From Candidatus Zixiibacteriota bacterium (GTDB taxonomy: Bacteria > Zixibacteria > MSB-5A5 > CAIYYT01): a DNA stretch of 64,000 bases. Within the stretch, counting starts at the first letter, position 1; each line of letters opens with the position of its first letter. The translations under genes were made by a program, and so were the position numbers. This document shows, in pieces, positions 1 through 64,000 of this stretch. The DNA is taken from NCBI GenBank assembly GCA_020853795.1, contig JADYYF010000042.1, positions 1 through 64,000 on the forward strand. The letters run 5' to 3'. The notes beneath the pieces were generated by a model that saw only the letters and a list, made by a program, of their open reading frames with translations, made no database searches and was not told the DNA's origin.

Positions 1-1553
1 GTCGGATAGGTCTGCACCTGTTCAATGAAAAACGTCAACTGGTAATCACCAAGGCCATCGGGGCGGCACTCGTAACCGAGGTCGTAATACGGGTTCCCTT
101 CCCCGTAGATCCACTCATTGATGAACCACGAGATGTCCTGACCGACTGCCGGCGAGACGACATCGATAAAATCCTGCGTATTGGCGGTGCCGTGCCGGAA
201 CTGAGAATTGGCGAAGGCACGCACACCAGCGAAAAAGAGCGAATCACCGAGGACGCCGCGCAGCATGTGGAGCACCCAGCCGGCTTTGTTGTAAGAAAGA
301 TTACCATCGTAGATTTCGGCATAGGTGAGGTTTTCGACATAGATCGAGCCAGGGCCGAGGTATTTCATCGTCTGCATGTAGTTGTGGTAGGCGTTCGTAC
401 CGGCGGTGGCCTCCATGAACAGAGCTTCGCAATAGGAGGCGAATCCTTCGTTGATCCAGATATGATTGAAGGTGCGACAGGTAATCATGTCGCCCCACCA
501 TTGATGGCTCGACTCATGCGCAATCACCCAGTCGGTATGAAAGTCGGTCGAGTACATGCAGAAGGTCTGGTGTTCCATGGCGCCGGTCCAACCGAAGTCG
601 GCGTGTCCCATCTTCTCGGTGATGAACGGATAGGTTCCAAACCGGTCGCTGAGAATTGTGAGCGATTGCGGGCCATAGGTTTGGAAGGCGGACATGGCCG
701 CAGCGTTGCCCGGCAGCGAGTAACATAGAAACGGAATTGTGTCACCAGCGTGGCTCCAACTGGAGACATTCATGACGTAGTCGGCGACGCAGAGGGCGAC
801 CAGATAAGTGACGATCGGATAGCGATGCTGCCAGTGCTCGATTTTTCGTCCCCCGCCAAGAGAAGTGGTCGAGACGCGAACGCCGTTGGTGGCGACGTCA
901 TAGATTTCGGGACACTCGATATAGAGGTCAAGCGAATCGGCCTTATCTTCGGGAAAATCCTTGCACGGCCACCAGTATCGCGCGCGAAACGGCGTGGCCT
1001 TGGTCCAACAGAGCTGCGTGCCGAATTCGAAGGTGAAATCCATGCCGGCAGCGCCGTCGTAGTAAGGCGTGCCATGATAAAAGACTTCGGCTGTAACCAA
1101 CTGGTCGAGACCAACGGGAGCGGGGAGCGCGATCGAGAGCAGGTGGTTTGTGTGCGTAAATGCGACGTTGGCACCCGCGACCTGCACCGAATCGACCGTG
1201 AGTTCGTTGCGCAAATTGAGGTCGATCGCTGTCAGAGCGGCGACTAACGAACGAACCTGGCAGGCGACCGAGGCGCTGATGGTTTCGGTGGTGAAGTCAA
1301 GATCGAGATTGATGGCATAGTGCTTGACGTCGAAGTCGGCCTGGTTGCCGTCAAGACGCAGACCGCCACCCTGGTTCTCAGCGATCGCTTCGCCGCGCCC
1401 ACGGGTGTGTTCAGCGAAGAACTGCAGGCGCTGAGCCTTAATCTCCTCAATGTCTTTTTCGCTGAGGTTGTTCCAATCGTAGGCCCGTGCGGCAGTCGAG
1501 GATGAGCAAAAGAGAGCAACGATGAAAAGCAGTGTAAATCGAGATGTCTTCAT
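1..1553 (-). CDS. M1-family zinc aminopeptidase, secreted (C-terminus cut by window edge)
   Basis: Reading back from an ATG at 1553 the frame stays open to the window edge, giving 517 residues and no stop. Residues 1-23 form a signal peptide (MKTSRFTLLFIVALFCSSS). The zinc site is HESSH at 346-350 with the third ligand Glu369 in NEGFASY, the HExxH-x18-E spacing of gluzincins. A substrate-binding GAMEHQTF motif (GAMEN-type) lies about 25 residues earlier. The family removes N-terminal residues from peptides; here it is probably periplasmic or extracellular and supplies amino acids. The missing part probably holds the helical C-terminal domain or a sorting tail. It has its own promoter at 1591-1618 and sits downstream of the TSP3/dockerin gene. 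No good Shine-Dalgarno precedes the ATG. The family call is firm; the substrate is not. Confidence 0.9.
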   Translation of the reverse strand, partial: MKTSRFTLLFIVALFCSSSTAARAYDWNNLSEKDIEEIKAQRLQFFAEHTRGRGEAIAENQGGGLRLDGNQADFDVKHYAINLDLDFTTETISASVACQVRSLVAALTAIDLNLRNELTVDSVQVAGANVAFTHTNHLLSIALPAPVGLDQLVTAEVFYHGTPYYDGAAGMDFTFEFGTQLCWTKATPFRARYWWPCKDFPEDKADSLDLYIECPEIYDVATNGVRVSTTSLGGGRKIEHWQHRYPIVTYLVALCVADYVMNVSSWSHAGDTIPFLCYSLPGNAAAMSAFQTYGPQSLTILSDRFGTYPFITEKMGHADFGWTGAMEHQTFCMYSTDFHTDWVIAHESSHQWWGDMITCRTFNHIWINEGFASYCEALFMEATAGTNAYHNYMQTMKYLGPGSIYVENLTYAEIYDGNLSYNKAGWVLHMLRGVLGDSLFFAGVRAFANSQFRHGTANTQDFIDVVSPAVGQDISWFINEWIYGEGNPYYDLGYECRPDGLGDYQLTFFIEQVQTYP

Positions 1554-1590
1554 GAACAAACCGGCCAATCGAAAGTAAGACGCCTGAACT

Positions 1591-1618
1591 AATGTAGTGT
1601 GAAATCGCTCGTTGTCAA
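1591..1618 (-). promoter_or_regulatory. sigma70-type promoter of the M1 peptidase gene
   Basis: On the minus strand TTGACA (1618-1613) is followed after 16 nt by TACATT (1596-1591). The predicted transcription start is near 1584, about 30 nt before the ATG at 1553. Confidence 0.55.
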
Positions 1619-1625
1619 TGACAAC
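1611..1625. promoter_or_regulatory. 15-bp palindrome over the -35 box, candidate operator
   Basis: GTTGTCA-A-TGACAAC is a perfect 7-1-7 inverted repeat that contains the whole -35 hexamer of the M1 peptidase promoter. A repressor bound here would block RNA polymerase. The binding protein is unknown. Confidence 0.4.
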
Positions 1626-1636
1626 CACTGGAAAGT

Positions 1637-1675
1637 CTGCGCCGGTCGGGATCGACACGATTCCGACCGGCGCAG
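1637..1675 (-). terminator. strong hairpin downstream of the TSP3/dockerin gene
   Basis: A perfect 13-bp GC-rich inverted repeat (CTGCGCCGGTCGG / CCGACCGGCGCAG, loop 13 nt) lies just after the stop at 1685. Only a short T tract (ACTTTCC) follows on the minus strand, so termination is likely but not canonical. Confidence 0.5.
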
Positions 1676-1684
1676 CATGTCATT

Positions 1685-3673
1685 TCACGGGCAGGTGGCA
1701 CAAGGCGCAGGACCGGCGCTGAAGATGTAATTGATCAGATAAACCACATCGGAGATGTTGACGATACCGCTGCAATCGCAATCAGCGATCAGTGTCGGCA
1801 CGGGCGGCAGACCACCTATGAAGATGTAATTGACTAGGAACACCGCGTCGGAAATGTTGTGGAGACCGTTGCCGTCAGCATCGCCACAGACATCACAGAC
1901 ATCGCCAATGCCATCAAGATCGGAGTCCGTCTGGAGGGGGTTGGCGGCGTACGGGCAATTGTCAGTCGGACAGGTATTGCCTGCAAATCCGGGATTGCCG
2001 TAGCCGTCGCCATCGGTGTCGGTGCAGGTGTCGCAGAGATCGCCAATAGCGTCGCCATCCGCATCGGCCTGGCCGGGATTGGCGTTGCCGGGGCAATTGT
2101 CACAATCGTCGCCGACGAGATCGGCATCGAGATCCGCCTGCGATGGGTTCCAGACCCCGAGGCAATTGTCTACGTCGCCGCAGGCGCCGTCGGCATCGGC
2201 ATCGTTGAGGGAATCATTCGGGCAGAAGTCGCAGACATCCCCCATACCGTCATTGTCGGCGTCTTCCTGCCCCGGGTTAGGATTGGTCGGGCAATTATCG
2301 ACCAGGTCGATCACGCCGTCGATGTCGGAATCGGGAAGGCCGAGATCGTATTCGGCCAGCTCGATGGAGACAGCGGGGTTGCCGACGACATAGCGCTGGG
2401 CATAGACATGGCCGCGCAGACCGACGTTGAAATGCGTGGTGCGATACTCGGAGACGATCGAGTCTCCGGCGGCGCTCACCTGTATCGGCGGCGTCCACGT
2501 GGCGCCTTTGTCAAACGACCATGAGGCATACAGACGGTTCAGCTTTTCGAAGACGCATCCGACCGTGTCGCCGACGATATCCGTCAGGACCGGGTAGTTC
2601 TCGGGATCCGGAGAATCGGCGATGACGGAGATGCTGCTGAGGTTGTCGACATCGCCATCGGCAGTGCGAAAGGCGACAATGTCAAAATCCGCAGCGGCCG
2701 AATCATGGTAGACCGCGGCAGCCACAACGATATACCCGCTGTCGGCCGAGATATCGGGGTAACGGAGATGCTCGTCGTTATCGGCGAGTTCTTTGACCGC
2801 CGCATCGGTAGGCAGAGTCCAGTTGTTCAGTTGATCCTGGCGCAGGAACAATTTGTACTGCAAATCGGTCGAGTCGATATAGTCGTAGACCGCGTAAGTC
2901 TTGCCCGTTTGATGATCGATCGCGGCCGCGGTCGTCTGGCAATTGGGAAATTGGCCATAGTAACTTCCAAATGGCATGTTGTTCTGGCGGCCAAAAAGGG
3001 TCGGGATATTGTTGACGGCGGGATCGGACGCGTGGTTGAGAATCGCCGACTGAAAACCCCAATTCCATGACTGCTGGCCGTTGTCGGCAGCAAGATCCGT
3101 GGCCCGCATCGTGTTCCAGCCGAGGCCAAAAAGGCTGAAGTAGGTCACTGACCAGGAGGCGGAATTGCCGGGATCGGGGATGTTGACCAGCATAAAGGCC
3201 GCACCGCCTTGAAACGAGGACGGCGGAACGAAGGTGCCGTACATCTGGGTGGCGGTGCCATAGTAGTCGACCGACGGATAGCTCCCCCCGTACAGGTCGA
3301 GGAAGCAACAGCCGGTCCAGGAGGTACCGAAATTCACCGAGCCATTGAGATAGGTATAGCTGGAATCAAAAACGCCATCATAGTATTCGTACATTCGCGC
3401 CATGACGCCAAGGCCATTGGCGGCGACTGACGGGTGACGCCACCGTTGAGCAGCCAAAAGATTGAGGGAAGACCACTGGTGTTGGAAATCGCTGAAGGAA
3501 ACCGTCTGTTCGGATACCGCCGGCAAAAGCTGCGGCTGTGCGGAAACGTGCACTGAACGTACGTCGGCTGAACGGTAGTTTTTGGCGGCGACAAGCGCGG
3601 TTGAACCGATGAAGACGGCCACCGACAGAAGCAGCACTGTCGCGATGCGAGGACCGGACATCGCAGTAATCAT
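1685..3673 (-). CDS. secreted protein with thrombospondin type 3 repeats and C-terminal dockerin-like domain
   Basis: 662 residues. The ATG at 3673 is preferred over the in-frame ATG at 3772 because AAGGAG lies 8 nt upstream and a signal peptide (MITAMSGPRIATVLLLSVAV) begins there. Residues about 25-440 have no motif I recognise; the segment is rich in Tyr, Trp, Asp and Ser and may be a beta-propeller-like exo-sialidase or surface fold. Residues about 446-590 hold calcium-binding TSP3 repeats (DxDxDGxxDxxDNCP, GDVCD). Residues about 594-662 are a two-copy dockerin-like module (GDADGNGLHNISDAVFLVNYIF and [21 protein letters not shown]), ending CATCP. Probable cell-surface or secreted role; function unknown. 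The same tail ends the + strand hydrolase at 6451-8511. Confidence 0.8.
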   Translation of the reverse strand: MITAMSGPRIATVLLLSVAVFIGSTALVAAKNYRSADVRSVHVSAQPQLLPAVSEQTVSFSDFQHQWSSLNLLAAQRWRHPSVAANGLGVMARMYEYYDGVFDSSYTYLNGSVNFGTSWTGCCFLDLYGGSYPSVDYYGTATQMYGTFVPPSSFQGGAAFMLVNIPDPGNSASWSVTYFSLFGLGWNTMRATDLAADNGQQSWNWGFQSAILNHASDPAVNNIPTLFGRQNNMPFGSYYGQFPNCQTTAAAIDHQTGKTYAVYDYIDSTDLQYKLFLRQDQLNNWTLPTDAAVKELADNDEHLRYPDISADSGYIVVAAAVYHDSAAADFDIVAFRTADGDVDNLSSISVIADSPDPENYPVLTDIVGDTVGCVFEKLNRLYASWSFDKGATWTPPIQVSAAGDSIVSEYRTTHFNVGLRGHVYAQRYVVGNPAVSIELAEYDLGLPDSDIDGVIDLVDNCPTNPNPGQEDADNDGMGDVCDFCPNDSLNDADADGACGDVDNCLGVWNPSQADLDADLVGDDCDNCPGNANPGQADADGDAIGDLCDTCTDTDGDGYGNPGFAGNTCPTDNCPYAANPLQTDSDLDGIGDVCDVCGDADGNGLHNISDAVFLVNYIFIGGLPPVPTLIADCDCSGIVNISDVVYLINYIFSAGPAPCATCP

Positions 3674-3805
3674 CCTTGACTCCTTGTGGTTTACCGGGCG
3701 CAGACTCAAGGCCAACGCGGCATCGGCGCGCGAATCGACAGGAGTTCGCGGCACACGCAGGATCACCGACATTGGACAAGGTTTGGTCGTGAATGAATCT
3801 GAACT

Positions 3806-3834
3806 ATTTTAGGCCGACTACGGTCAAAAGTCAA
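3806..3834 (-). promoter_or_regulatory. sigma70-type promoter of the TSP3/dockerin gene
   Basis: TTGACT (3834-3829), 17-nt spacer, TAAAAT (3811-3806) on the minus strand. It gives a leader of about 125 nt before the chosen ATG at 3673. Confidence 0.6.
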
Positions 3835-3930
3835 CAACAATCCACCTGAGTGAGGCGGCCTTCCGGAAAAGCGAACCGGCCGTGAGCGATGGCTGCCGGT
3901 CCAAGCATTCGGTCCGATTTAATTCCGAGG

Positions 3931-4644
3931 TCAGGCGCGAGGTGACCCGAGTTTGAGCTGAGCTTCATGAAGCTTGAGCCGCCGGGATGCGATATCTCTT
4001 TCCTTCGCGGCCAGCTTCTGTGCCAAACCGGCCCGCTGCTCATCGACCTTGAGGTAATTGACTTCGAGTTCGCGAATCACCTGCCCGGCGGCCGTCAACG
4101 TCAGGGGTTCGACGCCGGCCGAGGCAAAGGAATCGTATTCCGCACGCTTGCGCAGCAATTCACTCTCGGTCTGATACAGCCGTGCCGAGAGGTCAGCGGC
4201 TTCGATTTCGATTTCGGCGGCCTCCAATTCAGCTTTGCGCAGATCCTTGAGCTTCTTGAGCAGGTCGACGGCCTGCTTGCTGACCTGTGCCTCGATTTTC
4301 AAGGCAACCGCCTCGGTCTCGCGCTTGGCTTTCTTGGCATCGTCCATGCGACGCTTAATGTCTTTCTCGGCAGCCTGGCGCGATTCGATGGCGCCATCGA
4401 TTTCACGCAGCCGCACTTCGGCCTGCGTCCGGCGCTCTTGCGCCATTTGCTTAGACTCCTGGGCATAGGCCAGGTCGCTGCTGACGTAGTCAAGGTTGCG
4501 CGACGGAATGACGACCAGCCGCGGATCAGTGAGTATCGCTTTGGCGGGTGTCTGCGCAATTGCGATCGACGCCGGTATCCCGACCGCGGTCAGGAGTGCG
4601 AGCGCAACCAGCCACAGAGAGCCCTCTCGATGTTGTCTTTTCAT
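3931..4644 (-). CDS. periplasmic coiled-coil protein, function unknown
   Basis: 237 residues from ATG 4644, chosen because GGAGG lies 8 nt upstream and because an earlier in-frame ATG at 4728 falls on the -35 box of the promoter at 4700-4728. A signal peptide occupies residues about 1-31 (LWLVALALLTAVGIPASIA, cleavage near AIAQ). From about residue 45 to the end the protein is almost entirely charged heptad sequence (Lys, Glu, Arg, Ala), consistent with a long coiled coil resembling OmpH/Skp or TolC-adaptor hairpins, but no family signature is visible. It is a single-gene transcript with its own strong promoter. Exported location is well supported; the role is not. Confidence 0.7.
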   Translation of the reverse strand: MKRQHREGSLWLVALALLTAVGIPASIAIAQTPAKAILTDPRLVVIPSRNLDYVSSDLAYAQESKQMAQERRTQAEVRLREIDGAIESRQAAEKDIKRRMDDAKKAKRETEAVALKIEAQVSKQAVDLLKKLKDLRKAELEAAEIEIEAADLSARLYQTESELLRKRAEYDSFASAGVEPLTLTAAGQVIRELEVNYLKVDEQRAGLAQKLAAKERDIASRRLKLHEAQLKLGSPRA

Positions 4645-4699
4645 TGGACAATCCTCCTCTGATCGTCCGGCGCAGTTTGCCCGGATGATCGCGATGCGC

Positions 4700-4728
4700 A
4701 TTATAGCTCTCCAGCAACGAATGATCAA
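4700..4728 (-). promoter_or_regulatory. strong sigma70-type promoter of the coiled-coil gene
   Basis: TTGATC (4728-4723), 17-nt spacer, perfect TATAAT (4705-4700) on the minus strand. The leader to the ATG at 4644 is about 49 nt. Confidence 0.7.
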
Positions 4729-4831
4729 GGACTAATCGACCCTGAAATCCTGATTACGGCAGGATGCGAGCTGGCAGCGAAAGCGCGGAGAGATGAATGA
4801 GACCGCGAAGGCGACGACCCTGCGGGAGCGC

Positions 4832-5977
4832 TTAGACTGCCAGGCTCAGAACCGTCGAGCAAAACTGGGCAGACTGCGTCACAAGTTCTGAGACCGCAGC
4901 CAAGTCAGTTTCCGGCGCGACTCCATCAATCGGCAGCAAGCTGACCACAATCGCGACACTCTTCAAGACAGACTTAAGTGCACGGCGGAACGAGAGCAGT
5001 CCCCTCGCAACATTGCCGGGAAGTTGTGCCAGCAAGCGATAGGAATGCGGCACATCGTGAGTCAGTGCGATTTCCTGACGCGCTTCGCGGGTCTTGCCCT
5101 GCACCAGGTAGCCGCCCACGCGAACCATGCGATCGGCGCGCAACTGCTGACGGTAGTAGTGGCCGTGGTTTTGAAGAAAGGTGTGGTCTTTCCCCCAAAT
5201 CCGCTGCATGACAGTGATGCGCGAGTCGGCCATGTCGAACCAGCTGTGATCGACCAGCTGATCGCCCTGATGATGGTGGACCAGCGTGCTTTCGTAGTGA
5301 ACGTAAAGCCCCTTGCCGGCGGCCGCGAGTCGCGCGCCGCACTCGAGTTCTTCCGCGACTTTGGTATCGTCGGCAAACCAAAGGGCCGCGCCGGCTTCCT
5401 GCTTGCGGACTATCATCGTATCAGCCGACATATAGCTGGTGCCGCAAAGCGAACGATAGAGGTTCTCGGTCTCGTGACAGGTGTAATCGCTGACGCCGGG
5501 CGGGAGCTTCATGAAGGAAGAAAGCTTGCGCGCCGGCCCCACGATTTCTTCCCAATCGAGATCGCGGTTGTGCTGCGACTCCAATGAGAAGTGGCGAATG
5601 GTCCCATCGCTGAAGCGGGTGCGAAAGTTCGTGAAGCAGAAGAGCACATCGGGACGGGCCGCCATGATCGCCCGCAGTATCAGGTTATGATCCGGCATCC
5701 ATTCGTCGTCAGAATCGAGAAAAGTGAGCAGCGGACGACTGGCTTCCTGCACGCCGCGATTACGGGCAGCGCCGCAGCCGCCGTTACGCTGGCGAACGTA
5801 CTTGATGCGATCGCCATATCGGGCCACCACGTCCGCAGTGTTATCAGCCGAACCATCATCGACAACAATCAGCTCATCATCTGCTTCAAGTTGTGGCACG
5901 ACCGAGTCGATCGCACGGCAGATGAGATGGGCGCGGTTGTAGGTAGGGATGATGACTGAGATGGCAGTTGGATTCAT
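4832..5977 (-). CDS. family 2 glycosyltransferase
   Basis: 381 residues, ATG with AGGAG 8 nt upstream. The N-terminal GT-A fold is clear: SVIIPTYNRA near residue 8, the nucleotide-binding VVDDGSADNT, and the metal-binding DSDD near residue 90. The C-terminal part (about 240-345) is mainly helical, and a hydrophobic stretch near the C-terminus (SVAIVVSLLP) could be a membrane anchor. The family moves a sugar from a nucleotide-sugar donor onto a polysaccharide or lipid acceptor at the cytoplasmic membrane face. It is alone here, far from the exopolysaccharide locus, and has its own promoter in an AT-rich region. Donor and acceptor cannot be told from sequence. Confidence 0.85.
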   Translation of the reverse strand: MNPTAISVIIPTYNRAHLICRAIDSVVPQLEADDELIVVDDGSADNTADVVARYGDRIKYVRQRNGGCGAARNRGVQEASRPLLTFLDSDDEWMPDHNLILRAIMAARPDVLFCFTNFRTRFSDGTIRHFSLESQHNRDLDWEEIVGPARKLSSFMKLPPGVSDYTCHETENLYRSLCGTSYMSADTMIVRKQEAGAALWFADDTKVAEELECGARLAAAGKGLYVHYESTLVHHHQGDQLVDHSWFDMADSRITVMQRIWGKDHTFLQNHGHYYRQQLRADRMVRVGGYLVQGKTREARQEIALTHDVPHSYRLLAQLPGNVARGLLSFRRALKSVLKSVAIVVSLLPIDGVAPETDLAAVSELVTQSAQFCSTVLSLAV

Positions 5978-6050
5978 CGCACGATCTCCTTTTCACTGAC
6001 GGTTCGCGATCATGGCTCTAGTTCCGTGATCGTCAATCAGCAATCATAAA

Positions 6051-6078
6051 TCAATATAAAATACACCACTACTGTCAA
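6051..6078 (-). promoter_or_regulatory. sigma70-type promoter of the glycosyltransferase gene
   Basis: TTGACA (6078-6073), 16-nt spacer, TATTGA (6056-6051) on the minus strand, inside the AT-rich segment. The leader is about 70 nt. Confidence 0.5.
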
Positions 6079-6205
6079 TTTTCCTAATGGTTTTTCCATC
6101 TTCGAAGTTGAGCGCAGTCGCATGTCCCTCAATCGGTTGCTGTCGGCTTGAACCTGTACCACACGGTCAACTTATGCCCCTTCATGGCATACGTGAGGAA
6201 AGTAG

Positions 6206-6233
6206 TTGACAAAAACGGTCAAAACGGTAAACT
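6206..6233 (+). promoter_or_regulatory. candidate promoter with tandem 9-nt repeat in spacer
   Basis: TTGACA (6206-6211), 16-nt spacer, TAAACT (6228-6233). The spacer holds AAAACGGT twice (6212-6219 and 6221-6228). The start codon of the hydrolase is over 200 nt away, so the assignment is tentative. Confidence 0.35.
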
Positions 6234-6450
6234 ATACAGACAGGCAATCCATATTCTCGACATCTATATAGCTCCAAGGTTGAAGTTCGCTAAGTCTGCT
6301 ACCGGTGGACGGAACTTCGATGGATTGAGGGCAAGACCATGATCAAGCGCGTTGTTTGAAAGCGCCAACCATCATGGATATGTGGAACGACATAGCTGCT
6401 TTGCCGCGTTGCGGCGATGTAAACTGAAATCCATTCCAGAGGAGTATCCG

Positions 6451-8511
6451 ATGCCTGTTCTCCGATTGCTTATCGCCCTGCTCGTTCACCAATTGCTTGC
6501 TACATCTGTGACATTCTCTCAAAACGGCCCCGGCGATCCGCAACCTTCAGTCGCCCCAGAAACGCGAGCGTCCGAGAAGAGACCGGCGGTAGTAATCAAT
6601 AATTGGGCTGACCTGGACACTTACCTGAACTCCGCGCTGTCGACCTTGCCGACGCCGGGGCTGTCGGCTGCTGTTGTTTCGCATGGCAAGACTCTCTGGA
6701 GCAAGGGATACGGAATGGCAAATATCCCGGGTTCTCGACCGGTATACGACACTTCCCTCTTCCGCCAGGCATCAATATCGAAGACGGTGACGGCAACGGC
6801 GCTCATGCAACTATGGGAGCGCGGGTTATTCGAGCTTGATGATCCCATCAACTCATATCTTCCCTTTGCCGTCACCAACCCGAACTTCCCTGGCACGCCG
6901 ATCACGTTTCGGATGTTAATGAATCATTCCTCTTCGATTCAGGACAATTGGAATGTATTGGTGGCGACAACGACGACCGGCGGCGACTCGCCCATCTCCC
7001 TGGGCAGCTTTCTGAACGATTATCTCGTGCCCGGTGGTGCCTACTATGATGCCAGTGCCAACTACCGCAATACTGTTCCGGGAAGCCAGTACTACTACAC
7101 TAACGTTGGCAATGCCGTCGGGGGATATCTTGTCGAGGTCATCAGTGGCATTCCATTCAATATTTACTGCCGCGATTCGATCTTCACGCCTTTGGGAATG
7201 ACCCGTTCGGGATGGTTATTGGCAGAGATCAACCAGTCGAATCTTGTTACACCTTACGTCTGGAACGGAAGCGGATTTGTGCCCGACTTCAACTACAATA
7301 TGCCGTGGTATCCTGCCGTTTCGTTTGTCACAACCGCGACCGAGTTGGCACGCTTTGTGTCGGCGTATACCGAGTCGGGCATCCTCGATGGATCACGAGT
7401 GCTTGACAGCGCAACCATTGCCATGATGCTGGTGACCACGTCCGGTAGCGCCGGTGTCGCCTGGCATCGGCAGTCGTGGTTCACGCAGACGCACGGAACG
7501 CAGATACTCTGGGGGCATGGCGGATCGTATCCGGGGGTTCGAACACAGGAGTACTTCTCGCCGGCAGGACGTTCCGGAGCAGTACTCATGATTAACACGC
7601 GCTATACCGGCGACCAGGATTTTGAGAATCGTTTTTATGATGTATTTGACGAACTTCTGGACCTCGCATTCGACGACGACGCGGATTCGATTCCTGACCG
7701 TTTTGACAACTGCAAAACCACTGCTAATACCTCGCAATTGGAGCAAGACGGGGACGGCTTGGGAGATGCGTGCGACAACTGCCCGCTTGTAGCCAACGCA
7801 AATCAGCTTGATACCGATGGCGACCTCCTGGGGGATGCTTGCGATCCCGACGCCGACGGCGATGGACTTCTCAATGGGTCCGACAACTGCCCGCTTGTCA
7901 GTAATCTCGGTCAGCAAGACGCTGATGTTGACTCGATTGGTGATGCCTGCGATAATTGTCCCATGATCTCCAACCGCGACCAAACTGACGAAAACCATGA
8001 CGGAACGGGCGATGCCTGCGACGGCTTCGTGCACATCCACGCCCAGGATCTTGTCGACACCATCTATGCCGCTGTCAATTTCGAGTACTATTTAAAGGCG
8101 GTTGGCGGGACTCCCCCGTATACCTGGAGCCTATTCGGCGGTGACCTGCCCTTTGGTCTCGAACTGGATCTGGGGACGACAGGACGGATTCACGGCAAAC
8201 CGACCTATCCGGCCGAATATTTCTTTTCGATCGGTACAGTGGATGCCGGCGCACCGGCCAAGGCCGACACAGCCAGTCTGAGCATTGTCGTTCTGCCGCC
8301 GCTGTACATCTGTGGTGATGCTGATGGGAGCGGCGGTGTATCGATATCAGATGCAGTCTTCTTGATCGCGTACATCTTCAGCGGTGGTCCGGCACCGAAT
8401 CCACCGCTCGCGGGTGACGTTGATTGCAGCGGGATCGCGACGATTTCGGACGTTGTCTACTTAATCGCGTACATTTTTTCCGGTGGTCCGGCGCCGTGCG
8501 CCGCGTGTTAG
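6451..8511 (+). CDS. secreted beta-lactamase-fold serine hydrolase (S12 type) with TSP3 repeats and dockerin-like tail
   Basis: 686 residues from ATG 6451, which has GGAG 6 nt upstream and starts the signal peptide ([20 protein letters not shown]). Residues about 50-405 are a class C beta-lactamase/DD-peptidase-like domain with the three active-site motifs: Ser108-I-S-Lys111, Tyr216-T-Asn218 and His356-G-G in place of KTG. Residues about 408-528 are TSP3 repeats (DNCP, GDACD). Residues about 530-615 look like an Ig-like putative domain ([19 protein letters not shown]). Residues about 620-686 are a dockerin-like pair ending CAAC. Enzymes of this fold are esterases, D-aminopeptidases or peptidoglycan hydrolases; substrate unknown. 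The tail closely matches that of the protein at 1685-3673. Confidence 0.9.
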
Positions 8512-8589
8512 CAGGCTGAGATCGTAACAGAAGCGAACCAGAGTCACGACAATATCAGACTAACGATAGCGGTTGGTAACCCAATGAAA

Positions 8590-8662
8590 AGCCGGTGAAG
8601 GGACTCGAACCCCCGACCAGCTGATTACAAATCAGCTGCTCTACCAACTGAGCTACACCGGC
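8590..8662 (-). tRNA. tRNA-Thr (anticodon TGT)
   Basis: The minus strand folds as a full cloverleaf: acceptor GCCGGTG/CACCGGC, D-arm GCTC-AGTTGGTA-GAGC, anticodon stem GCTGA/TCAGC with loop TTTGTAA (anticodon TGT, reads ACA), and T-arm GGGGG-TTCGAGT-CCCTT. CCA is not encoded. Confidence 0.95.
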
Positions 8663-8706
8663 TTGGAGTTTACCCGGAGTTTGAAAACTGTGCCCAGGCG
8701 CGCGGT

Positions 8707-8735
8707 AAAATGTGCCGCGCCCCGGCGAAAGTCAA
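8707..8735 (-). promoter_or_regulatory. candidate promoter of tRNA-Thr
   Basis: TTGACT (8735-8730), 17-nt spacer, CATTTT (8712-8707) on the minus strand, 45 nt before the tRNA. The -35 box is good, the -10 box poor. Confidence 0.35.
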
Positions 8736-8775
8736 CAGCAAAGCGACAGGGCCGGCGGCGGGCGGAATCGGCGCG

Positions 8776-10545
8776 CTAACGAACAAAGCGGCGGCTGCGG
8801 TCGTAGGGGGTGATGTCGACCACTTCCCCGGCGCGGACGCGGCGCTGCATGTCACGCCAGAAGTCGGCGGTGAACAGATCGCCATGCACCTGGCGAAATG
8901 CGGCGCGGAGGCGATCGGGCATACCGGAATAGCGTTCGATTTCGTCCATGAAGTAGTCATCCGGCATGGCGACGATCCACTCCTGCTCCGATTCCATCTC
9001 CTCGAATTCGTCGCGCGGCAGCGGCTTGTCGCGGAAGTTCGGTTTTTCCAGGGGCCAGACATCGTCGTAATCGAAAAGCACGACGCGGCCGCGCCGGGTA
9101 ACGCCGTAGTTCCAGATGTTGAACAAGTCGCTGGGGAAAATGCCGGTGGCGGCCAAGTCCTTGAGGAAATAGCCGAAATCCAGTACGACGCGCCGCACCT
9201 GCTCGGGGTCTTTTTCCTGCATCAAGTACATCAGCAACGGCGTGACTTTGCGTTGGAGGTAGAGGTGATGAATGACGACGTGATGCGGCTCCAGAGTGAC
9301 GGCATCGTGGGCAGCCGCGGCGAATTCGGTCAGGAGTTGCTCGGAGAAACGCCACTTGCGAAAACGCAGATTTTCAAATTCCTGCGTGTCCACCATCCGG
9401 CCGACGCGATCGCGGTGACGAACCAGACTATAGCGCTCCATGACATCTTGGCGATCAGTCGTTTTCGAGGTTTCGTCGCGCGAGCGCAGATAACAGGGGT
9501 AGTCCTTGACGACTTTGAAGACAAAATCGTAGTCGGGCAGCGTGAACACAATCATGACCGAGCCTTCGCGTCCCGGTGCGACGACGAACTGCTCGTGCGA
9601 GCGGTGAACAAAGCGATGCAGGTCACGATAGAACTCGGTCTTGCCGTGGCGGTTGTAACCGATGGAGACATAGAGTTCCGCGACCGGTTTCTCGGGCAGG
9701 ATGCTGCGGATGAATTGGATCAGTGCATCGTGGCGATTGATTTCGACGAGGAAGTAGGAGAAGGCGAAGCTGAAGACCACGCTGACGTCGCGTTCAGCAA
9801 GGAGCGCGGTATCAACGTAAATGCCGCGATCGCCGTGATAAACCGGCAACACGAGGGGCAAACAACTGCGCTTGCCGATACAGATGCGGCCGACAAGATA
9901 GGCGACCTTGTTGCGGAAGAAGGGAGCCTTGATCATTTCAATAGCCTCGAAATCACCGTAGCTGATGATCGGCCAAAGAAACAAGTCGATTTCCTGAGCG
10001 ACGAGGGCGGCATCGCGGTCGAGGTCTTCCCAAGCGATGCTGAAATTCTGGCCAATCAGCAGCTCGCGAACCGCTTCGGCGGTGGGGCGGCTCCCGGGAT
10101 GGCGCGTGCAGATCTCCGTCATCGCAACGGCTGTCCGATGCGGGGCTGAGAGGCGGAAGTACTCGATTTCGCGGTCAACACCGACGGTAGAGAAGACCTT
10201 GCGCGTGACAGAGTTAAAGAAGGTCTTGGCCAAATCGCCGTCGTGGCGGCCGCTCAGGAGCGCCGGAAACGCACTCTTCATCTCGAGCCAGAGAGGACGC
10301 TCGTGGAGACGGTCGTGCAAAAGCTCATCGAGGCGGGACTCGGTTTCCGTGAGGCAGACCTCGTAGAGATCCATGCGCTCGACAGAATCCGCTCGAATTC
10401 CGGGCCAGTCGCGCTCTTCGAAGCGTTTGCGAGCACGACGGGTGATGACAACGAAGCGCCGTTGGTAATCGATGAAGGAGTCAAGTACGATCTGGGCGGC
10501 AGCGCCGGCCAGGTCGGCAGGGGTGGAGGCATTGGGAATTTGCAC
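8776..10545 (-). CDS. aceK: isocitrate dehydrogenase kinase/phosphatase (AceK)
   Basis: 589 residues. I choose GTG at 10545 because AGGAG sits 6 nt upstream; a TTG at 10566 would add 7 residues but has no ribosome site. The sequence follows AceK from end to end: N-terminal FIDYQRRFVVITRRARKRFE and RDWPGIRADSVERMDLYE, and the ATP-site stretch PGREGSVMIVFTLPDYDFVF followed by KVVKDYP. Length matches the family (about 570-600). AceK phosphorylates isocitrate dehydrogenase to divert isocitrate into the glyoxylate bypass and reverses this with its phosphatase activity. The usual partners aceB and aceA are absent from the window; it stands alone 196 nt downstream of cysS, presumably with its own transcription unit. 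Confidence 0.93.
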   Translation of the reverse strand: MQIPNASTPADLAGAAAQIVLDSFIDYQRRFVVITRRARKRFEERDWPGIRADSVERMDLYEVCLTETESRLDELLHDRLHERPLWLEMKSAFPALLSGRHDGDLAKTFFNSVTRKVFSTVGVDREIEYFRLSAPHRTAVAMTEICTRHPGSRPTAEAVRELLIGQNFSIAWEDLDRDAALVAQEIDLFLWPIISYGDFEAIEMIKAPFFRNKVAYLVGRICIGKRSCLPLVLPVYHGDRGIYVDTALLAERDVSVVFSFAFSYFLVEINRHDALIQFIRSILPEKPVAELYVSIGYNRHGKTEFYRDLHRFVHRSHEQFVVAPGREGSVMIVFTLPDYDFVFKVVKDYPCYLRSRDETSKTTDRQDVMERYSLVRHRDRVGRMVDTQEFENLRFRKWRFSEQLLTEFAAAAHDAVTLEPHHVVIHHLYLQRKVTPLLMYLMQEKDPEQVRRVVLDFGYFLKDLAATGIFPSDLFNIWNYGVTRRGRVVLFDYDDVWPLEKPNFRDKPLPRDEFEEMESEQEWIVAMPDDYFMDEIERYSGMPDRLRAAFRQVHGDLFTADFWRDMQRRVRAGEVVDITPYDRSRRFVR

Positions 10546-10741
10546 GCGCAGCTCCTGAGTCTGCAAGATGGCTTGCTGGGGTCGCCGCTACAAAGGAGGT
10601 TTCGTAAGCGATAATTAGCAAGGGAAAAATCTGGTGGCGCCAGTGACGATAATGTCAATCCGGGTGGCATGCCGGGTTACGCGCTTGCGAACGAATCCTG
10701 GAGACTCAACTTCAGGACGCTGATGACCCGAGCTACGGCGC

Positions 10742-12145
10742 CTACAACTTCTTCTTCCAGACGGTGCCCTGGGGGGTGTCCTCGAGGACGATCCCCATGG
10801 CGAGCAGCTGGTCGCGGATGGCATCCGACCGCTTGAAATCGCGGGCTTTGCGAGCCGCGATGCGTTCAGCGATGAGCGCCTCGACTTCCTGATCGAGCGA
10901 GACCGTTTCCTTGTGCAGCACGCCGAGGACGGAGTCGAAACCTTCCATGGTGGCGATCACCTTGGCCGCATCGTCACTGGAGATACCGCCCTCAACAATG
11001 AGGCGGTTGATGTCGCGCACAAAGTCGAAAATGGCGGCCAGTGCAGGCGAAATATTGAGATCGTCGTCGAGTCCGTCGGTGAAGCCCTGTTTGACGCGGT
11101 CAACGTACTCGTCAACTTTGCCGGAAGGGACATTCTTGATACCGTTGGGCAAGTTGTCGATGAAGTCGCGCAAGCGTTGAATCGCCGCCTTGGCGCCGTC
11201 GAGGCCGTCAAAGGTGAAGTTGAGGGAGGCGCGATAGTGCGTGGACATCAATAGAAAGCGGATCGCGACCGCCGGATGGCCTTGGTCGAGCAACTCGCGT
11301 ACCGTATAGAAATTGCCGAGCGATTTCGACATCTTTTTGCCGTCGACCACGAGATGGGCGCAATGGAGCCAGTAGTTGACGAACGGTTTTCCGGTTGCGG
11401 CCTCCGACTGCGCGATTTCATTTTCGTGGTGCGGGAACATGTTGTCGACACCGCCGGTGTGAATGTCGAACTGCTCACCGAGATACTTCATCGACATGGC
11501 CGAGCACTCGAGATGCCAGCCGGGACGGCCCTTGCCGATTTCGGTCTCCCAGAAGACGTTGCCGTCGGCCGGATCCCAGCCCTTCCAGAGCGCGAAATCA
11601 GAGACCTGCTCTTTCTCGTACTCGTCGGCAGCGACACGCTGGGAAGCACCGGCCTGTAATTGGGAGAGATCCATGTGCGAGAGCTTGCCGTAGTGCGGGA
11701 ACTTGGCGATCGAGAAGTAGATGTCGTTGCCGGCCCGGTAGGCGACGCCGCGGTCAAGCAGCTTCTTGACCAGTGCCACCATTTCGGGAACGTGGGTCGT
11801 CGCCGGCGGATAGTGCTCGGCACGCTCGATGCGAAGCGCATCGATGTCCTCAAAGAAACCCTGGATATAGACGGCCGTGTATTCGTCGAGACTGACCCCC
11901 TTGGCAATCGAGCCTTTGATCGTCTTGTCATCAATGTCGGTCAGGTTCATCACCTGCGTAACCTTGTAGCCGCGATACTTGAGGTAACGGCGGAGCAAGT
12001 CCTCGAACATGTAAGCGCGGAAGTTGCCGATGTGCGCGTGATTGTAGACCGTGGGGCCGCAGGTGTACAAGCGCACCTCGCCGGGGTGGATGGAATTGAA
12101 CTCTTCCAATTTGCGAGTCAAGGTATTGTAGAACTTGAGTGCCAT
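10742..12145 (-). CDS. cysS: cysteinyl-tRNA synthetase
   Basis: 467 residues from ATG 12145, with GGGGAG just upstream; the family start (LKFYNTLTRKLEEF) confirms it. The class I signatures are present: zinc ligand Cys29 in YTCGPTVYNHAHIGN, HIGN at 38-41 (HIGH), and KKMSKSLGN (KMSKS). The C-terminus carries the usual helical anticodon-binding tail. It charges tRNA-Cys with cysteine in the cytoplasm. It lies 58 nt downstream of the M42 aminopeptidase on the same strand, so the two may be cotranscribed. Confidence 0.97.
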   Translation of the reverse strand: MALKFYNTLTRKLEEFNSIHPGEVRLYTCGPTVYNHAHIGNFRAYMFEDLLRRYLKYRGYKVTQVMNLTDIDDKTIKGSIAKGVSLDEYTAVYIQGFFEDIDALRIERAEHYPPATTHVPEMVALVKKLLDRGVAYRAGNDIYFSIAKFPHYGKLSHMDLSQLQAGASQRVAADEYEKEQVSDFALWKGWDPADGNVFWETEIGKGRPGWHLECSAMSMKYLGEQFDIHTGGVDNMFPHHENEIAQSEAATGKPFVNYWLHCAHLVVDGKKMSKSLGNFYTVRELLDQGHPAVAIRFLLMSTHYRASLNFTFDGLDGAKAAIQRLRDFIDNLPNGIKNVPSGKVDEYVDRVKQGFTDGLDDDLNISPALAAIFDFVRDINRLIVEGGISSDDAAKVIATMEGFDSVLGVLHKETVSLDQEVEALIAERIAARKARDFKRSDAIRDQLLAMGIVLEDTPQGTVWKKKL

Positions 12146-12203
12146 AATCTCCCCGGGCGCAGACGGTCCCCCCGGTGACGAGGAGACCGCGCGGTGAAGT
12201 TGT

Positions 12204-13277
12204 CTAAACCTGCGTAAACGACTTGACGGTCTTGGCGTCAAGCTTCTTGATCAATTCGACGACGAGCTTGACCGAGGCCTCGTAATCGCCGCGGTACATG
12301 ATGGCGTTATGGCCATGGATGTAGCGGACGGCCGGACCGATCACGACGGTCGGGACACCGACGCGCGACATATGAATACGGCTGCCATCGGTCGTGCCGC
12401 CGCGAATGCTCGACAGGTGGTACTTGATTTTGAGCCGGTCGGCAGTGGCCTGGACGAAGTGACGCAGTTTCACATTGGGAATCATGCCGCCGTCGAAGAC
12501 GAGAATCGAGGGGCCGTTGCCCACACGTTCCTTGGGTTCGCCGGAAATACCGGGCGTATCGCGGGCGATGCCGGTGTCGAGAATGATGGCCAAATCAGGA
12601 TCGATCATCCAGGCGGCGGTCCCGGCGCCGCGGCAGCCGACTTCTTCTTGCACCGTGCCGACGGCGTAGACGGTGTTGGGATGTTTCTGCTTCTCCAGCC
12701 GCCAAAGCGTCTCAATCGCCGCGGCGCAGCCGAAGCGGTTGTCAATCGCCTTGGCCATGATCATCTGGTTATCGGCCATCAGCGTGAACTTGGAGTCCGG
12801 AACGATAACGTCGCCGACGCCGATGCCAAGTTTCTTGGTCACGTCCATCTTTCCGCGCACACCGCAGTCGATGTACATGTCGGTGACGTCGAGCACCTTC
12901 TTGCGCGCTTCCGGTTCAAGGATGTGCGGTGGTGTCGAGCCGATTACGCCCAGCACCGGACCTTTCTTCCCCACCACGAGCACGCGCTGGGCCAGGGCGA
13001 CGTGTCCCCACCACCCGCCGAGAGGCAGGAATTTCAGGAAGCCGTTGGGGGTAATTTCGGTGACCATGAAGCCGATTTCGTCGAGGTGGCCGGCCACGAT
13101 GATCTTCGGATCGGCGGCCGTGCCTTTGCGTTCGGCGATGATCGAGCCCATCTTGTCAAACGAGACTTTGGCCAGTCTGGCGACATGTTTCTTAAAGATC
13201 TCGGCGACGGCCGATTCGTGCCCCGGCGGCCCATAGGCGTTCGTTAGTTCTTCAAGCAGCAGATCAGTCTTGTCCAC
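12204..13277 (-). CDS. M42-family metallo-aminopeptidase
   Basis: 357 residues with a GTG start at 13277, fixed by GGAGGT 6 nt upstream. M42 (FrvX/glutamyl aminopeptidase/endoglucanase-like) hallmarks are present in order: His64 in AGHLDEIGF, the bridging Asp in AIDNRFGC, the catalytic Glu pair in VQEEVGCRG, Asp in ILDTGIARD, and the C-terminal His in YIHGHNAIMYRGDYE. These dinuclear-metal enzymes form large cytosolic shells that trim short peptides after proteasome-like or Lon-type cleavage. The old endoglucanase label for such proteins is probably misleading. It follows ddl by 158 nt. Confidence 0.92.
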   Translation of the reverse strand: MDKTDLLLEELTNAYGPPGHESAVAEIFKKHVARLAKVSFDKMGSIIAERKGTAADPKIIVAGHLDEIGFMVTEITPNGFLKFLPLGGWWGHVALAQRVLVVGKKGPVLGVIGSTPPHILEPEARKKVLDVTDMYIDCGVRGKMDVTKKLGIGVGDVIVPDSKFTLMADNQMIMAKAIDNRFGCAAAIETLWRLEKQKHPNTVYAVGTVQEEVGCRGAGTAAWMIDPDLAIILDTGIARDTPGISGEPKERVGNGPSILVFDGGMIPNVKLRHFVQATADRLKIKYHLSSIRGGTTDGSRIHMSRVGVPTVVIGPAVRYIHGHNAIMYRGDYEASVKLVVELIKKLDAKTVKSFTQV

Positions 13278-13435
13278 GACAATACCTCCAACGGTTGAGT
13301 CAAGCAGTCCACTTTTCCCTCCCCACCATGAGGGAGTGCGGTCACGATAATACTTGGAGTTACGATTATCAAGGCGGAAACGTTTCGTCGCGGCGGTCGC
13401 GTGCGTACCGGTTCTGCCATTCGGACTATTTCGAT

Positions 13436-14437
13436 CTACTTCTTGAGGGCGAGTTCGACAATCCGCGTCAGCAACTGCTCGAAAGAGATTCCGGCCGCTT
13501 TTGCCGCCTTCGGTACCAGCGAGGTCGAGGTCATGCCGGGGAGCGTGTTCATTTCAAGACAGAAGAGTTGATTCTTCGGATTCAGGCGAAAATCGGCGCG
13601 CGCGTAGCCGTGACAGCCGAGCACCTGGAAGGCGGTCAGAGCGTACTCCTTGACGTCGGCCTCAACCTGCGGATCCAGCGGCGCCGGACAGATGTACTCC
13701 GAGGCACCAGACGTATACTTGTGGGCGTAGTCGTAGAAGCCCTCCTTCGGCACGATCTCGACCACGGGTAGTGCCTCGTCGCCGAGCACGGCAACGGTCA
13801 ATTCGCGGCCGGGGATATATTCTTCAAGAAGAATGAAATCATCGTAATCGAGGGCCAGTCGAATGCCGTGAATCAGTTCCTCGTAGTTTCCGGCGATGGT
13901 AATGCCGACTGTTGAACCTTCGGAATTTGGTTTGACGACGATTGGGTAGTCGGCTGCAGTGATCTCGTCGCCGCCACAGAACCGGAAGAGATCAGCCTCC
14001 TTACCGAAGAAGATGGTTTGGGGGGTGGGGACGCCGACCGAATCCATGATCAGTTTCGCGCGTTGTTTGTCCATTGCCAGTGCCGAGGCCAGCACGCCGG
14101 AGCCGGTGTAGGGGATTTTGGCGAGATCAAAAAGCGCCTGCAGGGTGCCGTTCTCGCCGAGTCCGCCGTGGAGCGCGATGAAGACGACATCGCAGTCGTC
14201 CAGCGATTGCGGCAGCGCCAGGTCGAACCGGCTACTGCGCGCAAGTGCGGATGCTGACCCGGTCTGCAAATCGCCTTGAGCCACGGCGCCGCCACCGAGC
14301 AAGTCGCGGCCGTTCAAGGTGTCGACAATCTTGATTTCGTGTCCGGCCGATTGCAGGGCAGCGGCTACAGCCTTGCCGGAGTTGAGCGAGACCTCACGCT
14401 CTTGTGACTCGCCCCCGGCCAATACCAAAATCTTCAC
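13436..14437 (-). CDS. ddl: D-alanine--D-alanine ligase
   Basis: 333 residues, GTG start at 14437 overlapping the dedA stop by 4 nt (GTGA), with GGGAG 5 nt upstream. ATP-grasp ligase signatures: VLAGGESQEREVSLNSG at the N-terminus, ALHGGLGENGTLQ, EGSTVGI, EEYIPGRELTVAVLGD, and the C-terminal metal site EMNTLPGMTSTS. It joins two D-alanines for peptidoglycan precursor synthesis in the cytoplasm. The overlap suggests translational coupling to dedA. Confidence 0.96.
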   Translation of the reverse strand: MKILVLAGGESQEREVSLNSGKAVAAALQSAGHEIKIVDTLNGRDLLGGGAVAQGDLQTGSASALARSSRFDLALPQSLDDCDVVFIALHGGLGENGTLQALFDLAKIPYTGSGVLASALAMDKQRAKLIMDSVGVPTPQTIFFGKEADLFRFCGGDEITAADYPIVVKPNSEGSTVGITIAGNYEELIHGIRLALDYDDFILLEEYIPGRELTVAVLGDEALPVVEIVPKEGFYDYAHKYTSGASEYICPAPLDPQVEADVKEYALTAFQVLGCHGYARADFRLNPKNQLFCLEMNTLPGMTSTSLVPKAAKAAGISFEQLLTRIVELALKK

Positions 14438-15066
14438 GCGTTCTCCCGGCGTCGTTTGCGCTGGACAATTTTATAGGCCACAAAGGCAAGCACAATCAAA
14501 AGCGCAGCGATAATAAGGGAATTATAGGTTGCCAGCCAGCCGTCGATCTTGTGCCAGTCGAGCCGCAGGCGTAGCGCCAGATAAAGCACGATGAAGTTCC
14601 AGGTCAAAGTTGAGATGGTGCTGTAAATAAGCATCCGCCAGGCGCCAACGCGGCCAACGCCGGCCATTACGGCGATCAGCGCGCGGACGCCGGTCAAGTA
14701 GCGCGAAGCCAACAGCACCTTGTCGTGCCAGCGTTCAAACCAATGCTCGACGTGCTCCAATCGCCGCACCCCGAGCCAGCGCATGCTGTGGCTGGAGAAG
14801 GCCGAGCGGCCGTGTGTGCGGCCGAAATAGTAAAGCGCCATCACTGACGCCAGGGTGCCGATCACCGACAGCCCGTAAATCGACCCCCACGAGACGTGAC
14901 CGCCGGCGGCATAGACGCCGCAGATGAAAACGATAGTATCCCCCGGATACGGCGGAAAGAAGTTCTCGATCAGCATGGAGACGAAGACGAAGAGGTAGAT
15001 CCAGAGAGGACTGTGAGCCGTGACGAGATTGAGGATTTCGTCGGCTTTGGAGAAGAAGACTTCCAT
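14434..15066 (-). CDS. DedA/VTT-family inner membrane protein
   Basis: 210 residues, starting directly after the ispF stop. DedA-family marks are ENFFPPYPGDTIVF near residue 34 and SRYLTGVRALIAVMAGV near residue 125, with about five hydrophobic segments and a basic C-terminus (KRRRENA). DedA proteins are thought to act in undecaprenyl-phosphate or phospholipid recycling and in proton-dependent membrane homeostasis. Position between isoprenoid genes (ispD, ispF) and ddl fits a link between carrier lipid and cell-wall synthesis; that link is inference. Confidence 0.9.
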   Translation of the reverse strand: MEVFFSKADEILNLVTAHSPLWIYLFVFVSMLIENFFPPYPGDTIVFICGVYAAGGHVSWGSIYGLSVIGTLASVMALYYFGRTHGRSAFSSHSMRWLGVRRLEHVEHWFERWHDKVLLASRYLTGVRALIAVMAGVGRVGAWRMLIYSTISTLTWNFIVLYLALRLRLDWHKIDGWLATYNSLIIAALLIVLAFVAYKIVQRKRRRENA

Positions 15067-15546
15067 TTAGCGTTGAACGAGCGCGACCGCCATCGCCGCG
15101 ATTCCTTCTTCGCGGCCGGTAAAACCCAGTCTTTCGGTCGTCGTGGCCTTGATCGAGACGGCATCATCATCGATGCGACAAACGCGGGCAATATTGGCGC
15201 GCATCTTATCGACATAGGGAGCAATCTTTGGCTGCTCGCAAATGATTGTGATATCGGCGTTGACCAACGCCCAGCCGTCGCTGCGCAGTATCTCCACGAC
15301 GCGGTTCAAGAGCAAAGTTGATGATACATCTTTGAATTGCTGGTCGCTCGGGGGAAAGTGCCGGCCGATATCGCCTTTGGCGACCGCGCCCAGGAGCGCG
15401 TCGCAAAGGGCATGCAGGACGACGTCGGCGTCCGAATGTCCCTGTAGACCCAGCGGATACTCGATCAACTCACCGCCCAGTACCAGCCGTCGTCCAGCGA
15501 CGAAGGGATGCACGTCAAATCCAGAGCCAACGCGAAAAGCCGGCAT
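15067..15546 (-). CDS. ispF: 2-C-methyl-D-erythritol 2,4-cyclodiphosphate synthase
   Basis: 159 residues with AGAGGA upstream of the ATG, 9 nt after ispD. The zinc ligands Asp11, His13 (GFDVHPF) and His45 (VVLHAL), the HSDADV loop, DIGRHFPP and the C-terminal TTTERLGFTGREEGI are all present. It makes the cyclic diphosphate intermediate of the MEP isoprenoid pathway. It works one step removed from IspD, encoded just upstream. Confidence 0.97.
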   Translation of the reverse strand: MPAFRVGSGFDVHPFVAGRRLVLGGELIEYPLGLQGHSDADVVLHALCDALLGAVAKGDIGRHFPPSDQQFKDVSSTLLLNRVVEILRSDGWALVNADITIICEQPKIAPYVDKMRANIARVCRIDDDAVSIKATTTERLGFTGREEGIAAMAVALVQR

Positions 15547-15555
15547 ACAGTCCTC

Positions 15556-16245
15556 TCAGGTTGCGGTCCCGACCAGGAGCCGGCGCGCCAATTCGAGGTC
15601 TTCGGGCGTGGTGATCTTGATGTTAACGGAGGAGCCCTCCACCACCCGGACACCGATGCCGAAGGCTTCACAGACTGAAGCATCGTCGGTAAAAGTACGG
15701 TTTGATTCCAGTGCCTGGATATAGGCCGAGATGATGGCCTCGTACTTGAAGACCTGCGGCGTCTGGGCAACCCAGATCTTGTCGCGGTCGAGGGTGGCAA
15801 TCACGAAGCCGTCCTCGACCCGTTTGAGCGTTTCCGTCTGGTGAGTGGCGAGGATGGCGGCGTCGTGGGCTTCGGCCTCCCGCCCGACCGCCTCGATCTC
15901 CTGTACACTGACAAGCGGCCGAACACCATCGTGAATGAAGACCAGATTGGCATTCTCCGGAACGGAGCGCAGGCCGCAAAGGATTGAGTCGAAGCGCGTC
16001 TTGCCGCCGGCGACGATCCGCTCGACTTTCTTGAAGCCGTGACGGGCCACGATCGACTCGTAGGCGTAGTTGAGGTCATTCCCCGCGACGACCAGATGGA
16101 TCGCGTCGATGCAGGACGCCTGCTCAAAGCGCTCGATGGTCCAAGCCAGAATTGGTTTGGAACCGACGGGACGATATTGCTTGGCAACGGCGCCGGGCAG
16201 GCGCGAGCCCGCTCCGGCAGCGGTGATAATGGCGTAGTTCTTCAT
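15556..16245 (-). CDS. ispD: 2-C-methyl-D-erythritol 4-phosphate cytidylyltransferase
   Basis: 229 residues, ATG overlapping the queA stop by 4 nt (ATGA). Nucleotidyltransferase signatures: AIITAAGAGSRLPG at the start, KPILAWTIERF, and IHDGVRPLVS carrying the metal-binding Asp. It transfers CMP from CTP onto MEP in the non-mevalonate isoprenoid pathway. Organised with ispF as in many bacteria. Confidence 0.96.
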   Translation of the reverse strand: MKNYAIITAAGAGSRLPGAVAKQYRPVGSKPILAWTIERFEQASCIDAIHLVVAGNDLNYAYESIVARHGFKKVERIVAGGKTRFDSILCGLRSVPENANLVFIHDGVRPLVSVQEIEAVGREAEAHDAAILATHQTETLKRVEDGFVIATLDRDKIWVAQTPQVFKYEAIISAYIQALESNRTFTDDASVCEAFGIGVRVVEGSSVNIKITTPEDLELARRLLVGTAT

Positions 16246-17261
16246 GTAATCAACATCGCATCGCCATAAGAGTAGAACCGATACTTGTTGTCGACGGCAT
16301 GGCCGTAGGCGGCGAGTATCTGCTCCGGCGAAGCGAATGCCGCCACCATAGCCAAAAGCGACGACTCCGGCAAATGGAAATTCGTGATCATGGCATTGAC
16401 GACCTTGAATTCGAAACCGGGATAGACGAAGACGTCGGTTTCGTCGTGCGTCGCCGCGATCGTGTTGAATTTGGCGAAGCTGCCTTCGAGCGTGCGGACG
16501 ACGGTCGAGCCGACCGCCACAATGCGGCGTCTTTCTACCATTGCCTGGTTAATTCGCGCCGCAGACTCGGTGCTGATCCAGAATTCCTCCGGATCCATGA
16601 CATGCTTTTCGTAGTGTTTGGCTTCGATCGGCTTAAACGTACCGCGGCCGACGTCCAGACGGACGTAAGCGATTTCGACGCCCAGTCTTTCCAAGTCGGT
16701 CATCAACTCCTCGGAAAAGTGCAGGCCGGCGGTTGGCGCAGCGATCGAAAAGCCCTCGCGGGCATAGACCGTCTGGTACATCTTGCGATCGACCGAAGTG
16801 TCTTCCCGCTTGATGTAGGGTGGCAGCGGCATATGGCCGTACTTCTCCATTAACTCGGTGGCGGCGCCGCCGTAGAAGCGAACATGGCGTGATCCGTCCG
16901 GCAGGACGGCGACGATTTCCGCGTATTCGCGGGCCGAGAAGTAGAATTTGTCGTGCTGATGCGCCTTCTTGCCGGGACGAACCAGACAGACCCATTCGTC
17001 TTCTTTGAGTTTGTCCATCAAGAAGATCTCGACTTTGCGACCGGCCTGGCCGCCGACCCCGAAGAGGCGGGCACGCGCAACTTTGGTGTCGTTGAGCACC
17101 AGTAGATCGCCGGCGCGCAGAAGGCTGACGATGTCGGCGAAGACATAGTCGGCGATCGCGCCGCTGGCGCGATCGAGGTGCAAGAGGCGACAGCGTTCGC
17201 GCTTCTCCAACGGATGTTGCGCGATCAGTTCCTCAGGAAGCTCGTATGTAATTTTCTCCAT
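16242..17261 (-). CDS. queA: S-adenosylmethionine:tRNA ribosyltransferase-isomerase
   Basis: 339 residues from ATG 17261; a TTG 27 nt upstream is less likely because the family begins at the YELPEELIAQ block. Conserved blocks include RLLHLDR, VLNDTKVARARLFG, PPYIKR, AAPTAGLHFSEELM, GRGTFKPI, VGSTVVRTLE and TNFHLPESSLLAMVAAF. QueA adds the ribosyl group of SAM to 7-aminomethyl-7-deazaguanine at tRNA position 34, forming epoxyqueuosine. It sits 49 nt after ruvB, a common arrangement (ruvB-queA). Confidence 0.97.
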   Translation of the reverse strand: MEKITYELPEELIAQHPLEKRERCRLLHLDRASGAIADYVFADIVSLLRAGDLLVLNDTKVARARLFGVGGQAGRKVEIFLMDKLKEDEWVCLVRPGKKAHQHDKFYFSAREYAEIVAVLPDGSRHVRFYGGAATELMEKYGHMPLPPYIKREDTSVDRKMYQTVYAREGFSIAAPTAGLHFSEELMTDLERLGVEIAYVRLDVGRGTFKPIEAKHYEKHVMDPEEFWISTESAARINQAMVERRRIVAVGSTVVRTLEGSFAKFNTIAATHDETDVFVYPGFEFKVVNAMITNFHLPESSLLAMVAAFASPEQILAAYGHAVDNKYRFYSYGDAMLIT

Positions 17262-17310
17262 AACCCATCTTTGACAGCGTGTTACCAAGTGGCTTCGGCA
17301 TCAACCGATG

Positions 17311-18330
17311 CTAAAGCAATTTACCCTGACGTGACGGTTTGACTTCGGATTTGAGGTGATTGAACGCGGCGGTCGTCGCGGTCCGTCCCCGCGGCGTGCG
17401 TTCCAGCAGTCCCTCCTGTATCAAGAACGGTTCGTAGATTTCTTCCAGTGTTTCCGCTTCCTCGCCGACGGCTACGGCCAGCGTGCTCAGCCCGACCGGG
17501 CCGCCGCGGAATTTTTCGATCAACACATTGAGAATACGTTTGTCCATATCGTCGAGGCCGAGTTCATCGACGTCGAGGCGTTCGAGGCTGTCGTGGGCCA
17601 ATGCCTCGGTGATACGGCCGTCGCCAGTGACCTCGGCGAAATCGCGAATACGGCGCAGCAGCCGGTTGGCGATGCGCGGTGTGCCGCGCGAGCGCGAGGC
17701 GATCTGGCTGCAGCCGGGGTCGTCAATTTCAACCTTGAGAATGCGCGCCGAGCGACGGATGACGCGGGCGATGTCGTCGGCGCTGTAGTAGTCCAGGCGA
17801 CCGACGACGCCAAAGCGCGCGCGCATCGGCGAAGTGAGCAAGCCGGCGCGGGTCGTGGCGCCGATCAGCGTGAACGGTTTGAGCGGCAGTTTCACCGATC
17901 GTGCGGCGGGACCGCGATCGATCATGATGTCGAGCGTGAAATCCTCCATGGCCGGATAGAGGTACTCCTCGACGACGCGGTTGATGCGGTGGATTTCGTC
18001 AATGAAGATGACATCGCGCTCGGCCAGATTGGTAAGAATGCCGGCCAGGTCGGCGGCTTTCTCGAGGATCGGACCCGAAGTGGACTTGATCCCGACGCCG
18101 AGTTCGTTGGCGATCACATACGCCAGCGTCGTCTTGCCCAGACCCGGAGGTCCGTAGAAGAGGACGTGATCGAGCGCCTCGCCCCGTTGCTTGGCGGCTT
18201 GAATGAACACTTTGAGATTCTCCACGACCTTGCCCTGCCCGATGAACTCGTCAAAACGGACAGGTCGCAATGTCGCGTCGAAATCGCGCTCGCCCTGAAT
18301 GATCTCGGGATTGGTGATCCGCTCTTTCAT
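17311..18330 (-). CDS. ruvB: Holliday junction branch migration helicase RuvB
   Basis: 339 residues. AAA+ marks: [18 protein letters not shown] at the N-terminus, Walker [12 protein letters not shown], Walker B FIDEIHR, sensor 1 [18 protein letters not shown], and the C-terminal winged helix ending in [16 protein letters not shown]. RuvB drives branch migration of Holliday junctions with RuvA. It follows ruvA by 74 nt. No clear Shine-Dalgarno is seen before the ATG. Confidence 0.98.
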
Positions 18331-18404
18331 GCCACGATAGAATGGGCCGACCGAAGTCGGCCCCGACCTTTCTTCACAAGTGGTATACTGCCCCTGCGAA
18401 CATG

Positions 18405-18998
18405 CTAACGGACGCCGGCCTGCAAGGCCGCGCGAATCAATGCGTCCGAACCTTGATTCGAGCCGATGGCGGCCACGGCAGCCTCGACCGCTTTGCGCGC
18501 CTCATACCGGCTGTAGCCGAGTGCTTCCAACGCCAGCACGGCTTCCTCGACGTGACCCAGTTTCTGGGTCACACCGATGCCGCTGGTCGAGATAATCTTG
18601 GTAACTTTATCCTTCAACTCAAGCACTAATCTTCCCGAAGTTTTCGGTCCAATTCCGGAGATCGTGGACAGCAGCGACTTGTCCTCTTCGATGATCGATC
18701 GCAGCAGGTCATCCACCTTGATTCCAGAAAGAATCGTGAGTGCCAACTTGACGCCGATCCCCGAGACTTGGATCAGCATCTCGAAAACCTCTCGTTCAGA
18801 TTGGGTCGCAAATCCGATTAAGTCAATCGCATTTTCACGAACCTGCATGGAAGTGTACAATGTGACTTCCGAGCCGTTCGGCGGCATCGCCTGCGCGGTC
18901 GAGATCGGCACCAGCAGTTTGAACCCGACCCCACCGACGATGACTTCCAGGTGATCCGGGTGTTTGGAGCTGAGTCTGCCGGTCAACGAAGAAATCAC
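18405..18998 (-). CDS. ruvA: Holliday junction-binding protein RuvA
   Basis: 197 residues. GTG at 18998 is chosen because it overlaps the ruvC stop as GTGA and gives the usual RuvA start (VISSLTGRL); a start 10 codons earlier would lie well inside ruvC. Domains: OB-fold at 1-65, tandem helix-hairpin-helix with [10 protein letters not shown] and [19 protein letters not shown] near 70-130, and a C-terminal UBA-like RuvB-contact domain ([20 protein letters not shown]). It holds the junction for RuvB. Confidence 0.96.
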
Positions 18999-19471
18999 AG
19001 CCGCTGCTCTCGTCTCTGGAAGTGGCAATACGCTACAGCGAGGGCGTCGGAGACGTCCAAAGCGGCCGGAAGTTCCTTAATGTTGAGCAGAGCCTTTACC
19101 ATGTAGTTCACTTGTTCTTTGGAGGCCGCGCCGCGTCCAACCACTGACTGCTTGACTTCGCGCGGCGCATATTCAAAAATCGGAATGTTCTTCAGACTGC
19201 AAGCAAGCAGTATCGCGCCGCGCGCCTGACCGAGACTGAGCGCGACCTTAACGTTCTTGCCGTAGAACCCTTCTTCCAGCGCCACTTCGTCCGGACTTTC
19301 GCGTTCCAACAGTTCAGACGTACGACGGAAGATCTCGCGCAATCGCTCGGCCATTCTGCCGGTGGAGGTCGAGAACGTCCCCGCGTCGAGCAGCCGTGTT
19401 CCGCGTTGATCTATCTCGACAAGCCCGAACCCAGTCACGGCCAGGCCGGGATCGAGTCCGAGAATTCTCAT
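18995..19471 (-). CDS. ruvC: crossover junction endodeoxyribonuclease RuvC
   Basis: 158 residues, ATG overlapping the yebC stop by 4 nt (ATGA). The RNase H-fold acidic residues are seen in [12 protein letters not shown] (Asp7), [11 protein letters not shown] (Glu) and [13 protein letters not shown] (Asp), along with [14 protein letters not shown]. It cuts Holliday junctions symmetrically. The yebC-ruvC-ruvA-ruvB order is the standard resolvasome operon. Confidence 0.97.
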
Positions 19472-20220
19472 TGAGCGCTGAGTTGCTCCAGAACGGCGTC
19501 GTCGATATCGAAGTTGGCGTAAGCCTTCTGGATGTCGTCGTGATCTTCAAGGGCTTCGTAGAGTTTGATCATCGACTCGGCGTGTTTGCCCTCGATCCGG
19601 ACAGAGGTCGATGGAATCAGCGTGATTTCGGCGCTCGCCATCGGAATCCCCTTGGACTCCAGCGCCGCGCGGACAGCTTCGAACAGCTCTGGCGGCGTGG
19701 TGATCTCGAACAGGTCGCCCTCGGTCGTCATGTCGGACGCACCGTGTTCCAGCGCCAGCTCGAGCAGAGTGTCTTCGTTGGCCTTGGCGGTTTCGACTTC
19801 GATCAACCCCTTCTTGGCGAAGATCCAGCCGACCGAGCCCGATTCGCCGAGATTCCCGCCATACTTGCTGAACAGATGCCGGATTTCGGCGACCGTGCGA
19901 TTCTTGTTGTCAGTAACGACCTCGACCATAACGGCGACACCGCCGGGGCCGTAGCCTTCGTAGGTAATCTCATCGTAGCTGGTACCTTCGAGCTCACCGG
20001 TACCTTTCTGGATTGCGCGCTTGATATTATCCGCCGGCATGCTGTTGGACTTGGCATTCAAGACGGCTGTACGCAAACGCGGGTTCGACTCGGGATCACC
20101 ACCGCCAAATCGCGCCGCCACCGTGATTTCCTTGATCAGCTTTGTGAACAGACGCCCGCGTTCGGCGTCAGCTTTGCCTTTCTTACGTTTAATCGTCGAC
20201 CATTTAGAATGACCGGACAT
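19468..20220 (-). CDS. yebC: YebC/PmpR-family DNA-binding protein
   Basis: 250 residues, ATG with GGAGGA upstream. Family blocks: [20 protein letters not shown] start, [27 protein letters not shown]-type DNA-contact region, [33 protein letters not shown]. Members act as transcription regulators and, as recent work on the family shows, as ribosome-associated factors that relieve stalling. First gene of the yebC-ruvCAB array and probably the start of this operon. Confidence 0.95.
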
Positions 20221-20406
20221 TCACTCCTCCAAAAGCATTAATCCAAACCGGTGGATAAATAGCAAATCGGCTGTAATGAAGCAACGGAAATCAATGGAGC
20301 GGGATGCAATCCGGTGACATGCGCCGAGGCATTGCCGTGGTCCCCACTCTTTTGTCAGTTGTGACAGGCGACGTGGTACGGCCCCCCATCTGACAGCACT
20401 TCGGCC

Positions 20407-20973
20407 TTAAGACCCAATCTTCTCCGCCAGACGGCGCACCGAATCGGCCAGATCATCGACCTTCTTGCTGAGGTCCTCCAAATCCTTCTTCCGCGCCACC
20501 TTCATATTTTCGATGGCGGTCTCGATGTCTTTCGAGACGCGTTCCTTGAAGTCCTTGGTCGAGGATTCCGCCTTGTCGAGCAATTCCAGGATCGCTTCCG
20601 AACGCTTCGACTTGGCGACTTCCCCCTGCTTGATCAACGTGTCGACGATTTCTTCGGCCTTGCTCTTGGTGATTTCAAAGACGCCGATTGAAGCCAGCAC
20701 AGTCTTCTTGAGAATGTCCATGTCTAATCCTCCTCCGAGGGCGATAAAGCCCCGCAAAGTTTCAATGACGGATTGCTGATTGGGTTTTTGCGTGATTTCG
20801 TCAACGAATAGCTGGGCGAGCACGGCGGCGGTTTGGTCTTCGCCGGAGCGGCTGTCAACGACGGCAAACGAATCTCCTGCGCGAATGTATGCTCGCAAGT
20901 CCTCGCCAGTGACAAACCGACTGACAGTTGTATCGTAAAGCAGGCGGTTGGGATAGCGGCGAATCGTTCGCAT
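20407..20973 (-). CDS. PhaR-type PHA regulatory domain fused to phasin-like coiled coil
   Basis: 188 residues from ATG 20973 (a TTG 24 nt upstream is unlikely; no Shine-Dalgarno for either). Residues about 1-60 match the PHB/PHA accumulation regulator DNA-binding domain (TIRRYPNRLLYDTTVSRFV, LRAYIRAGDSFAVVD, LAQLFVDE). Residues about 75-188 look like a phasin / PHA-granule-associated protein (LKKTVLASIGVFEITKSKAE, VDTLIKQGEVAKS) followed by a charged coiled coil. Known PhaR proteins both bind DNA and polymer granules, repressing phasin genes until granules form; here sensor and granule coat appear to be one chain. No phaC is in the window. A TGC-N3-GCA dyad lies in its promoter. Confidence 0.8.
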   Translation of the reverse strand: MRTIRRYPNRLLYDTTVSRFVTGEDLRAYIRAGDSFAVVDSRSGEDQTAAVLAQLFVDEITQKPNQQSVIETLRGFIALGGGLDMDILKKTVLASIGVFEITKSKAEEIVDTLIKQGEVAKSKRSEAILELLDKAESSTKDFKERVSKDIETAIENMKVARKKDLEDLSKKVDDLADSVRRLAEKIGS

Positions 20974-20979
20974 AGAGTC

Positions 20980-21007
20980 AATTTGTGCACCGCACAAAAG
21001 ATGTCAA
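20980..21007 (-). promoter_or_regulatory. promoter with TGC-N3-GCA dyad, candidate autoregulatory site, likely leaderless
   Basis: On the minus strand TTGACA (21007-21002), 16-nt spacer, CAAATT (20985-20980), then 6 nt to the ATG at 20973. The perfect inverted repeat TTGTGC-GGT-GCACAA (20997-20983) fills the spacer. PhaR-type repressors are reported to bind TGC-N3-GCA sites (from memory), so autoregulation is a reasonable inference. Confidence 0.5.
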
Positions 21008-21043
21008 GAAAAAAAGGATGGCTGCCACCAAACAACCATCCTT
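21007..21043 (-). terminator. rho-independent terminator of the receiver-protein gene
   Basis: On the minus strand AAGGATGG, 14-nt loop, CCATCCTT, followed by TTTTTCTTG. It lies 30 nt after the stop of the receiver gene and abuts the -35 box of the next gene. Confidence 0.85.
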
Positions 21044-21073
21044 CCAGCAACCCTTAAGTTTCAGGTATAGGAG

Positions 21074-21463
21074 CTATACCTTTGCGAAACTTAGGAGCAC
21101 AACGTTGACGATTTCCAAAAGTCGTTCGCAGACAAACGGTTTCTTGATAAACATATCGCCGCCAGCCTTGAAACCGCGCCCCTGGTCATCGGAGGTATCC
21201 TTGCCGGTCAGGAAGATGACCGGGATGTTCTCGGTCAGCGGATCCTTCTTGAGTTCGTTGCAGATCTCATAGCCGTCCATTTGGGGCATCATGATGTCCA
21301 GAAAGATCATGTCCGGCTTGAAGGTCTTGGCACGCTCCAACCCCATCACGGCGGAATTTTCGGCGACTACCGTATGGCCGGCATTCGTGAGAAACGCCTC
21401 AAGGATGTCGGTAATCTCCGGCTCGTCGTCGACTACAAGGATTTTTGCTTTCTTAACAGCCAT
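21074..21463 (-). CDS. single-domain response regulator (CheY-like)
   Basis: 129 residues, receiver domain only. Acidic pocket Asp12-Asp13, phospho-acceptor Asp56 in IFLDIMMPQMDG, conserved Thr in FLTGKD, and Lys in FIKKPF are all present. It has no output domain, so it must act by protein contact or in a phosphorelay. No kinase is directly adjacent; a sensor kinase lies about 1 kb away on the opposite strand (22491). It ends at a good terminator, so it forms its own short transcript or closes the one from the nitrilase gene upstream. Confidence 0.93.
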   Translation of the reverse strand: MAVKKAKILVVDDEPEITDILEAFLTNAGHTVVAENSAVMGLERAKTFKPDMIFLDIMMPQMDGYEICNELKKDPLTENIPVIFLTGKDTSDDQGRGFKAGGDMFIKKPFVCERLLEIVNVVLLSFAKV

Positions 21464-21627
21464 GCTGGCACTTCCGATTTGTCATTGTTCCTTGAAGTTA
21501 TCGGACATGGGGAGTCGGGTCTTTAGCGGAAAAGTGCCCAGCAGACTAACCGTCAATCGCTATGGCAACAGCCGGTTGAGTGGCAGCGCAACTGGCCACT
21601 TCAGAAATGAGCAGGAAGTTGGTCTTG

Positions 21628-22413
21628 TTAAAAGTACAGGTCGGGGCGGCGGTCGGACAGAATATCGTTCAGGGTGGTTACGGACTTGTCGCGGGCGCGG
21701 AGGGGATCGACCTCGGCGAATACCGCAATCTCGTTTTCGGCTTCGGCGCGCTCGAGGATCTCCCCCTTGGTGGCGGTAATCTGGCTGCGGCCGGTGAATA
21801 GGAATTCATCTTCTCCCTGCTGATCCGCACCGACGCGGTTGCAGGTAACGGCAAAGACGCGGTTTTCAAGGCAGCGAGTAACCATGGCATCCTGACAATA
21901 AGGCAAGACCAAGTTCGAAGGATGGCAGACGATATCGGCGCCGCGCAGCATTAAGGTGCGCATCGCCTCCGGAAACACCCAGTCGAAGCAGATCATGATT
22001 CCGATGCGGATGTCCCGGTAAGAGACAACGTTGAGGCCCGTGTCGCCCGGATCGAACCATTCCTTCTCAAAGTAGAAGAGATGCGTCTTTCGATACAACG
22101 CACACGTTCCATCGGGACGAACCAGTGCGGCGGAATTATAGACCTTGTCGCCGGCGCGCTCCGGGAATCCAAACACGACCGCGCCGCCGTTGTCGCGAGC
22201 GATTCTGCGGACGAAGTCGAAGCTTGGGCCGGTCTCGAACGGCTCGGCCAGCCTGAAGGCTTCGGCGCGGGACGGCATGAAGTAGCCGGAGAAACACAGT
22301 TCCGGCAGGACCAGAAGGTCGAAGCGCTCGGCGCCGAGGAGACTCTCCACACGGCGATAATTGCGCTCCGGCTCACCGAAGCTGACTTTGAATTGCAGAA
22401 ATCCGATCTTCAT
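21628..22413 (-). CDS. carbon-nitrogen hydrolase (nitrilase superfamily amidohydrolase)
   Basis: 261 residues from ATG 22413 (a GTG two codons earlier is possible). The catalytic triad is Glu38 (LPELCFSGY), Lys109 (YRKTHLF) and Cys142 (IMICFDWVFPE). The N-terminus KIGFLQFKVSFGEPERNY is typical. Members cleave amides or nitriles, for example omega-amidase, N-carbamoylputrescine amidase or beta-ureidopropionase; I cannot pick one. It is divergent from the sensor kinase, with 77 nt between the two starts. Confidence 0.9.
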   Translation of the reverse strand: MKIGFLQFKVSFGEPERNYRRVESLLGAERFDLLVLPELCFSGYFMPSRAEAFRLAEPFETGPSFDFVRRIARDNGGAVVFGFPERAGDKVYNSAALVRPDGTCALYRKTHLFYFEKEWFDPGDTGLNVVSYRDIRIGIMICFDWVFPEAMRTLMLRGADIVCHPSNLVLPYCQDAMVTRCLENRVFAVTCNRVGADQQGEDEFLFTGRSQITATKGEILERAEAENEIAVFAEVDPLRARDKSVTTLNDILSDRRPDLYF

Positions 22414-22490
22414 TAGCACTTTCGCGACGTCTTGAAAAGGTATAACATGGGCGCGATGAACACAAATGGAAAGCCGGCAGAGGGCGCGGC

Positions 22491-24482
22491 ATGATTCAAC
22501 GGCGACTGGTGCTGGCGCTGACGGCGATCGTCGGCGTAATCATCCTGGTGCTGGCCTATTCGGGCATCGAGTCCAGCCGCGAGAATATGCTGAAGCTGAT
22601 TGCCCAAGAGGGGGAGTCGATGATGCAGGCGCTGGTAACGTCGGCCGGGAACAACCTCTCCGCGTCAACCATCGTGGAAGAGATTTCCTCCTCGCGACTG
22701 GCGGAGATCGCCGAGTTGATGGGACAGATCCTCGACGGCAATCCGCGCCCGGCCGATTCTCTCGGCGTCTGGGAGCGCCGCTATCAGTGTAGGCAGATTA
22801 TTGTGGTGAATAACGAGCGCGAGATTGTCGCTTCATCGTGGCCGGAGGCCGCAGGCACGGCCATTGCCGACAGCAGCGTCCAGGCGGTGGTGGTCGATTC
22901 GGTCCTCTCCGGCGACAGATATTTTGCAATTGCGGCACCGCTGCCTTCCGCCCTTCCGCGCGACGACGAGATTTATGTCGCCGTGCGCGTGAAGGCCGGG
23001 GCTTTGCTGATCACCGCTCCAGCGCGCAAGCTCTACGATTACCAGGAATCGCTCGGTATCGGGTTTGTTGTGCGGAAGATGGGCGGGCAAAAGGCCATTG
23101 ATTACGTGGTGCTCCAGAATGACTCCGGCATCGTGCTGGCCTCGCGCGATATCGGCCGGATGATGGCGATCCAAGCCGATCCCTTCCTGGCCGGAGCGAT
23201 GGAACACGAGGAGATCGTCCACCGGCTGTATGAATTCGAGGACCGGGAGGTGCTGGAGGTCGTGCGCTCGTTTAAGTCGGATGTGATGCCGTCGGGCCTC
23301 TTGCGCATCGGAATGGCGCTCGATGCCTATCACGAGCTGTACGCCGACTCGCTGAAGCAACTGGCGATCCTCTCCGCAGTCTTGTTCGCACTGGGAGTCG
23401 TGGGGGCTTACGCCGCAACCTCGCTAAAAAGGCTCCAGGTAACCACCGGCAGTCTCGAGCAACTACGTTCGCTGACGGATGAGATCGTGCAGTCGCTGGA
23501 GGCTGCAGTCGTCGCAGTCAACGAGCAGGGGCGAATCACCGTCTTCAATCCCCAGGCGAAGAAGCTATTTGGCAAGACGGCAAAGGCGCTGACGGGCCAA
23601 GCTTACAGCGACGCTTTCCCCGATGATGCCCTCGTCTTGACGCGGATTTCGACCGATGTCACACAACGGTTCCGGGGTGAGCTTCAGTATCAACAATCGC
23701 AGGGAGACCAAAGACAACTGCTGGTCTCGTCAACGCCGATCGTGAGTGCCGAAGGCCGATACTCTGGCGCTGTGGCGTTGGCGTACGACCTGACCGAATT
23801 AAAGAAACTCGAGGAAAATGCGCGGGCGGCGGAGCGACTGTCAGAGTTAGGAACGCTGGCGGCCGGGGTCGCGCACGAAATTCGCAACCCGTTGAACGCC
23901 ATCGCGATTGCCACACAAAGACTGCGGTTGGAGTTTAAACCGACGGAGAACCAAGCGGAGTACAGCGGATTTCTCAAAACGATCGGTGAGGAAATCGACA
24001 GGCTGAATTCGATCATTAAGGATTTCCTCTCCCTCGCTCGCGGACAACGACTTGGAAAAGTTTTGGTTGATTTGCAGGACTTCGTCAACGAAATAGTGGT
24101 ATTAGCGCGGCTGGAAGCCGAGAAGCGCGGTATCGAAATTCGAACCGAGATTGCTCCCGGACTGAAGGCGAGTATCGATCAGGCCGAGATGAAGAAGGTT
24201 TTTCACAACCTGATTCAGAATGCCCTACAGTCCTTTAGGGGAGCGGGCGATATAACAATTAGAGGGAAGAGGGCCGACGCCAACCGCGCTCAAATCGAGA
24301 TCTCGAATTCGGGGGAACCGATTGTGCCGGAAGTGCGCGCACGCATTTTCCAGCCGTATTTTACAACGCGGGCCGATGGAACCGGCCTGGGGTTGGCGAT
24401 TTGCCGAAGGATTGTCGCCGATCATGGCGGTACGATCGAGTTGCTTGAGGGTGAACCGACCACGTTTCGAATCGTGGTGTAG
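22491..24482 (+). CDS. membrane sensor histidine kinase with PAS domain
   Basis: 663 residues. TM1 at about 6-26, a periplasmic sensor region of about 260 residues, TM2 at about 291-309, a PAS domain at about 330-440, HisKA with the H-box His462 (AHEIRNPLN), N-box Asn573 (HNLIQNALQSF) and G2 box GTGLGL at 630-635. The G1 motif reads SNSGEPI where DxGxG is usual, a substitution seen in other kinases. It autophosphorylates and passes phosphate to a response regulator; no partner is fused or adjacent on this strand. Its stop codon overlaps the ribosome site of the lipoprotein gene downstream, so the two are translationally linked. Confidence 0.93.
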   Translation: MIQRRLVLALTAIVGVIILVLAYSGIESSRENMLKLIAQEGESMMQALVTSAGNNLSASTIVEEISSSRLAEIAELMGQILDGNPRPADSLGVWERRYQCRQIIVVNNEREIVASSWPEAAGTAIADSSVQAVVVDSVLSGDRYFAIAAPLPSALPRDDEIYVAVRVKAGALLITAPARKLYDYQESLGIGFVVRKMGGQKAIDYVVLQNDSGIVLASRDIGRMMAIQADPFLAGAMEHEEIVHRLYEFEDREVLEVVRSFKSDVMPSGLLRIGMALDAYHELYADSLKQLAILSAVLFALGVVGAYAATSLKRLQVTTGSLEQLRSLTDEIVQSLEAAVVAVNEQGRITVFNPQAKKLFGKTAKALTGQAYSDAFPDDALVLTRISTDVTQRFRGELQYQQSQGDQRQLLVSSTPIVSAEGRYSGAVALAYDLTELKKLEENARAAERLSELGTLAAGVAHEIRNPLNAIAIATQRLRLEFKPTENQAEYSGFLKTIGEEIDRLNSIIKDFLSLARGQRLGKVLVDLQDFVNEIVVLARLEAEKRGIEIRTEIAPGLKASIDQAEMKKVFHNLIQNALQSFRGAGDITIRGKRADANRAQIEISNSGEPIVPEVRARIFQPYFTTRADGTGLGLAICRRIVADHGGTIELLEGEPTTFRIVV

Positions 24483-24491
24483 GAGGCACGG

Positions 24492-24890
24492 ATGCTGATG
24501 AAGTTGTGGCAGTTGAAGGGGGTGTTCGTTCTGGTGGGTTTGTTTGTCGCCTTTGCGGCGTGTGTGAAAGAGAAGGATCCCAATCTTGAACGCAATCAGA
24601 TCAAGGATGCCCTCGGAGCGATTACGACTGCCATCAACGCCGGCGATCTGGCCACATTGGACAAGTACTTCGCCAGGCCGGTTACGGAAGGTTCCGGCCC
24701 CAATCGCCTGGTTGCCCTACTGGCGCACGGGGACTCGGCGTTCGTAATGTACAACCGCAAATTCAGCATCGATGAGAAGCGGGCGACCGTTTCATTTACG
24801 CGCTCATCCGATCCGGCCGATTCGAATTTTTCGTTCCTCTATCTCGTCAACGACGGTGGCTGGAAGATTACCAAGTTCGAAGTCAAATAA
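24492..24890 (+). CDS. small lipoprotein, NTF2-like fold likely
   Basis: 132 residues. The AGGAGG ribosome site (24481-24486) overlaps the kinase stop codon, 5 nt from the ATG. The N-terminus (LKGVFVLVGLFVAFAAC) ends in a lipobox-like FAAC with Cys near residue 24; Phe at -3 is unusual but tolerated. The rest has the pattern of NTF2/SnoaL-like domains: a helix with AINAGDLATLDKYF, then strands ending LVNDGGWKITKFEV. A periplasm-facing lipoprotein coupled to a sensor kinase could modulate sensing; that is inference. Confidence 0.7.
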   Translation: MLMKLWQLKGVFVLVGLFVAFAACVKEKDPNLERNQIKDALGAITTAINAGDLATLDKYFARPVTEGSGPNRLVALLAHGDSAFVMYNRKFSIDEKRATVSFTRSSDPADSNFSFLYLVNDGGWKITKFEVK

Positions 24891-24931
24891 TCCGTCCGCA
24901 ATTCCCCCGCTGCCGCAGCAGCCAATCTGTC

Positions 24932-27298
24932 TCAGAATCGAATTCCCAATCGCGTCGTAAACTTGTTCGTGTCGTAGTCAGAAAGTTGCCACGTGAAGAA
25001 CGCGGCGAAATTGAAGACCGACAAGAAGGGGGTCAGATTCCCCAGGCTGAATCCAATCTCCTGATACGGATGCGCAGCCGTCAGATAAATATCATCGCCG
25101 GAATTGACCGTGTGATTCCTGAACTCCGTCCAGAAGACTCCGCCGTGGACACCCAGCGTAAACGGCAGACGCCTAATCAGCGGCAGGCCGCTTCTAAGGA
25201 AAAGGTATTGCCCGAAGTCGTGACGGACATAGACGAAGGCGGCACGATTGCCGGCGAAGAAGTTTTCTCCAATCGTCAAGAACTTGGACTCTTCGGGCGC
25301 GAGCACTTCAGAGTAATCGCTGAGGTAATAGTAGCGCTGCGTCGGAAGACTCCGCGTAGCAGCACCGGCGAAGAGATCGATTTGAGTCATGCCCAGTCCG
25401 GCGGTACGCTGGCGACGGCTGAAGGAAGCCCAGTAGCGGCGGTATTCAAAATCACTGGAAAGAAGATCGGGATCGCTGAGTTCGGCGCCCACTTTCAACA
25501 GGCTGTACTGAACAGTCTCGAGTTTGCGCTCGCGGCCCTTGTTGCGCCAGAGTTTGCGCGAGTCCAGCTCTAACCCGGCAGAGAGCAGGCGCAGATTTCC
25601 GGCGACGACCGGCGGGTTTTCGCGAAACGGGTCTTCCCCGCCGAACAACGAGTAATCGGTATTTTGTGACAACGAACGATATTTCAGGTCGTGTGCCGAC
25701 GTCTTGAGCGTCGCAAACCACGTTGGATTCAACGTCAACGTCAGAGAGCCGCCGCGCTCGTAATAGTAGTTGGCCGGATCGATCTTGAAGAAGAGGCTCG
25801 AGAACGTCGGATTGCAGCGATCAGCGTCGACGATCGGCGTTTGATCAACGCGGCGGTGGTATTCGCCGCCGATGGTGAACTTGGGTCGGCCCGGCACGCG
25901 ATAGCGCGCGCTTGCCTGATATTGATATTCCTCCGCAGCGAAAGCGAAGCCACTCCCTACCTTCAGTTCGAGGTTGCGATGCGGGGTCAGGTCGGTGGCG
26001 AGTCCGACGTAGGCGCCCTCAACGCGATTGAAGCGGAACAGATCCTCGGCGCCGAAAGTCACGATCGCAGCTGCACCAAGACCGAGCGTCGCCAGGCGCT
26101 TGCCCAGCGGTTTAGGCGCCTTTTCGAGCGAGTCAATCCGGGCGTAACCGCGAAGTTCTTCCAGCGACAATGGAATCGTCTGGCGGGCTGACCAGGCGAG
26201 CGAATCCGTGCGATCGGCACTATCCGCAACCTCAAATACGAATTCGTCGAACGTGTGGTCGGGATGATCGATCTCAAAGCTGTAATCGTAGATGGAAGCC
26301 GTCAGGTCGATGCCAATCTTGTCCGGGATGCCCGGGAAGTCGATTTCAACCGTGGCGCCGAATTTGATTTCAACCGGCATCCAATATTGGTTCGCAAACG
26401 GCGCCACGCGCTGGGAATACTTGAGCCCGGACACGAAGGGCAGACGCACACCTTCGTTGAAACCAACCTCCACATCGACAACATCGTACGTCGAATCCGC
26501 TATGTAGACATATCCCGCGACCAGCGCGTCGGCCTGGTTCCTGGGCTCGGCCTCAAGCTTGAAGACTTTTTTCCCATCGACCCAGGTAGAATCGAGCAGG
26601 TAGTAATTGTAGTACTTCAGCGCGTCTTCGGCGACGGGCGAGACCACGGAGTACTGGCCGATCTCGAGGCGGTTCTTGTTGAAGTTCAGGAATTCACCAA
26701 TTGCAACCAGGTTGTCGACGGCGTCCAGATTGGCGCTCTGCCGCCGGGTGATGATGATCTCCTTGTACTTGTCGGGGCGTTCCCAGAACGACTGCGATTG
26801 CGATTCGGTGATCGCCATAATCTCGACCGAATCGGGGCGACTGAGGTTGCGGACCACCATCTTGGTGTAGGCCCGATAATCGTAGGCGCCGAGCCGATTC
26901 AGGATCTCCTGCTTGCGTTTGATCGCCTCGAGAATGATCAGTTGCGCCGGGTCGTATTGACGGCTGTAGACGGTCGTGCCCGGGACGATGACCAGCGAGC
27001 TGCGGAGTGCGATGTCCAGCACGGCCCCGGTCGCGGTGACTTCGATGGTGTCGACGACCGAGAAGTAGCCAATGTGGCTGAACTTGATGACGACCAGTCC
27101 GGCCGCCGCGAGGATTCGATATTGGCCGTCGACATTGGCGACTGTCGACCTACCCGTGCCGGCCAGTTGCACGGTGGCAAAGGGCAAAGCCTCGCCGGAT
27201 TCCGCATCCGTGATCTTCCCCGTGACGGCCTGCCCAAAAAGCGGGTTGTCCCCGAGCAGGCTCACCGCCAAAGTTGCCGCAATGAGAAAACGAAACAC
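24932..27298 (-). CDS. outer-membrane protein, CarboxypepD-regulatory-like domain plus DUF5686
   Basis: 788 residues, GTG start with GGAGGGAG 7 nt upstream. Signal peptide at 1-22, then an Ig-like carboxypeptidase-regulatory domain (VTGKITDAESGEALPFATVQL, FSHIGYFSV), then the DUF5686 region (QYDPAQLIILEAIKRKQEIL, YDYRAYTKMVV) and a long beta-strand-rich barrel ending in aromatic strands (WQLSDYDTNKFTTRLGIRF). The architecture is common in Bacteroidota and relatives; function unknown, possibly transport or surface assembly. The last residue is Phe, as in outer-membrane barrels. It converges on the lipoprotein gene, 41 nt apart. Confidence 0.85.
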   Translation of the reverse strand: MFRFLIAATLAVSLLGDNPLFGQAVTGKITDAESGEALPFATVQLAGTGRSTVANVDGQYRILAAAGLVVIKFSHIGYFSVVDTIEVTATGAVLDIALRSSLVIVPGTTVYSRQYDPAQLIILEAIKRKQEILNRLGAYDYRAYTKMVVRNLSRPDSVEIMAITESQSQSFWERPDKYKEIIITRRQSANLDAVDNLVAIGEFLNFNKNRLEIGQYSVVSPVAEDALKYYNYYLLDSTWVDGKKVFKLEAEPRNQADALVAGYVYIADSTYDVVDVEVGFNEGVRLPFVSGLKYSQRVAPFANQYWMPVEIKFGATVEIDFPGIPDKIGIDLTASIYDYSFEIDHPDHTFDEFVFEVADSADRTDSLAWSARQTIPLSLEELRGYARIDSLEKAPKPLGKRLATLGLGAAAIVTFGAEDLFRFNRVEGAYVGLATDLTPHRNLELKVGSGFAFAAEEYQYQASARYRVPGRPKFTIGGEYHRRVDQTPIVDADRCNPTFSSLFFKIDPANYYYERGGSLTLTLNPTWFATLKTSAHDLKYRSLSQNTDYSLFGGEDPFRENPPVVAGNLRLLSAGLELDSRKLWRNKGRERKLETVQYSLLKVGAELSDPDLLSSDFEYRRYWASFSRRQRTAGLGMTQIDLFAGAATRSLPTQRYYYLSDYSEVLAPEESKFLTIGENFFAGNRAAFVYVRHDFGQYLFLRSGLPLIRRLPFTLGVHGGVFWTEFRNHTVNSGDDIYLTAAHPYQEIGFSLGNLTPFLSVFNFAAFFTWQLSDYDTNKFTTRLGIRF

Positions 27299-27502
27299 GA
27301 ATCAACTCCCTCCATCACGAGACCCCGTCATGCCGCCTTCAAGCAACTACCGTACCGAACGGCGGAAAGTTGCGTGGAATCAATCGCCGAATCGCGCCAG
27401 GGTCAAGACGGCGCACAGGATCAGGTCAATAGCAGCGGCGGGGATGCATCGGAGTTGTGCGGCCGATATCGACCTGAATACTCCGGCTTTGCAGCAAGCT
27501 GT

Positions 27503-27530
27503 TTGAGAAACACGCCAATTGTTGTAGATT
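27503..27530 (+). promoter_or_regulatory. leaderless-type promoter of dnaG
   Basis: TTGAGA (27503-27508), 16-nt spacer, TAGATT (27525-27530), then 6 nt to the ATG at 27537. No Shine-Dalgarno is present, so transcription probably starts at the A of the ATG. Confidence 0.5.
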
Positions 27531-27536
27531 CCCGCC

Positions 27537-29258
27537 ATGGCGTTTTACGGCGACGAAATCGTTGATCGCGTGCGCGAAGCCACCGACATCGTTGATGTGG
27601 TGTCCGGCTATCTGCCGTTGAAGCGCAAAGGGCGCAATTATTGGGCGCGCTGCCCGTTTCATCAGGAGAAGACCGCCTCGTTTTCGGTCAGCGCCGACAA
27701 GCAGATTTTTCACTGCTTTGGCTGCCATAAGGGCGGCAACGTATTCACGTTCGTGATGGAGTACGAACACGTGCCGTTTGTCGAGGCGCTCAAGCTGTTG
27801 GCGGCTCGCGCGAACATCCCCCTGCCCGAGAAGTCGACACAACGTGATGCACGAGAGCACGATCAGCTCTACTTTGCGCACGAGATCGCGATGAAGTTCT
27901 TCCACGAGCAGCTAAAGGATTCGCGCAAGACGCTGCAGTATCTCAAGGAGCGCGGAATTGTTGACGCCACGATCGAGCGCTTCGGCCTGGGGTATTCCCT
28001 CGACAGCTGGGATGCATTGATGGCGCTGGCGAAGCAGAAATCGATCAGCGAAGACGATCTTGAGAAGGCCGGACTGGTTGTTCGCAGCGACAGCGGCCGC
28101 ATCTATGATCGCTTCCGCGACCGTCTGATGTTCCCCGTATTCAACCTGGCGCAGAAACCGATTGCCTTTGGTGCGCGCACGCTCAACCCTGCGGAATCGG
28201 CCAGGTACATTAATTCACCCGAGACCCCGCTGTATCACAAGGCGTCAGTGCTGTACGGATTGTCGCACTCGCGCGGGGAGATCCGCCGCGCGGAAGCCGC
28301 CATCGTGGTTGAGGGTTACTTTGATTTCCTGTCGCTGTATCAATGCGGGGTCACAAACGTGGTCGCATCCTCCGGAACGGCGTTCACGCCCGAGCAGGCG
28401 CAGTTACTGACGCGTTCGGCGGGAAGTGTAATTCTAATGTTCGATTCCGATTCGGCGGGACAACAGGCCGCAGTGCGCTCGGTGGACTTTTTGTTCGAGG
28501 CGGGATTGGATGTTCGGGTCGTCCTGCTGCCGAAGGGGGAGGATCCCGACTCGATCGCGCGCAAGGGTGGCAAGGCGGCAGTGCTGGAGCAATTGGCACG
28601 CGCGCAGTCGTTTGTCGAGTTCTCCCTGACGCTGTTGGGACGGCGGTTTGACGATCTGACGCTGGATGACCGCGATCGCGCCATTAAACGGCTGGCGGCA
28701 TTAGCGGGCAAAATCGACGACTCGATTCGGCGCGAGTTGTTTCTGCAGGACGTCGCCCGGCACTACAACATCGGAATTGATTTGCTGCGGCGTGGAGTGC
28801 GGGTTGAGGTGCGCAAGCCGATTGCGCGGCCACGCGAGCAGGCACGACCGCCGCTCGATCGCGACATGATTGCGTTGTTGCTCCAGCGCGAGGATTTGAT
28901 CGATGCGGCAGCGGAGAAGGTCGCGCCATCTGATTTCGAGGATCAGGACCTGGCCGAACTCTACAGCCTGATCCAGCTCTGGCGTGAGGAAGAGCTGCCG
29001 GTGTCGGCCTCACATCTCATCGACAAGGTTGACAGCCTGGTTCGCAAACAACTTCTGGCCGAGCTGGCCGCGCTTGACTTCCACAACGCTGATCTCGATA
29101 CTCTATTCACCGATTTGGTCAACGGCTTCCATCGCCGTCACCGCGACCGACGGATGGCTGAGCTCAAGCGCCTGCTGGTGCAAGCCGAAACAGCCAAGGA
29201 CGACAAGCAGATTGAGTTTTACCTGAAGGAGATTCGTCACTTGCGTCAAGAGGGTTGA
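27537..29258 (+). CDS. dnaG: DNA primase
   Basis: 573 residues. CHC2 zinc ribbon Cys39-His42-Cys60-Cys63 (CPFHQEKTASF, HCFGCHKGGN), the catalytic core with GYSLDSW and FRDRLMFPVF, and the TOPRIM acidic motifs VEGYFDFLSLY and MFDSDSAGQQA. The C-terminal 150 residues are the less conserved helicase-interaction region. It makes RNA primers for replication. rpoD, often next to dnaG, is not here; the 3' neighbour is convergent mutS2, only 6 nt away. Confidence 0.97.
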   Translation: MAFYGDEIVDRVREATDIVDVVSGYLPLKRKGRNYWARCPFHQEKTASFSVSADKQIFHCFGCHKGGNVFTFVMEYEHVPFVEALKLLAARANIPLPEKSTQRDAREHDQLYFAHEIAMKFFHEQLKDSRKTLQYLKERGIVDATIERFGLGYSLDSWDALMALAKQKSISEDDLEKAGLVVRSDSGRIYDRFRDRLMFPVFNLAQKPIAFGARTLNPAESARYINSPETPLYHKASVLYGLSHSRGEIRRAEAAIVVEGYFDFLSLYQCGVTNVVASSGTAFTPEQAQLLTRSAGSVILMFDSDSAGQQAAVRSVDFLFEAGLDVRVVLLPKGEDPDSIARKGGKAAVLEQLARAQSFVEFSLTLLGRRFDDLTLDDRDRAIKRLAALAGKIDDSIRRELFLQDVARHYNIGIDLLRRGVRVEVRKPIARPREQARPPLDRDMIALLLQREDLIDAAAEKVAPSDFEDQDLAELYSLIQLWREEELPVSASHLIDKVDSLVRKQLLAELAALDFHNADLDTLFTDLVNGFHRRHRDRRMAELKRLLVQAETAKDDKQIEFYLKEIRHLRQEG

Positions 29259-29264
29259 TGACGC

Positions 29265-31634
29265 TCACGATTTTAGTTTGACGACCGTGACCCCGTAGGA
29301 ACCCTCGTTCCACTCGCCCAATTGGAACGACTCCACCATCTTGTTCTTGGAGAGATATTCGCGCACCAGTCGGCGCAACGCACCGGTGCCTTTGCCGTGA
29401 ACGATGCGCACGTACGGTGCGTGCGACAGCGCCAATTCATCGAAGTATTTGTCGAGGCGGTCGCGGGCTTCGTCCACGGTCAGTCCGCGCAGCGAAATCT
29501 CCAATTCAACGTCGTCCTTAAACGGCTGGTAGTTCACGCCTTCGGGGAGCTGGGGCGCCGCGAGATCGCTCTCCAACTTGCGCAGGTCGGCCAGCTCCAT
29601 CGTATAGAGCACCTTGCCCACGCGCACCTTGCCGCGCTTGCCGCCCGGAAAGATTTCGAGAAGTTCGCCGTCGGTCTGCAGCCGTTCGATGAATACCCGG
29701 TCGCCGGCGGCCGGTGGCGCGCCGGCTTCGCGTTGCGGCTCCATTCGCCGTGCGCCTTCATACAGCTCCCGGCGCAGCTCGTCAATCGACTTCTGCGCAC
29801 GCTTCAGATCGGCTTTGGTTGCGGACTCGGATTTGATCTCTGTCATCAGCGCTTCGAGGCGCTTGCGGGTGTCTTCGACCAGGCGGTTGGCGTCGTCATA
29901 ACCTTCTTTGAGCAATTGTTTTTCGCGGGCATCGAGCTTCTCTTTCTCAGCGCGACGAGAACTTTCCAGGGCATCGGCCCGCTGGAGCCGCTCGCGTAGT
30001 TCCAAGCGGTCGGCATCGGCCGCCATCAATTCCGCCTCAAGCTTGGCAATCAAATCCGCCAAGGAGCGCTCTTGCGAGCCGACCAATTCATGCGCACGCC
30101 TGAGCACGGTCGGCGGCATACCGAGTCGCGAAGCGACTTCAAGGGCGTAACTCGACCCTGGCAAGCCGGTGCGGAATCGATAAGTCGGTTGTAGCGTTTC
30201 GCGATTGAATTCCATCGACGCATTCTCCACCTTGGGATTGCCGACGGCAATGGCTTTCAGCGCCGAGTAGTGGGTCGTGACGATACACTTGGCACCGGAG
30301 CGGACCACGTGATCGATGATGGCCTCCGCCAGTGCGGCACCCTCTTTCGGGTCGGTACCGACGCCCAATTCGTCAAACAGCAGCAGCGTCTGAGGGTTGG
30401 CGTGTTCGAGCGCCTGGGTGATGCGGGCGATGTGCGCCGAATAGGTGGAGAGTGATAACTCGATCGACTGTTCGTCGCCAATGTCGGCGAAGACGCGCTG
30501 GAAAATCCCCAATTGCGACTTGGCGTCGGCAGGGATCAGGATCCCCGACTGCGCCATCAGGATCAGCAGTCCGACGGTCTTCATGGCCACCGTCTTGCCG
30601 CCGGTGTTCGGGCCGGTGATGATGATCACGCTGTGATCAAAGCCAAGTTCCACCGACAGCGGCACAACCTCGGATTTCTGCTTCGCACCCAGCAGCAAGA
30701 GCGGATGGTAAGCGGCCTGCAGACTGATTTGCGGCTCCGGACGCAGCAGCGGCATGACACCGTCAATCTGCGCCGCAAAAGCTGCCTTGGCATGAAGGAA
30801 ATCGAGCCGCGAGTACACCGCCCAATTCTCCGTCAGTTCCGCGGCGTGCGAGCGCGCCAGCTCCGACAACTCGAGCAGGATCCGCTCGATTTCGTGGGTT
30901 TCGTCGATCAGCAACTGCTTGAGCTTGTTGTTGAGCTCGATGGCTTCCGTCGGCTCAACGTACAGCGTCGCGCCGGTACGCGAGCGATCGTGGACGACGG
31001 CGGTCTTGGGATTAAAATCGCTGTCGAGGATGGAGATGACGTAGCGGCCGTCGCGAACGGTGACGATGTCGTCCAGCCGATCGGAGCGATGCGATTTCTC
31101 GCCGAGGACCTTCTGCAGCCGCGTCAGTATCTGTGCCCGGGCATTAACTTTTTCGGCGCGGATACGGCGAAGCCGGTCGGAAGCCGAGTCCTTGATTTCG
31201 CCGCCGCGATCGATGGCGTGGTCGATCCGGTGGATCAGATCCTGCAGCGGCTGCAAGCGCTGAAGATAGGCGCAGACGCGCGGATACTTTTCGGCTTTGT
31301 GCTGGCGATACTGGGACAGAGCGACGATGGTCCGCTGGAAGTCAGCGACGCGCTTGAGCTGCTCGGGATCGAGGATCGAGCCGGCCACGCGAATTTTGTC
31401 GACGAGAGGCTCGAAGCGCTCGACACTTTCGAGTGGAAAGACCTCTTCGTATTCGCGAATCTCCTTCATCTCCAGCGTTTCGAGCAGATTGGACTCGATG
31501 ATTAGTGCTTCGAGTGAAGGCTTGAGTTCATCGACCAGCCGTCGACCACCGTCGCAGAGGCAGTGGCGGGCGATGGCCGCTTTGATGCGCGGATACTCGA
31601 GCGACTCAAGCGTCCTGGTGTCGAGGTTGTTCAT
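29265..31634 (-). CDS. mutS2: endonuclease/recombination suppressor MutS2
   Basis: 789 residues from ATG 31634; the open frame extends upstream but the family begins at TLESLEYPRIKAAIARHC and a leaderless-type promoter abuts this ATG. MutS core and ATPase: Walker A GPNTGGKTVAMK, Walker B LLFDELGVGTDP, then a long coiled coil (about 500-640), a KOW-like segment, and a C-terminal Smr nuclease domain (LRGLTVDEARDRLDKYF, VRIVHGKGTGALRR). MutS2 suppresses recombination or rescues collided ribosomes. Length equals the family norm (about 780-800). Confidence 0.96.
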   Translation of the reverse strand: MNNLDTRTLESLEYPRIKAAIARHCLCDGGRRLVDELKPSLEALIIESNLLETLEMKEIREYEEVFPLESVERFEPLVDKIRVAGSILDPEQLKRVADFQRTIVALSQYRQHKAEKYPRVCAYLQRLQPLQDLIHRIDHAIDRGGEIKDSASDRLRRIRAEKVNARAQILTRLQKVLGEKSHRSDRLDDIVTVRDGRYVISILDSDFNPKTAVVHDRSRTGATLYVEPTEAIELNNKLKQLLIDETHEIERILLELSELARSHAAELTENWAVYSRLDFLHAKAAFAAQIDGVMPLLRPEPQISLQAAYHPLLLLGAKQKSEVVPLSVELGFDHSVIIITGPNTGGKTVAMKTVGLLILMAQSGILIPADAKSQLGIFQRVFADIGDEQSIELSLSTYSAHIARITQALEHANPQTLLLFDELGVGTDPKEGAALAEAIIDHVVRSGAKCIVTTHYSALKAIAVGNPKVENASMEFNRETLQPTYRFRTGLPGSSYALEVASRLGMPPTVLRRAHELVGSQERSLADLIAKLEAELMAADADRLELRERLQRADALESSRRAEKEKLDAREKQLLKEGYDDANRLVEDTRKRLEALMTEIKSESATKADLKRAQKSIDELRRELYEGARRMEPQREAGAPPAAGDRVFIERLQTDGELLEIFPGGKRGKVRVGKVLYTMELADLRKLESDLAAPQLPEGVNYQPFKDDVELEISLRGLTVDEARDRLDKYFDELALSHAPYVRIVHGKGTGALRRLVREYLSKNKMVESFQLGEWNEGSYGVTVVKLKS

Positions 31635-31640
31635 AGCGCC

Positions 31641-31668
31641 AAGATAGTGGAAATCTGTGATTGGGCAA
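31641..31668 (-). promoter_or_regulatory. leaderless-type promoter of mutS2
   Basis: On the minus strand TTGCCC (31668-31663), 16-nt spacer, TATCTT (31646-31641), then 6 nt to the ATG at 31634. No Shine-Dalgarno is seen. Confidence 0.45.
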
Positions 31669-31858
31669 GAGCCTGCGCGGCACCGGCATTCATCTTGACA
31701 TCGCCGCAGCGACCTGTTACCATTTGCGCCGGTAGCCGCTCGACCGATCGATCCGGACGGCAGCAATTCACGGAAATGCAACCTTCCTGGACTCGACAGG
31801 TCCATTTGAGAAAAAGCACGGAAGCGACGATAACATTCAGGTACAGCTTAAAGAAGTG

Positions 31859-33379
31859 ATGATGAGACCAATCTATTTCCTGGGAGTATGGCTTCTGGCC
31901 TGCGCGCTGGGGTTTGCCGGCTGCGGCAGCTATGACGAGGAAGCGCGACGCTACGAGGTTGAGCAGGCTTACTTCCTGGCAGACAAAACAGCAAAGGACT
32001 ACTCGGTCAAACCGGAACTGCGCACGCCGCAGGACTACTTGCGGCTGGTGGATGTCTATGTCAAAGTCTATGACATCTTCAAGCGCAACTTCCCCAACGC
32101 CGATGCGCGCGATACGACTTCGAAAGCGAGCGCAGAAGCCTCGTTTTTGGCCGGCCGATCGCTGTTGGCGGCCTCAGCTCTGTTGCTGTCGGCGGAAGCG
32201 ATCGACAGCGCCCGCTCGATCTTCGACCTGCTCTTGACCTCGCCGGCGATCCAGCCGCGTCACCGCCATGATGCACTGTATGCCGCCGGCAAGCTTGCCG
32301 AGCGCGACGACCGCTGGGCTGCCGCCGAGTCGCTTTACAACACCCTTCTGCAGGAGGCATATCCGCCGTTAGAACGCGGCTACTACCCGATCGAGACCGT
32401 GATCGAGTTGCCCAAATACATCACCGAACATTACGTTCAGTTGCCGGATTCCGTCACCGCCCGCGACTGCGCCCGCCGTGCCATCGCGTACTACAAGGGC
32501 ATTGTTGATTCCTTCCCGAAGATCCCGATGACGATGATGGCGACCCGGCTGTTGGCGGAGATGTATGAATCCGTCGGCGACTACCGCGCGGCGGTGGCGA
32601 CGCTGGAGACGGTCGTCGATTCGACCGGCCGCATCTTCGATCCGGCCAAGGCGATGATCGCCGACCTGTATCTGACCCAGCTGAACCGCCCGCAGGACGC
32701 GGTGCGCATGTATAACGAGATCATCACCGGCGGGATCGACTCCAACACGATTGCCGTCGCACACTTAAAGCTGGCGATGCTGGCCTTCGCCGATGGCCGC
32801 TATCAGGAAGGACGCAATTATCTGGACCGGCTCAAAGAGCGGTTCCGCACAGTCAGCGGCTTGCAGGCGCAAGCCCAGTTGGCGCGCGCGCGCAGCTTTG
32901 AGGAAGAGGGCAATAACGAGCGCGCCCGGCAGGAGTACGTTGCGCTGTTGAACGAGTATCCGCTGACAGCACAGGCGCTCGATGTCCTGGTCTATTTGCC
33001 CGATTACTTTGAACGCATCGGCCAGCCGCGCTTCCAGCAGGAGTGGACCGAGCGCGCCGAGCAGGAATTGCGGAAGATCGTTGATTCGCAGAAAAACAAT
33101 CAACTGGGGTTGCAGGCTTCCAGCTATCTCGGCACGTTCCTGATTCGACAGAAGCGGTTCCACGACGCGATTGTTCAACTTGAAACACTGCGCCAGGATT
33201 TCCCGAATACGCAGGAGGCCGCGACCGCATTGATGAAGATCGCTGTGACCTACGACAAAGATCTCAACGATAAGGCGCGGGCGCTGGAAACCTATCGCGA
33301 ATTCCTGAAACAATACCCGCAGTCGCGTGTAAGATCGACTGTTGAAAACGAAATTCGGAAATTGGAGCAAACTCCATAG
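31859..33379 (+). CDS. TPR-repeat lipoprotein
   Basis: 506 residues from ATG 31859 (GTG 31856 and ATG 31862 are also possible). Lipoprotein signal with lipobox LGFAGC near residue 20. The remainder is helical with tetratricopeptide-like repeats (FLAGRSLLAASALLLSAEAI, AHLKLAMLAFADGRYQEGRN, FLIRQKRFHDAIVQLETL, YDKDLNDKARALETYREFL). Likely an outer-membrane-anchored periplasmic scaffold, resembling BamD/YbgF-type or surface-assembly TPR proteins. It is divergent from mutS2 and leads to the secreted cohesin-like gene after 28 nt. Confidence 0.85.
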   Translation: MMRPIYFLGVWLLACALGFAGCGSYDEEARRYEVEQAYFLADKTAKDYSVKPELRTPQDYLRLVDVYVKVYDIFKRNFPNADARDTTSKASAEASFLAGRSLLAASALLLSAEAIDSARSIFDLLLTSPAIQPRHRHDALYAAGKLAERDDRWAAAESLYNTLLQEAYPPLERGYYPIETVIELPKYITEHYVQLPDSVTARDCARRAIAYYKGIVDSFPKIPMTMMATRLLAEMYESVGDYRAAVATLETVVDSTGRIFDPAKAMIADLYLTQLNRPQDAVRMYNEIITGGIDSNTIAVAHLKLAMLAFADGRYQEGRNYLDRLKERFRTVSGLQAQAQLARARSFEEEGNNERARQEYVALLNEYPLTAQALDVLVYLPDYFERIGQPRFQQEWTERAEQELRKIVDSQKNNQLGLQASSYLGTFLIRQKRFHDAIVQLETLRQDFPNTQEAATALMKIAVTYDKDLNDKARALETYREFLKQYPQSRVRSTVENEIRKLEQTP

Positions 33380-33407
33380 AGCGACTTGTAGCACAGGGAG
33401 GAGATTA

Positions 33408-33974
33408 ATGACAAAAGCTAAAGTTTTGGTCTTGTTGGCGTTGGTGATGCTGGTGGCTTCGGCGATGCTGCTTGCCCAAGGAAAACCGCGCGATCCATTT
33501 GGTCGCCCGGACAAGGTCGATGTCGTTGTGCATCAGGTGAAGCCGAACCACTTCGCGGTTGACCTGAATTGGGACAATGATCAGAAATTGGCGGCGTTTG
33601 CCTACCCGCTCGTTGTGCGCGGGAACGGCTTCCGCATGCACTACGACTCCGTGCAGTGGACGTCGCGGACGGACTACTTCGCCGTGAAGTCGGTTCGGCC
33701 GATCGACTCGCTGCAGCAGGTGTTGGTCGGCATGTTTGCCAGCCTCGGCGATGGCAAGCCGCCGTTGGCGGAGGCCAAAGGCAAACTGGCTACGCTGTAT
33801 TTCAGCGCCGATGCCAAGAGTGCAATCGACGTGTGCAATGTGTTGGTAGATACTTGCTTCATTGCCCCGTCAAACTCGCTTTACGGCGTGACTCCGGACG
33901 GCACTGGCAACGTTTACCCTGCCTTTTCCGTTCTGAAGAGTGGTCCAAACGGACAGCCGGCTGGCTGCAAGTGA
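33408..33974 (+). CDS. small secreted cohesin-like protein
   Basis: 188 residues from ATG 33408, which has GGGAGGAG a few nt upstream and begins a signal peptide (MTKAKVLVLLALVMLVASAM). An earlier in-frame start lies inside the TPR gene and lacks a ribosome site. The mature part has the beta-sandwich pattern seen in cohesin-like secreted proteins of related uncultured bacteria (FAYPLVVRGNGFRMHYDSVQW, KGKLATLYFSADAKS) and two cysteines near CNVLVDTC. A cohesin-like module could in principle bind the dockerin-like tails seen elsewhere in the window, but nothing here proves it. It ends at a rho-independent terminator. Confidence 0.65.
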   Translation: MTKAKVLVLLALVMLVASAMLLAQGKPRDPFGRPDKVDVVVHQVKPNHFAVDLNWDNDQKLAAFAYPLVVRGNGFRMHYDSVQWTSRTDYFAVKSVRPIDSLQQVLVGMFASLGDGKPPLAEAKGKLATLYFSADAKSAIDVCNVLVDTCFIAPSNSLYGVTPDGTGNVYPAFSVLKSGPNGQPAGCK

Positions 33975-34002
33975 TTTAGCAGCAAGCAATTCGGTGATTT
34001 AC

Positions 34003-34030
34003 AAGGCTCCTCGAACGGGGAGCCTTTTTT
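34003..34030 (+). terminator. rho-independent terminator after the cohesin-like gene
   Basis: AAGGCTCC, loop TCGAACGG, GGAGCCTT followed by a T run. It lies 30 nt after the stop codon. Confidence 0.9.
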
Positions 34031-34196
34031 GTTAGAGGAATCGACACACGCTGATACCCCTCAAGTCTTTGTTAATCAAGGGGATATTGAATTTGAAAAT
34101 CCGGCGACAATCCGGGGTGTCGAGATTGATTACATCCTCTCAATTCCCACGGAAGTCGTATTCGATCCGAGCTCCCCTCGTCGTCGCAATCCATTG

Positions 34197-34262
34197 TTGC
34201 ATATAAGGATACTGACTGTTCAAAATGCGCTCATCCGGCACACCCCTTGCTTGCACATAAGG
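34197..34262 (+). repeat. two-copy 12-nt direct repeat flanking the sigma54 promoter
   Basis: TTGCATATAAGG (34197-34208) and TTGCACATAAGG (34251-34262) differ at one base and start 54 nt apart. The second copy begins inside the -12 element. They could be activator sites or chance. Confidence 0.35.
34236..34251 (+). promoter_or_regulatory. sigma54 (RpoN)-type promoter of the PEP-CTERM gene
   Basis: CGGCAC-ACCCC-TTGCT matches the -24/-12 consensus TGGCAC-N5-TTGCW at all but the first base, with GG and GC exactly 10 nt apart. The predicted start near 34262 leaves a 36-nt leader containing the ribosome site before ATG 34298. Confidence 0.65.
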
Positions 34263-34297
34263 CAGAGAAATCCTGTCTTTGTGATTTGGAGGATAAA

Positions 34298-35110
34298 ATG
34301 AAGATAAACAAACTGACGTTGCTGGTGATTATGGCAGTTGCTCTGATTAGCGCACCGGCCTACTCGTGGGCAATCTATGACTTCGGCAACAATTACTTCG
34401 ATGAACACAACAACACAGCGGACATTCCGGCGCCGGGCTACCCGGGTCAGCCGAATCCGTTCCAGCCGAATCCGGGCACTGCCGGACTGGGTGGCGAGCG
34501 GTTTGACATCGAAGGGCTTAACTTTGCCATTGACGGCAGCAAGATGTACGTGTCGCTGACTTCCAGCTTCGGTTACGGCGCCTATTCGTCGGTTTGGAAT
34601 GTCACTTACGGCGCCGGCGATCTGTTCTTCGGATTCGACGGCAGTGACCGCCAGTATGCGCTGCGGGCGCAGTCGCAAGCCGGCGACGGCGGGCTCTACC
34701 GCGTGCAGAGTTACCTGGATATTCCGAATGTACCGGGCGGCTTTGGAAACCATGCGGCGATCCGGAATGCGGTCGGCCCATGGCGCGTCAGCCAGGGCGA
34801 GAACCTGGGTCTGGACTTGTTCGAAGCGACATTTACCGAGAACCTCGAGCCGAATCCGCTGATTCCGGCCAATCCGAGTCAGACCAACGGCAATACCTGG
34901 GTATTTGAGTGGTGTGTTGACTTGAGCCTGTTCGGCCCCGATTTCAACATCTTCGACTACTCGGCGATCAATTTCACGAATACGCTGGGCTGCGGCAACG
35001 ACGTCTTGAAGGAGACGCACGCTTTGACCGTCATACCGGAGCCGGGAACGATGATCCTGTTGGGCGCCGGTTTGCTGGGAAGCGGGATATTCCTGCGCCG
35101 CCGCCGATAA
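34298..35110 (+). CDS. PEP-CTERM sorting domain-containing secreted protein
   Basis: 270 residues from ATG 34298 with GGAGG 5 nt upstream. Signal peptide at 1-24 (LTLLVIMAVALISAPAYS). The central region is a beta-rich domain with a proline/asparagine-rich stretch near the start (PGYPGQPNPFQPNPG) and no family I know. The C-terminus (about 245-270) is a textbook PEP-CTERM signal: VIPEPGTM, hydrophobic ILLGAGLLGSGIFL, then RRRR. Such tails are recognised and cut by exosortase in the inner membrane, and the proteins reach the surface or exopolysaccharide. No exosortase gene is in the window. It sits behind a sigma54-type promoter and ends at a strong terminator. Confidence 0.9.
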   Translation: MKINKLTLLVIMAVALISAPAYSWAIYDFGNNYFDEHNNTADIPAPGYPGQPNPFQPNPGTAGLGGERFDIEGLNFAIDGSKMYVSLTSSFGYGAYSSVWNVTYGAGDLFFGFDGSDRQYALRAQSQAGDGGLYRVQSYLDIPNVPGGFGNHAAIRNAVGPWRVSQGENLGLDLFEATFTENLEPNPLIPANPSQTNGNTWVFEWCVDLSLFGPDFNIFDYSAINFTNTLGCGNDVLKETHALTVIPEPGTMILLGAGLLGSGIFLRRRR

Positions 35111-35132
35111 GCTAAAATCTCAAGCGATCGCG

Positions 35133-35162
35133 AAAGGCCGCACCGACGTGCGGCCTTTTTTG
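35133..35162 (+). terminator. rho-independent terminator after the PEP-CTERM gene
   Basis: AAAGGCCGCAC, loop CGAC, GTGCGGCCTTT followed by more T residues: an 11-bp stem 22 nt after the stop. Confidence 0.93.
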
Positions 35163-35220
35163 TTGTCGGCCGCGCCTCAATCTGGTTACCATGGCTCGAC
35201 TGGAGGTCAATGGAGAACCG

Positions 35221-36342
35221 ATGAAGCCGACGCCCGCCGCGATCATCCGATTCATACGTCGCTGTTCTGATGGCAACCGCAGTCTGGCCAAGCGTGACCG
35301 CATTGGCTTCGTAAAACAGCTCTGCGAGGTCTATCGTCTCCAGCGCGAGAACGGACTGGAACCGCATGAATACTACCGCTATGAGCTGTGCCGACGAGAA
35401 CTAAGCTGGGAGCAGAAGCGGCGGTATTTAAGCAAAAACCACGCTTTTCTGATTCACCGCACGATTAACCCCAAATTCGAGTACGGATTACTTCAGAAAA
35501 TGGTCGCACAGCGCTTCTTCACGGCCATGGGCGTGCGGATGCCGGTGCTCTATGGCTTCTACGATCGCTTCAGCGGGCACGATGTCCAGGGTGCGCCGCT
35601 GCAGACGCGGGAGCAGTTCGTCCGACTGATCGAGACGGGAACGTTTACGGACTTTGTGCTGAAGGCCGTGGGGGCCAATCGCGGCGAAGGAGTGCGCGTC
35701 TGCCGCAAGCTCGAGGGCGGAAAGATCTTCTCCAGTGTCGATGGCGAGATCAGTCTCTTCCAGTTGTTTGACAAGATCGCCGTCACGAAGTACGACGAAA
35801 ACGCCGGCGCGGTGGCGGATTCATGGCTGATCCAGGAGCGAGTCCGACAGCATCCGTTTCTTGACCGTTACACGACCGACGCTACGCAAACCGCACGGAT
35901 CGTAACCTACATCACCCGCTCCGGCCAAATCGAAGTGTTGATGCGTCTACTCAAGATTGCGCGCGCCGGCAAGTACATCGACAACGTCGGCACCACGGGG
36001 TTTGCGGCGCCAATCAACGAGAATGGCGTGCTGGGGGAGGCGGCGCAAATCACGAAGACCGGCATCGTGCACTATGCGGCGCATCCGGAAACCGGTGCGG
36101 CGATTGCAGGAGAACAACTTCCCCACTTCCGCGAGATCATGGCGATGGCCTTGACGTGTCAGAGTCTGGCGCCGCAATTGCGGTCGCTCGGCTGGGATAT
36201 TGCGATCACGCAGGACGGACCAGTACTGCTGGAAGGCAACATCTACTGGTCACAAGTGCTGCAGTTTGCGACCGGCGCAGGGGTGATGAGCCAGGAACTC
36301 TCTGACGAGTTGAGGCAGATCTTGCAGAGTGAACCACAGTAG
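35221..36342 (+). CDS. sugar-transfer-associated ATP-grasp protein
   Basis: 373 residues. ATG 35221 is preferred because GGAG lies 5 nt upstream; an ATG 30 nt earlier has none. The sequence fits the ATP-grasp family found near sugar-transfer genes (ATPgrasp_ST): KNHAFLIHRTINPKFEYGLL, FVLKAVGANRGEGVRVCRK with the ATP-contact Lys, WLIQERVRQHPF, TARIVTYITRSGQIEVLMRL, and the metal-binding end GWDIAITQDGPVLLEGN. ATP-grasp enzymes join a carboxylate to an amine or similar nucleophile through an acyl-phosphate; here the substrate may be a polysaccharide or its precursor. It is its own transcript, after a terminator. Confidence 0.82.
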   Translation: MKPTPAAIIRFIRRCSDGNRSLAKRDRIGFVKQLCEVYRLQRENGLEPHEYYRYELCRRELSWEQKRRYLSKNHAFLIHRTINPKFEYGLLQKMVAQRFFTAMGVRMPVLYGFYDRFSGHDVQGAPLQTREQFVRLIETGTFTDFVLKAVGANRGEGVRVCRKLEGGKIFSSVDGEISLFQLFDKIAVTKYDENAGAVADSWLIQERVRQHPFLDRYTTDATQTARIVTYITRSGQIEVLMRLLKIARAGKYIDNVGTTGFAAPINENGVLGEAAQITKTGIVHYAAHPETGAAIAGEQLPHFREIMAMALTCQSLAPQLRSLGWDIAITQDGPVLLEGNIYWSQVLQFATGAGVMSQELSDELRQILQSEPQ

Positions 36343-36371
36343 TCCCGACGCATCGAGGACTAAGGCATTGC

Positions 36372-36417
36372 GAAAAAACAGCAAGCGGCGTCCGGTGAGG
36401 GAGTGGACGCCGCTTGC
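36372..36417 (-). terminator. terminator of the 1418-residue surface-protein gene
   Basis: A perfect 13-bp inverted repeat GCAAGCGGCGTCC / GGACGCCGCTTGC (loop 11 nt) followed on the minus strand by TGTTTTTTCG. On the plus strand no T run follows, so it serves the minus-strand gene, though it may also slow the converging ATP-grasp transcript. Confidence 0.8.
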
Positions 36418-36507
36418 CTTAGCGTAAGTGTGTGGGGGCAAACGTAGTGGATCTTGATCTTCTAAACCATTAGCCCAAGAAACGGTATCGGAACTTTGCG
36501 CATCAAG

Positions 36508-36534
36508 GCCGGGCGACGACTGGCGCCGCCCGGC
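36508..36534 (-). repeat. GC-rich hairpin directly after the surface-protein stop codon
   Basis: GCCGGGCG, loop 11 nt, CGCCCGGC, 9 nt past the stop at 36543. No T tract follows; probably an mRNA 3'-end stabiliser ahead of the terminator at 36372-36417. Confidence 0.4.
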
Positions 36535-36542
36535 ATAGCGGG

Positions 36543-39500
36543 CTATTTCATCAAGACCATCTTGCGGGTGGCACTGAATTCGCCAGCATCCAATCGGTAG
36601 AAGTAGACGCCGGTGGCGGCCGTCAGGCCGTTCATATCAGTGGCATCCCAAGTCAGACTAACCTCGCCAGCCGGAGACGAGCCGGTAAATCGCTTCACGA
36701 CCTGGCCGCTGACATTCACGATCGTCAGCGTCCAGTCGGTGGCGCGGGGCAGCGAGAAACTGATGGTCGTGGTCGGATTAAACGGATTCGGATAATTCTG
36801 GCCGAGCGCAAACTGCTCCGGCAGAATCTGCTTGCCGAACGATGCGCGCAACATGTTGCCGTCGTAATCGGCCGCTTCAAGATGCTCGATCTCGAGCGGT
36901 GCATTGATGCGCAGGATCGGCGCTTTGCCGGCGGCAATCCTGGCGCCCTGCGTGTCGGAATACAGCAACACGTTCACCTGGTCGCCCGCAACTGCGTAGT
37001 CGAGTTTCAGGCCGGCAGCCGCCAACTCGGACACGACTGCAGCAGCCGTGGTGCCCTGAGGCAGCCGCGCCTGGAGGAACACACCGCCGATGTCGGAGGT
37101 CGATTCCGACCAGATCGTGGTTGTGCCGGACTCGGCGGCCACGGAGAATGCCGCCGTGTTGCCGAACGGAGACAACTTGGGAATCGGCTGGACATCACCG
37201 ACGATGATCCGCAGCAGGTAGATCAGATCGCCGACGGTCAAGGTAATGCCATCGTTGTTGATATCGGACGCTGCGACCTGGGCCGCCAGACTGATGTTAA
37301 AGACACCGATGCCGCGCAGGAAGAAATTCGTATAGAGGACGGCGTCGGCGATCTCATTCGCGATGCCGTTCAGATTCAGGTCGCCGCGGGCATCAATCGA
37401 GTCAGAGTCGATGATGCAGATATAGCCGTTCCGCAGTTCCACACAGCGCAAAGGCTCGTATTTGTCGCCGATCAGACACGAGTCGGGCGCACCGATGTGC
37501 TCGTAGCGATTGGCCTCGGGGAAGAGCGCATCATCATCTTCGTCCCAAATCGTTACATCGTAGGCATCGATGATGATCTTGTCGATCAGCAGTGTATCGC
37601 CGGAGACTGTGGAGAACGCGTTGTCGCCGCAGTCGATCCAGAAGAAGCTGACCGGGTAAACCTGTCCCTCAAAGGTCGCGTTCGATGTCGCCCGGAATGT
37701 CAGCCGCACGATGCCGCCGGTCGGGGTCAACTGCGCGGTCGGCGGATGGTGCGCGCCGTTATTGGCGTCGGCAATAGCGACCACTTTGACCAATCCCGAA
37801 GGACACGAGCCGGTGCAGTTGCCGAAGGGTCCCAGGCGGTACGTAAAGTACTCCCAGGCATTGACGGCCGGGCCCAGCGAGGCGTTGAGGAAGGAGAAGG
37901 CGGAGACATCATAAGTAAACATCATGTCGAAGCCGCCGATCGGGAAGCGTCCTTCATAGCTAACGTTGACAGTGACATTTGATCCGAGGTTCACGCATTC
38001 CGTCTTGTCAATTTTGAGCACAATGCACGAAGAATCACAGTCGACCCAGTCGATCGTAAAATCCCACTCGGCCATGGTTGAATCACCACATTCATTCTTG
38101 CGAATAAAGGCGAAGGTGTAAGTGCGGTCGACATTCGGCAGCGGATCGAAGCACAGGGTCCCCGATCCTGATAACGACTCGAAGTTGAAGGCGACGGCCG
38201 GGTCAAGCGAGCGGGCGTAGAGGGTGGTGTTTGGAATAACATTATACGAGATCGGTACGCAGATATTGGTCACCACCGAATCAAGGCAGACGACAGTATC
38301 GCGATCGGGGCCGACAACCACCGGGGTCGGCGGGTCGGTAAAGTCGACATTCCAGGTCGTCTGCGCCGTGTCGGCCTTGCCGCAACTGTCGCGCACGACG
38401 ATCGACCAGGAGTAATTGCCGTCAGCGGTGGGCGTGAAACACACCTGGCCGGTATTCGGGTTGATGGTTCCGGGACCGGAAAGCAGGCTGTAGGCAAGCT
38501 TGGTGATGATCGAGTCAACGGTCGTGACGTTGAAGCAAAGTTGCTGCGGATCGCACAGCTTCTGCGGCGTCGGAGTCGGCGCCGTCAGAATCGGCACCAT
38601 GTTCACTCTGACGTTGACCGTGTAAAGCGCGGTATCCGCACGGTTGCAGGAGTCGCGCGCGATCACCTGATAATTGAACAAGCGCGTGCCCGGGCCACCG
38701 GAATTAATGCAGACCTGATTGCCCTGCACGGTGCCCATGGTCGTCGTGAAGGTCAGCGGATTGCCGTCCGGATCGCTGGCGTTAATCGGTACGCAGATCA
38801 GTCCGGGCTCGCAGAGCACGTAGCTGCCGCCGCCGGGCTGAACATCGGGCCGGCGGTTGACCGTCACCACGGCATAGCCGGTATCCCAATCGGCCAGGCC
38901 ACAGGCGTCGAGGGCACGGACGACAAAGCGGTAAGTGCCGGAAGTATCCGGAGTGAAGCAGATCTGGCTGCCGGTGTAGGTCCCCGGCCCGCTCATCAGA
39001 TAGCAGGAGGTCAGATCGCCGTCAGGGTCGCTGCAGGAGGCCGGCAGACAGACTGACTGCGGCTGACAGAGTTTCAGCGTCGTGTCTGCAACCAGCGCAA
39101 CCGGCGGCTGCTTGACAGTGACGTTGACAATCGCCGTATCCAGATCGACGTTGCCGCACAGGTCGGTTGCCCGGAGGACGAACGTGTAGATTCCGGTCGC
39201 TGCGGGAGTGAAGCAAATCTGGCTGCCGTTGAAAGTGCCGATGGGTGAGACCAGTTCGCAGGTCGCCAGATCGGCGCCGGAACAGCCGGCATTCCAGCAA
39301 ATCGGCTGCGGGGCACACAGGCTCAGTGTGGAATCCCGTCCGGCGTTCGCAACCGGCGGAAGATTGTCGATGATCACATTGACATGAACAGTGTCGCGGA
39401 CGAAGCCGCCGCAAGCATCAGGCACAGAGAAGCAAAATGTGTAGTCACCTGACGAGGTGGCATTGAAGCACAGTTGCCCGTCGCTAATCGCGCCCGGACC

Positions 39501-40799
39501 GCATTCCAGATCGACCGGAACCGGCTGATTCTCAGTCGCGGCGGTCACTGGGAAGCAGATCTGGCTCGAGGAAGTGGAGCAGAGCGCGATGGTCGTATCG
39601 GGAATTGTTGTAATGATCGGTTTGGCCTGATAGCGCACGATCACATACAGAGTGTCGCGCGGACAGGGCAGGATTTCGCCTGGTTCCGCCGGGAAGCCGA
39701 AGGACTGGCAACACGAGTCAAAGGCGACAATGATAAACTGATACAACGCCGAGTCGGCCGTGGTCGGCAGAAAGCAGACTTTGCCGGTAGCCGAGTCAAT
39801 CGACGCCGGCGGGCTATCAAAAAGTGTAAACTGCAAGAGATCGTTGTCGTAATCGAGCGCTTCGGCGACATCGATGCAGATCGAATCGAGGTCGCAGATG
39901 GTCGTATCGACAAAGTCGTCGGTCAGGGTCAGGATCGGATTCTCGCGGAAATTGACGGTAACTGCGAATGTGTCGACAATCGTGTTGTTCTCCGCATCCG
40001 TCGCCTTGAAGACGAAGCGATGCACGGAGTCGACCGGCCACGGCAGGAAGCAGGACTGATACGAAATCGGTGTCAGCCCCGACTGAATCGTCAGGAAATT
40101 GCCGCCAATTTCCTGCTGCAGTGTGACTTGGCCGATACCGCCGGTGACGTTGACATCAAAGCAGATTTCCTGCTCGGTGCAGAACAAGTACTCGGTTTGC
40201 CCGACGAACGAGAGATGGAGAGCGTTGGGATTGACGAAAAGCAGATCATAGACCGCATCCTCATAGTCCTGATCGCCGCCGTCGGCCAGATCTTCCCACG
40301 CAATCACATAGTGACCGACTTCGCCGGTAGCGAAGATGCGGGCGTGTTTGAAGCCGTCCCAATTCAGGCCCTTCGTCGTGTACCAGGTATCATCGAACAA
40401 GGTCGGGCCGAGGTACAGCCCCACCGAGTCGGACTCGGTTGGGACCGACACCATCGTGCCGACCGGAGCGTTGGCGGCAATCAACAGCGTCTTAGCCGCC
40501 GGCGTCGTTCGCGGATACCAGCCGAAATTCGACAACGAAGCCGACCCGCGGTACTTCAAGGTCACTTCCGCCGACGTAGCGCTTGCCTGCGGTTTAAAGA
40601 CCGTAGCGTTGACTTCGTCGGTGGCAATGTTGATCGAATAACCCAAAGTGCTCAGGACTTCCTGAAGGCTTGGCCCCGCCAGCGCCGTTTTGGCGGCCAA
40701 CGAGTCGCTCCAGGGATGGTCTCCACCAGCGGCTAAGGCGAATGAAGGGAGTGCAGCCAGGCAGAAGACGAGCGTCGCAATCGATCGTAGGATGCTCAC
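36543..40799 (-). CDS. giant modular surface protein: DUF4114, Ig-like repeats, cohesin-like, dockerin-like, type-IX-like C-terminal tail
   Basis: 1418 residues, GTG start with GGAGAG upstream, signal peptide at 1-23. Order: DUF4114-like calcium-binding region at about 100-190 (ARIFATGEVGHYVIAWEDLA, GGDQDYEDAVYD); seven or so Ig/PKD-like repeats of about 95 residues at 200-880, each with SLCAPQPICWN-, GSQICFTPAATGIYTF- and DLCGNVDLDTAIVNV-type strands and paired cysteines; a cohesin-like sandwich at about 920-1070 (GSNVTVNVSYEG, GGIVRLTFRATS); a dockerin-like EF-hand pair at about 1133-1206 (DLNLNGIANEIADAVLYTNF, DINNDGITLTVGDLIYLLRI); and a secretion tail from about 1325 (FALGQNYPNPFNPTTTISFS, GVYFYRLDAGEFSATRKMVL). 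The tail is of the FlgD-like/type-IX class. Likely an adhesin or surface-layer component. Confidence 0.85.
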   Translation of the reverse strand: MSILRSIATLVFCLAALPSFALAAGGDHPWSDSLAAKTALAGPSLQEVLSTLGYSINIATDEVNATVFKPQASATSAEVTLKYRGSASLSNFGWYPRTTPAAKTLLIAANAPVGTMVSVPTESDSVGLYLGPTLFDDTWYTTKGLNWDGFKHARIFATGEVGHYVIAWEDLADGGDQDYEDAVYDLLFVNPNALHLSFVGQTEYLFCTEQEICFDVNVTGGIGQVTLQQEIGGNFLTIQSGLTPISYQSCFLPWPVDSVHRFVFKATDAENNTIVDTFAVTVNFRENPILTLTDDFVDTTICDLDSICIDVAEALDYDNDLLQFTLFDSPPASIDSATGKVCFLPTTADSALYQFIIVAFDSCCQSFGFPAEPGEILPCPRDTLYVIVRYQAKPIITTIPDTTIALCSTSSSQICFPVTAATENQPVPVDLECGPGAISDGQLCFNATSSGDYTFCFSVPDACGGFVRDTVHVNVIIDNLPPVANAGRDSTLSLCAPQPICWNAGCSGADLATCELVSPIGTFNGSQICFTPAATGIYTFVLRATDLCGNVDLDTAIVNVTVKQPPVALVADTTLKLCQPQSVCLPASCSDPDGDLTSCYLMSGPGTYTGSQICFTPDTSGTYRFVVRALDACGLADWDTGYAVVTVNRRPDVQPGGGSYVLCEPGLICVPINASDPDGNPLTFTTTMGTVQGNQVCINSGGPGTRLFNYQVIARDSCNRADTALYTVNVRVNMVPILTAPTPTPQKLCDPQQLCFNVTTVDSIITKLAYSLLSGPGTINPNTGQVCFTPTADGNYSWSIVVRDSCGKADTAQTTWNVDFTDPPTPVVVGPDRDTVVCLDSVVTNICVPISYNVIPNTTLYARSLDPAVAFNFESLSGSGTLCFDPLPNVDRTYTFAFIRKNECGDSTMAEWDFTIDWVDCDSSCIVLKIDKTECVNLGSNVTVNVSYEGRFPIGGFDMMFTYDVSAFSFLNASLGPAVNAWEYFTYRLGPFGNCTGSCPSGLVKVVAIADANNGAHHPPTAQLTPTGGIVRLTFRATSNATFEGQVYPVSFFWIDCGDNAFSTVSGDTLLIDKIIIDAYDVTIWDEDDDALFPEANRYEHIGAPDSCLIGDKYEPLRCVELRNGYICIIDSDSIDARGDLNLNGIANEIADAVLYTNFFLRGIGVFNISLAAQVAASDINNDGITLTVGDLIYLLRIIVGDVQPIPKLSPFGNTAAFSVAAESGTTTIWSESTSDIGGVFLQARLPQGTTAAAVVSELAAAGLKLDYAVAGDQVNVLLYSDTQGARIAAGKAPILRINAPLEIEHLEAADYDGNMLRASFGKQILPEQFALGQNYPNPFNPTTTISFSLPRATDWTLTIVNVSGQVVKRFTGSSPAGEVSLTWDATDMNGLTAATGVYFYRLDAGEFSATRKMVLMK

Positions 40800-40900
40800 A
40801 AAAGCTCTCCGTAACTTGAGGAAGAACTCACTCTCGCGTAAACCGGCCTTGCGTGGTCAAAAGCCGATACCTTTCAGACGAATAGATTTCATTTAGCTCG

Positions 40901-40922
40901 GCCCTATTCCGGTGAATAGAGC
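40901..40922 (-). promoter_or_regulatory. hairpin in the long leader of the surface-protein mRNA
   Basis: On the minus strand GCTCTATTC-ACCG-GAATAGGGC forms a 9-bp stem (one G-U pair) with a 4-nt loop, about 25 nt after the predicted transcription start. No riboswitch class is recognised. Confidence 0.35.
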
Positions 40923-40954
40923 AACGCGAGAAGTACACTTACGCAGACGGTTGG

Positions 40955-40982
40955 AATATAGAAAACACCGCGCGAAAGTCAA
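40955..40982 (-). promoter_or_regulatory. sigma70-type promoter of the surface-protein gene
   Basis: TTGACT (40982-40977), 16-nt spacer, TATATT (40960-40955) on the minus strand, about 150 nt before the GTG at 40799. Confidence 0.65.
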
Positions 40983-41145
40983 GGTGAAAGCGACCGTCGG
41001 GGATGTATCAAAAGCGAACAGAGCTGACGCGCTCGCGGAGCTCAGGCAGGGCATTGTCTCTGTAATTTATTATCTAACACCGACTTAGAGATACGGCCTG
41101 CGTCGCGCCCACTCATATTCTTGAGAGTTGTAGTCGAAAGCGGAG

Positions 41146-42411
41146 TTACATCTCGAAGTTTTCGTCGTAGTCCTTGGCCGAACCAATCCGAACTCGTTTC
41201 TCGATGGTCGGAATCAGGAAGCGCGATAATTCGGCCCGGACCCGATCAGCCAGTTCCCCGGTTTCATAGAGCTTGACTAATCGCGCCGGTGTCAACTGGG
41301 AGACTTCTTCCCAGAGTTTGGTGTTCTTGAGATATTCTTCAAGCTGTTTACGCACCGGTTTCTCACGCTTGTCATCGCTGGCGGGCAGCCGTACGGTAGG
41401 CTTGACGGTCACATTGACATGGCGGCTGGATCCGTAGATTTTCGTCATCATGAATTGCTGGGCGTAGCGGTAGATTTCTTCTTTGATACTATCCAGCTCT
41501 TCTTCAATTTCGCGGATTTGCCTCTGCAATTCGGATTTTCGGGAATAGGCTTCGGTGAACCGGTCGGCGAGTTGGACACCGTCATCCTTCTTGAACTCCG
41601 TCGGCTCCAGCAGGCGCACCTGGGCCAGATGGCGCTTTGCGGGGCAGATGTCGAAGTAATCGCACCAATCACAAAGAGCGGATTCACGATACGGGAAACG
41701 ATCGGCCTTGATCGCTTCCTCAACATCCTGAATCAAGTGGATGGTTTCGATCTTGAGTTTCTCGAGGTCGGTCCGTTCACGGATCGCTTTCACTTCCTCA
41801 TCAAAGAGCAAATAGTGCCAGATCAATTCGATCTTGTCGGCTTGGGGGAAGCGTCTCCGGAGGCCGATTTGGTAGAGCGCCAATTGGCGATCCTGATCCG
41901 CATCCTGTTGGGTTGCCAACCGCCGCTTGGTCTTGTAGTCGCGGATTTGCCAGACGCCGTCCTTGGTCTTGGAGATGCGGTCGATGAACCCCTGGATTTT
42001 GAAGGTATCGGTGTCATCAAGACTTAGAGTCACACGTTCTTCAAGGGCGATGGTCTGCTCGGCATCAAACGGATGGTAGCGCTCCCAATAGTCGGAGAGC
42101 GCCTTATGTCCCTGGCGGAAGTAATCATCGATTGTGTACTGCTTATTGACGATGAAGATGTCTTCGTGTTTTTCCTTTTCCCAAACATCGGCGTAAGCCT
42201 TAAGGAACTCTTCTTTTGACCAGATCTTCCCCATCAGGACGCCGCGGTAGAGTGCTTCCAGGGCTTCGTGCACACGCGAGCCAAGGAATGCCTCGACCGA
42301 ATCGCGTTTAGGAACTTCGACTTTGTCGATATACTGGAATTTAAACTTGAGCGGGCACGACTCGTAGGTCTCGAGCCGCGAATGCGAATAAGTCATTCCC
42401 GAGGCGGTCAT
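41146..42411 (-). CDS. PD-(D/E)XK nuclease with Cas4/AddB-type Fe-S cysteines
   Basis: 421 residues. RecB-family nuclease core: SRLETYESCPLKFKFQYI at the N-terminus, Asp144 in GFIDR, Asp158-Tyr-Lys160 in IRDYKT, and the QLALYQIGL motif. Four cysteines are placed as in Cas4/AddB proteins that hold a [4Fe-4S] cluster: Cys19, then Cys247, Cys250 and Cys256 (CDWCDYFDIC). The C-terminal 150 residues add a coiled coil (SELQRQIREIEEELDSIKEE) and a domain I do not know. The ATG follows the UbiB stop by one base, so they are likely coupled. It probably cuts or trims DNA ends in repair; no CRISPR or AddA is nearby. Confidence 0.87.
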   Translation of the reverse strand: MTASGMTYSHSRLETYESCPLKFKFQYIDKVEVPKRDSVEAFLGSRVHEALEALYRGVLMGKIWSKEEFLKAYADVWEKEKHEDIFIVNKQYTIDDYFRQGHKALSDYWERYHPFDAEQTIALEERVTLSLDDTDTFKIQGFIDRISKTKDGVWQIRDYKTKRRLATQQDADQDRQLALYQIGLRRRFPQADKIELIWHYLLFDEEVKAIRERTDLEKLKIETIHLIQDVEEAIKADRFPYRESALCDWCDYFDICPAKRHLAQVRLLEPTEFKKDDGVQLADRFTEAYSRKSELQRQIREIEEELDSIKEEIYRYAQQFMMTKIYGSSRHVNVTVKPTVRLPASDDKREKPVRKQLEEYLKNTKLWEEVSQLTPARLVKLYETGELADRVRAELSRFLIPTIEKRVRIGSAKDYDENFEM

Positions 42412-42412
42412 A

Positions 42413-44095
42413 CTACAACTTCCCCGATCGCAAGATGGCGATGACCAGCCAGAAGCCGAGCACGGCGGCGGTAACGAAGCCGATCAGGCCGAGGATGGGA
42501 AAGCCGTACACTGTCATGCCGATTTGGCGGGTCATGATCAGTGACGAGCCGACGATAATCGCGGCGATAATCATGGCGAAGGCGAGGCGATTGGATGCCT
42601 TTTCGAGTTCGAGGATCAGTCGTTCCAATCCCTTGTGCTCGAAGGCGATCGAAAGCTCACCGCGCCGAAGATTGCGGGCGATCCGCCGCATTTCAAACGG
42701 GACGTTAATCATCAACTCGCGCAGGTCGGCGAAGTAAGAACCGATCTCCGAAACGATTTGGCGTGGCTCGAACTTGCGCGAGGCCAGCTTCTTGATCGCG
42801 GGGCTGAGTTCTGAGACGAGATTATACTCGGGGTTGAGTTTGCGACCGACTTCCTCGTAGGTGCCGAGCGCCTTGCCCAGCATCAGCAACTCCGGTGGAA
42901 ACTTGATGTGGTGGGCGGTGATGATGCGATAGGCGTCGAGCAGCATCGAGCGCATATCCAGCTTGGCGAGCGGCACCCCATTGTAGCGGTGCAGAAACAT
43001 CGACAGGTCGCTCTCCAGGACGGTGGGCACGATGTCGTCGGTGAGAAGTTCGTGATTCTGCAAAACCCTCACCAGGCGGCGCGAATCGTCGCCGGTAGCG
43101 GCCACCACCAAATCGGAAACCAGTTCCAGCGAGCTGCGGGAGAGGCGTCCCATCATGCCGAAATCAACGACAGCGATACGATTCCCCGGCAAGGCAAAGA
43201 GGTTGCCCGGGTGCGGGTCGGCATGGAAGAACCCGTGCTCGAAGATTTGCCGGGCGACGATTTGGCCGCCGATGCGGGTGATCTCCGCTGGATCGATACC
43301 GGCGGCACGGAGCCGGTCGATCTCGGAAATCTTGATGCCGTCGATATAACTCGTCGTTAAGACCTTGCTGGTACACAATTCCCAGTGGATTTCCGGTAGA
43401 ACGATACGGCTGTCGTCGGCAAAATTGCGGGCAAAGATTTCGAGATTGCGCGCCTCGACGCCGAAGTCGACCTCTTGCCGCGCAGTCTTCCAGACTTCGT
43501 CGACGATGGCGACCGGGTCGAACGGGCGCGTCTCCGGCACGTATCGCGCCAGCAAGCCGGCCAGGTCGCGCAGAATCGCCAAATCCTTCTCCAGAATCTC
43601 CGAGACGTTAGGCCGCTGCACTTTGACAGCCACGGGCGAACCGTCTTTCAGCGTAGCGCGATGGACTTGCGAGAGCGACGCGGATGCGCTCGAATCTTCG
43701 TCGAAGGTGGCGCACACCTCATCGATGGGCCGTCCCCACTCATGCTCAACGATCCGTTTGACTTCTGCGAACTCAAACGGCGCCACCCGGTCCTGCAATT
43801 TGGTCAATTCGAGGGTCAGTTCGGCGGGAATCAGAAAGGGACGCGTCGACAGGATTTGCCCCATTTTGACAAAGGTTGGCCCCAATTCTTCGAGCGCCCG
43901 GCGGATCCGTTCGGCCCAGTTGAGCGAGGCGATTTCGTGCTGGCGCGCGAACAACTTGCGGCTGCCGATCTGCAGGTAGCCGATGATATTCATGCGGTCG
44001 AGGATTTCGCCAAAACCGTATTTCACCAGAACGGCAACAATTTGGCGATAACGTCCGAGATTGCGATAGGTCTTATGCAGATCGATTTGCGGCAT
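42413..44095 (-). CDS. ABC1/UbiB-family atypical kinase
   Basis: 560 residues from ATG 44095. UbiB hallmarks: the KxGQ motif (LGPTFVKMGQILSTRP), Ala-rich loop and Lys (SPVAVKVQRPNV), catalytic-loop HADPHPGNLF, metal motif VDFGMMGRLS, and two C-terminal membrane helices (AFAMIIAAIIVGSSLIM, FPILGLIGFVTAAVLGFWLV). These proteins support ubiquinone or lipid biosynthesis as ATPases or kinases; the exact target is unknown and no quinone genes are adjacent. It directly precedes the Fe-S nuclease gene. Confidence 0.93.
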   Translation of the reverse strand: MPQIDLHKTYRNLGRYRQIVAVLVKYGFGEILDRMNIIGYLQIGSRKLFARQHEIASLNWAERIRRALEELGPTFVKMGQILSTRPFLIPAELTLELTKLQDRVAPFEFAEVKRIVEHEWGRPIDEVCATFDEDSSASASLSQVHRATLKDGSPVAVKVQRPNVSEILEKDLAILRDLAGLLARYVPETRPFDPVAIVDEVWKTARQEVDFGVEARNLEIFARNFADDSRIVLPEIHWELCTSKVLTTSYIDGIKISEIDRLRAAGIDPAEITRIGGQIVARQIFEHGFFHADPHPGNLFALPGNRIAVVDFGMMGRLSRSSLELVSDLVVAATGDDSRRLVRVLQNHELLTDDIVPTVLESDLSMFLHRYNGVPLAKLDMRSMLLDAYRIITAHHIKFPPELLMLGKALGTYEEVGRKLNPEYNLVSELSPAIKKLASRKFEPRQIVSEIGSYFADLRELMINVPFEMRRIARNLRRGELSIAFEHKGLERLILELEKASNRLAFAMIIAAIIVGSSLIMTRQIGMTVYGFPILGLIGFVTAAVLGFWLVIAILRSGKL

Positions 44096-44154
44096 GTTTT
44101 CACCCGGTTTTACACCGCGCAAACCTAATCAGATTACAGCCGCGAAACAATCAC

Positions 44155-44188
44155 AAAAAATCTTGGCGGACTTGCCGGGCAGCGCCGC
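44155..44188 (-). terminator. weak terminator candidate after the barrel-protein gene
   Basis: On the minus strand a short GC-rich hairpin (GCGG ... CCGC with an inner TGCC-C-GGCA) is followed by AAGATTTTTTG, directly after the stop at 44190. The stem is short. Confidence 0.35.
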
Positions 44189-44189
44189 T

Positions 44190-44801
44190 TCAGAGGAAGT
44201 CGACGCTGATGCCGGCCGAAAGTGTAGTAAAATCGGTGTCGGGATTGCTGTTGACCTTCTGGAACTTCCCTTCCACAAACAGGTCGACCGGAAGGGCACG
44301 CATATCCAACTTGACGCCGGCCACAAGATGGTAGCCAAAGTGGGTTTTATCGGCGGGAATCGATATGGTCACATCCTCATACTCGCCCAACGGACCGGAG
44401 TAGCGGTAGCTAACCGAGTGCGAAGCCACGCCGGCGCCGACGAAAGGCTTTAGCAGCGGAAACGCAAAGACGAACTTCCCCGTCGTATGTACGATCCAGT
44501 CCTTGGTCTCCGCCTCGACTTCTTCCCCAAACAGCTCCAGCTTCTCACGGTCATCGAAACGTTCGAAGCCAACCTCCAGGTCGAAAGCACTGCGTCCGAA
44601 CTTGGCGAAGACACCAAAGAACTTGAAGTCGTCGAATTTCAAGTTCGAGATCTTGATATCCGGGTTGTCGTATTCCGTGACCTGGCCCAATTTGGCGCCG
44701 AAGCCGAAGCCGGTCACTGCCGATGCGGGTACCGCCATAGCTGCGACGAGGAACAGCGCGGTCACGAGAATCAGCAAAACCTTAGGTCTGACAAAGTTCA
44801 C
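44190..44801 (-). CDS. outer-membrane beta-barrel protein
   Basis: 203 residues, GTG start without a clear ribosome site. Signal peptide at 1-28 (LLILVTALFLVAAMAVPASA). The rest alternates hydrophobic and polar residues in strands (GFGFGAKLGQVTEYD, KFFGVFAKFGRSAFDLEVGF, HFGYHLVAGVKLDM, LPVDLFVEGKFQKV) and ends in SAGISVDFL, as OmpA/OmpW-like eight-stranded barrels do. Cargo or function unknown. It lies between the exopolysaccharide locus and the UbiB gene, on the same strand. Confidence 0.8.
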   Translation of the reverse strand: MNFVRPKVLLILVTALFLVAAMAVPASAVTGFGFGAKLGQVTEYDNPDIKISNLKFDDFKFFGVFAKFGRSAFDLEVGFERFDDREKLELFGEEVEAETKDWIVHTTGKFVFAFPLLKPFVGAGVASHSVSYRYSGPLGEYEDVTISIPADKTHFGYHLVAGVKLDMRALPVDLFVEGKFQKVNSNPDTDFTTLSAGISVDFL

Positions 44802-44873
44802 AAGTCAGATTTTGAAGTCAAACAACGCGATCGGCAATCAAAATAACTCGGGAGGCGTCCTTCGGACGCACTG

Positions 44874-46850
44874 CTACAGTGGCCGATTGACCAGCAGCAC
44901 CAGACAGGAGTCGTCCTCACGCAAGGTGGCATATTTCGCCCGATAATACGTTGCCGTCATTGCGGTGTCGGGAAGAAGATACTTGTGGACGACGACATGC
45001 GTGACACCGGCAGAGTCAAGTTGTCGTTGCTGGTGGTCGAGGTCCGCGAAATCAAGACGGTCGATCAGCGACCGGCCGATCTTGCGGGTGGCTGCGCCCT
45101 CAACGATCGGAATGCCGTGAATGGTCTGTTGCATCATGTAGTACATGGTGGGCACGTAGTCGTTCGGCAGATTCATGTATGCGCGCGGCGCCGGTTCGTC
45201 AGCGCGAGGTACGAGGATCGAGGGCGACGTGACCGGTGTCGTCTCACGACAGACTGAGAAAAAGTCAACTCCAAGCAAGACAACAAGAGCAGCAAATAGC
45301 AGGCGGCCTTTGGAAGAGCCGCTAAGCCAACGCCAATGAATCGAGAGTGCATTGGCGACGATAACTGCCCAGAACAAGTAGACATAGACGATGAAGCGCG
45401 CCGGTGCGCGGAGATTTGCCAGGAACGGGATGTAGGCGATGACGGTATACGGCAGGCCGATCGGCAGCGACTTCCCGAAGAGATGCAGTTGCGGGCCCAA
45501 GGCCAGTACCGCGAACGCGGTGAATCCCAGCCACCAACGCGCCGCCACCCGAACTATCTGCCGGCCTGCCGACAGAACGAGCAGGATCGTAATGATTCCC
45601 AGGTAGGCGGCGGCCTCGTGATGGTTACCGGTGTAGCTGGTATTCGCTGCCCGAATTGGCTCCCAGTCACCGAGCGGGTGCGCCAAACCCGGCACGACGA
45701 GACCGCCAAAGTCCGTCACGAATGTGTTGCGGCCGCCAACATCCGACTCGGCGGTTGAGAGCGCAATCTTCACCATCGGTACCAGCCACGGTGAGAGCAG
45801 CAACACGGTGGCACCGACGATGACGACTGAGCGCTTAATAAAATCACCTAACCACCAACGACGATTGCACAGCGCCAGATAGAGATAGGCAAACGCCATG
45901 AAGTAGCCCGCCATGATCATGTAAGTCCAGTCGCAGAGTGTGTTCAGAAGGAACAACGCCGCGGCGAAGACGAGGCTGGAGGTCTTGCGAAACCGGACAG
46001 CATCCCAGAAGGTCAGGACAAAGAACGGTATGAATTGAATTGAGTTGATGTGGATATGGTGTTGCGAGTGCTGGAAATGGTTGGGATTGAAGGCGAACAA
46101 AAACCCGCCAACCAGCGCGGCAGCCGAGTTGCCGGTCACGCGTTTGACCAACAGGAATGCTCCCAGCCCGGCCAGCGGATAGCCGTGAAGCAACACCAGA
46201 TTGAAGACGGTCACGCCATCGAAAAACAATCGCATTAAGAAGGTGAACAACAGATTGTAGAACGACCAGGCGAAGTAGTAGAGGGTTGACCCTTCAGGGA
46301 AGTAGATGGAATTGCTGAAGCTCAACGATTGCGGGCCGAGCAGTACTTGGTCGTTAGCCCACCACAAGCTCCAGTAGCCGGCAAGGTTGTCTTCCGGCGG
46401 TCCGATCAGGGCGGTGTTGATCGTGCCGAGTGTCGGGAAGAAGTAGATCGCCGTGAGCACGCAATAGGCGAAGCATGCCACCAGCCAATCGTAGCGGAAT
46501 GAAGCGGCGGAATCAGGGCGCTCCACACCGATACTCGACTGCGCCAGCAACCATTTGGATACACGCCACAAGCCGTACCAGAACAAGACAGTAAGCGGGA
46601 TCCCGACGAAGAGATATTGCCAGAAGATCAGGTCGGCACGCGCCAGATAGTACGGCAGATCGTGCCGGGCAAAATCAATAAACGCGACCGTCTTGTGCCC
46701 AGCCACGCTGGCCTCGTAAGCCGAGCGGATGAGATCGTGCGCGAAAAGAGCGTAAAGGATCGCCAGGACGAAAAGGACAGAGACGGTTACGGCCAAGTAG
46801 CGCAGTGCGCGCTGTGACCAGATGAAGTGCAACAGGGAGGGAACGCTCAC
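44874..46850 (-). CDS. polytopic membrane protein, GT-C glycosyltransferase-like
   Basis: 658 residues, GTG start 9 nt after the GT4 stop. At least 11 hydrophobic segments, with a periplasmic loop after the first pair carrying acidic residues (IGPPEDNLAGYWSLWWANDQ) and a soluble C-terminal domain (about 540-658, VPRADEPAPRAYMNL). The layout is that of lipid-linked sugar transferases of the GT-C class (YfhO/PMT-like), which use polyprenyl-phosphate sugars outside the membrane. Last gene of the exopolysaccharide locus; it could add side sugars to the polymer or glycosylate a surface protein. No exact family is claimed. Confidence 0.75.
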   Translation of the reverse strand: MSVPSLLHFIWSQRALRYLAVTVSVLFVLAILYALFAHDLIRSAYEASVAGHKTVAFIDFARHDLPYYLARADLIFWQYLFVGIPLTVLFWYGLWRVSKWLLAQSSIGVERPDSAASFRYDWLVACFAYCVLTAIYFFPTLGTINTALIGPPEDNLAGYWSLWWANDQVLLGPQSLSFSNSIYFPEGSTLYYFAWSFYNLLFTFLMRLFFDGVTVFNLVLLHGYPLAGLGAFLLVKRVTGNSAAALVGGFLFAFNPNHFQHSQHHIHINSIQFIPFFVLTFWDAVRFRKTSSLVFAAALFLLNTLCDWTYMIMAGYFMAFAYLYLALCNRRWWLGDFIKRSVVIVGATVLLLSPWLVPMVKIALSTAESDVGGRNTFVTDFGGLVVPGLAHPLGDWEPIRAANTSYTGNHHEAAAYLGIITILLVLSAGRQIVRVAARWWLGFTAFAVLALGPQLHLFGKSLPIGLPYTVIAYIPFLANLRAPARFIVYVYLFWAVIVANALSIHWRWLSGSSKGRLLFAALVVLLGVDFFSVCRETTPVTSPSILVPRADEPAPRAYMNLPNDYVPTMYYMMQQTIHGIPIVEGAATRKIGRSLIDRLDFADLDHQQRQLDSAGVTHVVVHKYLLPDTAMTATYYRAKYATLREDDSCLVLLVNRPL

Positions 46851-46859
46851 GGGCGCAAC

Positions 46860-47963
46860 TCACCGACCAGCCGCAGCCAGCAGGCGGCAGTAGTAATCTT
46901 CGTGATTGCGAACCATTGACTGCAGCGAGAATTTCTCCATCACCAAGGCACGGCCCCGCCGCCCCATTTCGCCGGCTATCTCGGGGTGGTTGACCAAGTA
47001 GAGAATCTTCTCTGCGAGGGCGGCGGGATTGTCGACTGGAATCAGGCAGCCAGTGCGGCCGTCGTCGATGACTTCCCGATTGCCGCCGACGTCGGTTGCG
47101 ATCACCGGCAGCCCCTGGCACATGTATTCAAGGATTGAATTCGAGAACCCCTCCGAGCGTGAAGTCAAGACACCAATCGTGGCGGAGGCTATCTCGGCAC
47201 GGACATCGTTCAGGCTTCCAAGAAACTGCGCTTGGCCGCCAACCCCAAGCGCTTCAGCCCGCGCCATCAGACGACCTCGTTCCGGCCCATCGCCGATGAT
47301 CCTGAATGCCACATCGGTACGACTCACACTCACGATCCTTGCGGCATCAATCAAGGTGTCGACAGCCTTTATTGGCCGGAGGTTTGCCGTCATGATGACA
47401 ATTGGCCGTGCGGGACGCGAACCGTGCAGCACCGGCGCAAGGTCGACGCCGTTGTAGATAACATCAAAGCGGTCGCGCGGCAGATGCTCGAGGCAGGCAA
47501 TGGAGTCAGCTACAGCTTCGGAGTTCGCCAGAAAGCGATGGGGGTAGCGATTGGCGAGGCGCAGGTAGCACCGTTCCTTCCAACCGAAACTATAGCCAAG
47601 ATTGCGGCGGGAAGAGATGATGACCGGCACCTGTGCCCGGCGCGCGGCAGAGCCGCCCACCAGGTGCGCCTCGGTAAAGAAGGTCTGGACAACGGCGACG
47701 TTGCGCGAGCTCATCAGGACAGCAAGCTTGGCACGTTGACGCAGGAACTTCGGGGTAAACATCCGGTCGAGGTCGAGACAGTGGGTCTCGACTTGCGCAT
47801 CGCCGGCGCGGACAAATTCGCAGTCCTGCAGGCTGACGATGATTGGCTCGAAGCGAGCACGATCAAGCGACGAGGCAAGTGTCAGGAGGCTGCGTTCGGT
47901 GCCGGCGCGGCCGTTGCCGAGCGAGCCGATGACGTACATGACGACGAACTTGCCGGCGCTCAT
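46860..47963 (-). CDS. family 4 glycosyltransferase
   Basis: 367 residues. GT-B fold: N-terminal glycine-rich acceptor loop (VIGSLGNGRAGTERSL), middle linker with VIYNGVDL, and the C-terminal donor site with EGFSNSILE (EX7E) and VATDVGGNREVI-type loop (IATDVGGNREVI). Retaining transferases of this type add sugars during exopolysaccharide or lipopolysaccharide assembly in the cytoplasm. It sits between the GT2 and the GT-C-like gene. Confidence 0.92.
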   Translation of the reverse strand: MSAGKFVVMYVIGSLGNGRAGTERSLLTLASSLDRARFEPIIVSLQDCEFVRAGDAQVETHCLDLDRMFTPKFLRQRAKLAVLMSSRNVAVVQTFFTEAHLVGGSAARRAQVPVIISSRRNLGYSFGWKERCYLRLANRYPHRFLANSEAVADSIACLEHLPRDRFDVIYNGVDLAPVLHGSRPARPIVIMTANLRPIKAVDTLIDAARIVSVSRTDVAFRIIGDGPERGRLMARAEALGVGGQAQFLGSLNDVRAEIASATIGVLTSRSEGFSNSILEYMCQGLPVIATDVGGNREVIDDGRTGCLIPVDNPAALAEKILYLVNHPEIAGEMGRRGRALVMEKFSLQSMVRNHEDYYCRLLAAAGR

Positions 47964-47976
47964 CTTGGCCCTTTGC

Positions 47977-48987
47977 TCAGGTGCGGCTGCGCATGATGCC
48001 GGTCAGGAAACCATAGCCGAGGGCGAAGTGAATGACGAAGAAGATGGTGGGCAAGTAGAAGATCAGCCATCCGGCGGCCTTGCGGCGGACGATGAGCAGC
48101 GATGTGATCAACACGATTAACAAGTAGAGAACAACGATCGCACTTGCCAGAGCGCCGAGCTTGGGTGAGAGCATCCAAGTGAGCGGAAAGAAGATAACGC
48201 CGAAGGTAAAGGCAGCCGTGATCAGGGCGCCTTCTCCCAGCGTGCTGGGGTGTTTGCGGTAGAGCCGCCAGCGACCCAAGCCATAGCGATAGAGCTGCTT
48301 GAACAACGAGGCCAGATTACGACGGGCAACATATTCGACAGTCAGCTTCGGTGAGATGTATGCTTCCAGTCCTGCTTTGTCGGCGCGAGTGTTGAATTCG
48401 ACGTCCTCACAGGCATCGAACGATTCGTCGAAGTAGCCGATGGTCTTAAAAACCTCGCGGCGATACATGGCGCCGGAGGAGGCGGCCCGCACCGGGCGTT
48501 CGCGATTGGAGTAGATGGTCGAGTCAAGTGCATGGCCCAAGGTGGAGGCGCGTGCCAAGGCAACAGCCTTCTGGAACGTCGACTGCGGGCTCATGGTCAG
48601 CGGCTGCGGGCGACAGAGGACATCCGAGCCAGTCTTCTCGAAAAGCGCGACCATATCGGCCAGCATCGTCGGCGAGACGATATGGCAGTGCCCGTCGACG
48701 AATGCGATGTACTTGCCTTGGGCGGCGCAGGCGCCGATGTTGCGCGCTTTGGAGGCCAGCCGACCGGGATTGTCGAGAATTCGAAAGTGAGGAAAAACGG
48801 TGCGATAGTTTTCGGCGACGGCCTTGGTGTTGTCGGTGGAGGAGCCGTCGACGACGAGAACCTCGACCTGATCGAGCGACAGCGACTGCCCCGCCAGATC
48901 CTCGAGAACTGATTGAATGTAGCGCCCCTCATTACGCACGGGCAAGACGACCGTAACCAGGATCGTGTCGCTACCAGCAGATACCAT
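47977..48987 (-). CDS. family 2 glycosyltransferase with C-terminal membrane segments
   Basis: 336 residues from ATG 48987, which overlaps the end of the dehydrogenase gene by 17 nt. Catalytic GT-A domain: TVVLPVRNEGRYIQSVLEDL, VVDGSSTDNT, the metal-binding FVDGHC (DxH-type in place of DxD), and CEDVEFNTRADKAG. From about residue 240 two or three membrane helices follow (GALITAAFTFGVIFFPLTWM, AIVVLYLLIVLITSLLIV). This is the ExoA/succinoglycan-type class, which extends a lipid-linked repeat unit. Confidence 0.9.
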   Translation of the reverse strand: MVSAGSDTILVTVVLPVRNEGRYIQSVLEDLAGQSLSLDQVEVLVVDGSSTDNTKAVAENYRTVFPHFRILDNPGRLASKARNIGACAAQGKYIAFVDGHCHIVSPTMLADMVALFEKTGSDVLCRPQPLTMSPQSTFQKAVALARASTLGHALDSTIYSNRERPVRAASSGAMYRREVFKTIGYFDESFDACEDVEFNTRADKAGLEAYISPKLTVEYVARRNLASLFKQLYRYGLGRWRLYRKHPSTLGEGALITAAFTFGVIFFPLTWMLSPKLGALASAIVVLYLLIVLITSLLIVRRKAAGWLIFYLPTIFFVIHFALGYGFLTGIMRSRT

Positions 48988-50284
48988 GATAATTGTCACC
49001 CAAAGCCGCGGGGTTGTCGCTGATGCGCACCAGATCGACAATCCGGCGGTCGCGCGCGGCCTTGAGGGCCAAGGCGTACTCGGGGTCGTAGTTACCGACA
49101 ACGATGACTTCCGACCCGTACACGACTTCGTCGATCGAGGTGGCGAACAGCTTTTCGATGTGGGGAATTTCTTTCTCGATGAACGCCTTGTTGGAGCCGA
49201 AGATGCGCGCGAGATTGACGTGACGATCATAGATCAGCAGTTCATAGCCTTTGCCGATCAGGCGTTCGGCGAGCCGCACCAACGCCGATTCGCGTAAATC
49301 ATCAGTGCCGCCCTTGAACGCCAGTCCGAGAAAGCCGATCTTCTTCTTCTTGAATGAAGTCACCAGTTGAAAACCTTCGTCCAACTGCTGGTCGTTGGAC
49401 GGCGGAATGGCCGCAATCAGCGGCGCCGCGTAGTCCATCTTCCGAGCTTGATACAACAACCCGCGCACATCTTTGGGCAGACAGGAGCCGCCATAAGCGA
49501 AACCGGGTTTGAGGTACATCGGCGAAATATTCTGTTTGGTGTCCAGGGCGAACAAGCGCATCACTTCGTGGCCGTCGATTCCGAATCGGCGTGCCAGTGT
49601 GCCGATTTCATTGGCAAAACAGATCTTGAGCGCGTGGAACACGTTACAGACATACTTGACCATCTCGGCGGTGCGGATCGTTGTGACTTCAAACGGTGCG
49701 TTCACGAAGGAAAACAACTGCTTGACAACCTCCGCGGCACCTTCGGATTGAACGCCCACGACCGTAAAGGGCGGATGATAGAGATCGTCGACGGCCGAGC
49801 CCTCGCGCAGAAATTCCGGATTGAAGCAGACATCAAAATCGAGATACACGCGCTTGCCGGAATGTTCCTCCAAAATCGGGATGACCACCTCTTCGGTTGT
49901 GCCGGGCGGAATTGTCGAACGATAAATCAGGGTATGGAAGCCCGACTTATTCTTCAGCACCTGGCCGATCTTCTCGCTGACCCGGGTAACGAACGTGAGG
50001 TCGACGTCGCCGTTCGGACGCGACGGCGTACCGACACAAATCATGGAGACATCGGTCTCGTTGATCGCAGAACGCGCGTCCATAGTCGCGGAGAGCGTAC
50101 CTTGACGCACCACATCGCTGATGATCTCAACGATCTTGTCTTCAACGAGCGGGCTTTTGCCCGCAGTGATCTGCTCGACCTTGTCTTTGCTGATTTCGAC
50201 GCCGATGACGCGGTGCCCCTCTTTCGCCAAGCAGGCCGCCGTGACCGCACCTACGTAACCCATGCCGAAGATCGAGATTCTCAT
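48971..50284 (-). CDS. algD: nucleotide-sugar dehydrogenase, GDP-mannose 6-dehydrogenase (AlgD) like
   Basis: 437 residues. Rossmann start MRISIFGMGYVGAVTAACLA, PSRPNGDVDLTFV, NPEFLREGSAVDDL, the catalytic Cys268 in GGSCLPKDVR, and FLGLAFKGGTDDLRESALV. It follows Pseudomonas AlgD closely: similar length, the same position of the catalytic cysteine, the block KPGFAYGGSCLPKDVR, and the same final residues GICW. I therefore favour GDP-mannose over UDP-glucose as substrate, giving GDP-mannuronate; a UDP-glucose activity cannot be excluded. It supplies a uronic acid for the polymer of this locus. Confidence 0.88.
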   Translation of the reverse strand: MRISIFGMGYVGAVTAACLAKEGHRVIGVEISKDKVEQITAGKSPLVEDKIVEIISDVVRQGTLSATMDARSAINETDVSMICVGTPSRPNGDVDLTFVTRVSEKIGQVLKNKSGFHTLIYRSTIPPGTTEEVVIPILEEHSGKRVYLDFDVCFNPEFLREGSAVDDLYHPPFTVVGVQSEGAAEVVKQLFSFVNAPFEVTTIRTAEMVKYVCNVFHALKICFANEIGTLARRFGIDGHEVMRLFALDTKQNISPMYLKPGFAYGGSCLPKDVRGLLYQARKMDYAAPLIAAIPPSNDQQLDEGFQLVTSFKKKKIGFLGLAFKGGTDDLRESALVRLAERLIGKGYELLIYDRHVNLARIFGSNKAFIEKEIPHIEKLFATSIDEVVYGSEVIVVGNYDPEYALALKAARDRRIVDLVRISDNPAALGDNYHGICW

Positions 50285-50307
50285 GACCGCCTCATTGCCC
50301 CCGCAAT

Positions 50308-51522
50308 TCAGGACGAAGTTCTGGACGCCACCAGCGCTTTCAGGGCGTCATACAACACACTCGCGGCCCGGCTCCAGGAATAGTGTTCCGTCACCAGCCG
50401 GTATCCGGCTTCGGCAATTCTACTACGTTTGTTGGCGTCAAGCAACAATTCCTTGACGGCATCGGCAAATGCCTCCTCGCCGTCGGCGATAACCAGGTGC
50501 TCGCCATTGACTAACGGCAGTCCCTCGGCACCGATCGAGGTGGAGATGACGCATTTCTTCATGGCCATCGCTTCATAGATCTTGATTCTTGTCCCGCCGC
50601 CGACCCGCAGTGGTACCAGATAGAGCTGCGCCGCCGCGACATACGGACGCACATCATCAACTGTGCCGGTAACCAAAGTGTCTCTGTCGGCGTGCGTAGT
50701 GGCCACTATCTCCGGTCCGGGACGCCTCCCAACAACTGCAAAGGATACTGCAGGGAAGGCCTTTCGGATTCGCGGGTAGATTGACCGATAGAACCACCAA
50801 AAGCCGTCGATATTCGGCATCCAATCCATCGATCCGCAAAACACCAGGCGTCCAGCGATCTCGCCGGTCTGAGGTTGAAAATACTCCACGTCGACGCCGG
50901 TCGGCAACATCGTGTATGTTTTCAGACCAAAGTCCTGCTTCAGAAGTTCGCCGTCATCCCTGGATACTGTCAGTACTACGTCAAATTCGGCGCAGGCCGC
51001 ACGTTCCGTCCGTGCGACTCTTCCCTGCTCGTAGTCAAAATAGAGCCGCTTCAGAAAGTTTGACTCCACTTGGTGGTACCGTCGCCAGATCATGGTCTCG
51101 ACGTTGTGCTCGAAGAGCACCGTCGGCAGGCCTTGGACGTGCTCGGCGCACCAGGCCATCTCCAGGAAATCACAGAGGGCGACATCGTGCCTGTCAGGTG
51201 TCCCCAATTCGCGGACGAGCGCAGTCATTTCCGGAGACATGTATTTCTTGACAATGTAAGGCCGCTGTGATGTCAGATTGCGCAAGACGCGGAAATAGAA
51301 ACCGGGGCCGGACTTGATCTCCTCCCCGCGCGGAATCGCCTCCACGCGAACGCCGGTCGCTTCCAATTCGTCGATATACCGCTTCGGATGGTCGGGCGGG
51401 ACATAGCAGAGAAAGGTGACGTCGGCGCGCCGGGCGAGTTCGACCAGCAGGTGCTTCGTGCGAATTTTGCCGCCAGTATCGGCGGGCAGCGGAAAGTCAG
51501 ACTTGATCCAGAGGACTCTCAC
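50308..51522 (-). CDS. family 4 glycosyltransferase, PEP-CTERM/EPS-associated type
   Basis: 404 residues from GTG 51522, which overlaps the asnB stop as GTGA; an upstream frame extension lies inside asnB. N-terminus VRVLWIKSDFPLPADTGGKI with a conserved RTKHLLVELARRADV helix resembles the sugar transferases (Stp1-like) of exosortase-linked EPS loci. Donor-site features include FCGSMDWMPNIDGFWWF, VPLRVGGGTRIKIYEAMAM and STSIGAEGLP. It adds a sugar to the growing repeat unit. Confidence 0.88.
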   Translation of the reverse strand: MRVLWIKSDFPLPADTGGKIRTKHLLVELARRADVTFLCYVPPDHPKRYIDELEATGVRVEAIPRGEEIKSGPGFYFRVLRNLTSQRPYIVKKYMSPEMTALVRELGTPDRHDVALCDFLEMAWCAEHVQGLPTVLFEHNVETMIWRRYHQVESNFLKRLYFDYEQGRVARTERAACAEFDVVLTVSRDDGELLKQDFGLKTYTMLPTGVDVEYFQPQTGEIAGRLVFCGSMDWMPNIDGFWWFYRSIYPRIRKAFPAVSFAVVGRRPGPEIVATTHADRDTLVTGTVDDVRPYVAAAQLYLVPLRVGGGTRIKIYEAMAMKKCVISTSIGAEGLPLVNGEHLVIADGEEAFADAVKELLLDANKRSRIAEAGYRLVTEHYSWSRAASVLYDALKALVASRTSS

Positions 51523-53444
51523 GGACAAATCCTTATGGCTTCCGGAGTGCAGCCTTTGAAAAAGATTGAGTGCCAGATCTCGAGATTCAGAAGGGTCCAA
51601 ATCTGATCGGAGTAATTGTACTTCCCTGCCCGATGCAGTTGGAACATCTGCTCGATGACGCTGCGGTCGAAGAGCTCGAGGCAGAGCGAGTCATCGCCCA
51701 GGATCATTTGCCGAGCTGCATCATGATACTCCTCGGCAAACCATCGTCGGATCGGAACCGGAAAGCCGGCTTTGGAACGAGTGAGGATCGCTTGCGGGAT
51801 GTCTTTCCTGAAGGCTTGTCGGAGAACTCGCTTCGTGTTAAAGCGTTTGATCTTCATGTGATCGGGCAGTTGAAACGCGAACTCGACCAGTTTGTGATCG
51901 AGAAACGGCACGCGTGACTCGATTGAGGCTGCCATCGACATCTGATCCTGCTTCATCAGCAGTTCCACCAAGTAGGTCTTGACATCGGCGTAGAGCATGC
52001 GCGCGAGCGGCGAATCAGAACTGGAGCGAGAGTGGTGTTCGAAGTAGGCCGCATAGACGGTCCCGGGGTCGATGCCCTGCCACAAGGGGCCGGACAGAAG
52101 CCGCTTCAGCCAGGCGCGCGAGAAGGTTGAATAGTTGTCGAGCAGTAGCGACTCCAAATCGGCATCGAGATACATCGCCGTGCGGACGGCCTTGTTGCGA
52201 TATGGCAGCTTGTACGGCAGCGCGTCGATCATCGGCCGGATCACCCGACGTCGGAGCGAGGCCGGCAGCACCCAGCGCAGCAGACGATCGGCGCGGAAGT
52301 TGTACAAGGTCTGATAGTACCGCTCGTAGCCGCCGAAGAGCTCATCGGAACCTTCCCCGGTCAATACCACCTTGACATGTTTGCCGGCCAATTCAGAGAC
52401 TTTGTAGAGCGCGACCGATGACGGGTGAGCCATCGGCTCGTCTTCGTGATAAATCATGCGCGGGAGGAGCTGAAAGAAGTCCTCGGTCGACATCGTCACT
52501 TCGTGCTGATCGGCACCGGCGTGGCGGGCAGCGAGTCGGGCGTACTCAAGCTCGTTAGCCTCTCGTTCCGCGAAAGCAACGCTGAAGGTTGCGATCGGAC
52601 GTTCGACCATCCGGGCCATCCGGGCGGCGATTATTGTGGAGTCGATTCCGCCGGAGAGAAACATGCCGAGCGGCACGTCCGCCATTAACCGGAGACTGAT
52701 CGATTCGTCCAGCAGTTCGCGTAAGCGTGTGGCAGCGTCTTGCTCGGAGATGGCCGGGTCAATTTGAATCTGCCCGCAATCCCAATAGCGGACGATGCTG
52801 ACGATCCCGTCCTTGAGCTCCAGATAGTGGCCTGGTTCGAGTTTATGGATTCCGCAGAAGAGCGTCGTGTCGTCGCAGGTGTACTTGAGCGCCAATACTT
52901 GCAGGAGTGCCCGGTGATTCAACTCGCGGCAGATTCCCGGCAGCTCCAGCAAGGCTTTGATTTCGGACGCGAAACCGAAAAATTCCGGTGTGTCGACGTA
53001 GTAGAGCGGCTTGATTCCAAGCCGGTCGCGCGCGATGAAGACGGAATTGACGCGCCGATCATGCAGCGCAAAGACAAACATGCCGCGCAGCTTGTGCAGT
53101 CCGGCGCTGCCGTCGGCGGCAATGGTGTTTATGATCGTCTCGGTGTCGGAGAGCGTGCGGTAGCGATAACCCCGGGTTTCCAAGTCGCGGCGTAAATCGC
53201 GGTGATTATAGATCTCGCCGTTGTAAACAATCCAGATCGTCTCGTCGGCATTGGTCATCGGCTGATGTCCTCCCGCCAGATCAACAATGGAGAGGCGACG
53301 GTGACCGAAACCGACGTTGCGGTCGAAGTAGTAGCCGTGGTCGTCGGGGCCGCGATGGACGAGTTTTGCCGTCATGCGCTTAACGGTGTCGGGCTCAACG
53401 TGCCGATCAGGATCTTTGTAAACCAGTCCGCAAATTCCGCACAT
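51519..53444 (-). CDS. asnB: AsnB-type glutamine amidotransferase, exopolysaccharide-associated
   Basis: 641 residues. Class II glutaminase with nucleophile Cys2 (MCGICGLVYKD, VHRGPDDHG, WIVYNGEIYNH) and an asparagine-synthetase domain with the PP-loop LSGGIDSTIIAA and TGEGSDELFGGYERYY. Such genes inside polysaccharide loci (for example the exosortase-system amidotransferases) probably amidate a sugar or uronic acid rather than make asparagine. Here a uronate made by the AlgD-like enzyme is a natural candidate; that is inference. It overlaps the glycosyltransferase downstream by 4 nt and follows the lyase gene by 5 nt. Confidence 0.9.
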   Translation of the reverse strand: MCGICGLVYKDPDRHVEPDTVKRMTAKLVHRGPDDHGYYFDRNVGFGHRRLSIVDLAGGHQPMTNADETIWIVYNGEIYNHRDLRRDLETRGYRYRTLSDTETIINTIAADGSAGLHKLRGMFVFALHDRRVNSVFIARDRLGIKPLYYVDTPEFFGFASEIKALLELPGICRELNHRALLQVLALKYTCDDTTLFCGIHKLEPGHYLELKDGIVSIVRYWDCGQIQIDPAISEQDAATRLRELLDESISLRLMADVPLGMFLSGGIDSTIIAARMARMVERPIATFSVAFAEREANELEYARLAARHAGADQHEVTMSTEDFFQLLPRMIYHEDEPMAHPSSVALYKVSELAGKHVKVVLTGEGSDELFGGYERYYQTLYNFRADRLLRWVLPASLRRRVIRPMIDALPYKLPYRNKAVRTAMYLDADLESLLLDNYSTFSRAWLKRLLSGPLWQGIDPGTVYAAYFEHHSRSSSDSPLARMLYADVKTYLVELLMKQDQMSMAASIESRVPFLDHKLVEFAFQLPDHMKIKRFNTKRVLRQAFRKDIPQAILTRSKAGFPVPIRRWFAEEYHDAARQMILGDDSLCLELFDRSVIEQMFQLHRAGKYNYSDQIWTLLNLEIWHSIFFKGCTPEAIRICP

Positions 53445-53449
53445 GATTG

Positions 53450-55822
53450 CTATGCCTCGTTCCCAACGGTAACGATGCGACTCATTGACGGGTCAGGTGC
53501 GATGATGCCGTCGGCACGACTGACGCGCAAGACCCAGACGGCACCGTCGAAGGTCAGGTCGACATACTGCAGCGGATGAGCTGCGCGAAAGAGCTCGCCT
53601 CCATTGAACTTCAGTCGTGAAGCGTTGACAAGGACAATGTGCGCGGCTTCCAGCGGGCCGAAAGAGGCATAGCCGAATTCCGCGTCGGTATCAAGGCGCT
53701 GGTCCGGGCTTTCTTCGAAGCGGAAAAGATAGAACTGCTCGGCCTCGTTTTCCGGGGCGTTGGTTTGCGTTCGTTCGTAGAGTTGTGCCGGTTCTGCGCC
53801 GCTTCGACGGCCGGGAGCAGCAGCTCCGGGAAGCAGTACCCAGCCGAGGTGAGTCTCTCTGGCGAAGTGGGCAATGACGCGCAACGATCCGCCCCAGTGT
53901 CCGCGGCCATAATCGATTGGTACCCAGGAATTGGTCATCTCGACATCGCAGGAATAGAGACCAAAAGGAAGTATCGTCAGGCTGGATCGCCGACCGGCAA
54001 TGATGCCGGTCTTTTCCTTCCACTGTATCGGTTGCGCGGCACGAAAATCCCAGGCCGCCTGCACCGGCTTCTGCGCAATTACAGAATCGGCTACCAGCCA
54101 GCCGCCTTCGCTCAGGAAAATCACCGCGCGCTCCAACTCGACCAAGTTCCCGCCATCAAGATTTACCGAATATGCGGCGCGGAAGTATTCCGACGCGTCA
54201 CAGCGCAAATAGGCGGACAGTCGACAAGCCGGCTGGGCTGTCCAGGCAAATACGTCCTCCGGATCGTAATACTCGGCGCCAAAAATGCGCGGACCGTTAT
54301 GGGCCAGGCACGAACGGAATTGATTGCGGCCGGCCCGATTACCGGTGTAGCTATACGTGCCGGGGTCGATTAACAGCGCATCTTCGCCGACAGCGATCTC
54401 CAGGTGCAGGTGATCGGCGTGCGAATGCGGCGAATCCAGATAGCCAAACCGGCCGAACTGGAACACCGAATAGCAGTCTTGAGCACGCGACACTAACAGA
54501 CCGCTGTCCTTCAGCAGTGCTGATGCGATTTGTTCGCCGCTTCCAACCGTCTCCGCTTTGGGGGCAAGCCAGAAGGCTTCGAGTGAAACTGCTTCATCCG
54601 CCTGATGAATGCCAAGATAACGGGTGGCGGCGGTCAGAATCGGCGAGTAGTCTTGGGCCGCCGGCCGCGAGAGAAAGTAAAGGCGGCCGCCATCGTCATC
54701 GCCGATCGCCGGCCAGCGGCCGTCGGGGCGCTGCAGAAGGCGCAGGGTTTCGACCATTCCCGTCAACCGTCGGCGGACAGCCGGCGGCAGAGGATCGCCG
54801 TTGCGCTCGGCCAGAAGGAGGAACGACAGTGTAAATTCCAGCGCATAGGCATGATAACAGGTCGTCATTTCCGCGTGCAGGTCGTCGTGAGTGAATTGGC
54901 GATCAAGCTCCTGGAGGAGCAGCCGACGGCCACATGAGCGCCATTCGGCGGCTTCGCAAAATTCGGGAAACACCGTACCGAGGAGGTATAGGCCGTAGGC
55001 TTCACCCAATAGATGCGTATTGGGCGCGAAATAGACCGAAAGATGATCACGCAGGAAGCGGCCGCTTATATGAAGCAGCCGATACGCGTCCGCCGCCACC
55101 GCAGGCGTGACCGACTCGCTCCCGCGGAAGGCGAAGACCGCCCACGCGACCGACTGTGCGCGAAACGCAAACTCGAGCGCGGAACAGAAGTTGATCCCGT
55201 GATAGTCGCGATTGTGTCGGTTCCAATCGGACAATAATGTCCAAAAGTGCGCCGAAAACTGCTCTTCGCCAGTCAGGAGGTAGGCTTGCGCCAAGTCATA
55301 CACAAACTGCAGGCGCGACAGCTCCCAGATGATCTTCGAATCGCCGGCAAGATCGGAGTCTAAATACGGAACCTCGGCATAAAACGCCTCCGGCGCCGAC
55401 CGACGCGCGTCGGGGTCGAAATTCCACGAGGTCGGCGATCCATAAGAAATCGGCGGCCGGTGAAAAACCGGAAAGGAGCCTTGGAGAATGCTATGGGCAT
55501 AATCCTGGATTCGGGCCTGATCATCCGGCGCGTGACGACGGACGAATTCCGGAAACTCGGTCGATCGCGAGAACCCGGGAAAGAAGCGAGCTGGGTCCTT
55601 GTCTCGCAGCGCCTGCCGGAGATCGAGGCTCTCGACGCCACCGTAAGTACGCGAGAACGCTTCCGTGAAAATCTCACGATAGTTCTCGGGACAGAACCAC
55701 GAACGCCCGGCAGCATGATGTCGGCGTTCGCGCCGGCGGTTCAGTTGTTCGCGCGCCCGAAACGTCAATTCACGGAAATTGCCCGCGGCGACCTTGCGCA
55801 GCACTTTGGCGAATTTGCTCAT
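53450..55822 (-). CDS. heparinase II/III-family polysaccharide lyase-like protein
   Basis: 790 residues from ATG 55822 (ATGA overlap with the GT4 stop). The N-terminal half is an alpha-toroid (NFDPDARRSAPEAFYAEVPY, WELSRLQFVYDLAQAYLLTG, NTHLLGEAYGLYLLGTVFPE with the catalytic-type Asn-His pair, TCYHAYALEFTLSFLL). The C-terminal half is the beta-sandwich of the heparinase II/III C domain (SPHSHADHLHLEIAVGEDAL, DPGTYSYTG, NGPRIFG). Lyases of this class cut uronate-containing polymers by beta-elimination, as alginate or heparan lyases do. Inside a biosynthetic locus it probably trims or clears the polymer, as AlgL does for alginate. I see no signal peptide, which is odd for that role. Confidence 0.9.
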   Translation of the reverse strand: MSKFAKVLRKVAAGNFRELTFRAREQLNRRRERRHHAAGRSWFCPENYREIFTEAFSRTYGGVESLDLRQALRDKDPARFFPGFSRSTEFPEFVRRHAPDDQARIQDYAHSILQGSFPVFHRPPISYGSPTSWNFDPDARRSAPEAFYAEVPYLDSDLAGDSKIIWELSRLQFVYDLAQAYLLTGEEQFSAHFWTLLSDWNRHNRDYHGINFCSALEFAFRAQSVAWAVFAFRGSESVTPAVAADAYRLLHISGRFLRDHLSVYFAPNTHLLGEAYGLYLLGTVFPEFCEAAEWRSCGRRLLLQELDRQFTHDDLHAEMTTCYHAYALEFTLSFLLLAERNGDPLPPAVRRRLTGMVETLRLLQRPDGRWPAIGDDDGGRLYFLSRPAAQDYSPILTAATRYLGIHQADEAVSLEAFWLAPKAETVGSGEQIASALLKDSGLLVSRAQDCYSVFQFGRFGYLDSPHSHADHLHLEIAVGEDALLIDPGTYSYTGNRAGRNQFRSCLAHNGPRIFGAEYYDPEDVFAWTAQPACRLSAYLRCDASEYFRAAYSVNLDGGNLVELERAVIFLSEGGWLVADSVIAQKPVQAAWDFRAAQPIQWKEKTGIIAGRRSSLTILPFGLYSCDVEMTNSWVPIDYGRGHWGGSLRVIAHFARETHLGWVLLPGAAAPGRRSGAEPAQLYERTQTNAPENEAEQFYLFRFEESPDQRLDTDAEFGYASFGPLEAAHIVLVNASRLKFNGGELFRAAHPLQYVDLTFDGAVWVLRVSRADGIIAPDPSMSRIVTVGNEA

Positions 55823-56925
55823 GTTCGGCCAAGCACCTTCAAGTAGACGCCGGCCCATTGCTCGCGCACCTGCTCCCAGCTGAAGCGGGCAGCGTCGGCG
55901 CGGCCGCCGGCGATGATTGCCGCACGCAGTTGCGAATCTTCCATAACTGTAACTAGTGCCTGCGCCAGCGCATCGTCGTCACGCATTGCGCACAGCAGGC
56001 CGTTCTCCCGATCGCGCACGACATACGGAATGCCGCCGGCATTGGTCGTGACGACCGGCAGGCCGCAGTAGAAAGCCTCAATGATCGCGACCGGCATGTT
56101 GTCGATGACAGAGGCGTTCAGGAAAATGTCGGCTTCGTCGAACAGACGGGCCATGGCTTCGCGCTCGACTCGACCGGTGAAGGTCACTCCCGCGATTCTT
56201 TCCTCGGCAACCAAGCGGCGCAGGTGTTTCTCGTCGGAGCCGCTGCCGACAATCTTGATTGTGGCCTGTGGATAGCGGTCGCGGAAGCGGGCAAACGCGC
56301 GCAGAGCCGTTTCGATATCGTACAGCGGTTCGAGGTTGCGCGCCACCAGCACCCGTGGCGCGACGCTCGCGCGATCGCGGAATTTGAAAATGTTGAAGTC
56401 GGAGATGTTGAAGATCGCCTCCGCTCGAAAGCCGTGCCGGCCGAAGATTTCGACCAGGTATCCTGAAGGCACAACGATCAGGTCGGCCTTGCGAATGATC
56501 CGATGGCAGCTTCGCCGCCAGCGCGTAAGGTGGTCGTCGGCCTCACCGGAACGGTAGTTGAGAATGCACCTCTTGCCGAAGAGCTTGGCGATCAAAATCG
56601 CCGGCGCCGGCGCCAGCAGAAACGACAAGTACGAAGCGCTGAAGACGTGGATGACATCATGACGCGGAATGCGCTGCAGCAGCCCGCCAAGGTAGAAGAC
56701 CGAGACGATCACCGTACGCAGATACTTGATGCGCGTCAGATAGTTCAGCGGCCACCACGGAACCGGATCGTGCGGCTGGAAATCTGCAGCGACGTCTTCT
56801 CGGCGGAAGTTGCGCAGCAGGAGGTCGGCCTGCACGGCCTGGCCGCCCATGATGTTGAGCGACGGCGCAACAATGAGTATGCGCACGCCATTCAAGCGCT
56901 CACTGATAGGCCTAACGGCGGACAT
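55819..56925 (-). CDS. family 4 glycosyltransferase
   Basis: 368 residues from ATG 56925, overlapping the CapK-like gene by 14 nt; an ATG 18 nt upstream and a GTG (before RILIVAPSLN) are alternatives. GT-B marks: RILIVAPSLNIMGGQAVQAD, ILNYRSGEADDH, VPSGYLVEIFGRHG, KIVGSGSDEKHLRRL and NASVIDNMPVAIIEAFYCGL leading to the donor-site Glu pair. It is one of four glycosyltransferases of the locus. Confidence 0.9.
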   Translation of the reverse strand: MSAVRPISERLNGVRILIVAPSLNIMGGQAVQADLLLRNFRREDVAADFQPHDPVPWWPLNYLTRIKYLRTVIVSVFYLGGLLQRIPRHDVIHVFSASYLSFLLAPAPAILIAKLFGKRCILNYRSGEADDHLTRWRRSCHRIIRKADLIVVPSGYLVEIFGRHGFRAEAIFNISDFNIFKFRDRASVAPRVLVARNLEPLYDIETALRAFARFRDRYPQATIKIVGSGSDEKHLRRLVAEERIAGVTFTGRVEREAMARLFDEADIFLNASVIDNMPVAIIEAFYCGLPVVTTNAGGIPYVVRDRENGLLCAMRDDDALAQALVTVMEDSQLRAAIIAGGRADAARFSWEQVREQWAGVYLKVLGRT

Positions 56926-58279
56926 TGCACTCGCTCGTAACATAACGGTACTTGCCGGACTTGTCGTACTTCAACTCCCCAACCGCCTGATAATCAATCG
57001 TCACTGCTCCCCCTAGAAGCCCTTCCAGCCGTGATCGAAAGCGGCTCTTAACGTCATCCGCGATCACTGCACCGGACAAGTGGCGGACCCGAAACGCCTG
57101 CGGCGCGGTCTGCACAACCTGCACCTTCTGTTGCAGGCCGCTGGTGCGAAGCGCCATGATGATCGCCTCCCCGGCGATTCGCGCACCGTCCGGACGGATG
57201 ATCAAATCAACCACGCGGCCGCCGACCGCCGTGATCCGCCGCCAACTGGATTCGGCGGCGGGAGATGCCGCTTCGAGCTTGACCAAATCGCCAGTGCGGT
57301 ATCGAATCAGCGGCATGGCAAGATTGTAGAGATCGGTAACCACCAGCTCGCCCATGCCGTTCCCCGCGACTGTCCGGCCTTGCTCGTCAAGGACCTCCAA
57401 GTAGTATGTCGGCTCGAAGACGACCATTCCGTTGTGTTCCGGCCCCGCAGCAGCGACGGTGCCGATCTCGCGCGCGCCATAACGCTCGTAGGTATCACAG
57501 GCAAAGACCGCACGAAACAGCTCGCGTTGCCAATCATACGTCGGTTCGGCAGTGGTGATGATGCGCAGCACCGGCGGCACGTGAGCGCCAGACTCGCGAA
57601 TCTGCTCGGCAATGACGGCGAGCATGTTCGGATAGGCATAGATGGCGTCCGGACGATGCGTCTGCAATTGCCTGATAAACGCAACTATCGCTTCCCGACC
57701 GGCGTCGAAACTGTAGAAATAGATCGCACGCTCGGACAAGAAGTTGGCCAGGCGCCCCTTAAGGGAGGCGACCTGATCAACGTCGATCGGTGAACCCCAG
57801 ACCCAGGCGCGTTTGGTTCCCGGGAGGATTTCGAGGCGTGCATTGAAAAAGTAGTCCTGCGCCCGTCGCACGGCCGTCACGTCACGATCGCGATAAAACG
57901 TCAACGGCACGCCGCTGGAGCCGCCGGTGGAAGACTCGATCAACTGTTCGCGCGGGAAGGCGTTCGACAGGATGCGATCCATCTGCTGATTCAGATCATC
58001 CTTGTCCAGCAACGGCAGGACACGAATGTCATCGCAGTTCTGGATCGTGCCCGCACTCAATCCGACGGCAGCCAGACGGTCGCGATGGAATGGCGACGTA
58101 GCCGCCGCGTGGCGCAACAACAGGCGGAGTTTCTCAAGACGATGGCGTTCGAGCTCTTCCGGAGAAGCGCCCCAGAATCGCCGCAGATCTCGATAGTGAC
58201 GTAACAGGGCGGACTCCCCGCGGTACGCCAGCAGAAGCGGGTACCCAATCGAGCGCACGAATCGATTCGCCAGGCTCAT
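56912..58279 (-). CDS. CapK/PaaK-like adenylate-forming enzyme (second of a tandem pair)
   Basis: 455 residues from ATG 58279 (ATGA overlap with the first copy). Adenylate-forming signatures: P-loop ESSTGGSSGVPLTFYRDRD, YERYGAREIGTVAA, RYRTGDLVKLE and DKSGKYRYVTSECNV at the end. The CapK subgroup occurs in capsule and exopolysaccharide loci, where it may activate a small carboxylic acid for attachment to the polymer. Two complete copies stand side by side here, differing enough that each may have its own substrate. Confidence 0.88.
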   Translation of the reverse strand: MSLANRFVRSIGYPLLLAYRGESALLRHYRDLRRFWGASPEELERHRLEKLRLLLRHAAATSPFHRDRLAAVGLSAGTIQNCDDIRVLPLLDKDDLNQQMDRILSNAFPREQLIESSTGGSSGVPLTFYRDRDVTAVRRAQDYFFNARLEILPGTKRAWVWGSPIDVDQVASLKGRLANFLSERAIYFYSFDAGREAIVAFIRQLQTHRPDAIYAYPNMLAVIAEQIRESGAHVPPVLRIITTAEPTYDWQRELFRAVFACDTYERYGAREIGTVAAAGPEHNGMVVFEPTYYLEVLDEQGRTVAGNGMGELVVTDLYNLAMPLIRYRTGDLVKLEAASPAAESSWRRITAVGGRVVDLIIRPDGARIAGEAIIMALRTSGLQQKVQVVQTAPQAFRVRHLSGAVIADDVKSRFRSRLEGLLGGAVTIDYQAVGELKYDKSGKYRYVTSECNVRR

Positions 58280-59685
58280 GCTTTCGGCTCCGGCTTGATT
58301 TCGCAAATAGAGAATCGGTACTTCCCTGATGCTTCGCGTGGGATCTCCGGCACCTGGTGGAATTCAATTGACATGTCCGCACCGAAAAAGTGCCGCACCT
58401 TCTCTCGCACCAATTGGCGCGATTCTTCGGTGAAGTCAGGTCCGGTCACCAAGTTGAATTCCAGCCGATCCCTGACGCATTGCACGATCTGCGCTTGCCT
58501 GATCCCAGGAACCTGCGCGGCCAGGTAGATGGTGAGCGCCGCGCCGGAGACTCTGCGTCCGTCGGGAGCGAGCAGGAAGTCAGTAGTACGGCCAGCCACC
58601 ATTTTCATTTTCGGCAACGTCACCCCGCAAGGGCACTCTTCCTCGGGGGCCGCTGCACCGACGTCACCGATCTGGTAGCGAATGAAGGGAAACGCCAGAT
58701 TGCCGAGCACGGTGACCAGGATCTCACCCGACTCTCCGGGTGCGACAGTCTTCCCGCCGGCTACAAATTCCAGATGCAGATAATCGGCGCCGATGTGCAG
58801 TCCATTGTGAGCCGAGCATTCCGAGGCAATGACCGAGGTCTCGCGCGATCCGTAGCGATCGAAGACTTTCACGCCGAAATGGCCCTCAATGAGTTCACGG
58901 TTTTCCGACGTCAACACCTCCGCCGAGGTGATGATCGTGCGCGGCGGCGGCAGTTCAATTTGACTGGCTTTCAGAAAATTGACAACGAGCGCCAGGGAGT
59001 TGGCATAGGCCAGGATCACCGAAGGTCGAAACCGTAGGTAGCGCCCGACGAATTCGCGCAGGCGCACATCGGAGAGATCGGAGCTGTCAAGAATCAACTG
59101 GCGGTCGATCAGCGTGTTGCGTAGACGGGCCTTCACCGAATTCAATGCCGACAGGTCGGTCTGGTGGCCCCAGATCAGGGCGGTCTTGTCGCCGCGGCGG
59201 TAACCGGCCCAGAGATTGTGGCGGAGCGTGGCGGCTTGCCGTTGCTCCCAGCGTTCTCTCTCATGATAGAAGACAATCGGCGCGCCGGTGGAACCGCCAG
59301 TGCGGTTCTCGATCAGATCCGATCGCTGGAATTGATTGGAAATCAGCCGCTCGCGATTTGCCTGGATGTCGGCCTTGGTCAGCGGCGGGATGACTGCCAG
59401 ATCATCAAAATCGCGTAAGGTCGCGGGGTCGAAGCCAGCCGCGCGGAAGCGGTCGCGGAAGAAGGCGACATGGTGGTCGGCATGCAGGAGCACTTCGCGC
59501 AAACGTCGCAGCCGAAGATCCCGCAGGTGGTCGCGCGAGAGGCGTTCGCTCTTGCGCAACTCCTTAAGTATGGCCAGTTCCCGGCTGCCGCGTCGGAGTG
59601 CCAGCAGCGGGTAGAGGATATCAGAGACGACTTTCTGGTACACTTGGTATTCGACCGTCCATGCACTTGCTGCCCGCGGCGCCAT
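58276..59685 (-). CDS. CapK/PaaK-like adenylate-forming enzyme (first of a tandem pair)
   Basis: 469 residues; the ATG at 59685 lacks a clear ribosome site, so the start is uncertain by a few codons. Motifs: ENRTGGSTGAPIVFYHERE (P-loop), VFDRYGSRETSVIASECSA, FIRYQIGDVGAA, a CPCG cysteine pair, and ASGKYRFSICEI. It resembles the second copy in layout (tail ending SGKYRF/Y) and is about 15 residues longer. It presumably activates an acyl group for polymer decoration. Confidence 0.87.
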   Translation of the reverse strand: MAPRAASAWTVEYQVYQKVVSDILYPLLALRRGSRELAILKELRKSERLSRDHLRDLRLRRLREVLLHADHHVAFFRDRFRAAGFDPATLRDFDDLAVIPPLTKADIQANRERLISNQFQRSDLIENRTGGSTGAPIVFYHERERWEQRQAATLRHNLWAGYRRGDKTALIWGHQTDLSALNSVKARLRNTLIDRQLILDSSDLSDVRLREFVGRYLRFRPSVILAYANSLALVVNFLKASQIELPPPRTIITSAEVLTSENRELIEGHFGVKVFDRYGSRETSVIASECSAHNGLHIGADYLHLEFVAGGKTVAPGESGEILVTVLGNLAFPFIRYQIGDVGAAAPEEECPCGVTLPKMKMVAGRTTDFLLAPDGRRVSGAALTIYLAAQVPGIRQAQIVQCVRDRLEFNLVTGPDFTEESRQLVREKVRHFFGADMSIEFHQVPEIPREASGKYRFSICEIKPEPKA

Positions 59686-59787
59686 CGGATCCAGACCGCA
59701 GACTCATGCTGCCAGAGATATAGCACGTCCCAATGCCGTGCGGCAAAGGCAAAATGCAGATTCAGGATTCGAATCGAGGGAGCTGGA

Positions 59788-60861
59788 TCAGGCTTTGAAG
59801 CCGAAGGAAATCGATTTCTTCGGGCAGGTGCGGATGCACTCGCCACAGGAGGTGCAATCCGGCAAGCCAAGCGAATCGCCCTTGAGCAGCGGTTTGATTG
59901 TCGGACACGGAGACTTGATCACACAAACGCCGCAATCATTGCAGGTCTGGCGATTGATACGCACCCGGGCCGGCGCGATCTTCTCCAACAACCAACTGAA
60001 CGCACCGATGGGGCAAATCAGATAGCAGAATGGCCGATAGAGTGCCAGGCTGGCGAGCACCAGGATCGGCATAGTGATCCAGAAAAGCGTGTTGAAGGTC
60101 CAGTGCAGGTATTCAAAGTAATTGATCGGGTCGTAGACGCTGTATGCGGAATAGGCCTTCCAGAGCGGCGTGCCGGCCATGCCGGTCTCCGCTCCGAGGG
60201 CATCCATGTATGATTTCGCCCAGAAGAACGTCAGGAAGAACATTACCAGCAGCATGAAGCGCACGGCATTAAAGGCGGTGAAATTGAACTGCTTGATTCG
60301 CCATTTGACCGGAATCTTGTTGATCAATTCTTGAAACGCTCCCAGCGGACAGACCCAGCCGCAGAACAGCTTACGGCCGATCAGGCTCGGCACGAAGATG
60401 ATCAGGAAAAAGGTCAGGAAACCGACAAACCACTCGCCGTGCGTGAAGCGGAACATAAATAACTTGGTCACGGCGCACATCGGACTTGGATGCAGCGGAA
60501 AGATCTGATCACTCCCAAACACCACGAAGATCACCGCCAGACCGACCAAGCGCACCCAGAGGTTTATCGCCCGCGCAAAGAGCAGGATCAACCCGGCCGC
60601 CATCAAGCCCAGCATCGTCAGATACTTCGGCGCCGACATAATGGTCCAAATCGTCGGTTCCGCTTCTTGTTGGTCACCATGCGTGGGACTTGCCGTAGTC
60701 GCTGAAGATGCTGCCGTATCGGCGGGGGTTTGGTGACTGTGCTCGGCCGCGGGATCGCTCGGCCCGGACTCGGTCGCTTGCGCCAGCAAGGCAGGAGTGA
60801 GATTCGCGAGGAACAGAGCCATCACGAAGATGAGAGCGGTACGTGCGAGAAGTCTGGTCAC
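59788..60861 (-). CDS. NapH/NosR-like 4Fe-4S membrane protein
   Basis: 357 residues, GTG start directly after a promoter. An N-terminal signal or TM helix, then a low-complexity stretch (about 30-70, rich in Thr, Ala, Ser, His and Asp), then TM segments, the two CxxxCP motifs FCGWVCPLGAFQE and YLICPIGAFSW, and two ferredoxin-type clusters (CNDCGVCVIKSPCP and CTSCGECIRTCP) near the C-terminus. NapH/NosR/CcoG-like proteins pass electrons from quinol to a periplasmic or cytoplasmic partner. No reductase partner is nearby; it lies between a Wzy-like gene and a CapK pair, which is unusual. Confidence 0.9.
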   Translation of the reverse strand: MTRLLARTALIFVMALFLANLTPALLAQATESGPSDPAAEHSHQTPADTAASSATTASPTHGDQQEAEPTIWTIMSAPKYLTMLGLMAAGLILLFARAINLWVRLVGLAVIFVVFGSDQIFPLHPSPMCAVTKLFMFRFTHGEWFVGFLTFFLIIFVPSLIGRKLFCGWVCPLGAFQELINKIPVKWRIKQFNFTAFNAVRFMLLVMFFLTFFWAKSYMDALGAETGMAGTPLWKAYSAYSVYDPINYFEYLHWTFNTLFWITMPILVLASLALYRPFCYLICPIGAFSWLLEKIAPARVRINRQTCNDCGVCVIKSPCPTIKPLLKGDSLGLPDCTSCGECIRTCPKKSISFGFKA

Positions 60862-60898
60862 ATTGACAAGAATATCAATATTGAGGGTTTGGTCAATG
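60861..60898 (-). promoter_or_regulatory. promoter covered by a nested dyad, candidate operator
   Basis: On the minus strand TTGACC (60896-60891), 16-nt spacer, TATTCT (60874-60869), 7 nt to the GTG at 60861. Around one centre (60879.5) lie the palindrome TCAATATTGA (60875-60884) and outer arms CATTGAC / GTCAATG (60861-60867 and 60892-60898), each separated by exactly 7 nt. No Shine-Dalgarno is seen, so the mRNA may be leaderless. Confidence 0.5.
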
Positions 60899-60933
60899 CA
60901 AAAATCGAAGGATTTGCCGAGCGCGCAGGCACG

Positions 60934-62370
60934 TCAACGAGGTGACGCAGCTGACGGTGCGTCTTGGGATACCTGGTCGCTCAAGACCTTGGCCGTCAGA
61001 GTCATCAAGACCAAGGTCAGGGCCGCCGAGGAGTACCAATGGCCGCGGAACAGCGAGTGGCCGAACATCGCTGTCACAAAGAGGATATAGGTCGCAGTGG
61101 TAATCGAGTGCGATACCCAAACCAGAAAGTGTTCAGGTTTTCCGGCCTTGGCCAACTGCCGTCGCAATCGGACATTGGTAGCGATCATATACCAGACCAG
61201 CGAACCAAAGGTAACAACTCCCAGAACGCCCATCTCGGCAATCAACTGGATGTACATGTTGTGCGGGCGCAGATAGGAACGCGTCTCGGAGTACTCGCCT
61301 GAGCCGTAAGCATAGGGAAAGCCGTCGACGCCGATGCCGGTCAGCGGATTGGCCTTGAACATTCCCCAGCCTGCTTTCCAGGCATCCAGACGCCCCTGCG
61401 TCGAGGAGTCCTTCTCTTCGGCGAAAATCGTTGAATAGCGTTCCTGATATTGTGGTGGCAGAGCGAACCAGGATGCGATCAGCACCAGGACGGCAATCAC
61501 GCCGCTGATTGCTTTCCGCTTGGACAACAGCCAAACAAAGAGCGCGGCGGCGACAAGCCCGATCACGCCGGAACGTGAGCCGGTGATCGCAATTGTGAAG
61601 ATGGCGGCGGTCAGAAACACCAGCGGTACCAGGCGCAAAAGGACATTGCGCACCCAGAAGAGCGAAAAGTACAGAAATGGGATTCCGAGCAGCAAATTGA
61701 CCGCCAGCGTGTTCGGATCGGTTCCGGTCAGGCCGGCCGCACGCTCGATTCCCTGCGCAATCACCAGAGTGCCGGAGAAGTAGCCGATCGCCGAACTGAT
61801 CGCATTGTAGCCGGTCGCCAACATCATCAGCCACACGAATCCCTTGAGGCGGAACTCAGTCGTGAGGATGTTGATCAGGAGCAGGTAATAGACATATACC
61901 CAGAGGAAATCCATGATGAACTGCAGTGAATCCGATTTCCAGAAGGCCAGCGGTACGGTGGCAAACATCGCGGCAATGAAGAAGAGGAAATGGCGCGACA
62001 TTCGATCACGGCCGAAATTGAACGACTCGCCGCTGTACTTCTTGTGGATCAGAGTCGACAGCAGCAGTCCGGAAGCGATGGCTCGCGCCGGATGCAGGGG
62101 GGCCAACGAGGTAAACAGCTCCTCGGGGCGAACGACAATGTCGATGTAGTAGCAGATCAGCCCGATATACGGATAAAGAGCGATCAACACGCCGACCAGC
62201 AGCGCCGCCAGCGCGCCGGCGATGAACGCGGGTTTGGCAAACAGCACCAAGATCCCGACCGCGACCGCCACCAGCGCATAGACGGCAATGATGACTCCGT
62301 GTCCCGTAATCAGCCGCGGCGGCGGTTCCGGCACGGAGTAACTCCCGGTTCGCTCTTGCTCGGTTTGCAT
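60934..62370 (-). CDS. O-antigen ligase/polymerase-like protein (Wzy_C family)
   Basis: 478 residues from ATG 62370. About 11 hydrophobic segments, the family motif TGSRSGVIGLVAAALF, and the large periplasmic loop with TGIGVDGFPYAYGSGEYSET followed by RPHNMYIQLIAEMGVLG carrying the catalytic-type His. Members polymerise or ligate polyprenyl-linked repeat units on the periplasmic side. First gene of the exopolysaccharide locus; whether it polymerises the uronate polymer or attaches it to a lipid cannot be told. It lies 75 nt after rdgB. Confidence 0.88.
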   Translation of the reverse strand: MQTEQERTGSYSVPEPPPRLITGHGVIIAVYALVAVAVGILVLFAKPAFIAGALAALLVGVLIALYPYIGLICYYIDIVVRPEELFTSLAPLHPARAIASGLLLSTLIHKKYSGESFNFGRDRMSRHFLFFIAAMFATVPLAFWKSDSLQFIMDFLWVYVYYLLLINILTTEFRLKGFVWLMMLATGYNAISSAIGYFSGTLVIAQGIERAAGLTGTDPNTLAVNLLLGIPFLYFSLFWVRNVLLRLVPLVFLTAAIFTIAITGSRSGVIGLVAAALFVWLLSKRKAISGVIAVLVLIASWFALPPQYQERYSTIFAEEKDSSTQGRLDAWKAGWGMFKANPLTGIGVDGFPYAYGSGEYSETRSYLRPHNMYIQLIAEMGVLGVVTFGSLVWYMIATNVRLRRQLAKAGKPEHFLVWVSHSITTATYILFVTAMFGHSLFRGHWYSSAALTLVLMTLTAKVLSDQVSQDAPSAASPR

Positions 62371-62445
62371 CAAGTAGAATGTAACTCCGATGAGAAGTGA
62401 ACGGCAAGAAACAAGTGGCCTCGGTTCGAGACGCAGGATCGCCGG

Positions 62446-63048
62446 CTACACCGACGGGGCGGCCATTAGCCAATTACGCAGACTAACGAGAGCCCGGGCG
62501 CGATGAGAGATCGCGTTTTTCTCCGCCGCACTCATCTGGGCGTAAGTCTTCTTGAGCGGTGGATAATAAAACACCGGATCATAGCCGAAGCCGTGGCGAC
62601 CCTGCATGCCTTCAGCAATCATCCCGTCGACTTCCCCGCGATGGCAGACTTCCCCGCCGAAATAGGCGATGGCGATGACGCTGATGAATTTCGCCCCGCG
62701 CTGTTCCGGGGGAACGCCGTGCAGTTCGGCCAGGAGTTTGCGGTTGTTGTCTTCAAACGAACATTGCTCGCCCGCATAGCGCGCCGAATACACACCGGGC
62801 GCGCCGTGGAGATAAGCGACTTCCAGCCCTGTGTCGTCCGCCAGAGCGGGAATTTGATAGCGCTGAAAGATCGTGCGCGCCTTGAGCAGCGCATTCTCCT
62901 CGAGAGTGGCGCCGTGTTCTTCGATCTCAGGAAAGTCGGCGAATTCGCTCCGGGTCCGGATTCTGATTCCGCTGTCTGAGAGGATTGCGGCGATCTCGCG
63001 AATCTTGTGCTCGTTATTGGTGGCAAGAAGTAGTTCGGTGAGTTTCAT
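62446..63048 (-). CDS. rdgB: dITP/XTP pyrophosphatase (RdgB/HAM1)
   Basis: 200 residues. Family blocks: LLLATNNEHKIREIAAIL, DDTGLEVAYLHGAPGVYSAR, CHRGEVDGMIA, GRHGFGYDPVFYYPP and the SHRARAL C-terminus. It removes deaminated purine nucleotides (ITP, XTP) from the pool. It follows murI by 33 nt. Confidence 0.95.
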   Translation of the reverse strand: MKLTELLLATNNEHKIREIAAILSDSGIRIRTRSEFADFPEIEEHGATLEENALLKARTIFQRYQIPALADDTGLEVAYLHGAPGVYSARYAGEQCSFEDNNRKLLAELHGVPPEQRGAKFISVIAIAYFGGEVCHRGEVDGMIAEGMQGRHGFGYDPVFYYPPLKKTYAQMSAAEKNAISHRARALVSLRNWLMAAPSV

Positions 63049-63081
63049 CAGGATTGCGGAAGCGGCGATCTGAACGCGGCC

Positions 63082-63894
63082 TCAGTACTTGGTGATGTCG
63101 ACCCGCATCGCGTTGCGGACGGCGTCGCCGAGAAAATGCCGCGCCTGCTGGGCAAACTGGTCGGGCACATCCGACACGTAGAATTTGTGCGAACCATCGG
63201 TGCTCTTGGAATTGAGGGCACCGGAGGCGGCCAGCCGTTGGGCGACGACGCGCGCCGTTTCGCGCGCCGAATCGATCAGTTGCACGGTCTCACCCAACAC
63301 TTGCCGAATGACCGGTTTGAGGAGCGGGTAATGCGTACAACCCAGGATCAGCGTATCGATGCCGTTATTCTTGAACGGTGACAGATATTCCTCGGCGATC
63401 AGGAATGTCGCCCGCTTGTCCGTGTAACCCTCCTCCACCAGAGGGACGAAGAGCGGACAGGCCATGCTGAAGACGCGTATTTTGGGATCGATTGCTTCGA
63501 TCGCCCGCGCGTAAGCATTGGAGTGGACCGTGCCCGTTGTCCCGATGACCCCGACGATGCCGTTCTTCGTAGTCGCGACGGCGCTCACTGCGCCCGGTTC
63601 GATGACGCCGACCATGTCGAGGGCACATTCCTGCTTGATGGTCTCGAGGGCAATTGCCGAAGCCGTATTGCACGCGGCGACCACCAGTTTCACGCCCTGC
63701 TCGATCAGAAAGCTGACATCTTGCCGCGAGAACGCCGTAATGATCTCCTTGGAGCGGCCGCCGTAGGGATAACGCCCGACATCGCCAAAATAGACGACGT
63801 CCTCCGACGGTAACAACTGGAAGATCTCACGCGCGACCGTCAATCCGCCGAGACCGGAATCGAAAATGCCAATGGGACTATTGGGAGCCGGCAC
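63082..63894 (-). CDS. murI: glutamate racemase
   Basis: 270 residues, GTG start with GGAGGT 8 nt upstream. FDSGLGGLTVARE at the N-terminus, the two catalytic cysteines Cys75 (AACNTASA) and Cys186 (LGCTHYPLL), and EPGAVSAVA. It supplies D-glutamate for peptidoglycan. It overlaps the end of the upstream gene by 17 nt, so cotranscription with that gene and with rdgB is likely. Confidence 0.97.
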   Translation of the reverse strand: MPAPNSPIGIFDSGLGGLTVAREIFQLLPSEDVVYFGDVGRYPYGGRSKEIITAFSRQDVSFLIEQGVKLVVAACNTASAIALETIKQECALDMVGVIEPGAVSAVATTKNGIVGVIGTTGTVHSNAYARAIEAIDPKIRVFSMACPLFVPLVEEGYTDKRATFLIAEEYLSPFKNNGIDTLILGCTHYPLLKPVIRQVLGETVQLIDSARETARVVAQRLAASGALNSKSTDGSHKFYVSDVPDQFAQQARHFLGDAVRNAMRVDITKY

Positions 63895-64000
63895 TGGCCT
63901 TGACCTCCTTCTCGTATCGATCGATGAACTTCATGACGCCGTCGTAAATGCTCTCGGCGGCCGTTTGGCGAAAACTCTCCTGGCCGAGCAGGCGCTCTTC
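63878..64000 (-). CDS. probable N-acetylmuramoyl-L-alanine amidase, C-terminal 40 residues only
   Basis: The frame is open from the right edge to a TAG at 63878-63880 and overlaps murI by 17 nt. The visible tail (ESFRQTAAESIYDGVMKFID then RYEKEVKASAGSQ) resembles the last helix of amidase_3-type wall amidases, which fits the murI neighbour. The evidence is short and this call is tentative. Confidence 0.45.
   Translation of the reverse strand, partial: EERLLGQESFRQTAAESIYDGVMKFIDRYEKEVKASAGSQ

Follow-up and report, generated by a model that had tools for sequence, protein, structure and literature searches.

Several described systems bear on the locus reported here. In the psc1 cluster of Rubrivivax gelatinosus and the PEP-CTERM cluster of Thauera MZ1T, genes for a Wzy protein, CapK, two glycosyltransferases, an AsnB-type enzyme (wbpS) and a further glycosyltransferase adjoin one another (PMC3684757), and transposon insertions in the wbpS-type AsnB, CapK, Wzy and glycosyltransferase genes of psc1 reduce or abolish aggregation (PMC3684757). 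The alginate pathway uses AlgD, AlgG, AlgL, Alg8/Alg44 and AlgE. WbpS and WbqG, which act on N-acylated uronates in pathways for O antigens and for the Porphyromonas linking sugar, fall within the amidotransferase model TIGR03108 and are required for uronamide sugars, and deletion of wbpS in Porphyromonas leads to loss of the uronamide (PMC7468200). Finally, a set of Tyr, His and a second Tyr is common to uronate lyases and dermatan sulfate epimerase (PMC11848413, PMC8006597).

The locus lies in a window of 64,000 nucleotides (bases 1-64000 of the 90-kb contig C42) from a 3.56-Mb draft genome of the Zixibacteria. It forms one co-directional block on the minus strand, running from 62373 down to 44874, and reads as a variant of the psc1 theme, with which it shares the Wzy, CapK, glycosyltransferase and AsnB genes, to which an AlgD-type dehydrogenase and a heparinase-fold enzyme (Hep) have been added. 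Table 1 of the psc1 study contains neither a heparinase-fold nor an AlgD-type gene, and psc1 holds its own export genes and PEP-CTERM regulators within the cluster (PMC3684757), whereas homologues of the polysaccharide export protein, the initiating transferase and the flippase are found on other contigs of the Zixibacteria genome. With the alginate pathway the block has in common an AlgD-type dehydrogenase (48% identical to AlgD of Pseudomonas aeruginosa) and a protein with a uronate-lyase fold, but it encodes a Wzy-like polymerase and its lyase-fold protein appears not to be exported. Searches with Pfam and NCBIfam profiles found no Alg8/Alg44-like synthase among the block's genes, and the AlgE family PF13372 had no match in the genome.

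From 62373 the gene order is Wzy, a NapH-like protein, CapK1, CapK2, GT4a, Hep, AsnB, GT4b, the dehydrogenase (DH), GT2, GT4c and a membrane protein. All genes named in the preliminary description of this DNA, which had proposed a co-directional block with several 4-nt overlaps coding for a repeat-unit heteropolymer with a Wzy-like protein, an AlgD-type dehydrogenase and no Alg8/44 polymerase, are present. When junctions were computed using internal start codons, overlaps of exactly 4 nt were found at CapK1/CapK2 (58279), GT4a/Hep (55822) and AsnB/GT4b (51522); most junctions are short, with gaps to the preceding neighbor of 5 nt for AsnB, 23 nt for DH, 13 nt for GT4c and 9 nt for the membrane protein. 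The first gene (60934-62373) encodes an O-antigen ligase-type polymerase with a Pfam Wzy_C match of 96 bits. The following NapH/MauN-like (NapH/NosR-like) 4Fe-4S ferredoxin membrane protein (59788-60861), assigned by profile matches, sits inside the block; it has no counterpart in the syntenic loci of relatives and is probably a bystander. The four glycosyltransferases comprise GT4a (55819-56925; Pfam Glycos_transf_1, 115 bits), which lies directly upstream of Hep and is kept in synteny, GT4b (50308-51522), GT2 (47977-48987, with a probable start at 48987; Pfam Glycos_transf_2, 83 bits) and GT4c (46860-47963). The block ends with a large multi-pass membrane protein (44874-46850), for which no Pfam or NCBIfam family match was found and whose predicted structure was unusable (pLDDT 37); a homologue 44% identical to it occupies the same position in one related Zixibacteria locus (L033).

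The dehydrogenase (48971-50284) matched P. aeruginosa AlgD (1mfz) with 465 bits over its full length, compared with 240 bits for the best UDP-glucose dehydrogenase (UGD), and its identity to the two UGDs used as references is 35-37%. Cys268 within the motif GGSCLPKD and the C-terminal GICW, both pointed out in the preliminary description, are as in P. aeruginosa AlgD. In a tree of 46 dehydrogenases from loci with this module, in which one AlgD and two UGD sequences were the only references, AlgD nested inside the module group. Position 217 holds the AlgD-type His in all 46 module dehydrogenases and Leu in both UGDs, and Ser254, Lys250, Leu269 and other residues likewise match AlgD and not the UGDs. 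By these sequence comparisons DH is a member of the AlgD clade. The only other full nucleotide-sugar dehydrogenase of the genome carries the motif GGHCIPIDP, which in our reading marks a WecC/WbpO-like enzyme. The rest of the genome thus yielded no canonical UGD; a homologue of GDP-mannose pyrophosphorylase is encoded on contig C53. Taken together, clade placement, AlgD-type residues, the lack of a canonical UGD and the pyrophosphorylase homologue suggest GDP-mannose as the likelier substrate. A ManC-type domain is present in Zixibacteria and many other genomes with the module, while several genomes gave weak matches or the PMI-type part only; among the latter are several module-bearing Acidobacteriota without a ManC-type pyrophosphorylase domain, and GDP-mannose is therefore not secured as the substrate everywhere.

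Hep (53450-55822) has both Pfam domains Hepar_II_III_N and Hepar_II_III_C, and its AlphaFold model (pLDDT 87, pTM 0.90) is closest among solved folds to heparinase III (PL12), then to alginate lyases of PL39, PL15 and PL17 and, lower, to human dermatan sulfate epimerase 1. With these proteins it shares the toroid and beta-sandwich fold and the conserved Tyr/His/Tyr set, but identity is only 10-17%. Residues were compared in 48 sequences (the window protein and 47 homologues) and equated with those of known enzymes through alignment and motifs rather than structural superposition. Tyr335, His478, His480, Asp498 and Tyr504 were invariant in all 48, and His480 and Asp498 form a probable metal site. 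Of the PL12 catalytic pair Asn240/Tyr294, the Tyr is kept as Tyr335 (48/48), but the Asn is replaced by Thr281, again in every sequence, beside a conserved Asn280 and His282. The heparinase III numbering of Asn240 is presumed here and agrees with the chain offset of the structure. This replacement suggests that the activity of Hep may differ from that of the known lyases and epimerases.

A further difference from the polysaccharide lyases and dermatan sulfate epimerase 1 is that an N-terminal hydrophobic export signal was found in none of the 48 Hep sequences (hydrophobic stretch threshold 2.0); as a control, two window proteins with typical signal peptides did show an N-terminal hydrophobic stretch. 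Hep thus appears to stay inside the cell. This speaks against the trimming of exported chains that had been suggested for it in the preliminary description, and a secreted lyase was rejected on the same ground. A second, paralogous heparinase-fold gene of the genome, 28% identical to the window copy, is located on another contig (L031, positions 7753-11279, from C44), where its neighbors include a Wzy-like gene and a nucleotidyltransferase but no AsnB.

The AsnB-type enzyme (51519-53444) has intact synthetase active-site motifs and Cys2. It scored 513 bits with the general asparagine synthase model TIGR01536 (cut-off 267) and 559 bits with TIGR03108, below the cut-off of 817. As in the WbpS/WbqG pathways, a TIGR03108-related amidotransferase is found beside sugar genes (PMC7468200), although the uronate in the block would come from an AlgD-type enzyme. 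Given that TIGR03108 takes in WbpS and WbqG, and given the Porphyromonas deletion phenotype, amidation of a uronate by AsnB is a supported inference, qualified by the score below the model cut-off. CapK1 (58276-59685) and CapK2 (56912-58279) are PaaK/CapK-type adenylate-forming enzymes, as had been described; CapK1 matched PaaK-like relatives in NCBIfam (137 bits) and phenylacetate-CoA ligase structures and has intact YGSRE, YQIGD and SGKYR motifs, and CapK2 was recognized by its NCBIfam match and its likewise intact adenylate-forming motifs. That they add acyl groups, as the preliminary description proposed, is a guess. Two CapK-type enzymes also occur in a second polysaccharide locus of this genome (L029, contig C129, 10000-29900), together with another TIGR03087-like glycosyltransferase, a FemAB-like protein, deacetylases and a flippase.

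The order CapK-CapK-GT4-Hep-AsnB-GT4-DH was recovered by BLAST against the open reading frames of relatives in five other Zixibacteria contigs (L032, L033, L034, L035 and L036), which belong in part to the same family and in part to a second family of the class, and a Wzy homologue precedes CapK1 in loci L035 and L041. A wider scan of named genomes with an alignment of the Zixibacteria heparinase-fold proteins gave 80 loci, assigned by the names in their sequence records to Zixibacteria, Acidobacteriota, Gemmatimonadota, Rokubacteria, NC10, Nitrospirota, Planctomycetota, Armatimonadota, ANGP1 and Proteobacteria. A core of five genes (GT4a, Hep, AsnB, GT4b, DH) keeps its order across about eight bacterial phyla. 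In 38 of the 57 loci with room for it, AsnB starts within 200 nt of where Hep ends; where 7 kb of downstream sequence was available, AsnB, GT4b and DH all follow Hep in 34 of 46 loci (33 of them in the order Hep-AsnB-GT4b-DH), and the complete set of five genes with GT4a adjacent was found in 20 of 43. As loci were chosen by similarity to Hep, these counts describe this Hep subfamily and not heparinase-like genes at large. CapK lies close by in only 7 of 52 loci, which places it outside the general core, and the CapK pair is mainly a feature of Zixibacteria. Synteny, on which the preliminary description had made its proposal depend, is thus kept in related Zixibacteria and in other phyla far above chance. 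Only distant heparinase-fold matches were found in a search of plasmids; a related variant on a Shinella plasmid (NZ_OZ000531.1) lacks AsnB but strings together a dehydrogenase, a GT4, a lyase-fold protein, a cellulase-family gene, an O-antigen ligase and GumC. The locus had no match in an anti-phage library. In the open-access literature we found no description of the module and no paper pairing heparinase and asparagine synthase with exopolysaccharide or exosortase, in agreement with the preliminary description, in which the combination was not recognized as a described system. With its core recurring in the same order across about eight phyla, the locus, which holds genes for an acidic slime polymer, looks like a real variant within a known class of slime-making systems, seemingly one that has not been described before.

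Our favored explanation, offered tentatively as somewhat short of probable, is a Wzx/Wzy-type repeat-unit locus related to XrtA/PEP-CTERM systems, making a polymer with mannuronate or mannuronamide; Hep would act in the cytoplasm and may be a C5-epimerase. The AlgD-type dehydrogenase would, most likely, oxidize GDP-mannose to GDP-mannuronate, and the GT4 and GT2 enzymes would assemble a lipid-linked repeat unit containing mannuronate. Cytoplasmic Hep would modify the uronate, AsnB would convert carboxylates to amides, and the CapK pair may activate a carboxylic acid that is then attached to the glycan. Once flipped, the repeat unit would be polymerized by Wzy, with the flippase, export protein and initiating transferase presumably supplied from the other contigs.

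A role in protein anchoring could be added to this explanation, with which it is compatible: the block may be an XrtA/PEP-CTERM exopolysaccharide locus that has diverged, with a polymer that would carry or bind PEP-CTERM proteins after their sorting, a possibility that we hold to be real but less than even. The best NCBIfam matches of Wzy (TIGR03097, 106 bits, cut-off 188), AsnB (TIGR03108), GT4b (TIGR03087, 242 bits, cut-off 317) and GT4c (TIGR03088, 142 bits, cut-off 409) are all XrtA/PEP-CTERM-associated models, but all four scores fall below the cut-offs; judged by sequence, these families have diverged relatives in AsnB, GT4b and Wzy. Neither this kinship nor the wide spread of the five-gene core had been noted in the preliminary description. 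The genome encodes an XrtA exosortase just over the cut-off (TIGR03109, 213 bits, cut-off 208), EpsI and four PEP-CTERM tails, one of them in the window on a protein 9.8 kb from the block (34247-35110, plus strand), yet its single exosortase is located, with EpsI, on another contig (C92), neither in nor adjacent to the block. An exosortase was found in 27 of the 34 genomes searched but not in the remaining seven, which include the isolate Litorivivens lipolytica. The window also encodes a repeat protein of 1418 residues whose C-terminal domain is of the type IX secretion kind (36543-40799, minus strand), so the genome has both PEP-CTERM and T9SS-type sorting tails.

Two further readings concern the chemistry of the uronate. 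If DH used UDP-glucose, the polymer would contain glucuronate or glucuronamide and Hep would act on glucuronate, like heparinase III or dermatan sulfate epimerase. The want of a canonical UGD elsewhere in the genome can also be read this way, as can the heparan lyases at the top of Hep's structural matches and the module genomes that show no ManC-type domain; set against the AlgD-clade placement and the AlgD-type residues in the 46 module dehydrogenases, we consider it unlikely. Hep could instead be a genuine lyase with a part in trimming or recycling the polymer, comparable to AlgL in the alginate pathway, in keeping with its polysaccharide-lyase Pfam families and fold and with the conserved Tyr335 and His478. 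We think this doubtful, in view of Thr at the position of Asn240 and because a lyase lacking an export signal would cut its own cytoplasmic precursors. An epimerase acting on a lipid-linked unit would not, and on this argument C5-epimerization appears somewhat more likely than cleavage. Glycosyltransferase loci often shuffle, and the genes might have been gathered by chance in one lineage; this is very improbable, and was rejected, as their order is kept both in related Zixibacteria and in distant phyla.

The recurrence of this core, with its gene order intact, in soil and sediment phyla that are for the most part uncultured suggests that a matrix polymer is common among them. In that case, proteins of such loci that have a lyase fold and are annotated as alginate lyases would serve biosynthesis inside the cytoplasm, and their genes would have to be read differently in metagenomes. 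More speculatively, and in our view improbable as it stands, these loci could represent a widespread, undescribed class of exopolysaccharide systems in which cytoplasmic Hep epimerizes a lipid-linked uronate before amidation, giving residues of the mannuronamide/guluronamide type; Hep would then be the bacterial equivalent of dermatan sulfate epimerase, at work on the precursor. The cultured carriers Pyrinomonas methylaliphatogenes and Litorivivens lipolytica make the module testable.
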